This document shows, one piece after another, positions 1 to 64,000 of a stretch of DNA of 64,000 nucleotides. The position numbers were made by a program, and so were the translations under genes. The notes beneath the pieces were generated by a model. The model saw nothing but the letters and a program-made list of their open reading frames with translations. It made no database searches and had not been told where the DNA came from. Source of the DNA: Bacteroidales bacterium (GTDB lineage: Bacteria; Bacteroidota; Bacteroidia; Bacteroidales; UBA12077); NCBI GenBank assembly GCA_030637515.1, contig DAOWGM010000051.1:1-64000 (forward strand), in the 5' to 3' direction. Position 1 is the first letter of the stretch; every line of letters begins with the position of its first letter.

Positions 1-819
1 TATTTCTTTGATTATGGAAATGCTTTCTTATTAGAAGCAAGTAGGGCTGGTGCCGATATTATGAAAGAAGATGGTAACTTTAAATATCCATCATATGTTC
101 AGGATATTATGGGCCCAATGTGTTTCGATTATGGTTTTGGACCATTCCGTTGGGTTTGTACATCATCAAAACCAGAAGATCTGGATTTAACTGACAGAAT
201 TGCAATGGAAGTTTTAGAAGAAATTGCAAAGACTGCCCCAATAGAGATTTCTCAGCAAATGAAAGATAATATTCGTTGGATAAGTGAAGCAAAAAAGAAT
301 AAATTAGTTGTAGGTTCACAGGCACGAATTTTATATGCCGATTGTGAAGGAAGAACCAAGATTGCTGCTGCATTTAACGAAGCGGTTATGTCTGGACGAT
401 TATCAGCTCCCGTTGTTTTAGGTCGCGATCATCACGATGTTTCAGGAACTGATTCACCTTTCCGTGAAACTTCAAATATTTACGATGGCTCGCAGTTTAC
501 AGCCGATATGGCGATTCAGAATGTTATTGGTGATTCGTTCCGAGGTGCAACTTGGGTTTCTATTCACAATGGTGGTGGAGTAGGATGGGGCGAAGTAATT
601 AATGGCGGTTTTGGAATGGTGCTTGATGGAAGTGAAGATGCCGATCGCAGATTAAAAATGATGTTGCATTGGGATGTAAACAATGGAATTGCTCGAAGAA
701 GTTGGGCAAGAAACGATGGTGCATTATTCGCAATTAAACGCGAAATGGAACGCACTCCAGATTTGAAAGTTACAGTTCCAAATATTGCTGATGATAAATT
801 GATTGATAAATTATTCTAA
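1..819 (+). CDS. hutU: Urocanate hydratase, C-terminal part (cut by the window start)
   Basis: Urocanase converts urocanate to 4-imidazolone-5-propanoate with tightly bound NAD+, the second step of cytosolic histidine breakdown. The frame is open from base 1, so the N-terminal part lies outside the window; 272 residues are visible. Recognisable family blocks are YPSYVQDIMGP, FDYGFGPFRWVC and, near the C-terminus, SIHNGGGVGWGEVINGGFG followed by WDVNNGIARRSWARN. No other hut gene is inside the window. A hairpin terminator follows 70 bases after the stop. The identification is very secure from the conserved blocks; the full length and whether it is the longer eukaryote-like form cannot be judged. 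Confidence 0.96.
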   Translation, partial: YFFDYGNAFLLEASRAGADIMKEDGNFKYPSYVQDIMGPMCFDYGFGPFRWVCTSSKPEDLDLTDRIAMEVLEEIAKTAPIEISQQMKDNIRWISEAKKNKLVVGSQARILYADCEGRTKIAAAFNEAVMSGRLSAPVVLGRDHHDVSGTDSPFRETSNIYDGSQFTADMAIQNVIGDSFRGATWVSIHNGGGVGWGEVINGGFGMVLDGSEDADRRLKMMLHWDVNNGIARRSWARNDGALFAIKREMERTPDLKVTVPNIADDKLIDKLF

Positions 820-834
820 ATAAAAGAAGGTGTC

Positions 835-869
835 ATTCCGGTTCTCGATATTGATCGGGATACCGGAAT
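835..869. repeat. Inverted repeat ATTCCGGT...ACCGGAAT
   Basis: Eight-base perfect arms (835-842 and 862-869) surround a 19-base centre that contains its own partial CGAT/ATCG pairing. It sits between the hutU stop and the terminator hairpin. The ATTCC-N-GGAAT layout resembles dispersed dRS3/REP-like intergenic repeats of other bacteria. Whether it recurs in this genome cannot be seen from one window. Confidence 0.5.
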
Positions 870-888
870 CTCTATAAAATGAATTAAG

Positions 889-915
889 GCCCTGATAATA
901 TTCAGGGCTTTTTTA
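889..915 (+). terminator. Rho-independent terminator of hutU
   Basis: A seven-base stem, GCCCTGA (889-895) with TCAGGGC (902-908), has a six-base loop and is followed by a run of T. It separates hutU from the convergent mlaD gene, whose stop lies at 913, so it overlaps the mlaD 3' end. Confidence 0.85.
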
Positions 916-1974
916 TTTCTTCTTATCCTTTTTTGAAAATAAACGAATTAACCAATTTCGTTTTACAACTTTGGCAGCTTCTTCAACTTCTTTGGCGCTT
1001 TTGTTTATATTGTGTACTGCTGTTTCAATACTATCGGCAAAAACTGTGTCGTATAATAAGCGTGTAATTATCCCTTGACCTTCATTTATTTCATTAGTGA
1101 TTTTTACCAAATTATCAGATAATATTTTAGTGCGTTCTGTTGTATAATCCAGATTCTTACCTGCACGGTAAAGCCCTGAAGTAAATGAGGTATCTGTAAA
1201 TATTTCTCCAAAAAGACCTTGTCCATTGTTGATTTGTTCGGTTATTTCAGCTAAGTTTTCTGTTGATTTATGAAGATTTTCTCCTGCTTCATAGATTTTA
1301 TTGGCAAGAACAGTGTCTGATAATAACATCCCAATTGTACCTTCTTCTTTAGATATCTTATCTGTAATATCTGCAAAATTATCTGTTAAGACCGCTGTTT
1401 TTTCGGCAATTTTACTAAGGTTAGTAGCAAATGTTTCATCAGCAAATATTTTCCCAAATGCACCTTCTCCTTGATTTATTTTATTGGTTATTTCTGCCAC
1501 GTTTTTAGTAATTATAGCAGTATTTATACTCGATGTATTTAACTGTCGCAGTATTTTATCGATTTGAACAACTTCGATTGTTTCTAGAATATCTCCTTCT
1601 TCAACAATATCAACATTAATGCTTCCGGTGTAAATGTTAATAATCTTGTTTCCCATTAATCCTTCTGATCCTATTTCCATTTTGGAATCTTTTCTGATAA
1701 ATTGCCTCACATTATCCTGAATCGATAAATCAACTCTTACTAAGGAATCATTAATTATTTGAACTTTTGAAACAGTACCCACATTAATACCAGAGAAACG
1801 TGCGTTATTTCCGACTTTTAATCCGCTTATATCGGTAAAGACACCGCTTATCTGGAATTTTTTACTAAACATATTTACTTGGGATCCTATGTAATAAATA
1901 CCAAAGATAAATAATAGAACTCCGGCTGCAACAAATAAACCAAGCTTGATGTTATGTTTTTTGGTGTCACGCAT
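913..1974 (-). CDS. mlaD: MlaD-like MCE-domain periplasmic lipid-transport protein
   Basis: Substrate-binding/tunnel subunit of a Mla-type ABC system that moves phospholipids between the membranes. Of 353 residues, about 10-30 form one N-terminal membrane anchor and about 38-115 the MCE domain (pattern G-V-F-T-D-I-S-G-L, then G-x-V and later an E-I-G-S-E-G-L-M-G-N-K block). The C-terminal half is helical and holds four copies of a repeat of about 41-48 residues that starts I-N-x-G-x-G, e.g. INQGEGAFGKIF, ISKEEGTIGMLL, INNGQGLFGEIF and INEGQGIITRLL. It is the last gene of the mlaE-mlaF-mlaD operon, 11 bases after mlaF. No MlaB/MlaC homologue is next to it. The family call is secure; orthology to E. 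coli MlaD is by operon structure. Confidence 0.9.
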   Translation of the reverse strand: MRDTKKHNIKLGLFVAAGVLLFIFGIYYIGSQVNMFSKKFQISGVFTDISGLKVGNNARFSGINVGTVSKVQIINDSLVRVDLSIQDNVRQFIRKDSKMEIGSEGLMGNKIINIYTGSINVDIVEEGDILETIEVVQIDKILRQLNTSSINTAIITKNVAEITNKINQGEGAFGKIFADETFATNLSKIAEKTAVLTDNFADITDKISKEEGTIGMLLSDTVLANKIYEAGENLHKSTENLAEITEQINNGQGLFGEIFTDTSFTSGLYRAGKNLDYTTERTKILSDNLVKITNEINEGQGIITRLLYDTVFADSIETAVHNINKSAKEVEEAAKVVKRNWLIRLFSKKDKKK

Positions 1975-1985
1975 AAGTTTTAATT

Positions 1986-2771
1986 TTAATCAATTTTAAA
2001 ATATGAACGAACCCATTCATCATCCGAAATTTTTAGTTCATCGAAAACGCCTTCTGCTCGAATTATTCCTTCGTGTAAGATCAACATCCTGTTTGATGTT
2101 ATTTTTGAACAATTCAAATCATGAGATATTATTATTGATGACGTTTTATATTTATTTTGTATTTTAAGAATTAGGTTGCTAATTTCCCTTGATGTTAAGG
2201 GGTCTAAACCTGTTGTAGGTTCGTCGTATAGTATAATTTCAGGTTTTAATATCAATGTTCTTGCTACGCCAATACGTTTTTTCATTCCGCCTGATAATTC
2301 CGAAGGCATTTTATCAATAGTATCAACCAATCCGACATTTTCTAAAGTATCAACAATAAGTCCTTCAATAACATGTGGATCGGTAATTGTTTTGTTCCTG
2401 CGTAAGGGAAACTCAAGGTTTTCTCTAACTGTCATTGAATCATACAGTGCATTTCCCTGAAAGATAAATCCCACCTTGGTTCTTAGTACGTTAAGCTCTC
2501 GTGAGTTCATTTCATCTACTTCTTTTCCAAAAACTTTAAGCGAACCTGAATCAGGATATATTAAGCCAATAATACATTTTATAAGTACAGATTTTCCTAT
2601 TCCAGATTTTCCTAAAATAACCACATTTTCACCTTCTCTAACAATCATATTAATGTCTTTTAATACATTATTTCCATTGAAAGATTTTTTTAAATGTTCA
2701 ATTTGAATAACAATTTCATGATTGTTGACCGTATTATTGTTTTTGATGATATTTTCTTTTTGATTAAACAT
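1986..2771 (-). CDS. mlaF: MlaF-like ABC transporter ATP-binding protein
   Basis: Cytoplasmic ATPase of the Mla/MCE lipid transporter. Walker A is GKSGIGKS, the ABC signature LSGGMKKR, Walker B IILYDEP and the switch histidine lies in IIISHD. I place the start at 2771 (MFNQKEN..., 261 residues), because the longer reading frame to 2816 would overlap the end of mlaE by 44 bases, whereas the chosen ATG lies one base after the mlaE stop. The variant signature LSGGM is typical of MlaF/Ttg2A proteins. Middle gene of mlaE-mlaF-mlaD. Confidence 0.92.
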   Translation of the reverse strand: MFNQKENIIKNNNTVNNHEIVIQIEHLKKSFNGNNVLKDINMIVREGENVVILGKSGIGKSVLIKCIIGLIYPDSGSLKVFGKEVDEMNSRELNVLRTKVGFIFQGNALYDSMTVRENLEFPLRRNKTITDPHVIEGLIVDTLENVGLVDTIDKMPSELSGGMKKRIGVARTLILKPEIILYDEPTTGLDPLTSREISNLILKIQNKYKTSSIIISHDLNCSKITSNRMLILHEGIIRAEGVFDELKISDDEWVRSYFKID

Positions 2772-2772
2772 T

Positions 2773-3600
2773 TTAAATCGTGAAAATATGAAATACTTCT
2801 GATAACTGAACTGCAATTAAATCAATTATAAAAATTACTAAAGATGAAATAACTACTGCTGAATTTGCAGCCTTGCCAACACCTTCAGTGCCATTTTCAG
2901 AGAAATAGCCTTTATAGCAACCAATAATACCTATTGAAAAACCAAAAAAGAATGTTTTAATAGTTGCCGGAACCAGATCATAATAATGCAAAGAGTCAAA
3001 AGCTTGGGTTATAAATAATGGAAACGAGATGAAACCATGCAGGTTTACAGCAATATAAGAGCCTAAGAAGGATAAAGCATCGGAATAAAAAACAAGTAAT
3101 GGGATCATAAATGTAGTTGCAAGTACGCGGGTTGCCACAAGATATTTCATTGGATTTGTGCCTGATACTTCCATTGCATCTATTTGTTCGGTAACACGCA
3201 TAGAACCAAGTTCAGCACCTATTCCCGAGCCAATTTTACCTGCACAAATCAAAGCTGTAATTACAGGCCCTATTTCACGAACAATCGATACAGAAACCAT
3301 ACCCGGCAACCATGATTCAGCTCCAAATTCTGTCATAACAGGCCTTGATTGTAAAGTAAGTACGAGCCCCATTATAAATCCAGTTATTCCAATTAAAGGA
3401 AGAGTACTTAATCCAATCTTATATGATTGTCGTAAAAATTCTCGGTGCTCATAAGGAGGTCGAAAAAGCTTTTTGAAAAATTGCAATGTAAAATGACTTA
3501 AACCTCCTAATTCAAGAAGAAGATTTTCAAAGTAGGAGTATTCACTATTTTGCTTTGGTTGATTATCCTGCTTTCTAAATATTTTTTTAATATTCAGCAT
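2773..3600 (-). CDS. mlaE: MlaE-like permease of the MCE lipid transporter
   Basis: Inner-membrane permease (275 residues), first gene of the operon. The MlaE family block is clear: IVREIGPVITALICAGKIG, followed by a small-residue helix and a V-T-E-Q-I-D-A-M-E segment that contacts the ATPase. Five or so hydrophobic segments follow an N-terminal amphipathic region. It partners with the MlaF ATPase immediately downstream and the MCE protein MlaD. About 90 AT-rich bases separate it from the thioredoxin-like gene upstream, so the operon probably starts here; I could not assign a convincing promoter. Confidence 0.93.
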   Translation of the reverse strand: MLNIKKIFRKQDNQPKQNSEYSYFENLLLELGGLSHFTLQFFKKLFRPPYEHREFLRQSYKIGLSTLPLIGITGFIMGLVLTLQSRPVMTEFGAESWLPGMVSVSIVREIGPVITALICAGKIGSGIGAELGSMRVTEQIDAMEVSGTNPMKYLVATRVLATTFMIPLLVFYSDALSFLGSYIAVNLHGFISFPLFITQAFDSLHYYDLVPATIKTFFFGFSIGIIGCYKGYFSENGTEGVGKAANSAVVISSLVIFIIDLIAVQLSEVFHIFTI

Positions 3601-3690
3601 TTAATCACTTTTTATTTATATGGTAAGTTACAAATAATTAAGCAAAATATGCTTTAATTTCAAGTAAAATATGATTTAGAGAAAATCTAT

Positions 3691-4023
3691 TTATTTGAAT
3701 AATAGACTGTAAGGTCTTTGAAGTTCTTTCTTTAATTCTTCTACTCCAACGTTTCTGCTTTTTCGGAGAAATTCCTTTTTATCAAGATAAATAATTATGG
3801 TTGGAACTGTAAAAATTGAATTTTGTGCAGCTATTTCAGGATTAAGTACTGTATCTGAATAAAACATTTTAATTTCAGGGAAATTTTCAGAAAGCATCTT
3901 ACGAATCTTAGGTTTTAAAACCTTGCATACATTGCATTTGTCATGAGAAAAATAAATAAGAGCAGCATCGTTATTTTGAACAGCGTTCTCTAATTCAGAT
4001 AATGATGTGATATTTTCAGGCAT
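3691..4023 (-). CDS. Small thioredoxin-fold protein with a CNVC active site
   Basis: A 110-residue single-domain protein with the thioredoxin layout: CxxC near residue 31 (C-N-V-C-K) and a cis-proline motif V-P-T near residue 74. There is no signal peptide, so it should be cytoplasmic. The active site lacks the usual WC-GP-C surroundings, which suggests a specialised reductase or a redox sensor rather than general thioredoxin (a WCQPC thioredoxin is encoded at 58205-58570). Its ATG overlaps the stop of the upstream CoA-binding gene by one base (TAATG), implying coupled translation. Substrate unknown. Confidence 0.8.
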   Translation of the reverse strand: MPENITSLSELENAVQNNDAALIYFSHDKCNVCKVLKPKIRKMLSENFPEIKMFYSDTVLNPEIAAQNSIFTVPTIIIYLDKKEFLRKSRNVGVEELKKELQRPYSLLFK

Positions 4024-4382
4024 TAGTATTTGTGCGAATTAAGCATTATTAAAGTACAGGCTATAGATACTTCAATATTATTTTTAATAGCAAGTTCAAT
4101 TAGCTCTTGATTTTCAGAACCTGGATTGAAAATTATTCTTTTTGGAGAAAGACTTAAAATATAATCGTAATATGATTTTTGATTTTCAGGATTTAGATAA
4201 AGAGTGATTGTATGAATATCTTCCATTTTAGGTTTGCCAATAATAATTTTCTGCCACATAATATCACCTTCACGAATTCCAATCGGGACTACATCGTGTC
4301 CATGGCGAACCAGACTTTTTACAGCTTTGTGCGAAAACCTTATTGGATTCGGGCTTGCTCCTAAAACAAGAGTTTTTTTCAT
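4023..4382 (-). CDS. CoA-binding-domain protein (YccU family)
   Basis: A 119-residue single Rossmann domain. The N-terminus has the nucleotide-binding pattern LVLGASPNPIRFSHKA, as in CoA_binding_2 proteins, and a central I-I-F-N-P-G-S-E-N-Q-E block matches the same family. Members bind CoA in structural studies, but a cellular role is not established. It is translationally coupled to the small thioredoxin-fold gene (one-base overlap), which invites the guess of CoA-disulfide or thiol redox chemistry; that link is inference only. Confidence 0.85.
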   Translation of the reverse strand: MKKTLVLGASPNPIRFSHKAVKSLVRHGHDVVPIGIREGDIMWQKIIIGKPKMEDIHTITLYLNPENQKSYYDYILSLSPKRIIFNPGSENQELIELAIKNNIEVSIACTLIMLNSHKY

Positions 4383-4501
4383 GTTTAAATTTTTATGAAT
4401 TAAAAATCCAATATATTGATTTATTGTTGCTTAAATTTAGAATAATAACAACGAAATCATTCTGAAAGATAACAAAAAATAGCCAAGAATAAAAGAAGTC
4501 T

Positions 4502-4984
4502 TTAAGCAAGTTTTTGAATTAAAACCACAGCATAAGCAGAAACCCCATCTTCTCTTCCGATAAAACCTAAGCTCTCAGTAGTAGTCGCTTTAACAGATAT
4601 GTTTCCGGGATCAGTTTTAAGTACTCCAGCAATGGTTTTAACCATTTCAGGAATGTGCTTCTGGATTTTTGGTTTTTGTAAACAGATAGTTGAGTCAATA
4701 TTAACTACCGAGTATCCTTTTTTGGTAAGCATACTCATTGATTTTTGTAATAGAATTTTACTGTCAATGTTTTTATAATCACTTTTAGTATCAGGAAAGT
4801 GAAAGCCGATATCGCGCAATGCAGCCGCTCCTAATAGTGCATCACATATAGCATGAATAAGAACATCTCCATCGGAATGTGCAACACAACCTTTGTTATG
4901 TGGAATTTCTATTCCACCAAGGAAAAAATGTCTCCCTTCTTCAAGTTTGTGTACATCATATCCGTGTCCAATCCTGATATTCAT
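4502..4984 (-). CDS. ispF: 2-C-methyl-D-erythritol 2,4-cyclodiphosphate synthase
   Basis: IspF of the MEP isoprenoid pathway: it cyclises the CDP-methylerythritol phosphate intermediate and releases CMP. The protein has the usual length of 160 residues. Metal ligands are visible in G-Y-D-V-H (Asp10, His12) and the following block holds A-H-S-D-G-D-V; the C-terminal T-T-T-E-S-L-G-F-I-G-R motif is also typical. Its start is two bases from the stop of porV, so it is probably cotranscribed with porV. A porV-ispF neighbourhood is, to my knowledge, also seen in Porphyromonas. Confidence 0.97.
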   Translation of the reverse strand: MNIRIGHGYDVHKLEEGRHFFLGGIEIPHNKGCVAHSDGDVLIHAICDALLGAAALRDIGFHFPDTKSDYKNIDSKILLQKSMSMLTKKGYSVVNIDSTICLQKPKIQKHIPEMVKTIAGVLKTDPGNISVKATTTESLGFIGREDGVSAYAVVLIQKLA

Positions 4985-4986
4985 AC

Positions 4987-6165
4987 CTAACCGTTTTCTC
5001 TTTGTGCTTTTTTGAATGCCTGAAAATCTAAACCTAAAGTAAAGCGAACTGTATTAGCTAAAGGATTATTTTGTTTTACTGGTAATAGGTATGAAAAATC
5101 AATAGTAAACACATTTAATTTTAAACCAGCTCCAACTGTAAAGTATTTACGATTTCCTTTGGTTGCATGTTCATGAAAATATCCTGCACGAACAGCAAAC
5201 TGATTAGCATACCAGTATTCAGCTCCTATAGAATATTTATATTCATGAAGCTCTTCTTCAAAACCACCCGGTGCATCATAAAAAGATTGTATCATACCTT
5301 CAGCAACTGAAACATCAGGATCGTAACCAGCAATTATGGTATCACCATTTGTAGCAGGAGGTGTTGGAACTAAAAATTTATTAATATCAAAAGCTAAGGT
5401 TAATGAATTATAATCATCAGCTTCATATTTATATGCTACACCAAGTTTTAGGTTAGCCGGTAAAAAATCTTTTTCTATCTCAGTATATGAGATTTTGTTA
5501 CCAATATTTGAAATGTTTATTCCAAATGAGAAAGTTCCATTTTTTTCTGCAATCTGAATATCGTCGTTTATATAATACATTGAAATATCAGCAGCAGCAG
5601 CATTTCCTGGTTTGGTTTCAGCATCACCTACAAATGCTCCTCCGGTAATATCAGAACGTATATATCTGAATGCAATACCTCCTGAAATTCTTTCAGAAAA
5701 ACTTCTGGCATAAGCAACATCTATTGACATTTCATAAGGTGTATGTTGTCCGTTATACTCACCAAATTCATCGGTAAATTGAATATCTCCAAGATCAAAA
5801 TAAAGCAAGGTTGCTGCAACCGTTTGTTTATTATCAATTCTTTTATAAAAAGATAAATAACCAAGATTAATATCATTAACAAGATTTCTTAACCATGGTG
5901 TATATGATACTGAAACCCCCATATCACTATCAATAAAAGCATATTTCGCTGGATTCCAGCGCATTGAATTGTAGTCTGCAGAAGTAGCCGCGCCAACATC
6001 GCCCATTGCGCCTGCTCTTGAATCAGGTGCAATAGTTAAAAATGATACAGAATATTCTAATGTATTATTAGCACCAGCAAGTTCTTCAGTTGTTATACCA
6101 TCCTGACCAAATACAATTTGTCCAAAATAGGCAAAAAATGCAATTGTAAAAATTAGTTTTTTCAT
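4987..6165 (-). CDS. porV: T9SS outer-membrane protein PorV (LptO)
   Basis: PorV is a FadL-like outer-membrane barrel that collects T9SS cargo through the C-terminal sorting domain and delivers it to the PorU attachment complex. The 392 residues start with a signal peptide (MKKLIFTIAFFAYFGQIVFG). The mature start has the PorV hallmark S-F-L-T-I-A-P-D-S-R-A-G-A-M-G-D-V-G-A, followed by a run of beta-strand-rich sequence to a C-terminus with alternating hydrophobic residues. It lies 60 bases after porU on the same strand, and a promoter-like TATATTTG element lies in this gap, so it may also be transcribed separately. Confidence 0.95.
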   Translation of the reverse strand: MKKLIFTIAFFAYFGQIVFGQDGITTEELAGANNTLEYSVSFLTIAPDSRAGAMGDVGAATSADYNSMRWNPAKYAFIDSDMGVSVSYTPWLRNLVNDINLGYLSFYKRIDNKQTVAATLLYFDLGDIQFTDEFGEYNGQHTPYEMSIDVAYARSFSERISGGIAFRYIRSDITGGAFVGDAETKPGNAAAADISMYYINDDIQIAEKNGTFSFGINISNIGNKISYTEIEKDFLPANLKLGVAYKYEADDYNSLTLAFDINKFLVPTPPATNGDTIIAGYDPDVSVAEGMIQSFYDAPGGFEEELHEYKYSIGAEYWYANQFAVRAGYFHEHATKGNRKYFTVGAGLKLNVFTIDFSYLLPVKQNNPLANTVRFTLGLDFQAFKKAQRENG

Positions 6166-6192
6166 TATAGTTCACTTCAAAATGTAAGATTG

Positions 6193-6222
6193 CAAATATA
6201 GAATTATTTGCCGATTAACAAT
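6193..6222 (-). promoter_or_regulatory. Putative Bacteroidota-type promoter of porV-ispF
   Basis: On the minus strand a TATATTTG (-7 element, 6193-6200) is preceded, 18 bases upstream, by TATTG, close to the TTTG -33 element (6219-6223). It lies in the porU-porV gap, 28 bases before the porV start. Confidence 0.5.
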
Positions 6223-6225
6223 AAA

Positions 6226-9200
6226 TTATTTGAGTATTACAAGTTTTTCTATCTTCTTAACTACTTCGCCATCAAATGTTCTAACACGCATTTGGTATAT
6301 ATAAACGCCACGACCAATATTATCCCCAAAATCATCAAGGCCATCCCATCTAATAGGATCAGAACGAAAAGCATTTGAATTTATTATAGAGGAAATTGTT
6401 TTTACTAATTTTCCTGATATCGTAAAAACTTGAATTAAGATATCAAGATCTTCATTGGGCCTGTTATGGTCAAAATAAAATGCAGTTGACTCGGTAAATG
6501 GATTCGGATAATTTAATAGATTTCTTATAGCAAGATTTTCAGATTCTGCTACAATAAAATCCATATCGCCTTCTGATGAGTTGTTATAAACATCCCACAC
6601 TTTTAATTTTAAATTATGATCTCCATTTTCAAGCTCTGAGAAAAGATATTCTATTTTTCCTCTTTGATAATCATCAAGATCAGATTCGTAATAATCATTC
6701 AGGACAATAATATCACTACTATTTTTATCTAATGTTGCAGTAATATCATGACCTATTCCATTTCCAACGGTATTAATACCACTACTATCAGATAATACTG
6801 CAATTAACTTAGGATTCTCATCTGTAACACCTCCCGAAACGAAGTTTTCATCGTTCATATAAAGCTTAATTTCCGGTCCGAAGTTATCAGGTTCTGCATT
6901 TTCGTCTGTTCCTCCAATAAGAAATTCTTTAAAAAATCCTTTGGCATCACTATTACTGCTTAATGAGTAGTAACTAATTTTTCCATTATCGAAATTATAG
7001 GAGATATCCTTTGGTACTACAAAACTATACTCGAATTTACCATTTATTACACTGGCTTTACCTTTAAAAAGAATATTGTTTTGAACTTCAAAGTCCATAG
7101 GTGTATCACCGTCATTTCCTAAAGTTGTAATAGTTTTCTTTTTGTCAAGCACAACAGGATATACTATTCCATTATAACTTGAAATGATTGTTTTTGCATT
7201 GTTTTCAATATGACCATGTATTGTCACTTTTGAAAGAGCTTTTAATGTATCGATATAGTCTTTAACATTTCGATGATTAATTGAGTCGGTTATTATATTA
7301 TATTCAGGAATATGCATTTTTATAGCAGGATCGCCAAGTAAGGTGAAATTCCTTTTATTGTTCTCGGTTCCTGATGCATTCTTTGCAAGACGAATAATAT
7401 CTCCAAAAGCTCTGTTTTTGCCTTTGTTGTCTTTCTCAAAAACGTAATTGTAAAAGTTTCGGTTTAGAGTATAATTGGGACTCGAGTAAACGAGTCTAGT
7501 GGTCGAAAATAAAGCTATTCCTCCTCCATTTGGGTTTAAAAGAACTAATTCACCGGCTGATGTGTACTTATGATTATCAAAGCGACTAAATTCACAGGTA
7601 GCTGTCATGAATACTGCAAGCTTATTAAAGTTTACCCATGAAGTAATATCATCTATTGAAAGAATTCGTTCATGAGCCAAACCATTTTCTCCACCATGCC
7701 CAGTATAGTTAAATATTAAGACTCCATTATTTACTTCGTCTTTTACCAGTCGGTTCACTTCCGGATAACTTTCATAAATAGATGAAGATTCCTGAGGGAA
7801 TGCATCGAGATAGATCTTATTAATATTAAAATGAGGATAGGTTGTATCAACAAATGAAGCCAGTTTGTCAGCATCACGCATATGAACATTATTGTCTTCA
7901 TCATCACCAACAAAACATATAGAATTAATCCAATCACTGTAATTCTCAAAGTTGAGGTAAGATTTTATTTTTTCCACTATTTGCTGTGCTTCTTCAGAGG
8001 ACTTTACTGGTAATCTTCCAATGCCAATATCAACTAAGCCTGAATTGCTGTTTTCAACATTATCGGTAGCATCAAGTAATCCAAAGAAGTCATCAGTCAC
8101 AAATGATCCTGTGGGATTTAACGAATTTTCAGACTGATAAGTTAAAATGAAATTATTGTTTTCTGCTGTAATGGATTTGTGGTCATAAGATCCATCGCCT
8201 ATAAATAAAAGGTATTTTAAAGTATCTGCAGAAGTTGATCTTTCATAAACCATCCTTACAAAATTTCTTATGGCAGAAGCATCGGGTGATCCGGACGAAA
8301 ATTCATTATAAATTTGTTCAGGAGTAACTACCAACACAGATAAATTATCATTTGTTTCATGTATTGTAGCAATTTCATTAGCCTGAGATATAAAATCGGG
8401 ATGCGTTACAACAATCATATCTTTATGATTAATTGCATGTAAATTTTGGTTTGCTATATCTCCAATTGCTTCAGTAATCAAAAAGTTAGTATTATTAAAA
8501 GCAATATATTCATTTAATCCGGGAGCAGTATTTACTTTTGCTTCAATCGTTCCTCCTCCAATACTTGTAGTATTAATTTTTTGAGGATGATTTGGGTCGG
8601 TAACATCCCAAATGGTTGCAGAACCTGCATTTTGAATTTGAAATTCTACTATCTCAGAAATAGCGCCAGAATTGTAATAATTAAAAATTAGCTGATCTTC
8701 ACTTAATCTTATTTTCCTTTCTGCATTCAAACAAATGTAATCTAACCATCCTTCAGATGATGATGAGGATTTATTATAATTAAGATTTATTGTGAAATTA
8801 TCACTTGAACTTGTAAAATCACCTTCCGCAATTTCTCGAATAGCGTAAACTGATGTATATGAGCTCATATTTACAGAAGGAATTGACAGATTTGCAATTG
8901 TTTGTGAACTATATTTAATATTATATGATGAGCTTGCTGAAGATCTTGCAGCAACAGCTATTTTACAACTAATAGGAGTTGTTTTAATAAGATCAGGAAA
9001 ACTAAAATCAAAATTGTAACTGGTTGTTATATCAAAATGTTCTCCAAACCATAATTGTCCTGATTCAAGTAGATTTTCTGTATTGTTCTCATGGTGAGAG
9101 AAATCAGTAAAAGTTGTTAGTGTTTTTGTTGCACCACCAGAAGGTGTTGTAGCAGTATTAACTGTCCCCGTTGAACCTGCATTTGTTGTAAGAAAGAAAT

Positions 9201-10044
9201 AATTATAGTCAGAATAAATATGTTTTGTTAAATCGTAAAAACCAGTTGCTTCATTATAACTCCATTGATCTGGACCTTTAACATAAAATAGAATATAATC
9301 TCCATCGTTAAAAATCCCATCACTTCCTTTTTCAATAAAAATATCATTACCATTCAAGTCATCCTGAATTTCTTCGGTATTTGATATAGGAAGTAATCCA
9401 GAAGAATTGCCGTATATTCTTAAGCCTCCAGGATTTGTGAAGCCCATTTCTGTTAATTCATTGTAGGTTATTTTGTAGATTCCATTTTCATTTATTCTGA
9501 TTTTTATCCAATTACCAGTTCTTAATACCGATGATGAACTAAAACTTTTTGTTCCTATGTTTTTTGGAGAAACCCTTTTTGAAGATGGTACAATTGCAAT
9601 TTCAAAAGATATAACTTTTTCAATCTGACCACTTAGACTATTTTTCTTAAAGGGTATTAGTTTTAACTGAATATAAGGTTTCGATCGTACATAATTAATT
9701 ATTGATTCATATTCAATTGTTTCCGGAATTTCATTCTTGTTTTTTATTACCAATAACTCTTCTCGTGTAAGTTGTTTATATTTTATATTTGTAATTTTTA
9801 TTTCTGTTTTTGAGGAGTTCACTTTTATTAATTCATAATAATAAGGTAATAGAGAGTTTTGGCTATAGCAGGCATTTTCAAAAACAAGGTATTCTGTTTT
9901 ATTTATGTTTTTTTGATCAATATTGAAATAATGAGAAACTGATTTGGAACTTTGCCAGTTTATGACTCTAATATTCTTACTATTTTGACCAAATGTGTAT
10001 AAAAAGATAAAAAATAATGGAACAAAAATTAAAATTTTCTTCAT
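6226..10044 (-). CDS. porU: T9SS sortase PorU (C25 cysteine peptidase family)
   Basis: PorU cleaves the C-terminal sorting signal of T9SS cargo and attaches the protein to lipopolysaccharide at the cell surface. I start at 10044 (signal peptide MKKILIFVPLFFIFLYTFGQ; 1272 residues) rather than 21 bases upstream. The gingipain-like C25 domain is in the middle: the catalytic His783 lies in N-Y-T-G-H-G-G-E-N and Cys817 in M-T-A-T-C-E-F-S, 34 residues apart. The N-terminal third is beta-rich; the C-terminus has the type A CTD form N-Y-P-N-P-F near residue 1175, followed by FlgD-like G-x-Y-I-Y-Q and a basic end. It is somewhat longer than the P. gingivalis protein. Next to porV, as expected for the attachment complex. 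Confidence 0.95.
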   Translation of the reverse strand: MKKILIFVPLFFIFLYTFGQNSKNIRVINWQSSKSVSHYFNIDQKNINKTEYLVFENACYSQNSLLPYYYELIKVNSSKTEIKITNIKYKQLTREELLVIKNKNEIPETIEYESIINYVRSKPYIQLKLIPFKKNSLSGQIEKVISFEIAIVPSSKRVSPKNIGTKSFSSSSVLRTGNWIKIRINENGIYKITYNELTEMGFTNPGGLRIYGNSSGLLPISNTEEIQDDLNGNDIFIEKGSDGIFNDGDYILFYVKGPDQWSYNEATGFYDLTKHIYSDYNYFFLTTNAGSTGTVNTATTPSGGATKTLTTFTDFSHHENNTENLLESGQLWFGEHFDITTSYNFDFSFPDLIKTTPISCKIAVAARSSASSSYNIKYSSQTIANLSIPSVNMSSYTSVYAIREIAEGDFTSSSDNFTINLNYNKSSSSSEGWLDYICLNAERKIRLSEDQLIFNYYNSGAISEIVEFQIQNAGSATIWDVTDPNHPQKINTTSIGGGTIEAKVNTAPGLNEYIAFNNTNFLITEAIGDIANQNLHAINHKDMIVVTHPDFISQANEIATIHETNDNLSVLVVTPEQIYNEFSSGSPDASAIRNFVRMVYERSTSADTLKYLLFIGDGSYDHKSITAENNNFILTYQSENSLNPTGSFVTDDFFGLLDATDNVENSNSGLVDIGIGRLPVKSSEEAQQIVEKIKSYLNFENYSDWINSICFVGDDEDNNVHMRDADKLASFVDTTYPHFNINKIYLDAFPQESSSIYESYPEVNRLVKDEVNNGVLIFNYTGHGGENGLAHERILSIDDITSWVNFNKLAVFMTATCEFSRFDNHKYTSAGELVLLNPNGGGIALFSTTRLVYSSPNYTLNRNFYNYVFEKDNKGKNRAFGDIIRLAKNASGTENNKRNFTLLGDPAIKMHIPEYNIITDSINHRNVKDYIDTLKALSKVTIHGHIENNAKTIISSYNGIVYPVVLDKKKTITTLGNDGDTPMDFEVQNNILFKGKASVINGKFEYSFVVPKDISYNFDNGKISYYSLSSNSDAKGFFKEFLIGGTDENAEPDNFGPEIKLYMNDENFVSGGVTDENPKLIAVLSDSSGINTVGNGIGHDITATLDKNSSDIIVLNDYYESDLDDYQRGKIEYLFSELENGDHNLKLKVWDVYNNSSEGDMDFIVAESENLAIRNLLNYPNPFTESTAFYFDHNRPNEDLDILIQVFTISGKLVKTISSIINSNAFRSDPIRWDGLDDFGDNIGRGVYIYQMRVRTFDGEVVKKIEKLVILK

Positions 10045-10190
10045 CAGGTGCTTAATTTTATGCAAATAAACAAAACTTTGTACAGAAAATAATAACGATT
10101 TTTTTTATTCGTTTTGTTTTATAGTAATTATAGAAACGATTCCTGTTAAATTAATATTGTAATTGAAAGGATTTAAGAGTATATTTCTTC

Positions 10191-11165
10191 ATGAAAAAGG
10201 TTTTTGTAATATTTTTTTCATTAATTGTTACGCAATTATATTGTCAGGATGTTGAGTTTTCACAATATTATGCAAACCCTTTGTACTTAAATCCTGCATT
10301 TGCAGGTTCTGATAACTACACAAGAATGTCTTTAAATTACCGTGCAATTTTACCTGTTTCGTATGGTGATTACAGTACTTATAGTGCATCGGTTGATAAA
10401 TATTTTGATGGATTAAGTGGAGGAGTTGGATTTCAGGTAATGAATGACAGACAGGCTCAGGGTGTTATTAATAATCTTGGTTTTAGCTTGATTTATTCTT
10501 TTCATACGCAGATAAGAAAAAAATGGGCACTAAATACAGGTTTTAGAGTTGGATATAACTCAAAAACTTTAAATGGAAGCAACCTTGTTTATCCTGACAT
10601 GCTTGATCCTGTCGAAGGAGTCTCTGAATCGGGGATGGAATCAGGACTATACCAGAAATCTTTATACTTTGATTTTTCTTTTGGAATGCTGACATGGTAT
10701 GAGAATTATTATCTGGGAGTTTCAATTGATCATTTAACCGAACCAAAAATATCTCTTGGAAGTGATGATCCAGGTCCGATTGCAAGAAAGTATACACTTC
10801 ATGGAGGTATGGAGATTCCTTATTATAATAGTTTAAACCGAGTACACATGACATTATCACCTAATTTTATTTTTCAGATGCAAGGAGCTTCATCAAAAAT
10901 AAATTTGGGTGTATATTTAAGCAAAAATAACTTAATAGGAGGGCTTTGGGTAAAAACAAATACAAGTATTAATCTTACAGGATGTGTTTTAATGCTTGGT
11001 TATGTGACCGAAAATAGTACATTTGCTTATAGTTATGATATTCCGTTTTATATAGGAGGATTTAGTGGAATTATTTCGGGAGGACACGAAGTAACCTTTT
11101 TATATAAATTCATGTATAAAAGGAAGAGAAAAAAAATAAAGGCAATAAAATGTCCTAAAATTTAG
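10191..11165 (+). CDS. PorP/SprF-family T9SS outer-membrane protein
   Basis: Outer-membrane barrel of the PorP/SprF family, members of which pair with particular T9SS substrates or with the core machine. The 324 residues start with a signal peptide ending near C-Q, followed by the family signature F-S-Q-Y-Y-A-N-P-L-Y-L-N-P-A-F-A-G. The C-terminus carries a basic tail (K-R-K-R-K-K). It is divergent from porU (146 bases apart) and lies 73 bases before gldJ, in the neighbourhood of the T9SS attachment genes. It could be the core PorP or a cargo-specific SprF; the sequence alone does not decide. A second family member lies at 37450-38427. Confidence 0.88.
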   Translation: MKKVFVIFFSLIVTQLYCQDVEFSQYYANPLYLNPAFAGSDNYTRMSLNYRAILPVSYGDYSTYSASVDKYFDGLSGGVGFQVMNDRQAQGVINNLGFSLIYSFHTQIRKKWALNTGFRVGYNSKTLNGSNLVYPDMLDPVEGVSESGMESGLYQKSLYFDFSFGMLTWYENYYLGVSIDHLTEPKISLGSDDPGPIARKYTLHGGMEIPYYNSLNRVHMTLSPNFIFQMQGASSKINLGVYLSKNNLIGGLWVKTNTSINLTGCVLMLGYVTENSTFAYSYDIPFYIGGFSGIISGGHEVTFLYKFMYKRKRKKIKAIKCPKI

Positions 11166-11188
11166 TTATATTTGTATAACAAATCTTG

Positions 11189-11217
11189 TTTGTAGAAGAT
11201 AAAAATTATTATATTTG
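11189..11217 (+). promoter_or_regulatory. Putative promoter of gldJ
   Basis: TTTG at 11189-11192, a 17-base spacer, and TATATTTG at 11210-11217 match the Bacteroidota primary-sigma consensus. The ATG is 22 bases further down. Confidence 0.55.
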
Positions 11218-11238
11218 AAATAAAAAAATAACATTACC

Positions 11239-12744
11239 ATGAACGTAAAGTTAAAATTTATCCCTTTAGTGATTATTAGCGTGCTAATTGTATCAGGTTG
11301 TAGTTTATTAGGTGGCGGAAAAGATCCTGGGCAAACAGGTAATTCCTCACAAACTACTGGCTGGGAATATAACAATCCAGATAATGGAGGATTTGAAGTT
11401 AAAACAGATTATGTAGAGATAGCTGGTCCAGGGCTTGTTTTAGTTGAAGGTGGTACATATACCATGGGGCAAACAGAGCAGGATGTAACTTACGATTGGA
11501 ATAATGTTCCAAGAAGAGTTACTGTTACTTCGTTCTATATGGATCAAACCGAGGTTAGAAATGTAGATTATCGTGAATATTTAAACTGGATTCGTCGGGT
11601 ATTTGTTGATTATCCCGATGTTTATAGAAATGCTCTTCCAGATACTTTGGTTTGGAGAAGTCCATTAGCATTTAACGAACCTTACGTTGAGTATTATTTT
11701 AGACATCCTGCTTATAATGAATATCCTGTTGTTGGAGTGGATTGGCTGCAGGCCAATGATTATTGTATTTGGAGGACTGATAGGGTTAATGAATTTATGC
11801 TTATAAGCGAAGGTATACTCGATATGGACCCAAATCAGATAGGTCGTGAAAATTTCAATACAGGAGCATATCTTGCAGGTCAGTATGAAGGACTTGTAAT
11901 AGAGAACCTTCCTTCTTTGGACCCTAATAAAGAAAGTAGAAGAGTTAATATGGCCGATGGTATTTTATTACCAAAATACAGACTTCCGACAGAAGCAGAA
12001 TGGGAATTTGCAGCAGTTGCTTTAATTGGTAATACTTACGATGAAAGAATGTACGAAAGAAGAATGTTTCCATGGGATGGACATAACGTTCGTTATACTC
12101 ATGGAAAAGATATGGGTGTTATGATGGCAAACTTTAAGCGTGGACGTGGTGATATGATGGGTACAGCTGGAGCTTTAAATGATAATGGAGCAATTACAGT
12201 TCCTGTGTCTTCTTACTGGCCAAATGACAATGGATTATATTGTATGGCAGGAAATGTAAATGAATGGGTATTGGATGTTTACAGACCTCTTTCATATGAA
12301 GATGTTAGTGATTTTAGACCTTTCCGTGGTAATGTTTTTGAAACACTTGTAAGAAATGAAGACGGAACTGTTGCAGCAAAAGATAGCTTAGGTAGGCTTA
12401 AAACAAGAGCAATTACTGATGAAGAAGCTGCTGGAAGAACGAATTATTTAAGGGCTGACTACATAAATTATAGAGATGGGGACCTTTTATCAAGAACTGA
12501 TTATGATAGTCAGGAAGCTGCAAGAGGTAACGCATCAACTGGAGAAATGTACTCGCAAAAACCAACTGATATGACTTCACTTATTACTGATAAAGTAAGA
12601 GTTTATAAGGGTGGCTCATGGAAAGACAGAGTTTATTGGATGAACCCTGCGACAAGAAGATTCTTGGATCAGGATGAAGCAAGAGACGACCTTGGTTTTA
12701 GATGTGCAATGATTAGGGTTGGAAGCCCAAGCGGTAAAAATTAA
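11239..12744 (+). CDS. gldJ: GldJ-like lipoprotein with formylglycine-generating-enzyme (SUMF1) fold
   Basis: GldJ and its paralogue GldK/PorK are lipoproteins needed for gliding and T9SS function. The 501 residues start with a lipoprotein signal (lipobox V-S-G-C, Cys21). The SUMF1/FGE-sulfatase-like domain begins near residue 70 (L-V-E-G-G-T-Y-T-M-G) and ends with V-Y-K-G-G-S-W and F-R-C-A-M-I-R; R-L-P-T-E-A-E-W-E-F-A is the diagnostic block. The large insertions between conserved blocks are typical of this branch. I favour GldJ over PorK because gldL/M/N do not follow, murF does, and porU/porV are close by; in F. johnsoniae gldJ is likewise adjacent to porU/porV. PorK remains the alternative. 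Confidence 0.85.
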   Translation: MNVKLKFIPLVIISVLIVSGCSLLGGGKDPGQTGNSSQTTGWEYNNPDNGGFEVKTDYVEIAGPGLVLVEGGTYTMGQTEQDVTYDWNNVPRRVTVTSFYMDQTEVRNVDYREYLNWIRRVFVDYPDVYRNALPDTLVWRSPLAFNEPYVEYYFRHPAYNEYPVVGVDWLQANDYCIWRTDRVNEFMLISEGILDMDPNQIGRENFNTGAYLAGQYEGLVIENLPSLDPNKESRRVNMADGILLPKYRLPTEAEWEFAAVALIGNTYDERMYERRMFPWDGHNVRYTHGKDMGVMMANFKRGRGDMMGTAGALNDNGAITVPVSSYWPNDNGLYCMAGNVNEWVLDVYRPLSYEDVSDFRPFRGNVFETLVRNEDGTVAAKDSLGRLKTRAITDEEAAGRTNYLRADYINYRDGDLLSRTDYDSQEAARGNASTGEMYSQKPTDMTSLITDKVRVYKGGSWKDRVYWMNPATRRFLDQDEARDDLGFRCAMIRVGSPSGKN

Positions 12745-12766
12745 AATTTAATTTAAAATATATTAA

Positions 12767-12795
12767 AACCTCATTCTATTATGAGGTTTTTTTAT
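12767..12795 (+). terminator. Terminator between gldJ and murF
   Basis: An eight-base perfect stem, AACCTCAT (12767-12774) with ATGAGGTT (12781-12788), has a six-base loop and is followed by T-rich sequence. murF starts 11 bases later, so murF either relies on read-through or has a promoter overlapping this hairpin. Confidence 0.8.
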
Positions 12796-12805
12796 TTAAT
12801 AAATA

Positions 12806-14098
12806 ATGAGTATTGAATCTTTATATAATAAATTTCTGAAGTTTAAAAAAATTTCGATTGATAGCAGAACAGCAGAAAAGGATTCCTTGTTTTTTGCACT
12901 TAAGGGAGAAAGTTTTGATGGAAATAAATATGCTCAAAGTGCATTAGAAAATGGGTGCGCTCTTGCTGTGGTAGATAACTCAGATTATATAGAGGGAGAT
13001 AATTATTTTCTGGTAGACAATGTATTAGAAACACTTCAAAAATTAGGGAATTATCATCGAAAAAAATTGAGTATACCTATAATTGCAATAACCGGTTCAA
13101 ATGGTAAAACAACAACAAAAGAACTAACATCAAGTGTTCTAAGCTCCATGTTTAATGTTTCATCAACTAAAGGAAATTTAAACAACCATATTGGTGTTCC
13201 GTTAACCTTATTGTCCATGGATGAAAATACTCAGATAGGGATAGTTGAAATGGGAGCAAATCATTTAAATGAAATTGAATTACTTTGTAAGGTTGCTGAA
13301 CCTGATTTCGGAATTATTACAAATATTGGCAGAGCACATTTAGAAGGATTTGGATCTTATAAAAATGTGATTAAAGCAAAAACAGAACTATATAATTATA
13401 TAAAGAATAAAGACGGTATTGTATTCTTTAGTTCTAATGATAGCTTATTAAAAAGTAAGGTAGATGAGTTAGAGTTAAAGTCAATTGCATATGCAGGTGA
13501 GAATTCTGAGGTTTCAGGAAATCTTTTAGAATCTGATCAGTTTTTAAAAATGAGTATTTTAATTGATAATGAGGAGATTGAATTCAAAACTCAATTAGTT
13601 GGTAGTTATAATTTTGAAAATGTATTAGCAGCTGCAAGTATTGGGAATTATTTTAAAATAAAGCCAGAGTTAATTGTAAATTCTATTGAAAGATACAAAC
13701 CACAGAATAACAGATCACAGTTTCTAAAAACAAGTAGAAATAACTTATATCTCGATGCATACAATGCTAATCCTTCAAGTGTTAATGCTTCAGTAACTAA
13801 CTTTTTGTCTTTAAAAATTTCTAATAGAATTGTAATTCTTGGTGACATGCTGGAATTGGGGAATGATTCAATAAAAGAGCATGAAAAGGTAATTAAATTA
13901 CTTGAAAAGGAATGTGTTGAACAGGTAATTATTGTTGGAGAAATATATAATAGTATAAAAGTGTCTGGTAATTTTATTCAGTTTGAAAATGTAGAAGAAT
14001 TAAAAAACTGGATAGGAGAGAATAAAATGGAAAATTCAAATATTCTTATAAAAGGTTCCAGAGGAATTGGCTTAGAAAAAGTTATTGAACTATTATAA
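12806..14098 (+). CDS. murF: UDP-N-acetylmuramoyl-tripeptide--D-alanyl-D-alanine ligase
   Basis: MurF adds D-Ala-D-Ala to UDP-MurNAc-tripeptide, the last cytosolic step of peptidoglycan precursor synthesis. At 430 residues it has the usual size and three domains. The ATP loop is I-T-G-S-N-G-K-T-T-T-K (residues about 94-104), followed by N-L-N-N-H-I-G-V-P and, in the C-terminal domain, the conserved Y-N-A-N-P-S and G-D-M-L-E-L-G blocks. It is a lone mur gene here, behind gldJ and its terminator. The identification is secure. Confidence 0.97.
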   Translation: MSIESLYNKFLKFKKISIDSRTAEKDSLFFALKGESFDGNKYAQSALENGCALAVVDNSDYIEGDNYFLVDNVLETLQKLGNYHRKKLSIPIIAITGSNGKTTTKELTSSVLSSMFNVSSTKGNLNNHIGVPLTLLSMDENTQIGIVEMGANHLNEIELLCKVAEPDFGIITNIGRAHLEGFGSYKNVIKAKTELYNYIKNKDGIVFFSSNDSLLKSKVDELELKSIAYAGENSEVSGNLLESDQFLKMSILIDNEEIEFKTQLVGSYNFENVLAAASIGNYFKIKPELIVNSIERYKPQNNRSQFLKTSRNNLYLDAYNANPSSVNASVTNFLSLKISNRIVILGDMLELGNDSIKEHEKVIKLLEKECVEQVIIVGEIYNSIKVSGNFIQFENVEELKNWIGENKMENSNILIKGSRGIGLEKVIELL

Positions 14099-14110
14099 TA
14101 TATTATTGAT

Positions 14111-15139
14111 TTAATTGTTGAAATCCAGAGTGTTAAAGCTTTTGTTTTTATTAATAAAGTAATTAATTACAATACTTCTTTTATACATTTCTTTGTGTTT
14201 TGAAACTTCTACATTTAGTAGCAGTTTTTTTCTTTTTGCACGAAGTTTACTAAGTGATTTGTAAAAATGTATATGAGCCTTTAAAACAGCATAAAAGTCT
14301 TTAAAAGACAGTTTAAAAAGGAATGTCATTGCAGATAATCCATCGAGAATCATCCGAGTAAATAAAATACTGAAAAGGTTACCTTGTGGAAGATTCTTGT
14401 AAAGCAAAAACAAGTTATTCCTGAAGTTCAGATATAATTTAAAAGGACTATTATTAGGTAAAGTTCCACCGCCTACATGATATATAACTGACTCAGGGTT
14501 GTACACTATGCGATATCCCATGTTTTTTAATCGCCAGCAAAGATCTATTTCTTCCATATGAGCGAAAAAATCATCATCTAAACCGCCCACTTTATTAAAG
14601 ATATCAGCTCTAATAGCTAAGGATGCACCTGTAGCCCAGAAAACATCGCATGAATCATTGTATTGTCCTTCATCAGATTCTATAGTGTTTAAAACTCTAC
14701 CTCTACAAAAAGGATAGCCAAATTTATCAATAAAACCTCCTGCAGCACCAGCATATTCAAAATTGTTTTTATGATCGAATGATAATATTTTTGGTTGACA
14801 TGCAGCAATTGTTTTATCAGAATCCATCATACTTATAAGAGGAGTAAGCCAATTCTCAGAAACTTCAATATCACTATTTAAAAGAACAAAATATTCAGCT
14901 TCAATTTGTTTTAAGGCTCTATTATAACCACCTGTATAACCATAATTTTTATCTAAAATAATTTGACGTAATTCTGGATAATTTTTATTTAAAAAGTCGA
15001 TAGAATCGTCTTTTGAGTCATTATCTGCAATAATAATTTCGGTTTCAGGATCTGGTGTATTTTTAATAAGTGAAGGTAAAAATTGCTCCAGAAATTTTTC
15101 CCCATTCCAGTTAAGAATTACAACTGCAGTTTTTAGCAT
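14111..15139 (-). CDS. Family 2 glycosyltransferase
   Basis: A GT-A glycosyltransferase (342 residues) of the rhamnosyltransferase/WcaE-like group, acting at the cytoplasmic face of the inner membrane. The N-terminus shows V-V-I-L-N-W-N-G, then a nucleotide-binding A-D-N-D-S segment, a D-x-D-like L-N-S-D-I-E-V near residue 97, and E-E-I-D-L-C-W-R-L-K with Y-H-V-G-G-G-T further down. The C-terminal part has hydrophobic amphipathic helices that may bind the membrane. It is the last gene of the operon with two LpxL-like acyltransferases (27-base gap), suggesting a glycolipid or lipopolysaccharide product. Donor and acceptor unknown. Confidence 0.88.
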   Translation of the reverse strand: MLKTAVVILNWNGEKFLEQFLPSLIKNTPDPETEIIIADNDSKDDSIDFLNKNYPELRQIILDKNYGYTGGYNRALKQIEAEYFVLLNSDIEVSENWLTPLISMMDSDKTIAACQPKILSFDHKNNFEYAGAAGGFIDKFGYPFCRGRVLNTIESDEGQYNDSCDVFWATGASLAIRADIFNKVGGLDDDFFAHMEEIDLCWRLKNMGYRIVYNPESVIYHVGGGTLPNNSPFKLYLNFRNNLFLLYKNLPQGNLFSILFTRMILDGLSAMTFLFKLSFKDFYAVLKAHIHFYKSLSKLRAKRKKLLLNVEVSKHKEMYKRSIVINYFINKNKSFNTLDFNN

Positions 15140-15166
15140 TTTTTGTTTTTTGTAAATTGATAATAA

Positions 15167-16042
15167 TTAATCAAGTTTCTTATGTTTCCATCTGTCATGT
15201 GACCATAACCAAAACTCAGGGTTTTCCATTATCTGGTTTTCCAGTTTTCTGATAAAAAGTTCTGTTATTTCGTACTCTTTTGTATCTGCAGAATTCTCAC
15301 ATAAAGTTGAAAATTCTATATTATATAATCCTCTTTTTCCTTTAGCGATATCAACAAAAACAATAGCTGCATTTATCTTCTTACCTATTTTTTCGGGTCC
15401 CATAAATACTGGTGTTTCGTGATTCAAAAAGTTTGTCCAGTATTGAATATTCTTTCTTAATGGTCTTTGATCAGCTATTAAACCAAGAATAATTGGTTCT
15501 TTAGCTTTATAATACTCCAAGGTGCGTTTTAGCGTACTTTCCATCGGAATCGGAACACAATTAAATATCGACCTCATTTTAAGAAAACTATTATTAAAAT
15601 ATTCGTTCTTGACGGTTTTATAAACAGGAACATACAGATATTCTGTGTAAAGTGGTAATGTTGATGTAACCTCCCAGTTCCCGTAATGCCCGAATACCAT
15701 TATGATGTTTTTCTTTTGCTTGTATAATTCAGTAAAGAAATCTGGATTTTTATAATGTACAAAAGAGGTAACCTTTTTCTTTGACATTTTTATTAGAGCC
15801 GCATTTTCAATGGTAATATCGGATAAATGACGATAAAACTTCCTTATAATATGATTTAATTCTTTTTTCGTTTTATCGGGAAAAGATTCTTTTATGTTTT
15901 TAATTACAGTTTTTTTTCTATATCCTATAAAGTAGAAAATAATAACATAAACAATGTCCGAAAATAAATAAAGAACTGGTTTTGGTAATCCAGCCAAAAT
16001 CAGAAAGAATAAATCTAAGGGAGAATAAAGGATTTTTTTCAT
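15167..16042 (-). CDS. LpxL/HtrB-like acyltransferase, copy A
   Basis: Lysophospholipid/lipid A acyltransferase family (LABLAT), 291 residues, with an N-terminal membrane anchor (about residues 9-38). The catalytic H-x4-E motif is visible as H-Y-G-N-W-E near residue 118, and a second conserved block (A-D-Q-R-P, residues about 190-194) is also present. It should transfer an acyl chain to a lipid or lipid A intermediate on the inner membrane. It is a clear paralogue of the gene immediately upstream (13-base gap): both share Y-W-T-N-F-L, a P-E-K-I block and a W-S/T-H-x-R-W-K end. Exact acceptor not determinable. Confidence 0.88.
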   Translation of the reverse strand: MKKILYSPLDLFFLILAGLPKPVLYLFSDIVYVIIFYFIGYRKKTVIKNIKESFPDKTKKELNHIIRKFYRHLSDITIENAALIKMSKKKVTSFVHYKNPDFFTELYKQKKNIIMVFGHYGNWEVTSTLPLYTEYLYVPVYKTVKNEYFNNSFLKMRSIFNCVPIPMESTLKRTLEYYKAKEPIILGLIADQRPLRKNIQYWTNFLNHETPVFMGPEKIGKKINAAIVFVDIAKGKRGLYNIEFSTLCENSADTKEYEITELFIRKLENQIMENPEFWLWSHDRWKHKKLD

Positions 16043-16055
16043 TAATTGTTATATT

Positions 16056-16940
16056 TTAATAGTTAGGATCTCCTTTTTTGAACTTCCATCTTTTATGAGT
16101 CCAAAGATAGTTTTCCGGATTTTCTATTATTAATTTTTCAAGAAATCGTAAATGAGTTTCAGTTATTTCGTATTCTTTACATTGTGAAACATCGTCAAGT
16201 AAAAGCTTTGTTTTAATAATATAACGTCCTCTTTTAATTTTTTCAAGATAAGTAAATATGATAGCATGATTCAATTTTTGAGCAATTTTTTCAGGGCCAA
16301 GATATACGGCAGTTTCTTGGTTTAAAAAGTTTGTCCAGTATTTCTTATTTATTTTAATGGGTCTTTGATCTGCTATAAGACCAAGAAATGTTAGTTTGTT
16401 TTCTTTATGATGTTTCAGAACGGTCTTAAATGTATCGTTCATTGTAATAGGAGTTGCGCCGAACTTCTCACGCATTTTATAAAACTCTTTATCAAAAAGT
16501 GCATTTTTTAAAGGTTTGTAAACACCAAACACAATATGCGGAACTATTTCAGGAAGAGTTAAATATAGTTCCCAGTTGCTATAATGAGCAGTTATGCCAA
16601 TAATACTTTTGTTACTATTATAAAGTTTTTCGTAAATATCAGTCTCTTCAAGTTTTACCATACGTAATACCCGCTTTTTAGACATTTTAAAAATGGCAAT
16701 ATTTTCAATAAAAATGTCACTTAACTGATGATAGAATTTTTTTGTAATATGTTTTATTTCACTTTCTGATTTATCGGGAAATGAGTTTGTTAAATTGGTA
16801 TAAACAGTATTTCTTCGATAACCAACTATATAATAAAGAACGACATAAAAAAAATCGGCAATACCGTAAAGTATAAATTCTGGTACTATACTTAAAAACC
16901 AGCTAAAACCAAGAAATATGTATATGCCTATTTTCTTCAC
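16056..16940 (-). CDS. LpxL/HtrB-like acyltransferase, copy B
   Basis: Paralogue of the preceding acyltransferase, 294 residues. The H-x4-E motif is H-Y-S-N-W-E near residue 118 and the A-D-Q-R-P block is conserved. An N-terminal membrane segment (residues about 4-38) is followed by R-R-N-T-V-Y-T-N-L, matching R-K-K-T-V-I-K-N-I in copy A. The tandem arrangement suggests a local duplication followed by divergence, perhaps giving two acylation steps on one lipid. It follows the inositol-phosphatase-family gene by 10 bases, so all four genes from 17742 down to 14111 are likely one transcript. Confidence 0.88.
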   Translation of the reverse strand: MKKIGIYIFLGFSWFLSIVPEFILYGIADFFYVVLYYIVGYRRNTVYTNLTNSFPDKSESEIKHITKKFYHQLSDIFIENIAIFKMSKKRVLRMVKLEETDIYEKLYNSNKSIIGITAHYSNWELYLTLPEIVPHIVFGVYKPLKNALFDKEFYKMREKFGATPITMNDTFKTVLKHHKENKLTFLGLIADQRPIKINKKYWTNFLNQETAVYLGPEKIAQKLNHAIIFTYLEKIKRGRYIIKTKLLLDDVSQCKEYEITETHLRFLEKLIIENPENYLWTHKRWKFKKGDPNY

Positions 16941-16950
16941 AATAAATAAT

Positions 16951-17742
16951 TTATACCATGTATCGTTTTACAATATCTGAAAAATCATTAAAAACAAGAT
17001 CATTACAAGCAACAATTTCTTTGCCAAAAATATAGTTATTTTCACCAGAAAAGTCACTAACTTTTCCTCCTGCTTGCTGCACAATAAACGCTCCTGCCGC
17101 AACATCCCAAGGGCTTAAGCTATATTCATAAAATGCTTCAAACCTTCCGCATGCAACGTATGATAAATCAGTAGCTGCCGATCCAAGTCTTCTTATTCCA
17201 TGAGAATTTTGCATGAAATATTCCAGTGTCTCCATAAATGGCTTAATCCTTTTATAATCATAATATGGAAAACCTGTCGCAATAAGACTATCTTCAATTG
17301 TTTTCCTATTGGATACATTAATAATATTTCCGTTTAAGAATGCATTGCTACCTTTCCATGCATAAAAGCATTCATCCAAATTTAACTCATGAACAACACC
17401 AAGAATAATCTCATTATCTTCCATTAAAGCAATACTAATTGCAAATGGAGCAAGACCATGAATAAAATTTGTGGTTCCATCAAGTGGATCGATAATCCAA
17501 TTGTATTTTTCTCCTTTTTTAACTGAAGTACCTTCTTCTGCAATAAACCCTGCTTCAGGGAGAATCTTCTCCAATTCATCAACCAATTTTTGTTCTGAGC
17601 TTTTATCAATATATGTTACAAAGTCGTGTAGACCTTTTACTTCAACTTTTAAACTATCTGATTTTTTTTGTTCGGAAAGGATAAATTCACCAACCTTTTT
17701 AGTTAAATCAACTACTTGTTTACAGATTTTTTCGTGATTCAT
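16951..17742 (-). CDS. Inositol monophosphatase family protein (SuhB-like)
   Basis: A Mg2+-dependent sugar/inositol phosphatase of 263 residues. Metal-binding motifs are present: E-E-G-T near residue 65, W-I-I-D-P-L-D-G-T-T-N-F near 80-91 and W-D-V-A-A-G-A near 210. I choose the ATG at 17742; the longer frame to 17763 would begin inside a TATATTTG promoter element. It heads a likely operon with two acyltransferases and a glycosyltransferase, so a role in making an envelope lipid or sugar precursor is possible, but the family is broad and also includes RNA-related SuhB functions. Confidence 0.9.
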   Translation of the reverse strand: MNHEKICKQVVDLTKKVGEFILSEQKKSDSLKVEVKGLHDFVTYIDKSSEQKLVDELEKILPEAGFIAEEGTSVKKGEKYNWIIDPLDGTTNFIHGLAPFAISIALMEDNEIILGVVHELNLDECFYAWKGSNAFLNGNIINVSNRKTIEDSLIATGFPYYDYKRIKPFMETLEYFMQNSHGIRRLGSAATDLSYVACGRFEAFYEYSLSPWDVAAGAFIVQQAGGKVSDFSGENNYIFGKEIVACNDLVFNDFSDIVKRYMV

Positions 17743-17760
17743 ATATATATAAATTATTCT

Positions 17761-17768
17761 CAAATATA
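17761..17768 (-). promoter_or_regulatory. Putative -7 element upstream of the SuhB-like gene
   Basis: TATATTTG on the minus strand (TANNTTTG consensus), 19 bases before the chosen ATG at 17742. No clear -33 TTTG at the right distance. It supports the shorter gene start. Confidence 0.45.
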
Positions 17769-17806
17769 ATAAACGTATCTTTTTTATTTTTAGCTAAATT
17801 GATGTT

Positions 17807-19117
17807 TTAAAGAAATTTAACTTTTACATTTCCATTTTCTGAAACATCTACTAATTTAACTTTTACAATTTTCCCGATTAAATTTCGATCATATTCTGTT
17901 TCAACCTTGATGTAATTGTCGCTAAAACCAAACATTAAACCATTTTTCTTACTTGATTCAAACAATACCAAAGCTTCTTTTGCCAGATGCATTTTATAGA
18001 AAGAAAGTTGCTTTTCATTTGTTAATTTATGAAGCTCTTTACTTCTTTTCGTAATAATATTATGAGGAACTTTATTTTCAAAATTTGCCGACTTTGTATT
18101 TGGCCGTTCGGAATATGAAAAAACATGATAAAAAGAAGCATCTAAATTTTTTAAAAAACGATAAGCCTCAGAAAAATCTTCGTCAGTTTCTCCCGGAAAA
18201 CCTACAATAACATCAACACCAATAAATGAATCAGGCATAAGTTTCTTGATTTTATCTACTCTTGATTTAAAAAGTTCCCGATTATAACGACGCTGCATTT
18301 TAGCAAGAATCTTATTGCATCCTGATTGTAATGGTATATGAAAATGGTTCAATATTTTTTCTGACTTTGAAACAAATTCAATAATTTCATCAGTAAGGAG
18401 ATTGGGCTCGATAGAAGAGATGCGTATTCTCTCAATACCTTCAACTTTTTCAAGTGCTTTTATAAGATCAAAAAATGATTCATTTGTCGATCTGCCAAAA
18501 TCACCAATATTAACTCCGGTTAAAATAATTTCTTTTATTCCAGTTTTAGCAATACCTCCCGCTTCTTTTATTAATGCAGATATTTCTTTATTCCTGCTTT
18601 TGCCACGAGCTAACGGAATTGTACAATATGAACATGAATAATCGCATCCATCCTGAACTTTTAGAAAAGATCGTGTGCGGTCAGCTTCAGAGTGTGAAGA
18701 ATCGAACTGTTCAACCTCTGAAATTTCACAAGAATAAATCTCTGGTATTTTATTCTTTTCCAGATTATTTAGATGATCGAGAATGTTAAATTTCTCTTTT
18801 GATCCAAGAACAAGATCAACCCCTAAAGTTTGTGCAATTTCTTCAGGCTTAAGTTGAGCGTAACATCCAACAACAGCTATAAAAGCATTTGGATTTTTAT
18901 TTTGGATTTTTTTTATGGATTGACGGCACTTTTTATCGGCATTCTCAGTAACTGAGCAAGTATTAATTACATAGATATCTGCTTCGGAATTAAACCCTAC
19001 AACATCAAAGCCCTTCTCTTTAAAATTACGAGAAATTGTTGATGTCTCTGAAAAGTTTAGTTTGCAACCTAATGTATGAAATGCTACTTTTTTAGCTTTA
19101 TCCTCTGAATAACCCAT
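17807..19117 (-). CDS. mtaB: tRNA t6A37 methylthiotransferase MtaB
   Basis: Radical-SAM methylthiotransferase that converts t6A37 to ms2t6A37 in tRNAs reading ANN codons. The N-terminal MTTase domain begins A-F-H-T-L-G-C-K-L-N; the radical-SAM cluster is C-D-Y-S-C-S-Y-C near residue 158, followed by T-I-P-L-A-R-G; a C-terminal TRAM domain ends the protein (436 residues). T-L-G-C-K-L-N is the MtaB rather than MiaB/RimO form. I start at the ATG at 19117 because the longer frame would start with TTG inside a TAACTTTG promoter element. A conventional single-copy gene. Confidence 0.95.
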   Translation of the reverse strand: MGYSEDKAKKVAFHTLGCKLNFSETSTISRNFKEKGFDVVGFNSEADIYVINTCSVTENADKKCRQSIKKIQNKNPNAFIAVVGCYAQLKPEEIAQTLGVDLVLGSKEKFNILDHLNNLEKNKIPEIYSCEISEVEQFDSSHSEADRTRSFLKVQDGCDYSCSYCTIPLARGKSRNKEISALIKEAGGIAKTGIKEIILTGVNIGDFGRSTNESFFDLIKALEKVEGIERIRISSIEPNLLTDEIIEFVSKSEKILNHFHIPLQSGCNKILAKMQRRYNRELFKSRVDKIKKLMPDSFIGVDVIVGFPGETDEDFSEAYRFLKNLDASFYHVFSYSERPNTKSANFENKVPHNIITKRSKELHKLTNEKQLSFYKMHLAKEALVLFESSKKNGLMFGFSDNYIKVETEYDRNLIGKIVKVKLVDVSENGNVKVKFL

Positions 19118-19138
19118 ATTAATCCCTTTTTCAGAGTG

Positions 19139-19146
19139 CAAAGTTA
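19139..19146 (-). promoter_or_regulatory. Putative -7 element of mtaB
   Basis: TAACTTTG on the minus strand fits TANNTTTG and lies 21 bases before the chosen ATG. No convincing -33 element. It argues against the upstream TTG start at 19141. Confidence 0.45.
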
Positions 19147-19219
19147 TATTATTTAATTTGAATTTTATTGCTTACCGACTGTCTTAAATTAATTTAGATT
19201 AATGGTTAATTTATCAATC

Positions 19220-19723
19220 TTAAAAACTGTTTTTGGGGTAATCAAAAAATGAGTTTTCAATTGTTTTCCTACTAATTTCAGACCATGATCTTGTATTAAA
19301 CCGTATTCCAACAACTCCTGTAGTTGGCATATTGTCAATCTCGTTATTTAGAAAATAGTTTGCCAAGTCTGTAAAAGTAGGGTTATGACCAAAAATCATT
19401 AACGATTTTACATTGCTTTCGGTACTAAATATTAAATCTAACAAAGTACTTGTTCCTGACAAATAGAATTGCTCTACTATTTGAATTTTTTCAACAGAAA
19501 TATCAAAAGCTCTACAAAAAATTGAAGCAGAATGAAATGCTCTTACCGCCGAACTTGATATTATTTTGTCCGGCATTATATCCTTAGATAACAATCGATT
19601 AGCCATAGTTAAGCTATCGACTATACCTCTTTCTTTTAAGGGACGGTCGATATCGGATATTTTTCCATAATCCGATACCGCTTTCCCATGTCTTACAATA
19701 TATAAATCCTTATAATCTTCCAT
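19220..19723 (-). CDS. SixA-like phosphohistidine phosphatase
   Basis: A histidine phosphatase (phosphoglycerate-mutase-like fold) of 167 residues. The catalytic R-H-G-K-A lies at residues 11-15 and a second catalytic histidine in F-G-H-N-P near residue 114; D-I-D-R-P-L-K-E-R-G is typical of SixA. In E. coli SixA dephosphorylates a phosphohistidine of a phosphotransferase protein, but in Bacteroidota, without a full PTS, the target is unclear. It starts 5 bases after the PhoH/PIN gene and is probably cotranscribed with it. Confidence 0.87.
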   Translation of the reverse strand: MEDYKDLYIVRHGKAVSDYGKISDIDRPLKERGIVDSLTMANRLLSKDIMPDKIISSSAVRAFHSASIFCRAFDISVEKIQIVEQFYLSGTSTLLDLIFSTESNVKSLMIFGHNPTFTDLANYFLNNEIDNMPTTGVVGIRFNTRSWSEISRKTIENSFFDYPKNSF

Positions 19724-19728
19724 GAAAT

Positions 19729-21057
19729 TTATAATAAATCGCTGGCCAAATCTGCAAGATAGCTTCTTTCTCCTTTAATAAGGTTAACATGTGTAAAAAT
19801 GTTTTGACCTTTCATTCTGTCTGCCAGATAACTTAATCCGTTCGATTTTGAATCCAAGTATGGAGAATCAATTTGGTGAATATCTCCTGTAAAAATCATT
19901 TTTGTTCCTTCGCCAGCACGTGTAATAATTGTTTTTACTTCATGCGGAGTAAGGTTTTGTGCTTCATCAACAATAAAGAATACATTCGATAAACTTCTAC
20001 CGCGGATGTAAGCTAAAGGGCTAATTATTAGTTTTTCTGATCTTTGCATTTCCTCAATTTGCATATACTCTTTACTTTGCGATTTAAACTGATTTTTAAT
20101 CACAGATAAATTATCAAAAAGAGGTTGCATGTACGGTAGAATTTTTTCTTTAACATCACCTGGTAAGAATCCTAAGTCTCGGTTTGCTAATGGAACAATG
20201 GGTCTTGCCAATAAAATCTGGTTAAACTTCTTCTCCTGATGTAGTGCTGCAGCAAGAGCAAGTAAAGTTTTTCCAGTACCTGCTTTTCCTGTAAGTGCAA
20301 TTAAATGAATTTCCGGTCTTGTTAAAGCATCAAGTGAAAATGTTTGTTCTGCATTCCTTGGGTCAATTCCATATGTTTTGTGCTTTTCAACTCTGTGTAA
20401 TACTTTTTCCTGAGGATCGTAGTGTGCCAAAGCTGATGATTTCTGCCCTTTAAGAATGAAATACTGATGAGGTAAAGGCTTAATTTTAAATTTAAATTCA
20501 CTTGCCGAAATACCTTCATGAGTTTCGTAAAATCTTGATATAAGTTGATCATCAATATTATCAATTGTTTCAATATCTTTATGAATCTTTTCTATATCAG
20601 CTATCTGGTCATTTTTATAATCCTGTGCTAAAATACCGAGCGATTTTGCTTTCATTCTCAGGTTAATATCTTTACTAACCAAAATTACTTCAGTATCCTT
20701 TTTCTTTTCTTTTACATCTTCTGAAATTGCCAAGATGCGATGATCAGGAGTGGGCTCTGGAAATGAATCTTTCAGTTTATCAGAATATGGTTTTCCAGTT
20801 TCAATGGATAATTTACCTAATCCTTTCCCAAGAGCAATTCCTCCATTAAAAAGATTATCACCCGAAAGTTTATCTAATTCCCTGGTAAATTCGCGAGCGT
20901 GAAAGTTTATCTGACTATCGCCTTTCTTTAAATGATCTAATTCTTCTAAAACAACAATGGGCAAAACAATGTCGTTTTCCTGAAATTTGTATAAACATTT
21001 AAAATCATGTAGAATAACATTAGTATCGATTACGAAAACCTTTTTATTTTTTTTCAT
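19729..21057 (-). CDS. PIN domain-PhoH family ATPase (YlaK-like)
   Basis: Fusion of an N-terminal PIN nuclease-fold domain (residues about 5-140; F-V-I-D-T-N-V-I-L-H-D and later conserved acidic residues) with a C-terminal PhoH ATPase (Walker A T-G-K-A-G-T-G-K-T; Walker B F-F-I-V-D-E-A-Q-N). PhoH2-type PIN-PhoH proteins unwind and cut RNA in vitro in other bacteria; the cellular role here is unknown. I choose the ATG at 21057 (442 residues), where the conserved domain begins; the frame extends 28 codons further without domain support. Divergent from the nitroreductase gene with about 100 bases between. Confidence 0.9.
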   Translation of the reverse strand: MKKNKKVFVIDTNVILHDFKCLYKFQENDIVLPIVVLEELDHLKKGDSQINFHAREFTRELDKLSGDNLFNGGIALGKGLGKLSIETGKPYSDKLKDSFPEPTPDHRILAISEDVKEKKKDTEVILVSKDINLRMKAKSLGILAQDYKNDQIADIEKIHKDIETIDNIDDQLISRFYETHEGISASEFKFKIKPLPHQYFILKGQKSSALAHYDPQEKVLHRVEKHKTYGIDPRNAEQTFSLDALTRPEIHLIALTGKAGTGKTLLALAAALHQEKKFNQILLARPIVPLANRDLGFLPGDVKEKILPYMQPLFDNLSVIKNQFKSQSKEYMQIEEMQRSEKLIISPLAYIRGRSLSNVFFIVDEAQNLTPHEVKTIITRAGEGTKMIFTGDIHQIDSPYLDSKSNGLSYLADRMKGQNIFTHVNLIKGERSYLADLASDLL

Positions 21058-21155
21058 AGGATTTATTTTTTTATCAGGTATGGTCAGTTTATTTTTATTC
21101 CTTACTAATTTAATATATTTATTTCTTTTTGAACCTAACAAACACTGATTTTATT

Positions 21156-21665
21156 ATGGAAATCATTGAAGGAATATTAACACGTAGGAGTATCAGAAAA
21201 TATACCAATAAGGAAGTTGCTGATGAGCAAATACAATTATTACTAAAAGCTGGAATGTATGCACCATCTGCCAGTAATCAGCAGCCATGGCATTTTGTCG
21301 TAATTACTGATAGAAAGATATTGAATATAATTTCAGAAGTGCATCCATATGCAAAAATGCTGAAACAAGCGCAATTGGCAATATTAGTTTGTGGAGATGA
21401 AGATCGGGAGTTAAGTAAAGGCTACTGGGTTGTTGATTGTTCTGCAGCAACTCAAAATATATTATTAGCAGCACATGATTTAGGTTTAGGAGCAGTTTGG
21501 TTAGGTGTACATCCAAGGGAAGAAAGAAAAAATGAAATCCGTAAAATATTCGATTTGCCTCATAATATTCAACCAATGTCTTTAATTTCAATAGGATATC
21601 CTGATGAAGAAAAAGAAACACCTGATAGATTTAAACCAGAAAGAATACATTATAATACATGGTAA
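21156..21665 (+). CDS. Nitroreductase family protein
   Basis: FMN-dependent NAD(P)H oxidoreductase of about 169 residues. R-R-S-I-R-K-Y (residues 9-15), A-P-S-A-S-N-Q-Q-P-W-H-F (about 37-48) and the late G-x-G-A-V-W-L-G-V-H-P and S-I-G-Y-P segments are typical. I start at 21156 (MEIIEGI), as the nine codons before it are not family-like. No cofactor partner gene nearby; the substrate (quinones, nitroaromatics or a metabolite) cannot be assigned. folC follows 35 bases later on the same strand. Confidence 0.9.
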   Translation: MEIIEGILTRRSIRKYTNKEVADEQIQLLLKAGMYAPSASNQQPWHFVVITDRKILNIISEVHPYAKMLKQAQLAILVCGDEDRELSKGYWVVDCSAATQNILLAAHDLGLGAVWLGVHPREERKNEIRKIFDLPHNIQPMSLISIGYPDEEKETPDRFKPERIHYNTW

Positions 21666-21700
21666 TTTTAATTAATTTTGAAGTCTTATTTTAGAGTTAT

Positions 21701-22990
21701 ATGAATTATCAGGAAACACTCAGTTGGTTGTTTAGTCAATTACCCATGTACCAAAGGCAAGGGAAAGCTGCATATAAGGCTGATTTAAAAAATACGCTGG
21801 AATTAGATCAATATTTTAATCATCCGCATCGAAAATTTAAAAGCATTCATATTGCAGGTACAAATGGAAAAGGTTCTGTCTCGCATATGCTGGCATCTGT
21901 TCTTCAGGAATCGGGATATAAAGTTGGATTGTACACTTCGCCTCATTTAAAAGATTTTAGAGAACGTATTCGAATAAATGGAGAAATGGTGTCTGAAAAT
22001 TTTGTTGTGGATTTTGTAGAAAGTCATCAAGCAAAATTTGAGGAAATAAAACCATCATTTTTTGAAATGACAGTTGCAATGGCATTTGATTATTTTGCAA
22101 AAGAAAAAATAGACATTGCAGTTATTGAAACTGGCATGGGTGGCAGATTAGACTCAACTAATATTGTTTCACCTGACTTGTCTGTAATTACAAATATTGG
22201 ATTAGATCACACTGCATTTTTAGGGAATTCTATACCTGAAGTTGCAATAGAAAAGGCTGGAATTATTAAGAAAGGAGTTCCTGTTATTATTGGTGAATTT
22301 CAGGAAGAAACAAAATCTGTTTTTGAGGATTTTGCTTCAAAAAAAAAATCAAAAATATATTATGCAGATCAGTATTATAAATCTGATTATTCAATGCTCA
22401 CAATTGATAATAAACAGTTGTTCAATATAAAACATAAAGATAATATTGAATATGGTGATTTGATTCTTGATTTAACAGGTTTCTATCAAAAGAAAAATCT
22501 TATTACAGCACTAAGAACAATTGATTTGTTGAATGAATTGGAATATAAAATTGAAGAATCTCAAATTTATAAAGGTTTGGCAAATGTAGTTAACAATACT
22601 GGACTTAAAGGTCGTTGGCAAATACTTTCTTATAATCCAACAATTGTTTGTGATACAGGACATAATTTAGAGGGAATGACTTTAGTTTTAGATCAGATTA
22701 AGCAAACACCTTTTGAAAAGCTACATATAGTATTTGGTGTTGTTGATGATAAGAATATTGAAAAATTATTGACGATCTTACCTAAGGATGCTGAATATTA
22801 TTTCACAAAAGCAGATATTCCACGTGCATTAGATCAAAATATTTTAAGAGAAAAAGCAAATAAAGCTGGTCTAAAAGGAAAATCGTTTGTAAAAGTTAAA
22901 GATGCACTAAACAATGCAAAAAAAAATGCAGGAGTTAACGATTTGATTTTCATTGGTGGTAGCACCTTTGTTGTTGCCGAAGTTATATGA
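21701..22990 (+). CDS. folC: Folylpolyglutamate synthase / dihydrofolate synthase
   Basis: FolC adds glutamate to dihydropteroate and to folates. The 429 residues hold the Mur-ligase-like ATP loop A-G-T-N-G-K-G-S-V (about residues 52-60), the folate-binding L-Y-T-S-P-H-L-x-x-F-R-E-R-I block, E-T-G-M-G-G-R-L-D-S-T-N and, in the C-terminal domain, D-T-G-H-N. Whether it has both activities cannot be read from sequence alone, but bacteria with a single FolC usually use it for both. It lies between the nitroreductase and the tRNA gene. Confidence 0.95.
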   Translation: MNYQETLSWLFSQLPMYQRQGKAAYKADLKNTLELDQYFNHPHRKFKSIHIAGTNGKGSVSHMLASVLQESGYKVGLYTSPHLKDFRERIRINGEMVSENFVVDFVESHQAKFEEIKPSFFEMTVAMAFDYFAKEKIDIAVIETGMGGRLDSTNIVSPDLSVITNIGLDHTAFLGNSIPEVAIEKAGIIKKGVPVIIGEFQEETKSVFEDFASKKKSKIYYADQYYKSDYSMLTIDNKQLFNIKHKDNIEYGDLILDLTGFYQKKNLITALRTIDLLNELEYKIEESQIYKGLANVVNNTGLKGRWQILSYNPTIVCDTGHNLEGMTLVLDQIKQTPFEKLHIVFGVVDDKNIEKLLTILPKDAEYYFTKADIPRALDQNILREKANKAGLKGKSFVKVKDALNNAKKNAGVNDLIFIGGSTFVVAEVI

Positions 22991-23015
22991 TTTTTTAAAA
23001 AAGTTTAAAATTATT

Positions 23016-23045
23016 TTTGTAGAAAAAAAAAGAGGCTTATATTTG
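23016..23045 (+). promoter_or_regulatory. Bacteroidota-type promoter of tRNA-Val
   Basis: TTTG (23016-23019), an 18-base spacer and TATATTTG (23038-23045) match the TTTG/TANNTTTG consensus closely. The tRNA begins 30 bases downstream. Confidence 0.7.
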
Positions 23046-23074
23046 CAACGCTTTAGAAAACAAATAAGCAAAAA

Positions 23075-23149
23075 GGGAGATTAGCTCAGCTGGTTCAGAG
23101 CACCTGCCTTACAAGCAGGGGGTCACTGGTTCGAATCCAGTATCTCCCA
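23075..23149 (+). tRNA. tRNA-Val, anticodon TAC
   Basis: The cloverleaf is complete: acceptor stem GGGAGAT pairs with ATCTCCC, the D arm contains GCTC...GAGC, the anticodon arm is CCTGC-CTTACAA-GCAGG with TAC at the centre, and the T arm is ACTGG-TTCGAAT-CCAGT. The discriminator base is A and CCA is not encoded, which fits the CCA-adding enzyme at 58708. A terminator follows at once. Confidence 0.97.
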
Positions 23150-23152
23150 CAA

Positions 23153-23184
23153 AAGAGACTTCAGAAATGAGGTCTCTTTTTTTA
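23153..23184 (+). terminator. Terminator of tRNA-Val
   Basis: AAGAGAC (23153-23159) pairs with GTCTCTT (23172-23178), and the stem extends inward by three more pairs, including one G-T, to a six-base loop. A run of T follows. Confidence 0.85.
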
Positions 23185-23217
23185 TTTAATATTTTTTGGA
23201 TTACTGATTTGAACTTC

Positions 23218-23393
23218 TCTCATGAGCGAAGCGAAAAACTAAGCGAACTTAGCGTAGCGTTCTCACGAGCAATGCGAGTAATGCAATGAGCGATCTCTTG
23301 AACGTAATGAAATAAAGTGAATAACTAAGTGAATTTAATAAGCGATCTCATGAACGAAACGAAGTGGAGTGAGTAATCTTGTATCGCCCACAA
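23218..23393. repeat. Degenerate tandem repeat after tRNA-Val, ending in a copy of the tRNA 3' end
   Basis: Four imperfect units start with TCTCNNGANC at 23218, 23261, 23294 and 23346 and are rich in GCGAA/GTGAA words (unit lengths 33-52). Directly after the last unit, GTATCGCCCACAA (23381-23393) matches the tRNA 3' end GTATCTCCCACAA (23140-23152) in 12 of 13 bases. No open reading frame of note is present. The rest of the 620-base gap up to 23775 is AT-rich; I see only the promoter-like element at 23717. Confidence 0.6.
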
Positions 23394-23716
23394 CACCTCG
23401 ACAATAGACGTTTTTTTTAATACTGTTGAAAATATTGTTATTAACAATATTCAAATAATATTTACTATGCTTCGAAACTGCAAAAATCATTGCATTTTAA
23501 GAGATTAATCTATAGATAATCAAACTTATAGATGTTTAGGTAATGCTGAGATTACTTTTAGAGAAAGACAAAATTGAGTTTTTTTTGTTAAAACATCTGA
23601 TAATCTGAATATTGATTTGTCAATGATTTTATTATATTAGTCAAATTTCCATGCTTTTTTTATTATTAATAGCGTGAAAATGTAACTATTAGTAATGTTT
23701 TGAGGTAAACTATGAT

Positions 23717-23724
23717 TACATTTG
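23717..23724 (+). promoter_or_regulatory. Putative -7 element of the giant surface-protein gene
   Basis: TACATTTG fits TANNTTTG and lies 51 bases before the ATG at 23776. A TTTG at 23699-23702 is only 14 bases upstream, too close for an ideal -33 element, so the assignment is tentative. Confidence 0.4.
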
Positions 23725-23775
23725 TTTTTTTTAAAAAAACAATGAATTTTTAAATAATTTATAACCAGATATATT

Positions 23776-26700
23776 ATGATGGGGAGTTATAGAAAATATA
23801 TAGGGAGAGTAGTACTATCATTCTTTTTTGCAGGAATTTATACCTCAACGTTAAACGCACAAACTGGTCCAGGAGGAGTTGGTAATTCTGATGGATCAAA
23901 CGGACAACCGGAAAATGTAATATGGTATTCTGCTAATTCTTTATTACTGTCAGATACTGATCCTGTTATTACATGGGATGATTTATCAGGTAATGCTAAT
24001 GATGCATCACAAGGTACGGGTACTGCAAGACCTTTATATCGAACAGGACAAATAAATGGATTGCCTGCAGTCGTTTTTGACGGTACTGATGATTTTATGC
24101 CATTTGATGGTAGCCTAATTGCAAATTCTGATTATACAGTAATATTTGTGGGGCAAAGAAGAACCGATGCCACAATGAGAGTTTTTCTAGGTGGTACAAC
24201 TTCTGCTACAAATCAAAATCTACATTTATATTGGAATAATAGCACTCAATTTAGAGCTCATCATTATGGAAATGACTTGCAAACTGATATGGTTGCCAAT
24301 ACTGAAACTTATTCAGGAGGAACAGATGTAACTGAATTTGGTATTTTCACAACATTGCTTTCTTCAACAGATGCAACTGATCAACGAAGGAATTATCAAA
24401 ACAATTCATTGCTCGGAAGCAGGACGAATAATGCGCAATTAAGCTCATATAATGGAGCAGCTATTGCAAGATATAACACAGGATACAATAATGTTGATGC
24501 TGCCGAAGTTATTATATTTGCTAATGCCTTAAATGACGCACAGTTACAGATAGTTTATGAATATCTTGGTGATAAATATGGTATAACAATCTTTAACGAC
24601 TTATATAGCCCAATAGCTTCGTATACATATGATATGGTAGGTATAGGAGAAGAGGCTAATGGAGAACATTCTGATGCTGTTAGTGCAGGAATGTATTTAA
24701 CTGCGCTTTCTGGATTAAATGTTGGCGATTATATTTTTACTTCTCATAATAACTTAACAAATAATAGTGCAAACTTTAGAACAGGTGCTGAAGTAACTAA
24801 TGCGGGTGCAGATAGTGCTTATAATCGATTATGGTATATTGATACTGAAGGAACGCCTGAAGCTCAATTGGCTTTCGATTTTGATGAAGCACTTGATGAT
24901 GGTTTAAATCCTACAAGTATTAGTAATTACGTTCTTTTATATAGAGCTGGAACAACAGGTGATTTTTCTATTGTAAAGAATGCAGATGGTGTAAAGAATG
25001 GTGATCAGGTTTATTTTAACTTAACTTCTGCTGAATTAAATACTGGTTATTATACTTTAGGAACAGAGAATGCAACAGATAGTCCATTAGAAGGAGTAGC
25101 TGGAAGAACATGGTACACTTTAATTTCAGGAAACTGGGGTGACTGGGAAGTGTGGACATTGGACCCTTCAGGATCATTACCAAATAACCCTGACCATTAT
25201 ACCCCTTCAACATCTCCAACAAATACTGCTGATAATGTAGTTCTTCTTACAGGAAGAACGGTTGATGTAGATACAAGTAATAATTTAACTCACGCAAGCA
25301 TCCTTATCGAAGGTAGATTAGATTTGAATGCAACTTCGGGGCATAACTTCGGAACAATTAGTGGAACAGGACGTGTTTTAATGGCTGCTGATAATTTCCC
25401 TTCTGGTGATGCTTCTCATTTTTATACAAAAGGACAAGGAGAAGGAACAGTCGAATATTATGGAGGAAGCTACAACCTTTCAACAACAAGGGAATTCTAC
25501 GATGTAGAAATAGAGCTGGATAATGCAGCAAACATTGTTACTTTACTTAATGATTATACAATCAACGGTAATTTAACAATAACAACTGGTAACTTAAAAA
25601 TAAATGATACTACCGATGATCAGCTAATTGATATGTCTGTTAGCGGAAATGTTTTAGTTGAAGCTACAGCACAAATATCTGTTGGTACAGGTAATACGTT
25701 TAACACTGGAAACTATCAAATTGGCACAGGTGTAATGCCTGAAGATGATGGTATTGATTATCACGATATTTTCCATCAATTTACAATTTATGGTAATTTT
25801 ACGAATCGAGGAACAGTTCGATTTACAAATTTAGATGCACCTGATTATAATAGTTTAGCTACAGATGGAGGAGTTACAGTTCGCTTTATGGGTGCTTCAA
25901 ACTCAGAGATAAATTTATATGATACTACCGATTTTTATAATTTAATTATTGATAAAGGAACAGATAAATCATATAAAGCAAATTTATATTCAGATAATAT
26001 AAGCTATTTCAGATTATTTGGAGCAAATAGCGTTGGTCGCTTACAAGTAGCTCCCTATTCTGCAGAAGATCCACTTATTAGAAAAGCATTATGGGTTTAC
26101 CATGGTACATTGCAGTTAAGAGGTAATATTGATATTCCTACTTTAAGTGAAGGTAATCAGGAAGGTGGAAATGGAGATTATGCAGTTGGTAAAAACGCAC
26201 GTTTCTGGATGGATGGAAGTAATGTAACTGTATACTCAACAGCTAGTACTGTTGATCAGATTACAGGTTTTACTTCTGCCGATACCTACACGGCTGATGG
26301 GGTTCAGGTTAATAGTAGTAACCAGGCGATGTCAGTATATGGTGAATTTAAAATATCTGATGGGGATTTTGGAACCAGGAATAGTGCAGGTTTTATATTT
26401 TGGGCAGCTTCTAATGCTCAAATAAAAATCGAAGGTGGAGACGTAAATGTTGCACAAATGCGAAGTGCTAATGGAGCAACAGGTATTGCATCTTACATTC
26501 AAACAGGAGGTACAGTTTTAGCACGTGGAGATGAAACAGAAGCTGGAGAATATACTGGAGCTTATCCTTTGTTCGGACTTGAGTCTACTAATGCTGTTTT
26601 CAATATGTCTGGTGGAGAAATTATACTACGTGATGAAGATGGTGATGCTGATCCTGAGTGGTATATTTCTTGTGCTGAAGGGAATTATACTGTTACTGGA

Positions 26701-29700
26701 GGTAAAGTAACAATTAATGTGCGAGATACAAGAACCGCTCAGGTATATTCTACTGCAAATTTTTGGGATTTAGAAATAAATAATAGTACTGGAAGTGGAA
26801 GTATGATTGTTGAATTAGATACAACATTAATAGTGGCTAATGACTTAACATTGAATCCTTATGTAGAGCTTGATGTAGAAGATCCTACAAGTGCTGGTTT
26901 GTATCATGATGTTTCAATTGCAAGAAACTATAGTATTGAAGAAGGTGCTACTTACACCTATGGAACAAATACAACTACATTTAATGGTTCTGAAGATGGA
27001 ACTTTTTACGTTGGACACAATGTTGACGATGGTTACGAGCAATATTTATGGAACTTAACTATTAATAAAACTCAAGGAAAAAGAATTACAGTTACTGGTG
27101 ATACTAACAAAGATCCTGACAATGTTTCTCAACAATACTATAATCGTTTACTACATGTTGTAAACGATGCAAATATTAACAGTGGTATTCTGGATCAAGG
27201 AAGGCAATCTATTAGATTATTTGCAGGAGTAAATTTAAAAAAGGATGGACAATTAGGAACATATGAACATGGGGTTACTCCAACTACAGCATATGTAATG
27301 TTCAGAGATGGAGATTTAACAATATATTCAGATAAAGATGCAGTATTTGGGAATATAAAGTTTAACTCTACAGGAACTGTTATTTTTACAAGTGATGTTT
27401 ATATAAAGAGAATTGGTTATTATGGAGGTTTATATAATATAGGTGAGCATAATTTAAAAGTTGATTATTTACATAACAGAGAGACTATAAATAACTTTGG
27501 AGTTGGAAATGGTAGTGTAACAAAAATGATTTACTCAAGTGGGAACTCATCAGATGGAGGCTTATCAATATTTGTTACAGGAAATGGAACATATACTTTT
27601 CCAGTAGGAGTAACAGGTAAATATACTCCAGCTGTTGCTGATATTACTTCCTTTGCTGATTCTGGATATGTAACAATTACTCCTGTTGATCATTATTTAT
27701 GGACACTAACAGGAGGTTCTGCGAATGTTTTAGATTATTACTGGAATCTTAAATACGAAGATTTTACGGCGAATCCTGATGTTTATTGGACATTTCATTA
27801 TAACGATGCAGATGTAGATGGAACTGAAAATCCATATCGTGCAGCTAGGGTTATTAATTATAAAACAGTAGAAAGCTTAGGTAATGGATCTGTTGATAGT
27901 GGTCTTGATGAAATTTATTATGAAAACGGTGTGCTTACATCAGGCGATTATACAGCTGGAAATCCTAGTGTATTTAATGCTACGGTTAGAACTCTTTATG
28001 CGCGTAAACATGGAGAATGGCATGATTTTACTACATGGTCAACAGATCCAGATGGAAATAGCCCATTAACAAATGTGAATCAGTTGCCAGAGCCTGGTGA
28101 TATTGTTGTAATCGGGGAAAGTACAATAAACGGAGATGAAAATAGAAATTATTCAGTTGCTGTAAGTAGTACTCATGTGGATTATGCGCCTATAAATATT
28201 GCAATGCTATGTATTTTAAGATATCAATCTGCAGAAAGTTCATTAATAACTGTCGGGCAAAATGGCGCCGATTGTAATTTTGGTTTAGTAACAAATAGAG
28301 ATCCAGACGCCGCTGATCCAGAGAGTACAGCAGATCATGCAAGTAAAATTATAGTTTCTGGGTCAAACTTGCCAAGTGGTGATTTTGGTGATTTTTTATC
28401 GGCTCCAAATACAATATGGACTTATTCTCGGGCATTCCCAGGTACTAATGCAAGTATTGATGATGATGATGGAACAACACTCTCAGAGGTATATTATGCA
28501 AGTTATACAGTTGGTAACACAATAACAGAATATCCTACACTTCAGTTCGAGTATGATGGTTATAGTGGAGGATATATAGGGTTGCCAGATGTAGATGTAA
28601 CAGTTCATGGCGATTTAAGAATGTTTAAGGATGATCATCATTTGATTTTTGGTAATGCTGCAAATGGAGATTTTACAGTTGAAAAAGATTTTGAATTTAA
28701 TGCAGGTGGAACATTTAATATTGAATTTCAAGCCACTGGTATTGCCAGAACATTAACTATAAATGGTGATATAAATTTTGATAATGAACCTACGACTCAA
28801 TTTTCTGTTGAAAATGCAGCCTCCACATTAGTTCATGCAATTAAATTACAAGAGAATGTAATCAATCCATCAGCAAGTTCAGCTTTTAATGGATATAACG
28901 GGGCAGGAAATGCAGCTATTAGTTTAGAGTTTTTTGGAGATTCAGCCTCTGTTTTTGCCGATATGACAACTGTTCCTGATTTTTATCAATTGATAATGAA
29001 TAAGGGAACAGACCAATCTTTAACTACAACAATTAATTCGGAAATTAGCTTAGGATCTGATCCTTCATCTACATCTGATTTAAAACCAATTCAAATACAA
29101 AATGGAACATTAATATTAAATAATATAAATATTGATGTTGATATTTCAACAGGAGGAGAAGATTTTAAAATACCTGCAGAAGCATGTTTGCAAGTATCAC
29201 AGGGTACAGTAAATGTTTATGGAGATGATAATGGTATTAGGCTTGATGGAAAACTGTTAATTGATGGTGGTACTGTTGATATGATTAGTGGTGCAGGCAA
29301 CGGTAATAATTATATCGAATATTCAGCTTCAGGAAGTGCTGAAATAGAAATATCTTCAGGAAATCTGTGGATAGGGTCTCAAATTAGAAGATCATTAATT
29401 ACCGAAGAGGGAATATTGTCGTTTAATCAGTCTGGTGGGGAAGTGCAATTGGGTGTTAATAATGGAGGTGATGATGAAAGATCAATATTTGAAATATTAA
29501 ATGTAGGAAGTTTGTTTACTCATTCTGCAGGCGATTTTTATATTGTAAACGATTATAGAGGTGGAGCAAGTATTGCAACAATGTATTTTAATCCTGAAAC
29601 AGCTATCTTATCTTCAAATACAGTAATACAGTTTGGACATACGAGTACAACTGCTGGAAATGGGAACTTTACATTATATGCTGGAAATTTTTTAATGAAT

Positions 29701-32700
29701 CTTACTGTGAATACCACAAATTCACCAACATTAACTTTAGACGTTGTTTCTTTAACACTTGATGAGGATATAACAATTAATGCAAACTCTGAATTTGATG
29801 CAAACGGATTAGATGTAAATTTAAACGGTGATTTTATAAATAGTGGAACTTTTACTCCAAATCTAAATAATGCATATTTCCTTGGAAGTACTGCACAGCA
29901 AATTACAGGAGCTACAACATTCTGGAATCTACATAAAACTACTGCAAATGCTTTAACATTAAACAATGATATAGATGTTGATAATGAACTACATCTCGAT
30001 GATGGAATATTAGATGATGGTGATAATACTTTAAGTGTTCATGGAAATGTTTGGATGGATATTACACATACCTATGGAGGAACAAGTAATGGTATTTTAT
30101 TAAATGGTAATGTAAAACAGGTCTTAACGGGTAACGGAACTTTCGGAAAACTTTCAATTAATAATAGTTTTGACGTCTCATTACCTCCTGGAAGTGAATT
30201 TACAATTAATAATGCTTTGCAGCTTGAGAGTGGTGTTTTGGATATAGGAAAGAATTTGTTGGTTTTAGATAACGATGCAATAATTATTGAAGAAAATGCA
30301 TTTTCTGAATCGAATATGATTCAAACAAATACTTCATTTACTGATGCCGGTGTAAAGAAATATTTTCCTGCAATTGTACCTGCTGATAATTATAATTTTA
30401 TTTATCCTATGGGGTCCGAAGGAAAATATACTCCCGTAGAGCTTGTAATTGACTCGGTTGGTGCAGGAGGTTTTATTAGAGTTAAAGGAGCTAATGAAAT
30501 GCATCCAACAATTATTAATGATACTGAACCTTGTAATGAAATTGCTGACACTGCTAATGTTCTTAAGTATCACTGGCTCATGGAGGCAAGTGGAATTAGT
30601 GGCTTTGATGCAACTGCAAGTATGAAGTATTATATCGAAGATTATCAGGAAAATTCTGCATTTTATGATGTAACGCATTATATAGCTGCCAGATTATTAT
30701 GGGGAAGTACACAATGGAATAAGTATGATCAGGCAAGTTTCGATGAAGGTAATACATTATTACGTTTTAGTTTTACAAATGACGATGATGATGGAGTTAG
30801 TGGCGATTATACTGCAGGAATAGAAGATCAGGGAGGAACATGTGAAGGTGCTATTCCTGATGAGGTACAGGCTTATATAAGTATTCAGAATGGGAATTGG
30901 ACTGATGCGTCTACTTGGGATACTTATCCTGTTTTGGGGGGAGTTATACCTGCAAACGGACCAAGAGGTTCTATAGCCATTATTGAACATGAAGTTACTA
31001 TTCCAAGTAATTATATTGTAAATTACAAAGCAACAATTAATGCTACCGGTCTTTTAAAAGTGGGAACAACATTTGGTCACAGATTAGGTATTGTTGAAGG
31101 AGCAGGGACATTGCAACTCGAAAGAGGAGATATGCCTGCAGGTATTTATGATGACTTCTTTAGCAGAAGCGGAGGAACAATTGAATTTACAGGTACAAAT
31201 GATTATGATGTTTTAAGTGAAGTTACACATGTAAGAAATCTTAAATTTACAGGAACAGGCGAAAGAAGATTGCCAAATCTTGATTTTGAAGTATATGGTA
31301 TATTAACAATTGCTGGTGATGATGCTTTTCTTGAAGTAATTAATGAGCACGATCGTAATATGACATTGGATAGTAATGTCGTATTTACTCAGGGAAGTTA
31401 CGATGCCGGGCTTGATCCATCTAAAGTGATTATGAACGGTACTTCTAATCAAACAATTACTGGTGATTTTACAGACCCTAATGAGTTTATGAATTTTGAA
31501 ATGAATAATGCTCAGGGAGTTACATTGCTCGGAGATGTTGAGGTTGATGGTGAGCTTAATTTCATTACAGGTGTTATTACAACAAGCGCAGCTAATATAT
31601 TAACCATTGATAATGCTTCTATGACTGCTGTTACATCTGTTCCAGGTTATAATAGTTCAAATTATGTCGATGGACCAATGATAAAACTAATAAATAGTGG
31701 AGATGATTTTGTTTTTCCTGTAGGTGATGATGGACGTTATGGTGAGCTTGTTTTAACTGTTGCAACTGCTACTTCAGCAGATTATTGGGAAGCTGAATAT
31801 TACGATGCAGATCCAGATTTACATGTTCCTTCTTCAATGGATACAAGTAGTCGCGCAGGTGCATTAGAGATGATAAGTGGTAACGAATATTGGAGAATTG
31901 ACGGTCCTGAGGCAACAAGTTCTTCAGAAGTAACTATTCGTTGGGATGGACAAAGTCAATTGCCAGCAATGTCATCAGATGCAGATAGGGAAACTAATTT
32001 GAAATTAGTTGAGTGGTCTGGAGCAATATGGAATGTAGTTGGTAGTGATGTTAATGATATTAGTGTAAATCAAGGTACAATTAAATCAGATGCTACAAGA
32101 ACTTTAGAGGAACATTTTTATACTATTGGTACTGAAGAAGCAGCTCCATTGGCAACAGCAACATTTACAAGTACCGATACAACAATCTGTTCCGATGGAT
32201 CAGCAAGTTTGGTTGTTGATTTAACAGGTACTGCCGATTGGGAAATAGATGTTTCTGTTGATGGAGGACCAGTAACAACTTATCCTACAAGTTCGAGCCC
32301 TTACACATTAACACCTGCTGTAACAACGGCTGGTACTTATTCTATTACTGAAGTTAGAGATAATAATGGTACAACACCGGGAACTGTTTTTGGTAGTGAT
32401 GTTATATTAACAGTAATCACAGTTCCAAATTCAACTTATAGTATAACACCTTCGGTTCCAACTTCATATTGTACTGGAGATCCGGGAGTTGCTATTGGCC
32501 TTGATGATTCTGATCTTGGTGTAACTTACCAGTTATTATTAAATGGAAATCCTGATGGAGCTCCTGTAGCTGGTGATGGCGATGATATTTCATTTGGAAA
32601 TAGAACTGTAGCAGGTCCGTATACTGTAGAAGCAACAGATGATTTAGATGTAACAGGAGCATGTTCTGAGATAATGTCAGGAACCCTTGTGTTATCTATT

Positions 32701-33066
32701 GATCCACTGCCAATGGCAAATGATCAGACTCCTGCAAATATTTGTTCAAGTGTGGGAGGTGAAAATGCACAGGCTGTTGTTGATTTAACGGCTCTCGAGA
32801 CAACGAGTATAAATACAGATTCTTCAGGAGACAAATTTGAATGGTTTACCGATGCAGCTCTAGCAAATGATGTTACACTAACTGCAAATGCACAAACAAT
32901 TGCAAAAACAATAAATGGTGGTGCATACTCTGCAACAGAAGACTTTTATTGTGTTGTAACCTTAATTGCAACAGGGTGTTCTGATGTTGCAACGGTTACT
33001 TATACTTTATACAGAACTCCTGAAACTGGACCAGAGTATCATATTGATAGTAACTGGGGGAATTAA
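23776..33066 (+). CDS. Giant secreted surface protein with lectin-like and beta-helix-like domains and TGP-YHI-W tail
   Basis: A 3096-residue exported protein (signal peptide to about residue 29, ending N-A-Q). Residues about 45-240 look like a concanavalin A/LamG-type lectin domain (V-I-W-Y-S-A-N-S-L, then W-D-D-L-S-G-N-A-N-D-A). A beta-sandwich region follows to about 430. Three long modules each open with a G-x-W-x-x-x-x-x-W motif (near 447, 1415 and 2360; e.g. G-N-W-T-D-A-S-T-W) and continue as short repetitive strands rich in G, N, T and D, as in parallel beta-helices. Ig-like domains occupy about 2790-2970. The last 110 residues match those of the next gene, ending T-G-P-E-Y-H-I-D-S-N-W-G-N. 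No usual T9SS type A or B sorting domain is visible. Likely an adhesin; ligand unknown. Confidence 0.85.
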   Translation: MMGSYRKYIGRVVLSFFFAGIYTSTLNAQTGPGGVGNSDGSNGQPENVIWYSANSLLLSDTDPVITWDDLSGNANDASQGTGTARPLYRTGQINGLPAVVFDGTDDFMPFDGSLIANSDYTVIFVGQRRTDATMRVFLGGTTSATNQNLHLYWNNSTQFRAHHYGNDLQTDMVANTETYSGGTDVTEFGIFTTLLSSTDATDQRRNYQNNSLLGSRTNNAQLSSYNGAAIARYNTGYNNVDAAEVIIFANALNDAQLQIVYEYLGDKYGITIFNDLYSPIASYTYDMVGIGEEANGEHSDAVSAGMYLTALSGLNVGDYIFTSHNNLTNNSANFRTGAEVTNAGADSAYNRLWYIDTEGTPEAQLAFDFDEALDDGLNPTSISNYVLLYRAGTTGDFSIVKNADGVKNGDQVYFNLTSAELNTGYYTLGTENATDSPLEGVAGRTWYTLISGNWGDWEVWTLDPSGSLPNNPDHYTPSTSPTNTADNVVLLTGRTVDVDTSNNLTHASILIEGRLDLNATSGHNFGTISGTGRVLMAADNFPSGDASHFYTKGQGEGTVEYYGGSYNLSTTREFYDVEIELDNAANIVTLLNDYTINGNLTITTGNLKINDTTDDQLIDMSVSGNVLVEATAQISVGTGNTFNTGNYQIGTGVMPEDDGIDYHDIFHQFTIYGNFTNRGTVRFTNLDAPDYNSLATDGGVTVRFMGASNSEINLYDTTDFYNLIIDKGTDKSYKANLYSDNISYFRLFGANSVGRLQVAPYSAEDPLIRKALWVYHGTLQLRGNIDIPTLSEGNQEGGNGDYAVGKNARFWMDGSNVTVYSTASTVDQITGFTSADTYTADGVQVNSSNQAMSVYGEFKISDGDFGTRNSAGFIFWAASNAQIKIEGGDVNVAQMRSANGATGIASYIQTGGTVLARGDETEAGEYTGAYPLFGLESTNAVFNMSGGEIILRDEDGDADPEWYISCAEGNYTVTGGKVTINVRDTRTAQVYSTANFWDLEINNSTGSGSMIVELDTTLIVANDLTLNPYVELDVEDPTSAGLYHDVSIARNYSIEEGATYTYGTNTTTFNGSEDGTFYVGHNVDDGYEQYLWNLTINKTQGKRITVTGDTNKDPDNVSQQYYNRLLHVVNDANINSGILDQGRQSIRLFAGVNLKKDGQLGTYEHGVTPTTAYVMFRDGDLTIYSDKDAVFGNIKFNSTGTVIFTSDVYIKRIGYYGGLYNIGEHNLKVDYLHNRETINNFGVGNGSVTKMIYSSGNSSDGGLSIFVTGNGTYTFPVGVTGKYTPAVADITSFADSGYVTITPVDHYLWTLTGGSANVLDYYWNLKYEDFTANPDVYWTFHYNDADVDGTENPYRAARVINYKTVESLGNGSVDSGLDEIYYENGVLTSGDYTAGNPSVFNATVRTLYARKHGEWHDFTTWSTDPDGNSPLTNVNQLPEPGDIVVIGESTINGDENRNYSVAVSSTHVDYAPINIAMLCILRYQSAESSLITVGQNGADCNFGLVTNRDPDAADPESTADHASKIIVSGSNLPSGDFGDFLSAPNTIWTYSRAFPGTNASIDDDDGTTLSEVYYASYTVGNTITEYPTLQFEYDGYSGGYIGLPDVDVTVHGDLRMFKDDHHLIFGNAANGDFTVEKDFEFNAGGTFNIEFQATGIARTLTINGDINFDNEPTTQFSVENAASTLVHAIKLQENVINPSASSAFNGYNGAGNAAISLEFFGDSASVFADMTTVPDFYQLIMNKGTDQSLTTTINSEISLGSDPSSTSDLKPIQIQNGTLILNNINIDVDISTGGEDFKIPAEACLQVSQGTVNVYGDDNGIRLDGKLLIDGGTVDMISGAGNGNNYIEYSASGSAEIEISSGNLWIGSQIRRSLITEEGILSFNQSGGEVQLGVNNGGDDERSIFEILNVGSLFTHSAGDFYIVNDYRGGASIATMYFNPETAILSSNTVIQFGHTSTTAGNGNFTLYAGNFLMNLTVNTTNSPTLTLDVVSLTLDEDITINANSEFDANGLDVNLNGDFINSGTFTPNLNNAYFLGSTAQQITGATTFWNLHKTTANALTLNNDIDVDNELHLDDGILDDGDNTLSVHGNVWMDITHTYGGTSNGILLNGNVKQVLTGNGTFGKLSINNSFDVSLPPGSEFTINNALQLESGVLDIGKNLLVLDNDAIIIEENAFSESNMIQTNTSFTDAGVKKYFPAIVPADNYNFIYPMGSEGKYTPVELVIDSVGAGGFIRVKGANEMHPTIINDTEPCNEIADTANVLKYHWLMEASGISGFDATASMKYYIEDYQENSAFYDVTHYIAARLLWGSTQWNKYDQASFDEGNTLLRFSFTNDDDDGVSGDYTAGIEDQGGTCEGAIPDEVQAYISIQNGNWTDASTWDTYPVLGGVIPANGPRGSIAIIEHEVTIPSNYIVNYKATINATGLLKVGTTFGHRLGIVEGAGTLQLERGDMPAGIYDDFFSRSGGTIEFTGTNDYDVLSEVTHVRNLKFTGTGERRLPNLDFEVYGILTIAGDDAFLEVINEHDRNMTLDSNVVFTQGSYDAGLDPSKVIMNGTSNQTITGDFTDPNEFMNFEMNNAQGVTLLGDVEVDGELNFITGVITTSAANILTIDNASMTAVTSVPGYNSSNYVDGPMIKLINSGDDFVFPVGDDGRYGELVLTVATATSADYWEAEYYDADPDLHVPSSMDTSSRAGALEMISGNEYWRIDGPEATSSSEVTIRWDGQSQLPAMSSDADRETNLKLVEWSGAIWNVVGSDVNDISVNQGTIKSDATRTLEEHFYTIGTEEAAPLATATFTSTDTTICSDGSASLVVDLTGTADWEIDVSVDGGPVTTYPTSSSPYTLTPAVTTAGTYSITEVRDNNGTTPGTVFGSDVILTVITVPNSTYSITPSVPTSYCTGDPGVAIGLDDSDLGVTYQLLLNGNPDGAPVAGDGDDISFGNRTVAGPYTVEATDDLDVTGACSEIMSGTLVLSIDPLPMANDQTPANICSSVGGENAQAVVDLTALETTSINTDSSGDKFEWFTDAALANDVTLTANAQTIAKTINGGAYSATEDFYCVVTLIATGCSDVATVTYTLYRTPETGPEYHIDSNWGN

Positions 33067-33254
33067 AAATATTTATAAAATAATATGATTTTTGATTTTT
33101 TTATGAGAATGGGTTTTACGAAGTTTGATATTTACATATATATATAAATTTACATATATGAAACTTTTTGCTTGAAAATCAGGTATAAGAATAGATATAA
33201 AGTTCATATAGGATGAATAAAAGAAAGATATTCAACTAAAGGATAAATTGAGAC

Positions 33255-34703
33255 ATGAAAAAATATTTGATTCTTGTATTGTTTTTAGCTTACACACTTA
33301 GTGCTGGTGCGCAATACGTATCAGATACAGATGGTGGTGAGTGGTCCGATAATGCTACATGGACAGGTACTGCACCTCCATATACTGATGTCGCATTTGA
33401 TGTTACGATAAGTTCTTATGTTACCAGTGACCAGTCAATTACTTTTTCAGGCTTGGGTAGTAATAAAGATACCTTTACCATTGATGATACACTTATTATC
33501 TATGGTGATCTTACTATGGGTTTAGACGATGATTTTGTTGTAACTGCAAATGCGGTGCTTATTATTTTCGGAAATTTTACTGCTGTTAATAAAGCAACAA
33601 TTGAAAATGGTGGTTATTTTGTTGTATTAGGTGATTTTACTATGACAGGAGGAGCACAGACTTCTTATGATAATACAGGTGATGGTCAGACATATGTTAC
33701 TGGAGATGTGGACGTTTCGGGTGTAGGGGGAGGTGGAATTCCTGAATTGGATTGTGATCCTGATGTTGAGGAATGTGGATATGGTGATGCAAGTGATATT
33801 ATTGATGATCCAATCTGGGATTTTATAGATGAAATTGATGATGGAGTATCTTGCAGCTTATCTGCTTCAGGTACTGCAACTGACGAATCAGCAGTGGGAG
33901 TCGGTGATGGTGCAATTGATTTAACAATAACCAGCTCAGGAAATCCTGATGTGGAATGGTATTTAGATGGAGCCTTTTATAGTGTTAGCCTTGCTATAAC
34001 AGATTTAAACAACGATGGAGATATTTCTGGATTATCGTCTGGAAATTATGAAGTATTTATTACTGAAGGATTTTGTACGGTTTCTTTATCGTTTACTGTT
34101 TCTGTAGCTTGTACTCCTCCAACAATAACCGGAACAACTCCTGCTTCCAGATGTGGAACAGGCACAGTTAATTTGGGTGCTACTGCATCAGCAGGTACTA
34201 TTAACTGGTATGATGTTGCAACTGGAGGTGCTTCTCTGGGAACAGGAACCAGTTTTACAACTCCTTCAATTTCAGCAACAACTACCTATTATGTTGATGC
34301 TACTGATGCTGGTTGCACAACCGCAGCAAGAACGGCTGTAATAGCAACAGTTAATGCATTGCCAACAGCAAATGATCAAAATCCCGAAGTGTGTTCAGCT
34401 GTCGCTGGAGAAAGTGCTTCTGCACTAGTAAATCTCACATTACTTGAAGCTTCAATTAACGGAGGTGGAGGAATAACATACACCTGGTATTCAGATGCAG
34501 CTTTGTCTATAAATATTACAGCAACTGCTAATGCACAAACTATTGTAAAAACAATAAATGGAGGAGCAGTTTCAGCAACAGAAGATTATTATTGTGTTGT
34601 TAGTGACGGTACATGTACTGATGTTGCAACCATTACATATTTAATTTACAGAACACCTGATACAGGACCTCAGCATCATATTGATGATACTTGGGGAAAC
34701 TAA
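33255..34703 (+). CDS. Secreted surface protein with G8-like start, Ig-like domain and TGP-YHI-W tail
   Basis: 482 residues with a signal peptide (MKKYLILVLFLAYTLSAGAQ). The mature N-terminus repeats the G-x-W-S-D-N-A-T-W opening seen in the giant protein's modules and continues as a short beta-helix-like stretch to about residue 150. An acidic linker follows (residues about 165-200), then an Ig-like domain (T-I-T-G-T-T-P-A-S-R-C, about 295-375). The last 110 residues are a close copy of the end of the giant protein, including A-N-A-Q-T-I-V-K-T-I-N-G-G-A and the end T-G-P-Q-H-H-I-D-D-T-W-G-N. This suggests duplication within the locus. Role unknown; likely part of the same surface structure. 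Confidence 0.85.
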   Translation: MKKYLILVLFLAYTLSAGAQYVSDTDGGEWSDNATWTGTAPPYTDVAFDVTISSYVTSDQSITFSGLGSNKDTFTIDDTLIIYGDLTMGLDDDFVVTANAVLIIFGNFTAVNKATIENGGYFVVLGDFTMTGGAQTSYDNTGDGQTYVTGDVDVSGVGGGGIPELDCDPDVEECGYGDASDIIDDPIWDFIDEIDDGVSCSLSASGTATDESAVGVGDGAIDLTITSSGNPDVEWYLDGAFYSVSLAITDLNNDGDISGLSSGNYEVFITEGFCTVSLSFTVSVACTPPTITGTTPASRCGTGTVNLGATASAGTINWYDVATGGASLGTGTSFTTPSISATTTYYVDATDAGCTTAARTAVIATVNALPTANDQNPEVCSAVAGESASALVNLTLLEASINGGGGITYTWYSDAALSINITATANAQTIVKTINGGAVSATEDYYCVVSDGTCTDVATITYLIYRTPDTGPQHHIDDTWGN

Positions 34704-34779
34704 TTAAATGTATAATGATAATTGAATAATGTTACCGGTTAAACTTTGAAAGTTGTAGTTGTTTTAATTATAACTGTTC

Positions 34780-34826
34780 TCCCTTGAGGGAGATGCCAAA
34801 GGCAGAGGGTGAAAGAAGTTGTTAAA
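34780..34826. repeat. Palindromic element CTCCCTTGAGGGAG with flanking A/G-rich arm
   Basis: CTCCCTTGAGGGAG is a near-perfect 14-base palindrome (arms CTCCCT/AGGGAG with a two-base TG... centre), followed by GATGCCAAAGGCAGAGGGTG. Its base composition stands out from the AT-rich gap. It has the look of a dispersed intergenic repeat, but recurrence cannot be tested here. Confidence 0.4.
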
Positions 34827-35104
34827 GTGAGTAAATAAGGAAATTAAATTGTAAAAAATGCAACAAAAGACTTATTAACATTATGATAATTGAACCTGTA
34901 TTTAAAAATAGAATTGTTAATAAACAAGCCTTTGTGAATAGAGAGATTTATATAAAAAACTATATTTTAGTATCTGTCTAACTGGTTGATTGTTATAATA
35001 TTTTGAAAAGCTAAGGGTTTACTGAAACAAATAAAGTAAATATCAGTAAAATAAAAGTATTCATGTATAGAAAAAGGAGTTTTATAAAATCACATTTGGC
35101 ACTA

Positions 35105-35156
35105 ATCATTAAAAATGATACTTTTACAGACTTTAAAATTGAGTCTGTCAAAAGTA
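35105..35156. other. Stem-loops in the leader of the 319-residue surface protein
   Basis: A small hairpin ATCATT-AAA-AATGAT (35105-35119) is followed by a long one: TACTTTTACAGACT (35119-35132) pairs with AGTCTGTCAAAAGTA (35142-35156) with one bulged C. No T-run follows, so it is not a plain terminator. It lies about 130 bases before the ATG at 35285. The rest of the 34704-35284 gap is AT-rich with no open reading frame of note. Confidence 0.5.
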
Positions 35157-35284
35157 TATTATATATTGAAACTATGTAGATGTTTAAGCGTTAAACAACT
35201 AAAACCAAAAAACTGTATTATAGACTGACAATTAATTAAATACAGAAAAAATTAAAAACAAATACTAACTTAAACTTTGAGATC

Positions 35285-36244
35285 ATGAAAAAAATGAACT
35301 TTTTAAAAATTACACTAACTTTTGTGTTAGCATTAGCAGCTTCGGGTGCTTTTGCTCAGGCTTCAGATGTAGTAGGTGATGGAGCTAGCTTCGCTGCAAA
35401 TTATGAGACAGCAGGTCAGGCTACTGTAGGTACTACTTACATTATGGAAGGAACTACAGTTCCGATATTTGCATTACCGGATACTTATTTTCACCCATTG
35501 TATAACAATACAACAGAAGTTTATACTTTAAATGCTGCTGGTTTTACTTGGGTATGGACAGAGGCAACTGCAACATTAACAATTACTCAACCTAATGGTG
35601 CTAGTGATAACTATGTTACAGTAGCAGCACCTGCGGCTTCTGCTGGTGCTTATACAATTAATGTACTTGAAACTGCTCCTCTAGCATGGGGTTCTTGTGA
35701 CGATGGTGCTGGTGAAGATATTACTGTAAATGTTGTTACTGCGCCTGATATTACATTAGGTGGTACTTCTACAAATAGTTATTGTGAAGCAAGTGCTCCT
35801 GCAGCTGTTAATGCTACAATTTCTGGTGGTTGGCTGAATTATCGTGCAGTTTGGTCTTTAGAGATTAGAACGCTGAATGCTGATGGTAGTTTAAAAAATC
35901 TTTATGATAATGATCAGGTTACTATTGGTGGTCCTTTAGCTGAATCTTATACAGCACTTAATCCTGATGTAGCATTAGTTACTGCAGCTAATGATATTAC
36001 TCCTGTGTTAGGTTTTGTTGTTATTGATGCAAGTGCAACTGTTTATACTTATACTATGACAAGTGTAAACGACCAGGCATCACGTTACGGTGAGTTTTTA
36101 GCCCAGTTAGGTGTCGAAGGTCCTAATGATGGATTTGTTTATTACAAGTCTGCAGCAGCAGAAACTGTAACTATTAGAATTAATCCAGAACCAAATACAG
36201 GACCAATTTATCATATCAACAGTGCTTGGTCTGATAACATTTAA
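35285..36244 (+). CDS. Small secreted surface protein with TGP-YHI-W tail
   Basis: 319 residues with a clear signal peptide (K-K-M-N-F-L-K-I-T-L... to A-F-A-Q, about 25 residues). The mature protein is rich in Ala, Thr and Val with predicted beta-strands and few lysines; two Cys (in S-C-D-D-G and Y-C-E-A-S) may be structural. I recognise no known domain. It ends N-T-G-P-I-Y-H-I-N-S-A-W-S-D-N-I, the same tail as the two preceding proteins. A long 5' gap with stem-loops and a strong terminator after the stop mark it as its own transcription unit, perhaps highly expressed. It could be the major subunit of a surface structure; this is inference. Confidence 0.8.
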   Translation: MKKMNFLKITLTFVLALAASGAFAQASDVVGDGASFAANYETAGQATVGTTYIMEGTTVPIFALPDTYFHPLYNNTTEVYTLNAAGFTWVWTEATATLTITQPNGASDNYVTVAAPAASAGAYTINVLETAPLAWGSCDDGAGEDITVNVVTAPDITLGGTSTNSYCEASAPAAVNATISGGWLNYRAVWSLEIRTLNADGSLKNLYDNDQVTIGGPLAESYTALNPDVALVTAANDITPVLGFVVIDASATVYTYTMTSVNDQASRYGEFLAQLGVEGPNDGFVYYKSAAAETVTIRINPEPNTGPIYHINSAWSDNI

Positions 36245-36273
36245 TATTGAGTTTTTAACTTAATACATAATTC

Positions 36274-36307
36274 AAAACTGGTTCAGGATTTTTCCTGAAC
36301 CGGTTTT
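36274..36307 (+). terminator. Strong terminator-like hairpin after the 319-residue gene
   Basis: Fifteen base pairs: AAAACTGGTTCAGGA (36274-36288) with TCCTGAACCGGTTTT (36293-36307), one G-T pair and a four-base T loop. The A/T ends of the stem supply the T-tract on both strands. Confidence 0.8.
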
Positions 36308-36331
36308 AAACAAAAAAAATAAGATTGCAGA

Positions 36332-36374
36332 AAGTGCTAAGCGCCCCGATTTTATCGGGATTCGCTAAGCACTT
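36332..36374. repeat. Imperfect 20-bp inverted repeat with CCCGAT/ATCGGG core
   Basis: AAGTGCT-A-AGCG...CCCGAT on the left and ATCGGG...CGCT-A-AGCACTT on the right form a long hairpin with one mismatch and an asymmetric bulge around a TTT loop. It sits 27 bases before the TTG start of the following gene. The GC-rich core contrasts with its surroundings; a REP-like element or a regulatory hairpin are both possible. Confidence 0.5.
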
Positions 36375-36400
36375 ATAAACAAACAAAAGCATAACCAAAA

Positions 36401-37408
36401 TTGAAATATTTAAATAAAATATTATCCTTTTTATTTTTCCTGGTAATTTTATCGGGTTTTAATAGTTATGCTCAAACTTTACCTGTTGCTTGTGGCGATG
36501 GGGAGGTAATGTATGGAGTTGTTGGTGATAATGGAAACTCTACATTTTATTGGGAGGTTACAGGAGGTACATTTATTGATTATAACGACTCTATTTTAGT
36601 TACATGGAATGATGTTGCCGGAATGCACTATATAAAGGTAACAGAAGAAAATATTTATGGTTGTATTGGTGAACAACTTGTTGATTCTGTTATTGTAACA
36701 ATCCCTTTTGTAGATGTTGGTCTTGATGCTGAAATTTGTCAAGGCGAATCGTATACATTCGAGGCTGATGCTTCTACTGTTTCTTTTTATTTATGGGAAG
36801 ACGGTAGTACCGGTGAAACATTTATTGCTACTATTAGTGGTGATTATTGGGTTCGGGTTGAAGACGCAAACGGATGTACAGCTGCGGATACAGCAGCATT
36901 AATAGCACATGAATTACCAATAGTAGATTTAGGACCAGATACAACACTTAGTGATGATGCAAGTAGCATTTTGTTTGATGTTTATAATGACGGTGCAATT
37001 TATGATTGGTTTAATGGAGATATATCTTCATCTTATACTGCTTATGCCCAGACTATTGATCAGGAAATATGGGTTAATGTAACCAGTGATTTTGGTTGTG
37101 TTGCTACAGATACAGTTGTTGTTCGTTCTTATGGTGAAATTGAGATACCAACCGCATTTACTCCAAATGATGATGGAATAAATGATGTTTGGGAGATTGA
37201 ACAATTATTTGTTTTTGATAAGGTAACTGTAGATGTTTATAACAGATGGGGCGAAAGAGTTTTCCACTCGGATGGTTATACAGCAGATCAGTATTGGAAT
37301 GGAACAAATGCAAAAGGTAAAAAGTTGCCAATGGATGCTTATTATTATGTAATAGATCTACATAATGATGAAGAACCTATAGTAGGTACAGTAACAATAA
37401 TTAGATAG
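36401..37408 (+). CDS. Secreted protein with CHU_C / T9SS type B sorting domain
   Basis: 335 residues starting with TTG: an in-frame TAA at 36392 rules out a longer frame, no ATG occurs before the mature region, and the signal peptide (K-Y-L-N-K-I-L-S-F-L... S-Y-A-Q) begins at the TTG. Two PKD/Ig-like domains follow (about 25-100 and 105-190). From about 250 the type B sorting domain is clear: I-P-T-A-F-T-P-N-D-D-G-I-N-D-V-W, V-D-V-Y-N-R-W-G-E-R-V-F and Y-Y-Y-V-I-D-L. Such proteins are secreted by T9SS and depend on a partner SprF protein, here encoded 41 bases downstream. It may anchor the preceding tail-bearing proteins on the surface; that is inference. Confidence 0.9.
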   Translation: MKYLNKILSFLFFLVILSGFNSYAQTLPVACGDGEVMYGVVGDNGNSTFYWEVTGGTFIDYNDSILVTWNDVAGMHYIKVTEENIYGCIGEQLVDSVIVTIPFVDVGLDAEICQGESYTFEADASTVSFYLWEDGSTGETFIATISGDYWVRVEDANGCTAADTAALIAHELPIVDLGPDTTLSDDASSILFDVYNDGAIYDWFNGDISSSYTAYAQTIDQEIWVNVTSDFGCVATDTVVVRSYGEIEIPTAFTPNDDGINDVWEIEQLFVFDKVTVDVYNRWGERVFHSDGYTADQYWNGTNAKGKKLPMDAYYYVIDLHNDEEPIVGTVTIIR

Positions 37409-37449
37409 ATACTTGGAAATCTCAATGAGATTAACTTGTTTTGTGTGAA

Positions 37450-38427
37450 ATGAAAAGAAAATTAATAATATTATTTGTCATATGCTTGACTGCAATTCCT
37501 GCTTTATCACAGCAGGAACCTGTTTTTAGTCAGTATACGATGAATCAATTTCTTATTAATCCTGCTTTTGCAGGTAGCGAGGGTTTTACATCCTTCAATT
37601 TAACTGCTCGTCAACAATGGCTTGGTTTTGAAGATGCCCCAATGACACAGGCGATTAGTGGACAAACTCGAATTACTAAAACCAGTTATGTAGCAAAATC
37701 ACGTTCAGTAAGAAAACGAACAAAAAAACGTCGTCCAAGTGGAAAAATTGGTTTAGGCGGATATTTATATAATGATCAGAACGGACCAATAGGAAGAACA
37801 GGTTTGGAGGTTTCTTATGCATATCATTTATTTGTTGGTGACGGACAACTTTCATTGGGATTGTCACTGTCAGCATATCAGTTTAGAGTAAATACCAGTG
37901 AATTAGTAACCGCAGATGAAAATGATCCTTTGTTAAGTCAGGCACGGGAAAGCATGTTTATACCGGATGGTTCTGTTGGTGTTTTTTACATGTATCAGCC
38001 ATTTTATGTGGGATTATCAGCAAAAAATTTATTTCAGGCAGCAATTAAATTTGGTGGAGACAATAGTTTTAGTGATTATCAGCAGGTTCGTCATTATTAT
38101 TTAACTTCGGGATATAAGTACGATATGCGAAATGATTTCGAAATAGAACCTTCTATTTTAATGAAAACAACAGAAGCATTTAATTTGCAGGTAGATGTAT
38201 CTGTAAAGGGTTATTATAAAAGAGATTACTGGCTTGGATTTTCATACAGAACAGGAAATGCATTTATTACAATGGTTGGTGTGAAAGTAGACAAACTATA
38301 TTTTGGTTATGCATTTGATTATTCTTTAAACGATATCCAAAGAATTAGTTACGGTTCACACGAAATAATGATAGGATTGAAGTTCGGTGATAGTAATAAA
38401 AGATATCGTTGGTTAAATAGATTCTAA
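37450..38427 (+). CDS. PorP/SprF-family outer-membrane protein paired with the type B protein
   Basis: Outer-membrane barrel of 325 residues with a signal peptide (MKRKLIILFVICLTAIPALS). The family signature F-S-Q-Y-T-M-N-Q-F-L-I-N-P-A-F-A-G-S follows at once. An internal basic stretch (S-V-R-K-R-T-K-K-R-R-P, residues about 84-94) is unusual and probably lies in a loop. I use the ATG at 37450 rather than the TTG nine bases upstream. SprF proteins are needed for secretion of type B substrates in F. johnsoniae, and the gene order (adhesins, type B protein, SprF) mirrors sprB-type loci. Confidence 0.92.
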   Translation: MKRKLIILFVICLTAIPALSQQEPVFSQYTMNQFLINPAFAGSEGFTSFNLTARQQWLGFEDAPMTQAISGQTRITKTSYVAKSRSVRKRTKKRRPSGKIGLGGYLYNDQNGPIGRTGLEVSYAYHLFVGDGQLSLGLSLSAYQFRVNTSELVTADENDPLLSQARESMFIPDGSVGVFYMYQPFYVGLSAKNLFQAAIKFGGDNSFSDYQQVRHYYLTSGYKYDMRNDFEIEPSILMKTTEAFNLQVDVSVKGYYKRDYWLGFSYRTGNAFITMVGVKVDKLYFGYAFDYSLNDIQRISYGSHEIMIGLKFGDSNKRYRWLNRF

Positions 38428-38450
38428 AAAAAACTTTAATCCAATACGAT

Positions 38451-38478
38451 GCTTTGCTTTTGCAAGGCTTTTTTTTTA
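38451..38478 (+). terminator. Terminator of the surface-protein locus
   Basis: GCTTTGC (38451-38457) pairs with GCAAGGC (38462-38468), one G-T pair, TTTT loop, followed by nine or more T. It ends the locus before the TPR gene. Confidence 0.85.
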
Positions 38479-38532
38479 TCTTATAACACCAAAAGTATTA
38501 TTTAATAGTCTAATTGTAAAAAAATATAGCAT

Positions 38533-39876
38533 ATGAAAAAGTGGATATTAGTTTTAGTAGCTTTAGTTATTATACTTGTTGCATTTTTTATTTTAAAACC
38601 AAAAGTTTCTGAAAGCTACCTTGCTAAAGGACTGGTTTATACAGATTCATTAGAATACAATAAAGCCGTGGATTATTATTCCAAAGCTCTAAAGTTCAAC
38701 AAGAAAAATACTAAAGCAATTCAGAAACGAGCCGAGGCTTATTATCAACTTGAGAATGAGCAGGAAGCGCTAATTGATTTTAATTCACTTCTTAATCTCG
38801 ATCCAGAAAATTACCAAGGGTATTTTGGAAGAGCTCTTTTATTTATAAAAATAGAAGATTTTGTAAAAGCCCATGATGATTTGAGTAAAGTTTTGGAAAT
38901 TAGTAAAGAGAACCCCGAGGCTTACTACTTTTTGGCGTACGCTAAGATAAATCTTAAAAATTATGAATCAGCTTTAAATGATTTAAATTCTGCTATTGAA
39001 ATAGATGCTAAATATGCTGAGGCTTATCATCAAAGAGGTATTGTAAAAGCAAATCTGGGCGATTTTGAAGGTTCTGCCGAGGATTTTAATAAATCAATTG
39101 AGCTAAATAAAAATAATCTTGATGCATATCAGCGTAGGGTGAAATATCGTATTGATAAAGATGACTATGAAGGTGCAATTGCAGATTATAATGCAATAAT
39201 TGAAATGGATGAAGGTAATCAGGATGCGTATTACCAAAGAGGGTATTTTAAACTTCGGATTGGCGATTTTGAAGGTGCTATAGCAGATTTTAATAAATCA
39301 TTAGAAATAAAAAAAGACGACATTAAATCGTACAAAAAAAGAGGTAATGCAAAGGCAGCATTACAAAAATATAACGAGGCGTTGCTTGATTTTGATAGTG
39401 CATTAAGCTTAGATAAATCAGATTATGAATCATATTACAGGAAAGGTCTTGTTTATTTGAATATGTCGAATCCGGCGAAAGCGACAACTTATTTTAGTTC
39501 TGCAATAAAGTATAAAACAGATTTTGCCGAAGCATATTATATGCGTGGCGTTTCCATGGCTATGCAGCAGTTTTATCCTAAGTCAATTAGTGATTTTAAC
39601 TTAGCAATTAAATACAACAAGGATTATTCAGATGCTTATTTAGGAAGAGCCGTTTCGTTAGGTGTGCAGAAAAAACATAAGGAAGCAATTGAAGATTACA
39701 ACAAATATATTAATGTTGTAAAAGATAATGGAAGTGCTTACCTGAATAGAGGCGTTTCAAAAATTAGCCTAAACGATTATGAAGGAGGATGTGCCGATTT
39801 TTCAAAAGCATTAGAACTAAAAACTCCTCAGGCTCAGGAAATGATAAATATGTATTGTACTAACATCAATAAATAG
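38533..39876 (+). CDS. Membrane-anchored TPR-repeat protein
   Basis: 447 residues: one N-terminal membrane helix (about residues 4-21), then about twelve 34-residue tetratricopeptide repeats running nearly to the C-terminus (e.g. A-Y-Y-Q-R-G-Y-F-K-L-R-I-G-D-F-E-G-A-I). The helix probably anchors it in the inner membrane with the repeats in the periplasm. TPR arrays are protein-binding scaffolds; the partner is unknown. The serine-hydrolase-like gene follows after 4 bases, so the two are likely cotranscribed and may work together. Confidence 0.88.
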   Translation: MKKWILVLVALVIILVAFFILKPKVSESYLAKGLVYTDSLEYNKAVDYYSKALKFNKKNTKAIQKRAEAYYQLENEQEALIDFNSLLNLDPENYQGYFGRALLFIKIEDFVKAHDDLSKVLEISKENPEAYYFLAYAKINLKNYESALNDLNSAIEIDAKYAEAYHQRGIVKANLGDFEGSAEDFNKSIELNKNNLDAYQRRVKYRIDKDDYEGAIADYNAIIEMDEGNQDAYYQRGYFKLRIGDFEGAIADFNKSLEIKKDDIKSYKKRGNAKAALQKYNEALLDFDSALSLDKSDYESYYRKGLVYLNMSNPAKATTYFSSAIKYKTDFAEAYYMRGVSMAMQQFYPKSISDFNLAIKYNKDYSDAYLGRAVSLGVQKKHKEAIEDYNKYINVVKDNGSAYLNRGVSKISLNDYEGGCADFSKALELKTPQAQEMINMYCTNINK

Positions 39877-39880
39877 AAAT

Positions 39881-40957
39881 ATGAACTTACTATATAAAAG
39901 GGTTTGTTTTTTAGCTATAGGCTTAATTTTATTTAATTCACAAAATCTTTTTTCACAAGAGGAACTTAATATTAAGCTTATTGAAAGTAATGTCGATTGG
40001 TTTTTTACAGATTTTGTGGGAGATAAGCCAGGTATTGTTGTGTCGGTAATGAAGCAAGGTGATATAGTTTTTAATAAAGCTTACGGTTATTCAAATATTG
40101 AATCTAAAGTAAAGATGACTACTGATAAGGCTTTTAATTTAGCAGCATTATCAAAAACATTTACTTCTGTAGCTATTCTTAAGTTAGCAGAAAAGAAAAA
40201 GCTAAGTTTAGAAGATAATTTAACAGATATTTTTAAAGATTTTCCGGAATACGGAAAGAAAGTAAAAATCAAAAACTTATTAAATCACACTTCGGGTTTA
40301 AAAAATTATAATCTTGATCAAATTAAAAACAATAAGGAGGTTCTTGATTTTCTTAAATCTCAGGACAGTTTGGTTTTTGAGCCAAACACACAACAAAAAT
40401 ACAGCAATGCAGATTATTCTTTATTAGCTCAAATTATTGAAAAAGAATCAAAAAAATCATATAAAGATTACTTAAGAAAAATATTCTTTAAAAAGTATGC
40501 ATTGGGAAATACTTTTTTAACTGAGGATCTACTAGCAGAGCTTGTTGCAACTCCTTATTTTAGAGTAGAGAAAGAGTATGAATCAAAAAGTGTTTTGAGT
40601 AATATTTATGGTGAGCAGGGGATTTATACAAATTCATCAGATTATTTAAAATGGGCATCTTCTTTGTATGAAAATAAAATTATTTCTTCAGAGAATGTGA
40701 GTAAAATGTTTTCGTTACAGGATCTAAATGAATTATCAGCAAATAATTCTTATGCTTATGGATGGGTAATAATGCAAAGAAATGGTGAAAAGTATTACTG
40801 GCATGCTGGAACTGACTTTGGTTATTCAAACCTCGTTTTATACCTTCCTGATTACGAAATTACAGTATTATTATTGTCTAACAAAAATGATGGTAGTGAT
40901 TACTTAAGAACTGCAATAAAAATTGCAAAGCAGTTTGAGAAAGATTTAAAACTATAA
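39881..40957 (+). CDS. Beta-lactamase-fold serine-hydrolase-like protein lacking the catalytic serine
   Basis: 358 residues with an N-terminal signal peptide (to about S-Q at 25-26). The class C beta-lactamase / D-aminopeptidase fold is evident, with Y-S-N (near residue 174) and H-A-G (near 312) in the right places. At the first motif, where S-x-x-K is expected before T-F-T, the sequence reads A-L-S-K (Ala89-Lys92): the position of the nucleophile is alanine, so it is probably not a hydrolase by the usual route. It could bind peptidoglycan or another ligand, or use the neighbouring Ser91, which seems less likely. Translationally close to the TPR gene (4-base gap). Confidence 0.85.
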   Translation: MNLLYKRVCFLAIGLILFNSQNLFSQEELNIKLIESNVDWFFTDFVGDKPGIVVSVMKQGDIVFNKAYGYSNIESKVKMTTDKAFNLAALSKTFTSVAILKLAEKKKLSLEDNLTDIFKDFPEYGKKVKIKNLLNHTSGLKNYNLDQIKNNKEVLDFLKSQDSLVFEPNTQQKYSNADYSLLAQIIEKESKKSYKDYLRKIFFKKYALGNTFLTEDLLAELVATPYFRVEKEYESKSVLSNIYGEQGIYTNSSDYLKWASSLYENKIISSENVSKMFSLQDLNELSANNSYAYGWVIMQRNGEKYYWHAGTDFGYSNLVLYLPDYEITVLLLSNKNDGSDYLRTAIKIAKQFEKDLKL

Positions 40958-42343
40958 TTAGAAAGTTAAAGTAAAAGTAGTACCTCCGTGCCTGCCCTGC
41001 CCGTCCGGCAGGCGGGCGGCAGGCAGGTTATCTACTTCTGAAATTGCAGTTATTGAACCTCCGTGTAATCGCATAATTTGTTTCGAGAGGCTTAATCCAA
41101 TACCAGAACCTTTTGGTTTTGTTGTGAAGAATGGAATAAAAATCTTATCCAGTACTTCTTTCAAAATGCCTTGCCCGTTATCAGATACCTGAATTGTAAC
41201 TCTACCACGTTTATTATAAAATGCTTTTACATGAATAGCAGGTTTTTCTCTATTTTCAAGCGCATGAATAGCATTTTTAACCAAGTTAATCAGCACTTGT
41301 TCTATTAGTTTTGTATCAGCATTAACCTCAATAGACTCAGGGCTCGCATTAGTTTCAAATTGTATGTTATTATCCTTAATCTCTTCTTTCAATAAAAGTT
41401 GAATATCGCTAAATAGATCTATTATTTTTGCAACCTTAAAATTAGGTTTTGGAATCTTAGTTAGGTTCCTGTAAGTGTTAACAAAATGCAACAATCCATT
41501 ACTTCTATTATTTATTGTTCTTATTGCTGTATGTACTTCTTCTATTGATTCTTTATCGGGCAGAGTATCATTATTTTTAGCATCTTTAAATATTAAATCT
41601 AAAGAAGAAGTAATAGAAGAAATGGGTGTAATTGAATTCATTATTTCATGTGTAAGTACACGAATTAACTTCTGCCAGCTTTCTGTTTCTTGATCTTCAA
41701 GTACACTTTGAATATTCTTTATTGTAACAAGTTTAATGCTTTTGTTAAGAATTTTAAATTCGGTACCTGATACTGCCAACTGCAATATATCATCTTCTTC
41801 CTGAATTTTTACCAAACAACTTTTCCCAGGTTCAAATTTTAATAGTGTATCAACCAATTCAGGACTAATGGCTTTTAAATCATGAATATTTTTTACTGTA
41901 TTAACCTGAAAAAGTTTTTTGAAAGCATGGTTAACCATATCAACAGTTCCATCGTTTTGATAAGTGATTATACTAACATCAATATTTTTAACGAGGTTCT
42001 GGAAATACTGGTACTGTTCTTCTTTTTCAGATCGTACTTTCTGAAAATCCTGAATAACATCGTTAAAAGCTTTATTAAGTTCATCGAATGATGATCCCAT
42101 TCCTTCAATCTTAAACGATCTGGTAAACTCAGAAAACCGTATTGATTCAAGAAAGCTGGCAAGGTCTCGGTTTGTTTTATCGAGATATTTAAATATTAGA
42201 TAAATCTGGAATACTATTATTAATCCTATTAAAAAAGGCGTAATAAGATATTCTAATGTAAGTGTATAGAAAAAAAGAAATATTGTTGCTGTTAACAACA
42301 ATATTCTGAATATAGCAACAAATCTGAAATTTTTAAAGACCAT
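40958..42343 (-). CDS. Sensor histidine kinase (NtrY-like) paired with the NtrC-type regulator
   Basis: 461 residues: two membrane helices (about 9-27 and 31-50), a juxtamembrane segment, a PAS-like region (about 110-215), then the kinase core. The H-box is V-L-T-H-E-I-M-N-S-I-T-P near residue 230, the N-box I-N-L-V-K-N-A-I-H-A-L, G1 V-S-D-N-G-Q-G-I and G2 G-S-G-I-G-L-S-L. The short periplasmic part suggests it senses membrane or internal signals. Near the C-terminus 13 residues (L-P-A-A-R-L-P-D-G-Q-G-R-H, residues 440-452) are encoded by a GC-rich palindrome inserted in frame. Its start overlaps the regulator gene by 11 bases. Confidence 0.92.
   Translation of the reverse strand: MVFKNFRFVAIFRILLLTATIFLFFYTLTLEYLITPFLIGLIIVFQIYLIFKYLDKTNRDLASFLESIRFSEFTRSFKIEGMGSSFDELNKAFNDVIQDFQKVRSEKEEQYQYFQNLVKNIDVSIITYQNDGTVDMVNHAFKKLFQVNTVKNIHDLKAISPELVDTLLKFEPGKSCLVKIQEEDDILQLAVSGTEFKILNKSIKLVTIKNIQSVLEDQETESWQKLIRVLTHEIMNSITPISSITSSLDLIFKDAKNNDTLPDKESIEEVHTAIRTINNRSNGLLHFVNTYRNLTKIPKPNFKVAKIIDLFSDIQLLLKEEIKDNNIQFETNASPESIEVNADTKLIEQVLINLVKNAIHALENREKPAIHVKAFYNKRGRVTIQVSDNGQGILKEVLDKIFIPFFTTKPKGSGIGLSLSKQIMRLHGGSITAISEVDNLPAARLPDGQGRHGGTTFTLTF
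40987..41027. repeat. GC-rich palindromic element inserted in the kinase gene
   Basis: About 41 bases made almost only of CCTGCC/GGCAGG words (core CCGTCCGGCAGGCGGGC) stand in AT-rich DNA. The element keeps the reading frame (39 bases, 13 residues) between D-N and G-G-T-T-F-T-L-T-F. This is typical of a dispersed palindromic repeat that entered a coding sequence. Confidence 0.7.
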
Positions 42344-43709
42344 ACTTTTCCATTCTTCTATATAAAGACGTTCTGGTTAATCCTAAAACTGTAGCAGCTT
42401 GAGTAACATTTCCCTGATTCTGCTTTAAAACTTTAACTATAATATTTTTTTCTATGTCTTCAAGATTGTAAGTATCGATTTCTATTTCAGTAGTTTTTTC
42501 ACTTCTGGTAGTTAGTGAAAAATCATCTGTTTGAAGAACGTCAGAATCACTCATTATTACTGCTCTTTCAAGAGCATGTTGTAATTCACGCACATTGCCA
42601 GGCCATTGATATTGAGTTAGTTTTTTAAGAGCATCTGCATTTATACCTTTGATATTTTTTCTATATTTTTTTGAATATATTGCAAGAAAATGATCTGCTA
42701 ATAAAGGTATATCGCCTGTTCTTTCTCTTAAAGGAGGGAGATAAATTTCAACGGTATTTACTCTGTAAAGTAAATCCTGTCTGAACGTTTCATCTTGAAT
42801 CATTTGATGTATGTTGTTATTTGTTGCACAAATTAACCTAACATCAATCTTATTCGCTTTATTAGCACCAACTCTTGTTATTTCTCTTCGTTCAAGAACT
42901 GTCAATGATTTTGCTTGCATCGGAAGCGATAAATTACCAATTTCATCCAAAAAAAGAGTTCCGCCTGATGCAATTTCAAATCTTCCAGGCTTGTCTTTTT
43001 TAGCATCAGTAAACGATCCTTTCATATGTCCGAAAAGTTCACTTTCAAATAAAGTTTCAGCAATAGAACCTAAATCAACACTTATAAAAACCTCATCTTT
43101 TCTTAAAGAATTTCTGTGTAAAGCTCTTGCTACGAGTTCTTTCCCTGTTCCATTTTCACCTAAAATAAGAATGTTTGCATCCGTTTTTGCAACTTTCTTA
43201 ATGGTAGAGAATACTTGTTGCATTTCAGGTGAATTCCCAATAAATTCATGAAATGGCTGATCTTGTATAGCACTTATTTCTTTTTGTTTCTTTCTTAAAT
43301 CTGTGGCTTCGCTTTTTGATCTACTAAGTTTGATAGCAGACGAAATTGTAGCAAGAATTTTTTCATTTTGCCATGGTTTTAAAACAAAGTCTGTTGCACC
43401 TGATTTTATTGCTTTAACTGCTTTTTCTGCATCACCGTATGCTGTAATAAATACTACAACCGAATCTGGGTCAATTTCCATTATTTTATTCAACCAATGA
43501 AATCCTTCCAGCCCGCTAATAGCATCCTTTGTAAAATTCATATCAAGCAATATTACATCATAAGTATCATTTTGTAATAGCTCAGGTATTTTTTCAGGAT
43601 TTGTTTCGGTATTTATTAATTCTACATGATTTTTTAAAAGAAGCTTTAATGCAAATAATATATCTTCATTGTCATCTATAGCAAGTATTTTACCAAGCTT
43701 TTCGTTCAT
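42333..43709 (-). CDS. NtrC-family sigma-54 response regulator
   Basis: 458 residues in three domains. Receiver (1-120) with phospho-acceptor Asp56 in I-L-L-D-M-N; AAA+ sigma-54 domain (about 145-370) with Walker A G-E-N-G-T-G-K-E and Walker B G-G-T-L-F-L-D-E; C-terminal Fis-type helix-turn-helix (G-N-V-T-Q-A-A-T-V-L-G-L-T-R-T-S-L-Y-R-R). The sigma-54 contact loop, usually GAFTGA, reads G-S-F-T-D-A. The gene overlaps its kinase partner by 11 bases and is divergent from an efflux operon whose upstream region holds two likely binding sites for it. Expected to activate transcription at sigma-54 promoters. Confidence 0.95.
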   Translation of the reverse strand: MNEKLGKILAIDDNEDILFALKLLLKNHVELINTETNPEKIPELLQNDTYDVILLDMNFTKDAISGLEGFHWLNKIMEIDPDSVVVFITAYGDAEKAVKAIKSGATDFVLKPWQNEKILATISSAIKLSRSKSEATDLRKKQKEISAIQDQPFHEFIGNSPEMQQVFSTIKKVAKTDANILILGENGTGKELVARALHRNSLRKDEVFISVDLGSIAETLFESELFGHMKGSFTDAKKDKPGRFEIASGGTLFLDEIGNLSLPMQAKSLTVLERREITRVGANKANKIDVRLICATNNNIHQMIQDETFRQDLLYRVNTVEIYLPPLRERTGDIPLLADHFLAIYSKKYRKNIKGINADALKKLTQYQWPGNVRELQHALERAVIMSDSDVLQTDDFSLTTRSEKTTEIEIDTYNLEDIEKNIIVKVLKQNQGNVTQAATVLGLTRTSLYRRMEKYGL

Positions 43710-43785
43710 AATTTTGATTATAAATAGATTGAGAAATCAGTTTAATGGTTAATAATGTAAATATACAATTTAATTTGAATTAGAA

Positions 43786-43801
43786 TGTTCGGTTTCGTAC
43801 T
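43786..43801. promoter_or_regulatory. Candidate NtrC-type operator, site 1
   Basis: TGTTCG-GTTT-CGTACT: left arm perfect, right arm two mismatches to CGAACA. Its start is 22 bases from site 2, two helical turns, as at the matching pair near 46 kb. Confidence 0.5.
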
Positions 43802-43807
43802 ATAGAT

Positions 43808-43823
43808 GTTTCGTAATCGAACA
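43808..43823. promoter_or_regulatory. Candidate NtrC-type operator, site 2
   Basis: GTTTCG-TAAT-CGAACA. The 17 bases TTCGTAATCGAACACTT recur exactly at 46056. It ends 67 bases before the GG of the sigma-54-like element at 43888. Confidence 0.65.
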
Positions 43824-43887
43824 CTTTTGTTTTTATTCTTTTTGATACGATTATTGTAATTTACAGAAAATTAGATGATTAAATGGT

Positions 43888-43904
43888 TTGGCATAATTCG
43901 TGAA
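43888..43904 (+). promoter_or_regulatory. Sigma-54-like promoter of the efflux operon
   Basis: TTGGCAT (43888-43894), a five-base spacer, and GTGAA (43900-43904) against the TGGCAC-N5-TTGCW consensus: the -24 half is good, the -12 half weak. It lies 45 bases before the ATG of the adaptor gene. Confidence 0.5.
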
Positions 43905-43948
43905 TAAACTTGGTCAGAATCTAAATAAATCTTACAAAATTTTAAGTA

Positions 43949-45202
43949 ATGGATAGGGTAATAGAAAAAAAGTATAAATGGTTAAATAAAAAAACGATTT
44001 GGCTTACAGTTGGAGGGATTCTAATTCTTCTGGTTGCTTATAACATCATTTTTGGCGATAAAAGTTCAAAGTTGAATGTTGAAAAAGAAAAAATTACAAT
44101 TGAATCTATCGTTGAAAATGAATTTAAAGATTATATAGCTGTAATTGGTACAGTTGAACCTATAACAACAGTTTATCTTGATGCAATTGAAGGAGGTAGG
44201 GTTGAAGAGATTATTATTGATGAAGGCAATATGGTAAAAAAAGGTGACGTAATATTAAGAATGAGTAACACGAATCTTTTATTGGATATTTCTAATAATG
44301 AATCTAACGTATCACGCTCAATAAATGAGTTTGAGAATACTAAAATTAATCTTGAAATACAGACTATTACGCGTAAGCAAACACTTATTAATACTGAAAT
44401 GAATCTGAAAAGAGAAAAGAGACAGTATGAATATAATAAGGAGATGTTTAATGAGAATCATATTTCAAAAGAGGAGTTTAACCAATCGCAAGAGCAATAT
44501 GAAGCATCTATGGAGCAATATGAGTTGCTTATAGCTGCATTGAAGAGTGATTCATTATACAGAGTTAATACACTTTCTTCTATGGAAGCAAATGTTAATA
44601 GAATGAAAGAAAATCTTATTGTGGTTCAAAGTAGGTTGGATAATTTGAATGTAAAAGCTCCGGTAGATGGTCAATTAGCTAGCTTGAATCAAGAAATTGG
44701 TCAGGTAATTAATTATGGAACAAGAATAGGAACAGTTAATGTTCTTGATGATTATAAGCAAAGAGTAGAAATTGATGAGCACTACATAGCAAGAGTTAGA
44801 AAAGCATTGCCAGGTAGTTTTGAATTTGCCGGATCAACTTTCAAATTGAAAATTGCAAAAGTATATCCTGAAGTTAATAATGGAAGATTTGCTGTTGATA
44901 TGACATTTACTTCTGAAAAACCTGGTCAGATAAGAATTGGGCAAACATTCAGAATTAAACTTGAATTAGGTGAATCTAAACAAGCTGTTTTAATACCTCG
45001 AGGAGGTTTTTATCAAAGCACTGGTGGACAGTGGGTATATGTTGTCGATGAGTCTGGAGAATTTGCAGTAAAACGTAGTATTTCTATCGGACGTCAGAAT
45101 CCAAAGTATTATGAAGTACTTGAAGGTATAAATCCGGGAGAACAAGTAATTGTTTCCAGTTACGACAACTTTAATGATGTTGATCAGTTAATTTTAAAAT
45201 AA
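43949..45202 (+). CDS. HlyD/MacA-type periplasmic adaptor protein
   Basis: 417 residues: one N-terminal membrane helix (about 17-37), a lipoyl-like half-motif (A-I-E-G-G-R-V-E-E-I-I-I-D-E-G near residue 84), a long coiled-coil hairpin (about 110-215), the second lipoyl half (V-K-A-P-V-D-G-Q-L near 235), then beta-barrel and membrane-proximal domains. It should link an inner-membrane ABC transporter to a TolC-type outer-membrane channel. The ABC ATPase follows after 33 bases. The upstream region carries paired operators and a sigma-54-like promoter, so expression is probably under the divergent NtrC regulator. Confidence 0.93.
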   Translation: MDRVIEKKYKWLNKKTIWLTVGGILILLVAYNIIFGDKSSKLNVEKEKITIESIVENEFKDYIAVIGTVEPITTVYLDAIEGGRVEEIIIDEGNMVKKGDVILRMSNTNLLLDISNNESNVSRSINEFENTKINLEIQTITRKQTLINTEMNLKREKRQYEYNKEMFNENHISKEEFNQSQEQYEASMEQYELLIAALKSDSLYRVNTLSSMEANVNRMKENLIVVQSRLDNLNVKAPVDGQLASLNQEIGQVINYGTRIGTVNVLDDYKQRVEIDEHYIARVRKALPGSFEFAGSTFKLKIAKVYPEVNNGRFAVDMTFTSEKPGQIRIGQTFRIKLELGESKQAVLIPRGGFYQSTGGQWVYVVDESGEFAVKRSISIGRQNPKYYEVLEGINPGEQVIVSSYDNFNDVDQLILK

Positions 45203-45235
45203 TAATCTAACAATAGTAATTTAAATTTTACAGTC

Positions 45236-45919
45236 ATGATTAAAACGAATGAATTAGTAAAAGTATTCAGAACAGACGAGGTGGAAACCACTGCTCTGAA
45301 CAAAGTTAATTTGAATATCGAAAGTGGAGAATTTGTAGCAATTATGGGACCATCAGGTTGTGGAAAATCAACTTTGCTAAACATAATTGGACTGCTTGAC
45401 AATCCAACTTCTGGTGAGCTACATTTTACCGATCAGGAAATTTCAAAATATTCAGAAAGACAAAGAACTAACCTTAGAAAAGGTAATATTGGTTTCGTAT
45501 TCCAAAGTTTTAACTTAATTGATGAACTAACAGTTTATGAAAATGTAGAACTACCATTGTTGTACTTAAACATGCCTTCATCAGAAAGAAAGAAAAAGGT
45601 TGAAGCAGTACTTGACAGAATGAAAATGTCGCATCGTAAGAAGCACTTTCCACAACAATTATCAGGTGGTCAGCAGCAGCGTGTAGCAATTTCAAGAGCT
45701 GTAGTTACAAACCCAAAACTTATTCTTGCCGATGAGCCAACAGGTAATCTGGACTCTGCAAATGGTGAAGAGGTTATGAATTTGTTATCGGAGTTAAATG
45801 ACGAGGGAACAACCATTGTAATGGTAACACACTCACCATCTGATGCTGAAAAAGCGCATAGAATTGTTCAGCTATTTGACGGACATATTGTTACTGAGAA
45901 TATTAAGAAAGTTCTATAA
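45236..45919 (+). CDS. ABC transporter ATP-binding protein (MacB/LolD type)
   Basis: 227-residue cytoplasmic ATPase. Walker A G-P-S-G-C-G-K-S, signature L-S-G-G-Q-Q-Q-R, Walker B L-I-L-A-D-E-P-T-G-N-L-D, switch V-T-H-S. The D-E-P-T-G-N-L-D form is that of LolD/MacB/FtsE. Such proteins work with FtsX/MacB-like permeases, but none follows: the next elements are a terminator at 46025 and an unrelated small gene. The permease must be encoded elsewhere or have been lost. With the adaptor upstream it forms two thirds of a tripartite exporter. Confidence 0.94.
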   Translation: MIKTNELVKVFRTDEVETTALNKVNLNIESGEFVAIMGPSGCGKSTLLNIIGLLDNPTSGELHFTDQEISKYSERQRTNLRKGNIGFVFQSFNLIDELTVYENVELPLLYLNMPSSERKKKVEAVLDRMKMSHRKKHFPQQLSGGQQQRVAISRAVVTNPKLILADEPTGNLDSANGEEVMNLLSELNDEGTTIVMVTHSPSDAEKAHRIVQLFDGHIVTENIKKVL

Positions 45920-45946
45920 TTGATATAAAGATTTAAGAGAGACAGG

Positions 45947-46007
45947 AGTGAACATCCCCTATACTTCCCCGATTTTTGAGTATATAAGATCCCCAATTTA
46001 GTTCACT
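45947..46007. other. Nested inverted repeats downstream of the ABC ATPase
   Basis: AGTGAAC (45947-45953) pairs with GTTCACT (46001-46007), and inside it TATACT (45960-45965) pairs with AGTATA (45979-45984). Single-stranded parts carry three CCCC words (atcccc, ttcccc, atcccc). It precedes the terminator and could be a structured 3' UTR or a small RNA. Confidence 0.4.
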
Positions 46008-46024
46008 TCTGGACTTTCTTAATA

Positions 46025-46054
46025 AAAAGAAGCTATAACAGGCTTCTTTTTTTT
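46025..46054 (+). terminator. Terminator of the adaptor-ATPase operon
   Basis: AAAAGAAGC (46025-46033) pairs with GCTTCTTTT (46042-46050), eight-base loop, followed by T. It directly abuts operator site 3. Within the 342-base gap 45920-46261 the remaining content is the nested repeat, the operator pair and the sigma-54-like element. Confidence 0.85.
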
Positions 46055-46069
46055 GTTCGTAATCGAACA
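46054..46069. promoter_or_regulatory. Candidate NtrC-type operator, site 3
   Basis: TGTTCG-TAAT-CGAACA, a perfect palindrome in both arms and the best match of the four. Shares TTCGTAATCGAACACTT with site 2. Confidence 0.7.
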
Positions 46070-46074
46070 CTTAA

Positions 46075-46090
46075 TGATCGTAGTCGCACA
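46075..46090. promoter_or_regulatory. Candidate NtrC-type operator, site 4
   Basis: TGATCG-TAGT-CGCACA, one mismatch in each arm. Its start is 21 bases from site 3, and it ends 68 bases before the GG of the sigma-54-like element at 46156. Confidence 0.6.
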
Positions 46091-46155
46091 AAAGTGCTAC
46101 AATATGACAATCTCTACAATTAGTTAATGATCAGTACGACAGGCCTGTAGCGCAA

Positions 46156-46172
46156 TTGGCATATATCTTGGT
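46156..46172 (+). promoter_or_regulatory. Sigma-54-like promoter of the 98-residue protein gene
   Basis: TTGGCAT (46156-46162), five bases, TTGGT (46168-46172), close to TGGCAC-N5-TTGCW. A 10-base palindrome ACAGGCCTGT lies just upstream (46139-46148). The ATG of the next gene is 90 bases downstream. Confidence 0.65.
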
Positions 46173-46261
46173 TTTAGTTTTATAAGGAATAATAAAAGAC
46201 TTAGTATCAATTTCAATAGATAATAGATAGAGTAATAATTAAATAGAGAAAGGACAAGACT

Positions 46262-46558
46262 ATGTTAAAAGATTTATGTATACCGATTCCTGGATTTGCG
46301 GAAAATGAAATTGCTGAATTACATCTTAAAGTTGGAGATAAAAAAATTAGCTATGATTTCCGGGTTGAATCTTTCCCTTGGGATGCAGATGATGAATTAA
46401 ATGGAGATTCAGACCATATCAGTTTATCTCTTGCAAGAATCAGTCGTCTTCGCAAAGCCATTGCTGATTATGATAAAAGCTGGGAATTAATCCAGATTTT
46501 CACACCAGCCGATCATTCAAAATTTATTCAAGTATTATATAGAAAGAAAACAAGCTAA
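46262..46558 (+). CDS. Conserved-looking 98-residue cytoplasmic protein under the sigma-54-like promoter
   Basis: A small acidic protein without signal peptide or membrane segment. It begins M-L-K-D-L-C-I-P-I-P-G-F and has a central F-P-W-D-A-D-D-E-L-N-G-D-S-D-H stretch, then a helical, basic end. I recognise no family. The promoter and the paired operators upstream make it a probable target of the NtrC-type regulator at 42333-43709, alongside the efflux operon. The next gene follows after 16 bases and may be cotranscribed. Its function may be in the stress response that the regulator governs; that is inference. Confidence 0.75.
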   Translation: MLKDLCIPIPGFAENEIAELHLKVGDKKISYDFRVESFPWDADDELNGDSDHISLSLARISRLRKAIADYDKSWELIQIFTPADHSKFIQVLYRKKTS

Positions 46559-46574
46559 TTTTAAAAACAACTTT

Positions 46575-47024
46575 ATGAAAAGAGGACTTATATTTATAAT
46601 ATTTACTATTATTTCTGTAACGCTAATTCATGCGCAGGATATTGATAAAGAAGAAGACAATATTAAAACAGTTATTCAAACTGCTTATGTTGATGGATTG
46701 CAAAATAAAGGAGAAGTAAAAGATATTGAAAATGGATTTCATCCAGGTTTTAATCTTTTAGGAATAAATCAGAATATGTTAACAAAATTCCCTATTTATA
46801 GCTGGATAGAATCATTTGAAAACAGAAAAGAGAAAGATCCTGAACCTCCAACAGAAGAAGAGAAAATTACATGTGATTATCTTTTAATTGATATTACAGG
46901 AAACGCTGCAATGGCAAAAATTCAATTGAAACGAAATAATGAATTATTGTTTACTGATTATCTACAATTATATAAGTTTGAAGAAGGTTGGAAGATTGTA
47001 AGTAAAATATATTTTAGACATTAA
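46575..47024 (+). CDS. Secreted NTF2-like protein (lumazine-binding-like)
   Basis: 149 residues with a signal peptide (MKRGLIFIIFTIISVTLIHA). The mature part matches the NTF2-like cone fold known from putative lumazine-binding and DUF4440-like proteins: an N-terminal helix (E-D-N-I-K-T-V-I-Q-T-A-Y-V-D-G), then strands ending Y-K-F-E-E-G-W-K-I-V-S-K-I-Y. Periplasmic by its signal. It is 16 bases from the preceding gene and so may be in the same sigma-54-controlled unit. No catalytic residues can be named. Confidence 0.75.
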   Translation: MKRGLIFIIFTIISVTLIHAQDIDKEEDNIKTVIQTAYVDGLQNKGEVKDIENGFHPGFNLLGINQNMLTKFPIYSWIESFENRKEKDPEPPTEEEKITCDYLLIDITGNAAMAKIQLKRNNELLFTDYLQLYKFEEGWKIVSKIYFRH

Positions 47025-47113
47025 AATTGAGTTTTAGAGTTTATTTTCGAAATGAGTATTTGCTATTAAAGCGAGTCCTCATTTCTTTGTTTTCAGGCAG
47101 AGTGTGCTGCTTT

Positions 47114-47145
47114 TTTGATATTTGCTTGATTTGTATGTAATTTTG
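47114..47145 (+). promoter_or_regulatory. Bacteroidota-type promoter before the 121-residue membrane protein
   Basis: TTTG (47114-47117), a 20-base spacer, and TAATTTTG (47138-47145) fit the TTTG/TANNTTTG consensus. The ATG is only 15 bases further, so the transcript should have a very short leader. Confidence 0.6.
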
Positions 47146-47159
47146 TAAAAAACAGAATT

Positions 47160-47525
47160 ATGAAAGTAGATAAAAGAACATTGATCAGATGGAAAGTTTA
47201 TATAGACCGATCTAAAATGTACGTTGGTTATATAAATCTTTTTATGATGGTTACTATATTTATTGGAGCTATTAAGAATACTGATATTGGAAAGTTTTTA
47301 TTATCAAATATTTATATTGCTATTCCAGTATTAATTGTTGTATTTATATTCTGCGCTCTTTTGCTTGGTTATTGGGATTCGAAATTAGGAATACGGAGTG
47401 AAGAAATGAGAAATTTATCTTTACAAAATCCTGTCCAAAGAGAAATTCTATTAACTGTTAGAGAGCTAAAAGAAGAGCAAGCAACATTATTAGAAAAGAT
47501 CAAGACTCTTGAAAACAAAAAATAG
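47160..47525 (+). CDS. Small two-helix membrane protein with a C-terminal coiled coil
   Basis: 121 residues. Two membrane helices (about 20-38 and 47-69) follow a basic N-terminus; the last 30 residues (R-E-I-L-L-T-V-R-E-L-K-E-E-Q... L-E-N-K-K) look like a coiled coil on the cytoplasmic side. I recognise no family. It has its own promoter-like element and is not clearly tied to its neighbours. Confidence 0.75.
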   Translation: MKVDKRTLIRWKVYIDRSKMYVGYINLFMMVTIFIGAIKNTDIGKFLLSNIYIAIPVLIVVFIFCALLLGYWDSKLGIRSEEMRNLSLQNPVQREILLTVRELKEEQATLLEKIKTLENKK

Positions 47526-47587
47526 TGAGAAATAAATGCATCAAATATAAAGTCTAATCGTCTTTACATAAATAAAAAACAATTATT

Positions 47588-48484
47588 ATGAAAAACGTAT
47601 TATTTACTCTTGTTTTAATTGCGCTATCTTTTATTGGATTTACGCAGGTTAGTGTTGATGCTAACGAAATAATTTCTAAAATAAATAAAGGAGAAGCTGC
47701 CCGTTACGAGAATGTTACTATTAATGGAGATCTTGATTTCAGACTTATTGAGGATAAAGAAATCGAAAAAAATCTTGAAGTTATTTTTAATAAACAGGTA
47801 ACTATTAAATATCATGTAAATGCACCTTTAGATTTTTCTAACTGCGTATTTACTGGTAAGATTATCGGTTATTATAGCGATGACGTTAAAAAGGAACTAC
47901 ACATTGCTATGTTTCATGAGAATGTTCGTTTTAGTAAGTGTACTTTTAATAAAGAATTTTTAGTAAAGTATTCTGAATTTGATAAATTGGCTTCTTTTCC
48001 AGAAAATAAATTTGAGGAGTTAGCATTATTTAAATATGTTGAATTTAGTTCAGAGATTGATTTCTCGAAATCTATTTTTGAGGAAGATGCGAATTTTAAG
48101 TACACAGAGTTTCCAATGCTGGTAGATTTTAGCAACTCAAAGTTTTATGAAGAAGCGAATTTTAAATATTCGGAGTTTGATGGTGAAGCTAAATTTAGTG
48201 CTTGCGAATTTCGAGGTTTGGCAAACTTTAAGTATACTGAAATAGATGAGTACATCGATTTTAGTAATACAAAGTTTCAATCTGATGCGATATTTAAATA
48301 TGTAAAATTTCCAGAAGGAGTGAGTTTCGAAAATGTTTTATTTGATGATTTTGCTGACTTTAAATATGCAAAATTTTATAACCCGGTTAATTTAGATAAT
48401 ACTTCGTTTGATGGAGAAACTTCTTTTAAATATACTGAGATTGAAGGAAAAGAATTTATCACATATATATTGAAGAATAGATAA
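47588..48484 (+). CDS. Secreted protein with 11-residue (pentapeptide-like) repeats
   Basis: 298 residues with a signal peptide (MKNVLFTLVLIALSFIGFTQ). From about residue 80 to the end it consists of 11-residue units of the form A-x-F-x-x-x-x-F-x-x-x, in alternating types: F-K-Y-x-E-F (as in ANFKYTEFPML) and F-S-x-x-x-F (as in VDFSNSKFYEE), so the true period is 22. This corresponds to pentapeptide-repeat proteins of the longer-unit kind, which fold as a right-handed square beta-helix. Exported to the periplasm or outer surface. No enzymatic domain; role unknown. Confidence 0.85.
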   Translation: MKNVLFTLVLIALSFIGFTQVSVDANEIISKINKGEAARYENVTINGDLDFRLIEDKEIEKNLEVIFNKQVTIKYHVNAPLDFSNCVFTGKIIGYYSDDVKKELHIAMFHENVRFSKCTFNKEFLVKYSEFDKLASFPENKFEELALFKYVEFSSEIDFSKSIFEEDANFKYTEFPMLVDFSNSKFYEEANFKYSEFDGEAKFSACEFRGLANFKYTEIDEYIDFSNTKFQSDAIFKYVKFPEGVSFENVLFDDFADFKYAKFYNPVNLDNTSFDGETSFKYTEIEGKEFITYILKNR

Positions 48485-48507
48485 ACAGTATTTATAATAC
48501 TGTAGCA

Positions 48508-48540
48508 GGGTTCTGATAATTTATTCAGAGCCCTTTTTTA
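48508..48540 (+). terminator. Terminator between convergent genes
   Basis: GGGTTCTGA (48508-48516) pairs with TCAGAGCCC (48525-48533), one G-T pair, followed by six T. A smaller hairpin CAGTATT/AATACTG (48486-48502) precedes it. It overlaps the stop of the convergent LytS-type gene. Confidence 0.85.
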
Positions 48541-51500
48541 TATTGGCATGTTAATTTCAACTCTTGTGCCGCAGGGAACATTAGAGTAATCGTATAAATC
48601 AATAGTGTTTGTTTTAAAACCTTTTTTCAGCATTGTTTGGTTTAGTAGAGCCAGACGTTCTGCTGTTATAAATGTACTTTTCGATTTATGAGATTTATTG
48701 TTCTTATTAAGGCTTTTTGATTTTTCCCTTCCTATTCCATTATCTTCAACAACACATTTTAGAATATTATTTTCTGAAATACTAAACTCAATTTTTATTT
48801 TGCCTCCTTTATTTATATTAGAAAATCCATGTTTAATAGAGTTTTCAATGTAAGGTTGGATAATCATAGGTGGAATAAGAATTTTAAGATTTTCTGAGTC
48901 AGCAGGTAATATAATTTCAGTTTCAAATTTCTTATCAAAACGCATTTGTTCTAAACTTAGATAATATTTTAAGTATTCTAACTCATCTTCCAAAGTAATT
49001 CGTTTTTTAGAAACGTTATCAAGTGTTATTCTTATGAGTTTAGCGAAATCCGATAAGTAGCTTAATGCAGAATCTACATCATTATCAAGCATGAAGTTTT
49101 GAATTGAATTAATAGCATTAAAAATGAAATGAGGATTCATCTGTGCTCGTAATGCCTTCATTTCAAATTCAGTTATCCTTTCAGCTATTTCTGTTCTTTG
49201 GCGTTCTTTTTTCGTTACTGATTTTATTCTTAGTTTAAGGAATAACCAAATTGAAAATGAAATAATTAAAATGAAAAAACTAATAAACCACCATCGCAAC
49301 CATAATGGTGGAGATATTCTGAATGCAATTGATAATTCCTGGTTATTATCAGAATTGTATTTTTCGAAGGCTTTTATTCTAAGTCTGTAGGTTCCTGGTC
49401 GCAAATTTTGAAATATTATTCTTTTGTCTTTAGTTTCTTTCGACCAGGTATTATTATAGCCTTCAAGCATATAGCTGAAGCTAATTTTTTCATGATCAAG
49501 ATACCTTATAATATTAAAATTAAAAGTGATAGAGTTTTTCTTGAAAGGTAATTTGAAAGTTGTTGAAGGTATTTGTGTCCATATGTTTACATTATGAGAC
49601 TCTTTTAATTCAAAAGGATTATCATTCACTTCAATAGATTTTATATAAAAATCTACATTTCTGTTATTTGATTGAAGCACTTTGCTTAAATCAACTCTAA
49701 TTAAGTTTTTGTCAGAACCTATCCATAGATCATTATCATCTCCTAAAACGGATGTTTTACCTGTATAATCGGTAAATCCATTTGATTTGTCAATTGTGCG
49801 AACAGATAAAATACCTCTATTATATAAATCGTTCAGGTTAACAATATTTAAACCTGAATTTGTGCCTGCAATAAGGATGTTTTCGGGGGTACAACAAAGC
49901 CATTTAATACTGAAACCTGTTAATCCATTATTAGTATTTATTTCATAATTGTTTATTAAAGAATCGCCCACGAGGCTACTTATGTATATGTTGCCATTAT
50001 TACCTCCTTTTAAGATATTCCCATGCTTGTCAAAACAAATATCATTATAAGAGAAAGATTCTCCTGATTGACTCTTAAAGGCTTTAATCTGTCCAGTATT
50101 GTCTGTAAGTAAAATACCTCCTTTGTCATTTAAAAACCATAACTCATTATTCTTCGATTTAATTTTACGAATATTTAATTGACTTTCGGAATCATAAAAA
50201 CTAAGGCTTATAAAGTTTGATTTTTTTTCAATGTCTTGGTATATAATGATCTCTTCCCAACTTACAGCATGTAATTTATTATTGGAGTCAAATGCGAAGT
50301 CAGAAAAATAAATTCCATCAATATCAAAATATTTTATTTTATCTTTTTTATCTATTTTAAATATTCCTGCATTACTTCCAATCCAAATGTTATCATTCAG
50401 GTCTTTACAAATACTATTAAACTCACCAAGTTCTTTATTAATATAAACATTGTATTTTAATGGTTTGTAAAGACTTTTTGGTGTAAGTATTTCAGACTTA
50501 TCACCGTCATATTTTTGATAAGGATTCGGGAATGGATATTTGCCCGATTGTTTTAATTTCTGATATTTTTCGTATGATCCAGATTTATCTTTTAGATAGC
50601 TATATTTTATTTTAATGCTATTTTTTTTAAATCCACTAAAGCTTTTTTCAAATGCCATAAAAGGAATTAAGGTATAACTTCCATCTTTAAGTCTTTTTAT
50701 TACTTTATTCTCAGTTAAAATCCACAGAGTGCCGGATTCCTCATATAATAAATCTTTAATGTTTAATTTATTTAAACTAAAATCATGAGCTTTAAAATAT
50801 GTATAATTTGTTTGTGGGAATAAGTATAAACCATTTTCTTTGGTTCCAATCCATAAAATGTTTTCAGTATTATCAAATTCAAGAGAAAATATATTTTCAG
50901 TATCAATTCCAACTAGGTGATTAATTTTTTCAATTTTATTATCACGAAATTTAAAAAGACCGCCTGTTTTGAAATAGTTATTATTCCATGCAGCTATCCA
51001 TATATTATTTTCAGAATCTTCAACGTATTCTTTTACACTTCCAATATTTTGACATGAAGTGCATTCTTTCTTATTAAAAGTTTTAATACTTGTTCTATTA
51101 AAATTTATTAATGTATCATTTATCTCACTAATAAAAACAGAATTAGGGGCATTATAATTTAAAGGATGATTTGATGGAATGCGAATTATATTTTTCAGAT
51201 CCGGAACATACTTATACATTCCATTTCCGTTTGAGAATATTAAAATATGATCTTCTCGCTCCAGAAATCCTGTTATCTGGAGCTTTTTAGCTATTCCACT
51301 CGTTTTTTCCTGAAAAGAGTTAAAAATACCGTTTTCTAATATGCTTAAGCCATTTTCAGTACCGATAAGTAAGATATTATACTTTTTAGAAAAGTAAAGT
51401 TTGCTGATCTCATTTGAAATAAGACCAGATTCTAAATTAAAAGATTCAATTTTCTCACCATCAAATCTTGAAATCCCACCATCGCGACACCCAATCCAAA

Positions 51501-51774
51501 TATTACCTTGATTATCTTCAGTAATTGAAATTACTTGATCACCAACTAATCCTTTAAGTGAAGAATAAATTTTAAAGCTTGCTCCATCGAATTTTGCTAA
51601 GCCAGCATTTGTGCCAACCCATAGAAATCCTCTGCTATCCTTAAAAATATCGTGAATGCAATTGTCAGGAAGCCCTTCGTTTATAGTATAATTTCTTGTG
51701 TAATATTGTTGTCCTAATAAAGAATGAACACATAAAACTATTAATATAATATTTAGCAAGAGCGCTTTTTTCAT
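48538..51774 (-). CDS. Propeller-sensor LytS-type histidine kinase
   Basis: 1078 residues. After a signal peptide (to about L-L-G-Q, residue 22) come two-component-regulator propeller repeats to about residue 720 (units such as I-W-I-G-C-R-D-G-G-I-S-R-F-D-G and L-W-I-G-T-K-E-N-G-L-Y), a Y_Y_Y domain (about 750-830; Y-M-L-E-G-Y-N-N-T-W, G-T-Y-R-L-R-I-K-A), one membrane helix (about 845-865), then a LytS-type kinase: L-R-A-Q-M-N-P-H-F-I-F-N-A-I-N-S and the ATPase part with V-V-E-D-N-G-I-G-R. The propeller would sense a periplasmic ligand. Cognate LytTR regulator lies 20 bases upstream. Output genes unknown. Confidence 0.94.
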   Translation of the reverse strand: MKKALLLNIILIVLCVHSLLGQQYYTRNYTINEGLPDNCIHDIFKDSRGFLWVGTNAGLAKFDGASFKIYSSLKGLVGDQVISITEDNQGNIWIGCRDGGISRFDGEKIESFNLESGLISNEISKLYFSKKYNILLIGTENGLSILENGIFNSFQEKTSGIAKKLQITGFLEREDHILIFSNGNGMYKYVPDLKNIIRIPSNHPLNYNAPNSVFISEINDTLINFNRTSIKTFNKKECTSCQNIGSVKEYVEDSENNIWIAAWNNNYFKTGGLFKFRDNKIEKINHLVGIDTENIFSLEFDNTENILWIGTKENGLYLFPQTNYTYFKAHDFSLNKLNIKDLLYEESGTLWILTENKVIKRLKDGSYTLIPFMAFEKSFSGFKKNSIKIKYSYLKDKSGSYEKYQKLKQSGKYPFPNPYQKYDGDKSEILTPKSLYKPLKYNVYINKELGEFNSICKDLNDNIWIGSNAGIFKIDKKDKIKYFDIDGIYFSDFAFDSNNKLHAVSWEEIIIYQDIEKKSNFISLSFYDSESQLNIRKIKSKNNELWFLNDKGGILLTDNTGQIKAFKSQSGESFSYNDICFDKHGNILKGGNNGNIYISSLVGDSLINNYEINTNNGLTGFSIKWLCCTPENILIAGTNSGLNIVNLNDLYNRGILSVRTIDKSNGFTDYTGKTSVLGDDNDLWIGSDKNLIRVDLSKVLQSNNRNVDFYIKSIEVNDNPFELKESHNVNIWTQIPSTTFKLPFKKNSITFNFNIIRYLDHEKISFSYMLEGYNNTWSKETKDKRIIFQNLRPGTYRLRIKAFEKYNSDNNQELSIAFRISPPLWLRWWFISFFILIISFSIWLFLKLRIKSVTKKERQRTEIAERITEFEMKALRAQMNPHFIFNAINSIQNFMLDNDVDSALSYLSDFAKLIRITLDNVSKKRITLEDELEYLKYYLSLEQMRFDKKFETEIILPADSENLKILIPPMIIQPYIENSIKHGFSNINKGGKIKIEFSISENNILKCVVEDNGIGREKSKSLNKNNKSHKSKSTFITAERLALLNQTMLKKGFKTNTIDLYDYSNVPCGTRVEINMPI

Positions 51775-51794
51775 TCTTTGTATTGTAAAAGATT

Positions 51795-52547
51795 TTAACG
51801 TTTTGTAAGAGTTTTCAGGAATTCTTCATTTCGACGTGTTGCGACATCAAGCTCTATCCCATTTTCCAATTTAACCCTGTATCCATCTGTTTTACAATAT
51901 GATTTAATATAATTCATATTTACAAGATATGATTTATGTATTCTGAAAAACAGCTCGTCTGGTAATAATTCTTCAATATTTTTTAATGTTCTGGCAACCA
52001 AAATAGCTTCATTCCTGTTTGTAAAGATTTTGCAATAATTTTCCTCAGCTTGACAATAAACAATATTATTTATTTTCTCCATCTGAAATCCTTCTAAGGT
52101 TGGTAATGCTATTTTATTAAAATCACCAGATTCACTACCAATATTACTCAGAAACGCTTCAATCTGATCTGTATTTGAACTTTTACTGTTTTTCTTTTCC
52201 AATCGAGTAAGTACATCTCTTAAATCAATATAATTAATTGGTTTTAGCAGATAATCGAGAGCAGCAAATTTTATAGCATCAATAGCATATTGTTTGTAAG
52301 CAGTAGTAAATATTACTTCAAAATCGCAAATATCAAAATAGTCAAAAAGCTTAAACCCATTTTCTTCTGGCATTTCAATATCAAGAAAGACAATGTCAGG
52401 ATGAAGCTTATTTATGGCAAATACACCTTCTTTAACTGAGTCGGCTAACTGTAAAATTTTAACTTTACCGCTAAAATATCTTTCTATAATTTTCGACAGA
52501 GCTTCTCTTGCATTTTTTTCATCGTCAATTATAACACAGGTTTTCAT
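51795..52547 (-). CDS. LytTR-type response regulator
   Basis: 250 residues: receiver domain with phospho-acceptor Asp56 (I-V-F-L-D-I-E-M-P) and a LytTR DNA-binding domain (about 150-250) with N-N-I-V-Y-C-Q-A-E-E-N-Y and F-F-R-I-H-K-S-Y-L-V-N. It is the first gene of the pair with the propeller kinase. About 85 bases separate it from the kinase-like gene upstream. LytTR proteins bind direct repeats; I did not find a convincing pair upstream. Confidence 0.95.
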   Translation of the reverse strand: MKTCVIIDDEKNAREALSKIIERYFSGKVKILQLADSVKEGVFAINKLHPDIVFLDIEMPEENGFKLFDYFDICDFEVIFTTAYKQYAIDAIKFAALDYLLKPINYIDLRDVLTRLEKKNSKSSNTDQIEAFLSNIGSESGDFNKIALPTLEGFQMEKINNIVYCQAEENYCKIFTNRNEAILVARTLKNIEELLPDELFFRIHKSYLVNMNYIKSYCKTDGYRVKLENGIELDVATRRNEEFLKTLTKR

Positions 52548-52632
52548 TTAGTTTCTTATTATTGGGATTGCTAATTTAAAGATACTTGATAAATAATAGA
52601 TATCAAAACATTTAATTTTCAATAAAATAAAT

Positions 52633-53481
52633 TTAAGCGTCTAAGATATGAAATTGAGCTAATCTTAAAATCGGATTCTGTTCAATAAGATCAATCTCTG
52701 AATTAAACTCAGCAGCAACTTCAATTAGTTGTTTTTTAAAGTGATAGCCAATAGACCCTGTTACTCTTATTTTTTGCTTCTGATAATCTTTGTATTTACA
52801 AATATGTATTTTGAAAAGATCACGAAATGTTTTTTTTATGATATTATTTATATAAGGATTACTGCTATGTATCAAGATGAATTCAGTGAATGAAGCCAGA
52901 AATCTGTTAGGATAATTCTCCTTATAAACTTTCTGTAATATTTCATCTTTAGAAAGTTTGTATTTTTTTGAAAAATCAGTTGAGATATCTTCAGGTAAAT
53001 TACCATAAAGAAAATCTGTAATAAAAAGTTTTCCCATATAATCTCCGCCACCTTCGTCGCCAAGTATAAACCCAAGTGAAGGTATATTTTTAGTAATATC
53101 CTTACCATTATACATGCATGTATTAGCTCCGGTTCCAAGTATAACTGCAATTCCTGATTCATTTAAAAATAGAGCTCTTGCTGCAGCCAATAGGTCATGG
53201 TTAATTTCAATTACTGAATTTGTAAAATATTGACTTAAACCATTCAGAATAACATTATTCATATCTTCAGAAGAGCAACCTGATCCGTAAAAATAGATAT
53301 TGGAAATGCCATTAATATCAATTTCTTTAGGTGTTTGGGATTTGATTTCGGCAAACACTTCTTCACTTGTAGTAAAATAAGGGTTAAATCCTTTGGTTTT
53401 AAAACTCAAAGTTATTTTTCCTTGGTCAAGAATAATCCAGTCAGTATTTGTTGAACCGCTATCTGCAACAAGTATCATCAT
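52633..53481 (-). CDS. BadF/BadG-type ATPase, N-acetylglucosamine-kinase-like
   Basis: 282 residues of the ASKHA fold. The N-terminal phosphate loop is A-D-S-G-S-T-N-T-D-W (residues 6-15) and the second nucleotide block is A-V-I-L-G-T-G-A-N-T near residue 113; G-D-E-G-G-G-D-Y-M-G follows. These match BadF/BcrA-type and eukaryote-like N-acetylglucosamine kinases. It overlaps the stop of the peptide-binding lipoprotein gene by one base (TAATG), so the two are translationally coupled. Recycling of cell-wall amino sugars and peptides would fit both products, but that is inference; benzoyl-CoA reductase chemistry is unlikely in this context. Confidence 0.88.
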   Translation of the reverse strand: MMILVADSGSTNTDWIILDQGKITLSFKTKGFNPYFTTSEEVFAEIKSQTPKEIDINGISNIYFYGSGCSSEDMNNVILNGLSQYFTNSVIEINHDLLAAARALFLNESGIAVILGTGANTCMYNGKDITKNIPSLGFILGDEGGGDYMGKLFITDFLYGNLPEDISTDFSKKYKLSKDEILQKVYKENYPNRFLASFTEFILIHSSNPYINNIIKKTFRDLFKIHICKYKDYQKQKIRVTGSIGYHFKKQLIEVAAEFNSEIDLIEQNPILRLAQFHILDA

Positions 53482-55103
53482 TAGTTTGTTTTTTTAACAT
53501 TTTTAAGAATTAATAAATTCATTGGATTGCTTTCCAGACCCATAACATTATTATTCACAAATCTTATAACTTCATCATAGTATAAAGGCACAATAACAGC
53601 ATCATTGCTAAGTATTTGATTCATTTCTTGATATAAACTATATCTTCTAATGTCGTTAGTTTCCAACATGGCCTGTTCATATAATAAATCAAATTTGGGA
53701 TTGAAATAGTGAGTATAATTTGGACCACCAGGGCTAAAATTTTTACTATAGAAAAGAGTGAGGTAATTTTCCGCATCAGGATAATCTGCAATCCAGGAAC
53801 CTCGGAAAAACTCTAATTTAGAATTAGCAACCATGTCACGAAAAGTTGCTCCTGTACTAACATTAATTTCGATTTTTATGCCAAATTGAGAAAGTTGTTG
53901 CTGAATATATTCGCATAAATCAAGATAATCACTGGTTGTTGTTAATGTAATGGTTTGCAAACCTATTCCTTCTGGATAACCAGCTTCTTTTAATAAATTT
54001 CGAGTTTCATCAGGATCGTATTTATAAGCAACTTGGGTTTCGGAAAAAGAAGGAAGCCCTTTGGGAATAAATCCATAATTAGCTGGTGTGCCAATATTGT
54101 TCCTAAGATATTTCATCATTTTTACACGATCGAATCCATAATTTATAGCCTGACGAACTTTTTTATTTAATACGGGCGACGAGCTATTTTTAATTTCTGA
54201 TGAATCAAGTAAAAATCCAAGGTACTCTGTATTCAAATATGGTTGATTTATCATTTTTATTTTTCCGGAGTACTTAGGATTCAGGTTACCATTTTTTGTG
54301 ATGAGTTCATCTTTATTTGCAGGACTAAGTCCGGAAATAAAATCAACTTTCCCTTTAAGAAACTCAAGAAACTCTGATTGCTTATCATTTGTAAAGCTAA
54401 TTGCAATTGCATCTAGGTAGGGAAGAGGATTTTTCGCACTATCTATTTCAAAATAATTTGGGTTTTTAACCAATATTAATTTTTCACCTTCTTTCCACAG
54501 TTTAAATATAAACGGACCTGTTCCAATCGGGTTATTCCTAAAATCAACTCCGTAATAATCAACCGCCTCTTTTGGAACAACTGAACAATATTGCATGGTT
54601 AATAAACCTGTAAAAGCCGGGAAAGGATTTTTTAATCTGATTTGTAAAATACTATCATTAATTGCTTCTATTCCGTTCTCTGCTACATTATTAAAAATCC
54701 AGGCACCGGGCGATGCTGTTTCGGGATCAATAATACGATTCAAACTATACTCAAAGTCTTTTGCAGTTACTTTTCTTCCTATTCCATCCTTGAAAATTGG
54801 ATTATTATGAAACCGAACATCATTTCTAAGCGTAAATTGATATATCTTTCCGGATTCAAGAACTTCCCATTTTTTTGCAATACAAGCCTGTATTTTAAGA
54901 TTGTTATCCATTTGTAACAAGCCATTATATATTTGATTTGTAGGCCAAATAAGAACCTGACTTTTAGCAAATGCCGGATCTAATGTTGATATTCCTTTAG
55001 ATTCATTATAACGGAATACATTCTTATTTGATTCTGTGTTTTGGTTCTTGCATGAAAAAAATAGAAGAACCAGAAAAATATATAATATGATTTTTTTTGG
55101 CAT
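53481..55103 (-). CDS. Peptide-binding lipoprotein of the ABC SBP family 5 (DppA/OppA-like)
   Basis: 540 residues from the ATG at 55103; the frame reaches 55121 but the signal M-P-K-K-I-I-L-Y-I-F... with a lipobox ending S-C (Cys18) starts here. Family 5 blocks are clear: L-D-P-A-F-A-K near the N-terminus, Y-Q-F-T-L-R-N-D-V-R-F-H, V-T-A-K-D-F-E-Y-S-L, and R-Q-A-I-N-Y-G-F-D-R. Such proteins deliver oligopeptides to ABC permeases, but no permease or ATPase gene is adjacent. Coupled to the downstream BadF-type kinase. Capture of muropeptides is one possibility. Confidence 0.92.
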   Translation of the reverse strand: MPKKIILYIFLVLLFFSCKNQNTESNKNVFRYNESKGISTLDPAFAKSQVLIWPTNQIYNGLLQMDNNLKIQACIAKKWEVLESGKIYQFTLRNDVRFHNNPIFKDGIGRKVTAKDFEYSLNRIIDPETASPGAWIFNNVAENGIEAINDSILQIRLKNPFPAFTGLLTMQYCSVVPKEAVDYYGVDFRNNPIGTGPFIFKLWKEGEKLILVKNPNYFEIDSAKNPLPYLDAIAISFTNDKQSEFLEFLKGKVDFISGLSPANKDELITKNGNLNPKYSGKIKMINQPYLNTEYLGFLLDSSEIKNSSSPVLNKKVRQAINYGFDRVKMMKYLRNNIGTPANYGFIPKGLPSFSETQVAYKYDPDETRNLLKEAGYPEGIGLQTITLTTTSDYLDLCEYIQQQLSQFGIKIEINVSTGATFRDMVANSKLEFFRGSWIADYPDAENYLTLFYSKNFSPGGPNYTHYFNPKFDLLYEQAMLETNDIRRYSLYQEMNQILSNDAVIVPLYYDEVIRFVNNNVMGLESNPMNLLILKNVKKTN

Positions 55104-55189
55104 AGGTTCGCTTTTATGCAAAAATAGATAAAAAATGAGATAAAAATTTAAAAGCTAATAAATTGATGCGAACCGGCAAATAGTATAAA

Positions 55190-55226
55190 TTAAGAAAGCC
55201 AGAAACCTGGTGTTCCTGACTTTCCT
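55190..55226 (-). terminator. Hairpin downstream of the TonB-dependent receptor gene
   Basis: On the minus strand GAAAGTCAG pairs with CTGGCTTTC (one G-T pair) around a 13-base centre, then TTAATTT. The T-run is weak. It lies about 190 bases after the receptor stop, within the 310-base gap 55104-55413. Confidence 0.5.
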
Positions 55227-55256
55227 AATACCCTAAAAATTAAACCTAAAATTTAA

Positions 55257-55322
55257 ATGAAAAAACTGTCTATGATTTTTAAAATCAATTTAGAATCAGT
55301 TTCTATTACATTAACGTTATAA
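55257..55322 (+). pseudogene. Possible relic of a SusC/TonB-receptor start
   Basis: A 21-codon frame begins M-K-K-L-S-M-I-F-K-I-N-L and then stops; it is preceded by ACCCTAAAAATTAAACC and CCTAAAATTTAA, of the kind found before ATGAAA in Bacteroidota. The N-terminus resembles the start of STN-domain TonB receptors. Nothing further of such a gene is present, so this may be a remnant or chance. The same CCTAAAATTTAA occurs before an ATGAAA at 63569. Confidence 0.25.
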
Positions 55323-55413
55323 CTTAAATATTGTTTCAGAAAAACTTGTTTTTCTCAACATTTTTTAGTAAAAAATTCTGTAAAGCCTATGTAATAATAC
55401 TTATAGATTTTAT

Positions 55414-57858
55414 TTAAAACTTCAATGTTATTCCACCCAAAACATTAATACCTGCTTGTGGAAAATAACCATCCATTAAATATTCGGTATCACCCAGTAT
55501 GTATCTGTAAACCCATGCATTAGACTCATATTCGTGATTAAAAATATTATTAATCAAAATATTGAATCCTATTTCTTTAATTAGATTTGTGTGTACTGTA
55601 TACGATAGTTTCAAATCATTCACAAAATATGGATCAATTGATCTGTCGTTGTTTGATGTGTTATCGATAAATTGTTTGCCAACATATTTCGATATTAATT
55701 CAGCTTTAAAATTCTTAAAGGCACTATACGAAATATTTCCGTTTGCAACTATATTTGGCGAAAATGCAAGGTCTGTTTCTCCAAGATCATTTGATTCCTG
55801 CCCCCAAGTATCCCAGTTATCAACATATTCAATAAAGTTTTGGATTTTATTTTGACTTAGTGTAGCATTTCCGCTTACACTTAATTTTTCAAATATTTTT
55901 ACACCGACAGAAACCTCAATGCCAAGCCTGTAACTTTTATCAACATTTGTCATAATGGGTGCTCCAACATCATTTATTTCACCAGTAAGAACAAGCTGGT
56001 CTTTATAATTCATATAATAAATATTTGAGCTTATAAATGCTTTCGTAGAATTATAGTTATATCCTAATTCAATATTATTTAATTTCTCTGAAGTTGGCAA
56101 TGGTTTGTCAGGATCTGCATCTGTATAATTACTTCTGTTAGGCTCTCTGTTTGCAATACCAAAGCTAAGATACGTAGAATGTAAATCATTCAATCTGTAA
56201 AATATTCCAAGTTTTGGATTAAAAAAGTCAAAATTGTGAGATTGAGAGAGGTCTCTTAAGTCGTCATCAATTCCGGTAATGGAATAATCAATATGTCTAT
56301 ATTGCAAATCCACATATCCGTTAAGCTTATTGAAAAAAAGATATTTTGCTTTAGCATAAATATTAAAGTCCGTTTTCATCCCATTACTTTCATACCATCG
56401 GTGTCTGATATTTCCATTACTTGCATATTCAGCCCAAATTACTTCACCAAAGTGATCTCCGTCATATTGATTCCAACCACCGCCACTTGTAATGTTTAAG
56501 TTCCCGGCTTGATAGTTTAAAGAAAATACTCCACCATAGAAATGATTGTCGAGCCATTTTTGCTGAACAAGGTCTGTACTTGTAATTGTATCTACAGTCA
56601 GAATAATATCTTCAAGTTGATAATCTGCTAAATCACGATCTTTTTTATATTGCTCATAATATCCTTTACCTCTTGTGTAATGCAATGCTGTATTCAGGTT
56701 TAAATTAGAGTTAAATTCATAAGAATAAAAAAGCTGATAATGAGATTGTTGATAGTTGTCAGTTTCATTATCGTATGTGTAGATATTGTAAGTCCTACTA
56801 TCAGAGTTAATCATATTATCATATTCTTCCTGATCAATTAACCAATTATCAAGATACTCTTGCATTCCAGCTTCATCATCTTCTAATCTCACTTTTGGAA
56901 CGCCATTCCACGCTTGATATGTTTTTTCTTTACCGGTAAAAATATTAGCTTTTAAAATACTTTTGCTTGTATAGTATGTTCCTGACAGAAAAAATGATTC
57001 CAAATCAGATTCTGCTCTGTCAATATAACCGTTAGATGAAATTTTAGATAAACGTCCGTCAAATGAAATTTTATTATTAATTAAACCAGTTCCAAAGCTT
57101 ACTGTATTTCTGAAGGTATTATAAGATCCTGCATATGAACTTATTTCAGAATAAGCATCCTTGTTAAATGTTTCGGTTTGCATATTAATTGAAGCACCAA
57201 ATGCAGATGAACCATTTGTTGAGGTTCCAACTCCTCGTTGTATCTGAATATTATCAACAGACGATAATAAATCGGGCATATTTACAAACCAAACACCATG
57301 TGACTCAGAATCGTTTAAAGGTATTCCATTAACCGTAATATTAATCCGGTTTTGATCTGTGCCACGAATTCTGAAATAAGTATAACCGATTCCTGCACCT
57401 GCATCAGATGTAGATACAATGGAAGGAGTCACGCTTAATAAATAAGGAATATCCTGCCCTAAATTGTTTTCTTTTATTTCTTTGTCATTAATATTTGTAA
57501 AAGAAATTGGGTCATTGTTTTGCGCTTTTGTTGCCGTTACAATAACTTCATCAGAAAGTATGCTTGATGGTTCAAGTACAAAAATTAAATTCTCAGTTAT
57601 TTTTCCAATAATTTCCTTCTCCAAAGTTTTAAAGCCCAAATATGAAATAACAAAAGTTCGCTTTTCAGATTTTAGTTTAGAAAAGGTAAATTCTCCATTC
57701 GAATTTGTTGCAGTACCTTTAAATGTTTCTTTAATTATTACATTGGCACCAATTAATAGTTCTCCATTTTGATCTTTTACAATTCCCGTAATTTTTTCTT
57801 GTGAGAAAGTAGTGATCGTTAATACACTTAATAAGATTAAAATTCCTATCCGCTTCAT
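55414..57858 (-). CDS. TonB-dependent receptor under TPP-riboswitch control
   Basis: 814 residues from the ATG at 57858 (signal peptide MKRIGILILLSVLTITTFSQ); the frame runs 29 codons further up but without a signal. A carboxypeptidase-regulatory-like domain (I-T-G-I-V-K-D-Q-N-G-E, about 22-100) precedes the plug (F-R-I-R-G-T-D-Q-N-R-I-N, V-N-G-I-P-L-N-D, G-S-S-A-F-G-A-S-I-N-M) and a 22-strand barrel ending in L-G-G-I-T-L-K-F. The leader carries a thiamin-pyrophosphate riboswitch, so the substrate is very likely thiamin or a precursor. Bacteroidota with TPP-controlled receptors of this type are known. No inner-membrane thiamin transporter is adjacent. Confidence 0.93.
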   Translation of the reverse strand: MKRIGILILLSVLTITTFSQEKITGIVKDQNGELLIGANVIIKETFKGTATNSNGEFTFSKLKSEKRTFVISYLGFKTLEKEIIGKITENLIFVLEPSSILSDEVIVTATKAQNNDPISFTNINDKEIKENNLGQDIPYLLSVTPSIVSTSDAGAGIGYTYFRIRGTDQNRINITVNGIPLNDSESHGVWFVNMPDLLSSVDNIQIQRGVGTSTNGSSAFGASINMQTETFNKDAYSEISSYAGSYNTFRNTVSFGTGLINNKISFDGRLSKISSNGYIDRAESDLESFFLSGTYYTSKSILKANIFTGKEKTYQAWNGVPKVRLEDDEAGMQEYLDNWLIDQEEYDNMINSDSRTYNIYTYDNETDNYQQSHYQLFYSYEFNSNLNLNTALHYTRGKGYYEQYKKDRDLADYQLEDIILTVDTITSTDLVQQKWLDNHFYGGVFSLNYQAGNLNITSGGGWNQYDGDHFGEVIWAEYASNGNIRHRWYESNGMKTDFNIYAKAKYLFFNKLNGYVDLQYRHIDYSITGIDDDLRDLSQSHNFDFFNPKLGIFYRLNDLHSTYLSFGIANREPNRSNYTDADPDKPLPTSEKLNNIELGYNYNSTKAFISSNIYYMNYKDQLVLTGEINDVGAPIMTNVDKSYRLGIEVSVGVKIFEKLSVSGNATLSQNKIQNFIEYVDNWDTWGQESNDLGETDLAFSPNIVANGNISYSAFKNFKAELISKYVGKQFIDNTSNNDRSIDPYFVNDLKLSYTVHTNLIKEIGFNILINNIFNHEYESNAWVYRYILGDTEYLMDGYFPQAGINVLGGITLKF

Positions 57859-58035
57859 TTTTTTAGTTTTTAAATTGTTTAACATTCGGATAGCTGAAAA
57901 GTAAAGTTCGTTATTACGAAATAAACCGAGGCCTCTAAAAATCATTGTTTTTATTAAATAATGATTTGTGTTTACTAATAATTTAGCAAACTGAACTTAT
58001 CAGCTTTAATGAAAAACAATGGGAAATTTTTGATT

Positions 58036-58115
58036 AACTCTTTTTCCTATCCGGCATTACCCGGACCAGGTTCGAAGGGTATGATCTCAGCCTGTATATT
58101 TGGCACCCCATTGAT
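58036..58115 (-). ncRNA. TPP (THI-box) riboswitch
   Basis: Read on the minus strand, the conserved parts of the THI element occur in order: GGGGTGCC, then GGCTGAGATCATACCC, TTCGAACCTGGTCCGGG, TAATGCCGG and a purine-rich end (AGGAAAAAGAG). These match the P1-P5 core of thiamin-pyrophosphate aptamers. It precedes the TonB-dependent receptor by about 180 bases; a small hairpin TTCGT-AATA-ACGAA near 57907-57921 could belong to the expression platform. Confidence 0.95.
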
Positions 58116-58148
58116 CGCAGCAAATGTATAGTAAAAAAGTAATAATAC

Positions 58149-58183
58149 AAAAAAACCGGTCACGATTATTTTCGAGACCGGCT
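58149..58183 (-). terminator. Terminator of the thioredoxin gene
   Basis: On the minus strand CCGGTC (58181-58176) pairs with GACCGG (58161-58156) and a run of seven T follows. It separates thioredoxin from the downstream riboswitch-controlled receptor gene. Confidence 0.85.
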
Positions 58184-58204
58184 AATTCTTATAATGAAGT
58201 TTAA

Positions 58205-58570
58205 TTAGTTCTCAAGACTAACTTTTAATACATCTTTAATTGCATTTTGGAATGAATCCTTTGGTAAAGCTCCTTGTGCCATTTGTGGTTGCCCGTCCAT
58301 TGGAACGAATAACAATGAAGGGATACTTTTTACACCAAACATTCCAGCTAATTCTTGCTGATCTTCAGTATCAACTTTGTAGATGTCTATTTTTCCATCA
58401 TATTCTTTTGATAACTCTTCCAAGATAGGAGCAACCATTTTACAAGGTTGACACCAGTCAGCGTAAAAATCAATTAAACATGGTTTGTTTCCTTCAAATT
58501 TCCAATCTTTATTTTCTTCAAAGTTGAAAACCTTTTCCTTAAATGTTTCTTTAGTTAAATGTTCAAGCAT
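58205..58570 (-). CDS. Thioredoxin
   Basis: 121 residues, cytoplasmic, active site D-W-C-Q-P-C-K at about residues 38-44 and cis-proline motif S-I-P-S near 84. WCQPC replaces the common WCGPC; this variant occurs in Bacteroidota thioredoxins. An N-terminal extension of about 15 residues precedes the usual first strand. Stands alone between its terminator and the divergent CCA-adding-enzyme gene. General dithiol-disulfide exchange is expected. Confidence 0.93.
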   Translation of the reverse strand: MLEHLTKETFKEKVFNFEENKDWKFEGNKPCLIDFYADWCQPCKMVAPILEELSKEYDGKIDIYKVDTEDQQELAGMFGVKSIPSLLFVPMDGQPQMAQGALPKDSFQNAIKDVLKVSLEN

Positions 58571-58697
58571 TTCTTTATAATTTAATGTTATTAATATTTG
58601 TTTCTTTAAAAATCAATATGAATTTATATAGATGTTATCAAACAATATTCCAAACATGAAAAAGGCAGGATTAGTTCAGATTAAGTGCAAATAATTG

Positions 58698-58705
58698 TAA
58701 TTTTG
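58698..58705 (+). promoter_or_regulatory. Putative -7 element near the cca start
   Basis: TAATTTTG fits TANNTTTG and ends two bases before the first ATG at 58708. If used, transcription would begin after that ATG and the protein would start at the next in-frame ATG, 58738. No clear -33 element. Confidence 0.4.
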
Positions 58706-58707
58706 TC

Positions 58708-60147
58708 ATGAAATTTAACGAATTGTCATATATACATATGAAGAAATGTCTTAATGATCCGATTTTTAATATTATATCTCAGGTAGGAGAGCTTGAAAAG
58801 ACTCCTGTTTTTGTAATTGGAGGATTTGTTCGTGATGCTTTGTTAAAAAGGTCATCGAAAGACATTGATATTGTTGCATTGGGAAGTGGAATTGAAATAG
58901 CAAAAAAGGTTGCCAAGAAAATAGGTCCAAAAGTAAAAGTGAGTGTTTTTAAGAATTTTGGTACAGCTATGTTACGACATGGTGATTATGAAATTGAATT
59001 CGTTGGAGCCAGAAAAGAATCTTATCGACAAAGCTCAAGAAAACCTATTATTGAGAACGGAACATTAGAAGATGATCAGAACAGACGCGATTTTACAATT
59101 AATGCTTTAGCTATATCGCTAAATAAAGAAAACTATGGTGAATTAATAGATCCTTTTAATGGGGTAGAGGATATACAAAAAAAGATTATTAGAACTCCTC
59201 TTGATCCTGACACTACATTTTCTGATGATCCTTTGCGGATGTTTAGGGCCGTTAGATTTTCTTCGCAATTACATTTTACTATTGAGGAAAAAACATTTAC
59301 ATCAATTAGTAATAATAAGGATAGAGTAAAAATATTATCTGGCGAAAGAATAATTGATGAGCTAAATAAAATTCTTCTTTCTTCGAAGCCATCAATTGGA
59401 TTAAAAATTCTTGAGAAAACTGGACTGGTAGCTGAATTTTTTCCTGAGTTTCAGAAACTTAAAGGAGTAGAAACAAAGGATGGGAAAATGCATAAAGATA
59501 ATTTCTATCATACTCTTGAGGTTGTAGATAATGTTAGAAGTAAATCAGATAATTTATGGTTGCTTTGGGCAGCACTATTACATGATATCGCTAAGCCAAA
59601 AACAAAACGTTATAGCAAGGAGGTAGGATGGACTTTTCATGGGCATGAGTTTGCTGGAGCAAAGATGATTCCTTCAATTTTTAAGCGACTCAAACTACCT
59701 CTAAACGAAAAAATGAAATACGTTGAGAAACTTGTTCTGTTGCATTTGCGTCCAATAGTGTTATCACAGGATATTGTTACGGATTCTGCTGTGCGAAGGT
59801 TATTGTTTGATGCCGGAGACGAGGTTGATGATTTAATGCTTTTATGCGAAGCTGACATTACCTCAAAAAACGAATATACGGTTCAAAAGCATTTAAGTAA
59901 CTTTAAGATTGTTCGCGAAAAGTTAATTGAAATTGAAGGAAAAGACGCTTTACGTAATTTCCAACCACCAATTTCAGGTGAGCTAATTATTGAAACATTT
60001 GGTATTAAACCAAGCAAAACAGTTGGTGATATTAAAAATGCTATAAAAGAAGCAATCCTTGAAGGTGAAATACATAATGATCACAAGGAAGCTTATGATT
60101 TTATGTTAAAGAAAGGTCGGGAGTTAGGTTTGAATCCTAAGAGATAA
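58708..60147 (+). CDS. cca: CCA-adding tRNA nucleotidyltransferase with HD domain
   Basis: Adds CCA to tRNA 3' ends, needed here because the tRNA-Val gene lacks CCA. 479 residues: the nucleotidyltransferase head ([16 protein letters not shown]), the [11 protein letters not shown] block, the R-A-V-R-F motif and a C-terminal HD phosphohydrolase domain (L-L-H-D-I-A-K-P near residue 295). A promoter-like TAATTTTG abuts the first ATG, so translation may begin at Met11 (58738) instead, shortening it to 469 residues; the conserved part starts after both. Poly(A)-polymerase activity is the less likely alternative. Confidence 0.94.
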
Positions 60148-60273
60148 ATTACAATCTAACAAACTACAAATCTCAAATAAATCCGAAAATACAAGACTCA
60201 ATTCACAAAAGAGTTTAGTAATAGGTAATTTAAAAATTGGAGTATATTATCAACTTTAAACTTTGAACACATT

Positions 60274-61305
60274 TTATTTATTAAAGTTCAGGATCAGATA
60301 AGTAGGTAAGTGATCGCTAAATCCTCCGTTATATTTAAATCCAATAAATGTTCTTTTTGGTTTAAATCCGAAATGACTTTGATCTGGTTCGAGTAAAAAA
60401 TCAGCATTAAAAATATGAATATCTTCTGTGGAGGTAAAAACAGAGTTTCCTTTATTCAAAATATTTCCTGAAACAATAAACTGATCAAGAACTCCCCATT
60501 CGCCCTGGTATTTATATGTTCCAATATTTTTTGTTTTATATAAAAATGACGATAAATTATACAGTTGGTTCTCAACTATTTGATCTAAGTTTTGAGACGC
60601 GGCTAATATTTCATGTAAACTCTTATTGTCGGGATAATCATTAAAATCGCCAGTTATTATTACATTAGATTCTGGATTTGATTTAAAAATAGAATCAACT
60701 TTCTCTTTTAAAACTGAAGCTACAAATACTCTTCGTCCTTCAGATTCCAGTTGTCCTCCCCAACGTGATGGCCAGTGATTAATAAAAATATTTAATGTGT
60801 CAGAGTTATTTGTAATACCTTTTACATATAATATATCTCTGGTTTTACTATCTGGATTATTAGGAAAGTTTATTGGAATTGCTTCATAACTTAAAGGTGT
60901 AAATAATTCTTTTCGATATAAAAGTCCAACGTCAATCCCTCTTCTATCGGGAGACTCTTTGTGTACAATCTGATAATTAAACTTAATCAGTGGAGTATTT
61001 GAAACTAAATCTTCAATTACTTTCCTGTTTTCAATTTCGCATAAGCCAATAATTGCTGGTGGATTCCATCCTCCGACAGCTACAATTACTTTATAAATAT
61101 TATTTAGTTTCGAGTAATATTTGTGATTATTCCAAAAGCGATCACCTGTAGGTAAGAATTCTTCATCATTTATTAAAGAGTCATTGTATGTATCAAAAAG
61201 GTTTTCGACATTATAAAACATTATTTTATAACTGTCTGCAATATCTTGTGAAAAAACAGAACTGAAAACAAGAGCTAAAACGACAATTAAAAAGTGCTTT
61301 TTCAT
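60274..61305 (-). CDS. Exported endonuclease/exonuclease/phosphatase-family protein
   Basis: 343 residues with a signal peptide (MKKHFLIVVLALVFSSVFSQ). The EEP fold is shown by M-F-Y-N-V-E-N-L-F-D-T (N and E metal ligands), G-L-C-E-I-E-N, I-N-H-W-P-S-R, I-T-G-D-F-N-D and S-D-H-L-P near the C-terminus. Exported members may act as nucleases or phosphodiesterases in the periplasm or outside. It follows the beta-helix lipoprotein gene by 5 bases and is likely cotranscribed. Substrate unknown. The 126 bases between its stop and the convergent cca gene show no clear terminator. Confidence 0.9.
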   Translation of the reverse strand: MKKHFLIVVLALVFSSVFSQDIADSYKIMFYNVENLFDTYNDSLINDEEFLPTGDRFWNNHKYYSKLNNIYKVIVAVGGWNPPAIIGLCEIENRKVIEDLVSNTPLIKFNYQIVHKESPDRRGIDVGLLYRKELFTPLSYEAIPINFPNNPDSKTRDILYVKGITNNSDTLNIFINHWPSRWGGQLESEGRRVFVASVLKEKVDSIFKSNPESNVIITGDFNDYPDNKSLHEILAASQNLDQIVENQLYNLSSFLYKTKNIGTYKYQGEWGVLDQFIVSGNILNKGNSVFTSTEDIHIFNADFLLEPDQSHFGFKPKRTFIGFKYNGGFSDHLPTYLILNFNK

Positions 61306-61310
61306 ATAAT

Positions 61311-62720
61311 TTAAGGAGTTTCAACGCGTTCAAAAGCACCTAAGTCAGGAGCTATATCAGCGTTTCTGTTTTGCATATTTATATCAAGAGGAAACATAAT
61401 TCCGTAGGCTGCTTTTCCTTCATCTACAGCATCGGAAGATTCATTTAATTCAAAATTACCATTGTATGGATTAACAAACCCCGGATCAGTTACAATAACA
61501 TTTTCGAAATAATTTGGATCAGATACAGAAAACTCATCAGAAACTTTAATTAAGGAATGATCAAATTTGTAGCTTAATAAAGTGTATTCATCTTTATCAA
61601 TATAAATTTCTGATTCTTTGTTACCATAAATAATGCAATTTCCAAAAAGAGCCTTATTTATTGGTCTTTTTTGAATATTACCATTATCATCAAAATAATA
61701 ATTGTTAAGAAGTAGCGAGGGAGTAGTTCTGGTTGAAAAACCCCAATAATTTCCTATTGTACAATGATAAAATTCGTAAGATCCGCCAATAGTTAATGCT
61801 ATTGCAAATTGACCGCAATTTGAAACAACTGTATTATATGCTTTTATTGAAGAACCTTGAGCATAGATTCCTGCAGAAGTCATATTCTCAATAATACTGT
61901 TTGAGATGCTTAATGTGGGTTGTATTATGTTTTCTAAAGTATCTGTTTGAATTCCAATTATCGCATTTTTAATATGACTATAATTGAAAATATTGTTTTT
62001 GCTTCCAGCCATAAGCCAAATTCCATCCCATTGACCAGGAATATCATCGTAATCATCTTCGAGTCTGTCACCTTGAAAAGTAATAGGAGATTCAAGTGTT
62101 CCATCTGCAAGAATTGTTCCCGCAACATATAGTCTTGAATTCTTATGAAAATGTAAAATTGCTCCGGGTTCAATAGTAAGAACACAAAGTGAATCTACCA
62201 ACATTGAATTGTAAATCAGATATGGTTTATTGGCTGTCCATGTTTCTGTTTCAATTATTTCACCATTAATAAGGTTAACATCTTGTCCCCATGCTATAAG
62301 GTTAATATCTTGTTGAGTATTATTAAATGAAAAAACGATTGAATCCTGAACAACAAGAGGTAAATCAGAATTATTTGGGTCAATAGTAACTTCAACAAAA
62401 ATATAAAGACTGTCTTTTGCTCTTAACTCAATATCATTTAACCTTTTTCCAGGAAATCCATCAATATTTAATCTGTATGGAGAGTTTTCACCTCCGGCAA
62501 GATAAATCGAAGAAAGATTTATATTTTTATTGTATGGGTTTTTTACTGTAAATCTTTGTGTTGCTGTGCCAATAGTAGTAAATACAGTATCAAATAATAT
62601 GGTGTCTTGTGAAAAAATTAAGTGTGCATCCGACGAAGTGTTAAATTCTTCCTTTTCGCATGCAAAAAATATCGGGAAAAATAATAAGAGAGGGAAAATA
62701 TGTTTTAAAATCCTGAACAT
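61311..62720 (-). CDS. Lipoprotein with right-handed beta-helix
   Basis: 469 residues with a lipoprotein signal ending F-F-A-C (Cys21). Residues about 35-150 look like an Ig-like or choice-of-anchor-type domain (D-T-V-F-T-T-I-G-T-A-T-Q-R-F-T-V-K-N). From about 180 a right-handed parallel beta-helix is likely (G-A-I-L-H-F, S-R-L-Y-V-A-G-T-I-L-A-D-G-T, repeated N/S/I-rich turns). This architecture occurs in Bacteroidota surface proteins annotated as right-handed parallel beta-helix repeat proteins. First gene of the pair with the exported nuclease-like protein, which suggests both act on an extracellular polymer; the ligand is not determinable. Confidence 0.85.
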   Translation of the reverse strand: MFRILKHIFPLLLFFPIFFACEKEEFNTSSDAHLIFSQDTILFDTVFTTIGTATQRFTVKNPYNKNINLSSIYLAGGENSPYRLNIDGFPGKRLNDIELRAKDSLYIFVEVTIDPNNSDLPLVVQDSIVFSFNNTQQDINLIAWGQDVNLINGEIIETETWTANKPYLIYNSMLVDSLCVLTIEPGAILHFHKNSRLYVAGTILADGTLESPITFQGDRLEDDYDDIPGQWDGIWLMAGSKNNIFNYSHIKNAIIGIQTDTLENIIQPTLSISNSIIENMTSAGIYAQGSSIKAYNTVVSNCGQFAIALTIGGSYEFYHCTIGNYWGFSTRTTPSLLLNNYYFDDNGNIQKRPINKALFGNCIIYGNKESEIYIDKDEYTLLSYKFDHSLIKVSDEFSVSDPNYFENVIVTDPGFVNPYNGNFELNESSDAVDEGKAAYGIMFPLDINMQNRNADIAPDLGAFERVETP

Positions 62721-62861
62721 TTTGATTTATTCATTTTCGGTTTGCTAAATAACATAAAATAAACGATATAATCTATGTAAAATTTTAAATTCACCCGATT
62801 TTTTATTAAAATTGGTATAGTTTTTATATTTAAATATGAAGGTGAAATTTAAATAATTGTT

Positions 62862-62869
62862 TACATTTG
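62862..62869 (+). promoter_or_regulatory. Putative -7 element of the GNAT gene
   Basis: TACATTTG fits TANNTTTG and lies 34 bases before the ATG at 62904. No clear TTTG at the -33 distance. Confidence 0.4.
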
Positions 62870-62903
62870 TTATTATTAGATATTAATATATCCCTTTGTA
62901 GGT

Positions 62904-63404
62904 ATGCAAGTAGAAAAAGCAAAAGCAGGTAATGTTCTTGAAGTAATGTATTTATTGCAACATTGCATTGATGATTTTAATGAAAATAGCATTTATCAAT
63001 GGAATACTTCCTATCCAGATTATTTCCGATTACTTCGCGAAGTTGAAGAAGGGAAATTATACGTTATAAAAAATAAAGGAGTTTGTATAGGGACTGTAAC
63101 TTTCGACGAGCAACAGGAATTAGCTTTCGATGAAATTGAATGGAAAAATAAATCAGATAAATTTATTGTAATACATCGTATTGCAGTATTTCCTACATGG
63201 CAGAAAAAAGGAATAGGAAGAATGCTTATTGAATTTGCTGAGAAGTTTGCAAAAGAAAATAATTATAAATCGATTCGTTTAGATGTTGCCAGTTCAAGCA
63301 GCCATTTAATAAAGCTATACGAAAGTATTGGTTATTCTTTTACTGGAGATATTTTATATCCAAAGCAAAAGGAACCATTTAAGTGTCTTGAGAAAGTAAT
63401 TTAA
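62904..63404 (+). CDS. GNAT-family N-acetyltransferase
   Basis: 166 residues with the GNAT core: strands with V-I-H-R-I-A-V-F-P (motif A start), the CoA-binding Q-K-K-G-I-G-R-M-L-I-E-F-A loop near residue 109, and the C-terminal S-S-H-L-I-K-L-Y-E-S-I-G-Y-S. Cytoplasmic. The acceptor (small molecule or protein) is not predictable. Stands alone with its own terminator. Confidence 0.92.
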   Translation: MQVEKAKAGNVLEVMYLLQHCIDDFNENSIYQWNTSYPDYFRLLREVEEGKLYVIKNKGVCIGTVTFDEQQELAFDEIEWKNKSDKFIVIHRIAVFPTWQKKGIGRMLIEFAEKFAKENNYKSIRLDVASSSSHLIKLYESIGYSFTGDILYPKQKEPFKCLEKVI

Positions 63405-63425
63405 GATATTTGTAAAATAAAATAA

Positions 63426-63451
63426 GGGAGCTTCAAGCTCCTTTTTTTTTA
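63426..63451 (+). terminator. Terminator of the GNAT gene
   Basis: GGAGC pairs with GCTCC across a TTCAA loop (63427-63441), followed by ten T. Confidence 0.85.
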
Positions 63452-63454
63452 TAT

Positions 63455-63481
63455 AAAAGTCCGGTAACCAACCGGACTTTA
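63455..63481. terminator. Hairpin between convergent GNAT and TolC-like genes
   Basis: Ten-base perfect stem AAAGTCCGGT (63456-63465) with ACCGGACTTT (63471-63480), five-base loop. It lacks a long T-run on either strand except the stem ends; probably the minus-strand terminator of the TolC-like gene. Confidence 0.6.
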
Positions 63482-63585
63482 TGAAAAGCAAATTTTGAAT
63501 GAAAAACCAACTATTAATCCTAAACTATAAATAAATCGTTGAATATTAAATAACCCTAAAATTTAATCATGAAAAGTGATTTCGT

Positions 63586-64000
63586 TTATAGTGTAATTTG
63601 CTCTCCTCTATAAAATTCTAATATTTTTGTTCTAAAAATATACTCATATTTAGCTTGTGCTAAATCAGATTTCGTTTTATTTAAATTGTTCTTAGCAGTT
63701 TTATATTCTAAAATATCTACTAAACCAACCTCATACTTTTGTTCCGTATATCTAAAGGCTTCTTCCATTGACTCAACTGCCTCCAGATTTGCAGTATATC
63801 TATCCATAGCAGCTATAGCCAAAGCTCGCGCTTGTTGAATGCTTTTATATAGATTTTGTTTTTGTAGGTCAAGATATAATCGAGAATCAGCAAGATTTAT
63901 TTTTGCCTTACTTATTGCAGTTCCTGTATTCCAATTATTAAAAATAGGAACCCTCAAAGACACATATATTGCTTGTGATGCATTATCCGATATTTGATCC
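63586..64000 (-). CDS. TolC-family outer-membrane efflux protein, C-terminal part (cut by the window end)
   Basis: The frame is open to the right edge, so the N-terminal part lies outside; 137 residues are visible. The sequence V-S-L-R-V-P-I-F-N-N-W (end of a strand), the long helix with A-R-A-L-A-I-A-A-M-D-R-Y-T-A-N-L-E, then Y-T-E-Q-K-Y-E-V-G-L-V-D-I-L-E-Y and a final helix ending I-L-E-F-Y-R-G-E are typical of OEP/TolC proteins. It would be the outer-membrane channel of a tripartite exporter, perhaps with the adaptor and ATPase at 43949-45919, although these lie 18 kb away on the other strand. Confidence 0.88.
   Translation of the reverse strand, partial: DQISDNASQAIYVSLRVPIFNNWNTGTAISKAKINLADSRLYLDLQKQNLYKSIQQARALAIAAMDRYTANLEAVESMEEAFRYTEQKYEVGLVDILEYKTAKNNLNKTKSDLAQAKYEYIFRTKILEFYRGEQITL

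Follow-up and report, generated by a model that had tools for sequence, protein, structure and literature searches.

The window analysed here, a stretch of 64,000 nucleotides (64 kb) of Bacteroidales DNA taken at its full length, contains a row of five genes on the + strand, which we call p1 to p5. The first three encode secreted proteins, whose signal peptides were read by eye. The product of p1 (23776..33066) is a giant protein of 3096 residues with an Ig-like C-terminal region and no T9SS C-terminal domain (CTD), p2 (33255..34703) encodes 482 residues with Ig_7 domains, and p3 (35285..36244) encodes 319 residues arranged as two Ig-like domains (about 47-157 and 158-301) plus a tail. They are followed by p4 (36401..37408), a 335-residue T9SS type B protein with three Ig-like domains and a CHU_C/TIGR04131 CTD, and by p5 (37441..38427), an outer-membrane protein of the PorP/SprF family and the presumed shuttle or anchor of p4. 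The successive intergenic gaps measure 188, 581, 156 and 32 bases. The gap between p2 and p3 holds a palindromic CCCTTGAGGGAGAT...AGGCAGAGGG element (34781-34809) that is present as a single copy in the window; its 14-mers recur in six other loci, some of them copies of the same place.

The type B assignment of p4 is based on its matches to CHU_C (81.9 bits) and TIGR04131 (65.7 bits) together with the adjoining PorP/SprF gene, and p5 matches TIGR03519 with 277.9 bits, in agreement with the original prediction of a type B protein and an SprF after the three secreted proteins. A conserved C-terminal domain is described as a feature of T9SS substrates (PMC12618676). Such a domain had been predicted to be missing from p1, p2 and p3, and no match to TIGR04183, PF13585 or TIGR04131 was obtained for any of them: none of the 56 TIGR04183 (type A) matches of the genome lies within 23776-36244, and among the window proteins tested p4 is the sole one matching PF13585/TIGR04131. 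These two profiles were likewise without a match in the last 300 residues of ten chosen tailed proteins from relatives. Pfam gave a single sub-threshold Ig match in p1, Ig_7 (described as CHU_C-associated) in p2 and no match in p3, and NCBIfam at E<=1 gave no match for these three proteins.

The genome as a whole encodes the SprA translocon (PF14349, 571.8 bits), seven PorP/SprF genes and 15 CHU_C matches, 12 of them over the cut-off. In three further type B/PorP loci read in this genome, it is the large protein (2387, 1204 and 1969 residues) that bears the CTD. The operon of p1 to p5, in which large chains lacking a CTD stand next to a short chain that has one, therefore looks like a split version of that arrangement. 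Elsewhere in the window there is a second PorP/SprF paralogue (10194-11111, 198.7 bits) with no CHU_C match beside it, and a 1279-residue protein on the - strand (6226-10065) with a weak C-terminal type A match (31.7 bits, over the cut-off). A G+C-rich palindrome, CCTGCCTGCCGCCCGCCTGCCGGACGGGCAGGGCAGGC (40990-41027, - strand), lies in frame near the 3' end of a histidine kinase gene (40958-42343); among orthologues of this kinase, one carries a similar insertion at the site (L058), two carry variants (L054, L061) and two are shorter (L051, L052).

In place of a CTD, p1, p2 and p3 share a short C-terminal tail: P-E-TGPEYHIDSNWGN in p1 (33019..33063), P-D-TGPQHHIDDTWGN in p2 (34656..34700) and P-N-TGPIYHINSAWSDNI in p3 (36191..36241), all on the + strand. 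The complete ends are PETGPEYHIDSNWGN, PDTGPQHHIDDTWGN and PNTGPIYHINSAWSDNI, respectively, and the three ends quoted in the original prediction could all be read from the sequence. The additional stretch said to precede the tails of p1 and p2 is indeed shared: the two proteins are homologous over their C-terminal ~148 residues (53% identity), more than the 95 that had been given. The significant alignment between p2 and p3 is limited to the 22 C-terminal residues that make up the tail, so the alignments place the longer homology between p1 and p2, with p3 not included.

The core of the tail is P-x-T-G-P-x-Y-H-I-x-N, with single-position exceptions, and the final W, which had been counted as part of the motif, lies outside it. 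A terminal aromatic residue (W, F or Y) is found in most p3 tails; it is missing from several of the larger proteins and from operons in which the tails end with HIPNK, HLPNN or a similar sequence. Substitutions within the core include TGPIYTI (L110) and TGEIYHV (L111, L112). The pattern GGNCCNNNNYAYCAYATH has three matches in the window, where shuffles give an expectation of 0.02, and ACNGGNCCNNNNYAYCAYATH has three in the entire assembly (4,125,633 bases, 91% complete), all of them at p1 to p3, with zero matches for the reversed control. The tail is thus confined to one operon although the genome has its 56 type A matches and seven PorP/SprF genes.

A scan of 25 genomes of the family gave 22 pattern matches in 12 genomes, again with no match for the reversed control. 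Twenty of these matches, from ten genomes, are C-terminal in long frames and precede the stop by 11-14 codons; the other two (L012 and L019), whose frames have 19 and 27 codons, are chance matches. Besides the genome of the window, nine of 19 genomes of the same genus have genuine matches. Since some nearly complete genomes of this genus (G012, G015, G016 and G017) show none, the system, or the exact form of its tail, is patchy in distribution.

We then considered the gene neighbourhood of p3 in relatives. A scan of named genomes with a p3 profile, in which PxTGPIYHI was required, retrieved 34 loci, 33 of them titled Bacteroidales or other Bacteroidota; an isolate, Perlabentimonas gracilis (L096), is among those with the module. 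The remaining locus, titled Acidobacteriota (L085), is a 4.7-kb contig with the usual p3, type B and PorP/SprF genes, and is likely a mis-binned contig. Downstream of p3, on its strand, 33 of the 34 loci have a type B gene, and a PorP/SprF gene is present in 32, as the predicted linkage to SprF implied; the loci where a module gene is missing (L090, L092) lie at contig ends. Most of the genes are direct neighbours, exceptions including a PorP/SprF gene 5 kb further away (L067) and a gap of 1.4 kb between p3 and the type B gene (L084). An upstream tailed protein is also present in 17 of the 34 loci (L066, L067, L068, L070-L074, L076-L078, L082-L084, L087, L093 and L099), and none was flagged in seven loci with 6-10 kb of upstream sequence (L079, L089-L092, L096 and L097). 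Considering that many loci have p3 without a larger tailed protein, the core is formed by p3, p4 and p5, to which larger tailed proteins may or may not be added. The module in relatives consists of one or more small tailed proteins, a small type B (CHU_C) protein and a PorP/SprF protein, often preceded by larger tailed proteins.

The end of p5, KRYRWLNRF (38398-38424), is a second conserved C-terminal tail in the same operon. A loose pattern of this end, RRYRWLNR(F/Y), is matched by 46 ORFs from related loci, and some of these loci represent one and the same place; one other PorP/SprF protein ends in RMRWLHR (L146), and the six PorP/SprF paralogues of the genome end otherwise than p5.

Given that PxTGPIYHI was required in the first scan, a p3 profile was built without the tail (A2, 31 sequences) and used to search 247 genomes of the order. 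Matches were found in 23 genomes, with 28 distinct ORFs at >=30 bits, some of which overlap the training rows of the profile (e.g. the window itself, G006 and G176). The tail was scored as the number of the nine core residues found within the last 25 positions. By this score, 27 of the 28 ORFs carry a C-terminal tail with 5-9 of the nine core residues, against 2-4 in the best stretch elsewhere in the same ORFs. The exact PxTGPIYHI is absent from 21 of the 28, and 20 of those still score 5-8. The exception is a 205-residue protein of G080 (L123), which ends in LQIQHD. In this genome (L169, 839-4091) the 205-residue protein and an 880-residue protein ending in ILIEHD precede a small type B-like protein. 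The arrangement is the same, and from these ends it seems that the proteins of the G080 operon share a different tail of their own. The surroundings of p3 were read afresh in 18 of the 23 genomes: a type B gene follows in all 18 and a PorP/SprF gene in 15. As for the regions that lack the latter, one is a contig end (L156), and two have none next door though the contig continues (L147, L148).

The tails could simply be the final strand of ordinary Ig domains, or leftovers of gene duplication. As this explanation would have it, the C-termini of p1 and p2 clearly go back to a duplication, and Ig and PKD domains abound in the carriers examined. However, p3 has no significant similarity to p2 outside the last 22 residues, and p3 proteins stripped of the tail are 19-52% identical to that of the window, so that the tail persists in otherwise divergent proteins, as had been proposed. 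The coding DNA also differs in almost every copy: TGPIYHI is encoded by 32 different 21-base sequences among 36 p3 tails, which indicates that selection acts on the peptide. Across 25 larger tailed proteins, P, T, G, P, Y, H and I show an entropy of 0-1 bit, against 2-3 bits in most of the preceding columns; for the 36 p3 tails the value at these positions is 0, partly owing to the way these sequences were selected.

The AlphaFold2 model of p3 (31 sequences, mean pLDDT 77) points in the same direction. It displays two Ig-like domains ending near residue 301, and its structural matches mostly cover residues 47-302. Beyond the final strand of the second Ig domain, the tail forms a coil and one helical turn (pLDDT of only 74, then 61), outside both domains in this single-chain model, in agreement with the expectation that it is not an ordinary Ig strand. 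Taken with the divergence of the bodies, this makes an origin as an Ig strand or duplication remnant improbable. Nor is the motif mainly internal, a point on which the original prediction was open to refutation: P.TG..[YH]H[IVL] has no internal copy in 495 ORFs (48 loci and part of the window). The predicted C-terminal position and tie to the type B/PorP-SprF operon are both supported, and the tail is a real, conserved C-terminal tag that in these samples is confined to one type of Bacteroidales operon. None of five motif strings of the tail was mentioned in the literature searched, and the tag is apparently undescribed so far.

The P-x-T-G of most tails also recalls the LPXTG cell-wall signals of sortases, in which a membrane segment follows the motif near the C-terminus. 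The tail might accordingly be a site that a sortase-like enzyme cuts or transfers; in the T9SS the enzyme of this kind is PorU. Unlike LPXTG signals, the tails have neither a hydrophobic segment nor a basic end after the motif, p1, p2 and p3 ending 11-13 residues after TG. The residues after TG are conserved to about the same degree as those before it, and some tails have T-Q-P or T-S-P instead of T-G-P. In addition, the best sortase (PF04203) match in the 91%-complete assembly reaches 12.5 bits against a cut-off of 26.6. We regard processing by a sortase-like enzyme as very improbable.

The tails fall into two subtypes according to the protein that carries them. The p3 subtype is PxPxTGP(I/V)YHI, with I or V after TGP. 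The larger proteins mostly show (R/K)xPxTGP(Q/E/V/A..)YHI: the residue after TGP is Q in 14 of 25 and V, E, A or others in the rest, usually with (R/K)-x-P-x before it. Where p3-like genes occur in tandem (G172, G141 and G192, and similarly G088 and G061), the first ends like TG(P/V/K)(I/V)YH(I/L)xN and the second, nearer the type B gene, like PTPxT(Q/S)PI(R/K/Q)HI(K/Q/E)N. In one region of G061 (L144, 1-17839) six secreted-type proteins with related but different ends stand in a row before the type B and PorP/SprF genes. The first, cut by the start of the region, ends in TGPLYRKPNN and is followed by a 3295-residue protein ending in TGPMYRQPNQ; the four small proteins end in TGPVYHLPNN, TTGTINHVAP, PKTYHIKNK and EPKIIHLRDLNKK, the last two being alike only by eye. 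The type of tail thus tracks the position in the operon, which fits a subunit-specific docking function better than a common export signal. Between the last residues of the p3 tails and those of the giant proteins of the same operon, no clear covariation was seen by eye.

From the anatomy of the proteins and the linkage of their genes only, we infer that P-x-T-G-P-x-Y-H-I-x-N(-x-W/F/Y) may well be a docking (assembly) peptide at the C-termini of the subunits of a split type B T9SS surface structure, a reading to which we give about an even chance. The tails would bind another subunit, and p1, p2 and p3 would reach the surface together with p4. Having signal peptides and no known T9SS signal of their own, these three proteins would each fit the tail, placed after the last Ig domain, into a neighbouring subunit of the same operon, and ultimately into p4. 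This protein alone would bear the type B signal, and p5 would carry it to the outer membrane and hold it there. The tail might be inserted as an added strand, since in an extended conformation Y, I and the terminal W/F/Y would lie on one face. The model of p4 (pLDDT 87) comprises the three Ig-like domains and the CTD. It speaks against docking that the first Ig domain of p4 (mean entropy 1.82) is hardly more conserved than the others (1.94 and 1.87), so that no docking site stands out. Donor-strand pili, both of the chaperone-usher kind and the type V pili of Bacteroidales, are built from separate Ig-like subunits with a terminal peptide. By analogy, the tailed operon may resemble them in its Ig-like subunits and in a terminal peptide that varies with operon position. 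More tentatively, these operons could encode a multi-subunit surface filament of Bacteroidales, in which Ig subunits without a CTD are joined by position-specific tails that plug into the next subunit and are exported and anchored through the single type B subunit and PorP/SprF, the T9SS cargo travelling or assembling as a complex; this we hold to be possible and somewhat doubtful.

The main rival to a docking tag is a new, minimal T9SS sorting signal read directly by p5, with p1, p2 and p3 as independent substrates. It would account for the C-terminal position of the tail in proteins that have signal peptides (by eye) and no type A or B CTD, and for the frequent linkage to PorP/SprF. The PorP/SprF proteins are reported to act as dedicated carriers that keep their type B substrates bound (PMC12635249, PMC9143113, PMC12618676), and one such shuttle serves three substrates in Flavobacterium johnsoniae (PMC12618676). 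On the other hand, type B CTDs are reported to have five motifs within the last 100 residues, each needed for the secretion of SprB CTD fusions (PMC12618676), which speaks against a minimal signal of the approximately 11 residues shared here. Furthermore, the stretches before the tail differ between p2 and p3, the tails within one operon differ by position, and L147 and L148 have tails and a type B gene with no adjacent PorP/SprF gene. A direct sorting signal is therefore conceivable, if not the reading we would expect to hold.

Known type B systems share parts of this organization. As in SprB-SprF of F. johnsoniae and PG1035-PorP of Porphyromonas gingivalis, a type B CTD, here that of p4, is encoded beside a PorP/SprF gene. 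In those systems the surface protein itself bears the CTD (PMC9143113, PMC12618676), whereas here the small p4 has it, and the neighbours of p4 that lack a CTD carry a separate tail. The best solved relative of p4 by profile is the grappling hook protein GhpA of Aureispira (PDB 9flp and others), with E 2.8e-117 over 19 stretches, the match covering Ig-like repeats and the CTD; GhpA fragments also take the first five places among the fold matches of p4, with TM-scores of only about 0.4. GhpA is one chain of 5898 residues, in contrast to the separate genes with tails found here. The locus does not encode an adhesin of the GhpA kind, with Ig repeats and a type B CTD in one long chain, since p4 has 335 residues and p1 has no CTD.

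The tailed module is a new variant within the T9SS type B systems, in which a set of secreted proteins beside a type B/PorP-SprF pair carries a tag of about 11 residues instead of a conserved CTD. If the tag docks these proteins on one signal-bearing subunit, the T9SS can deliver or build structures made of several chains; if the tag is itself the signal, it is far shorter than the T9SS signals reported. Either way, it provides a handle for finding unrecognised surface proteins of Bacteroidales.
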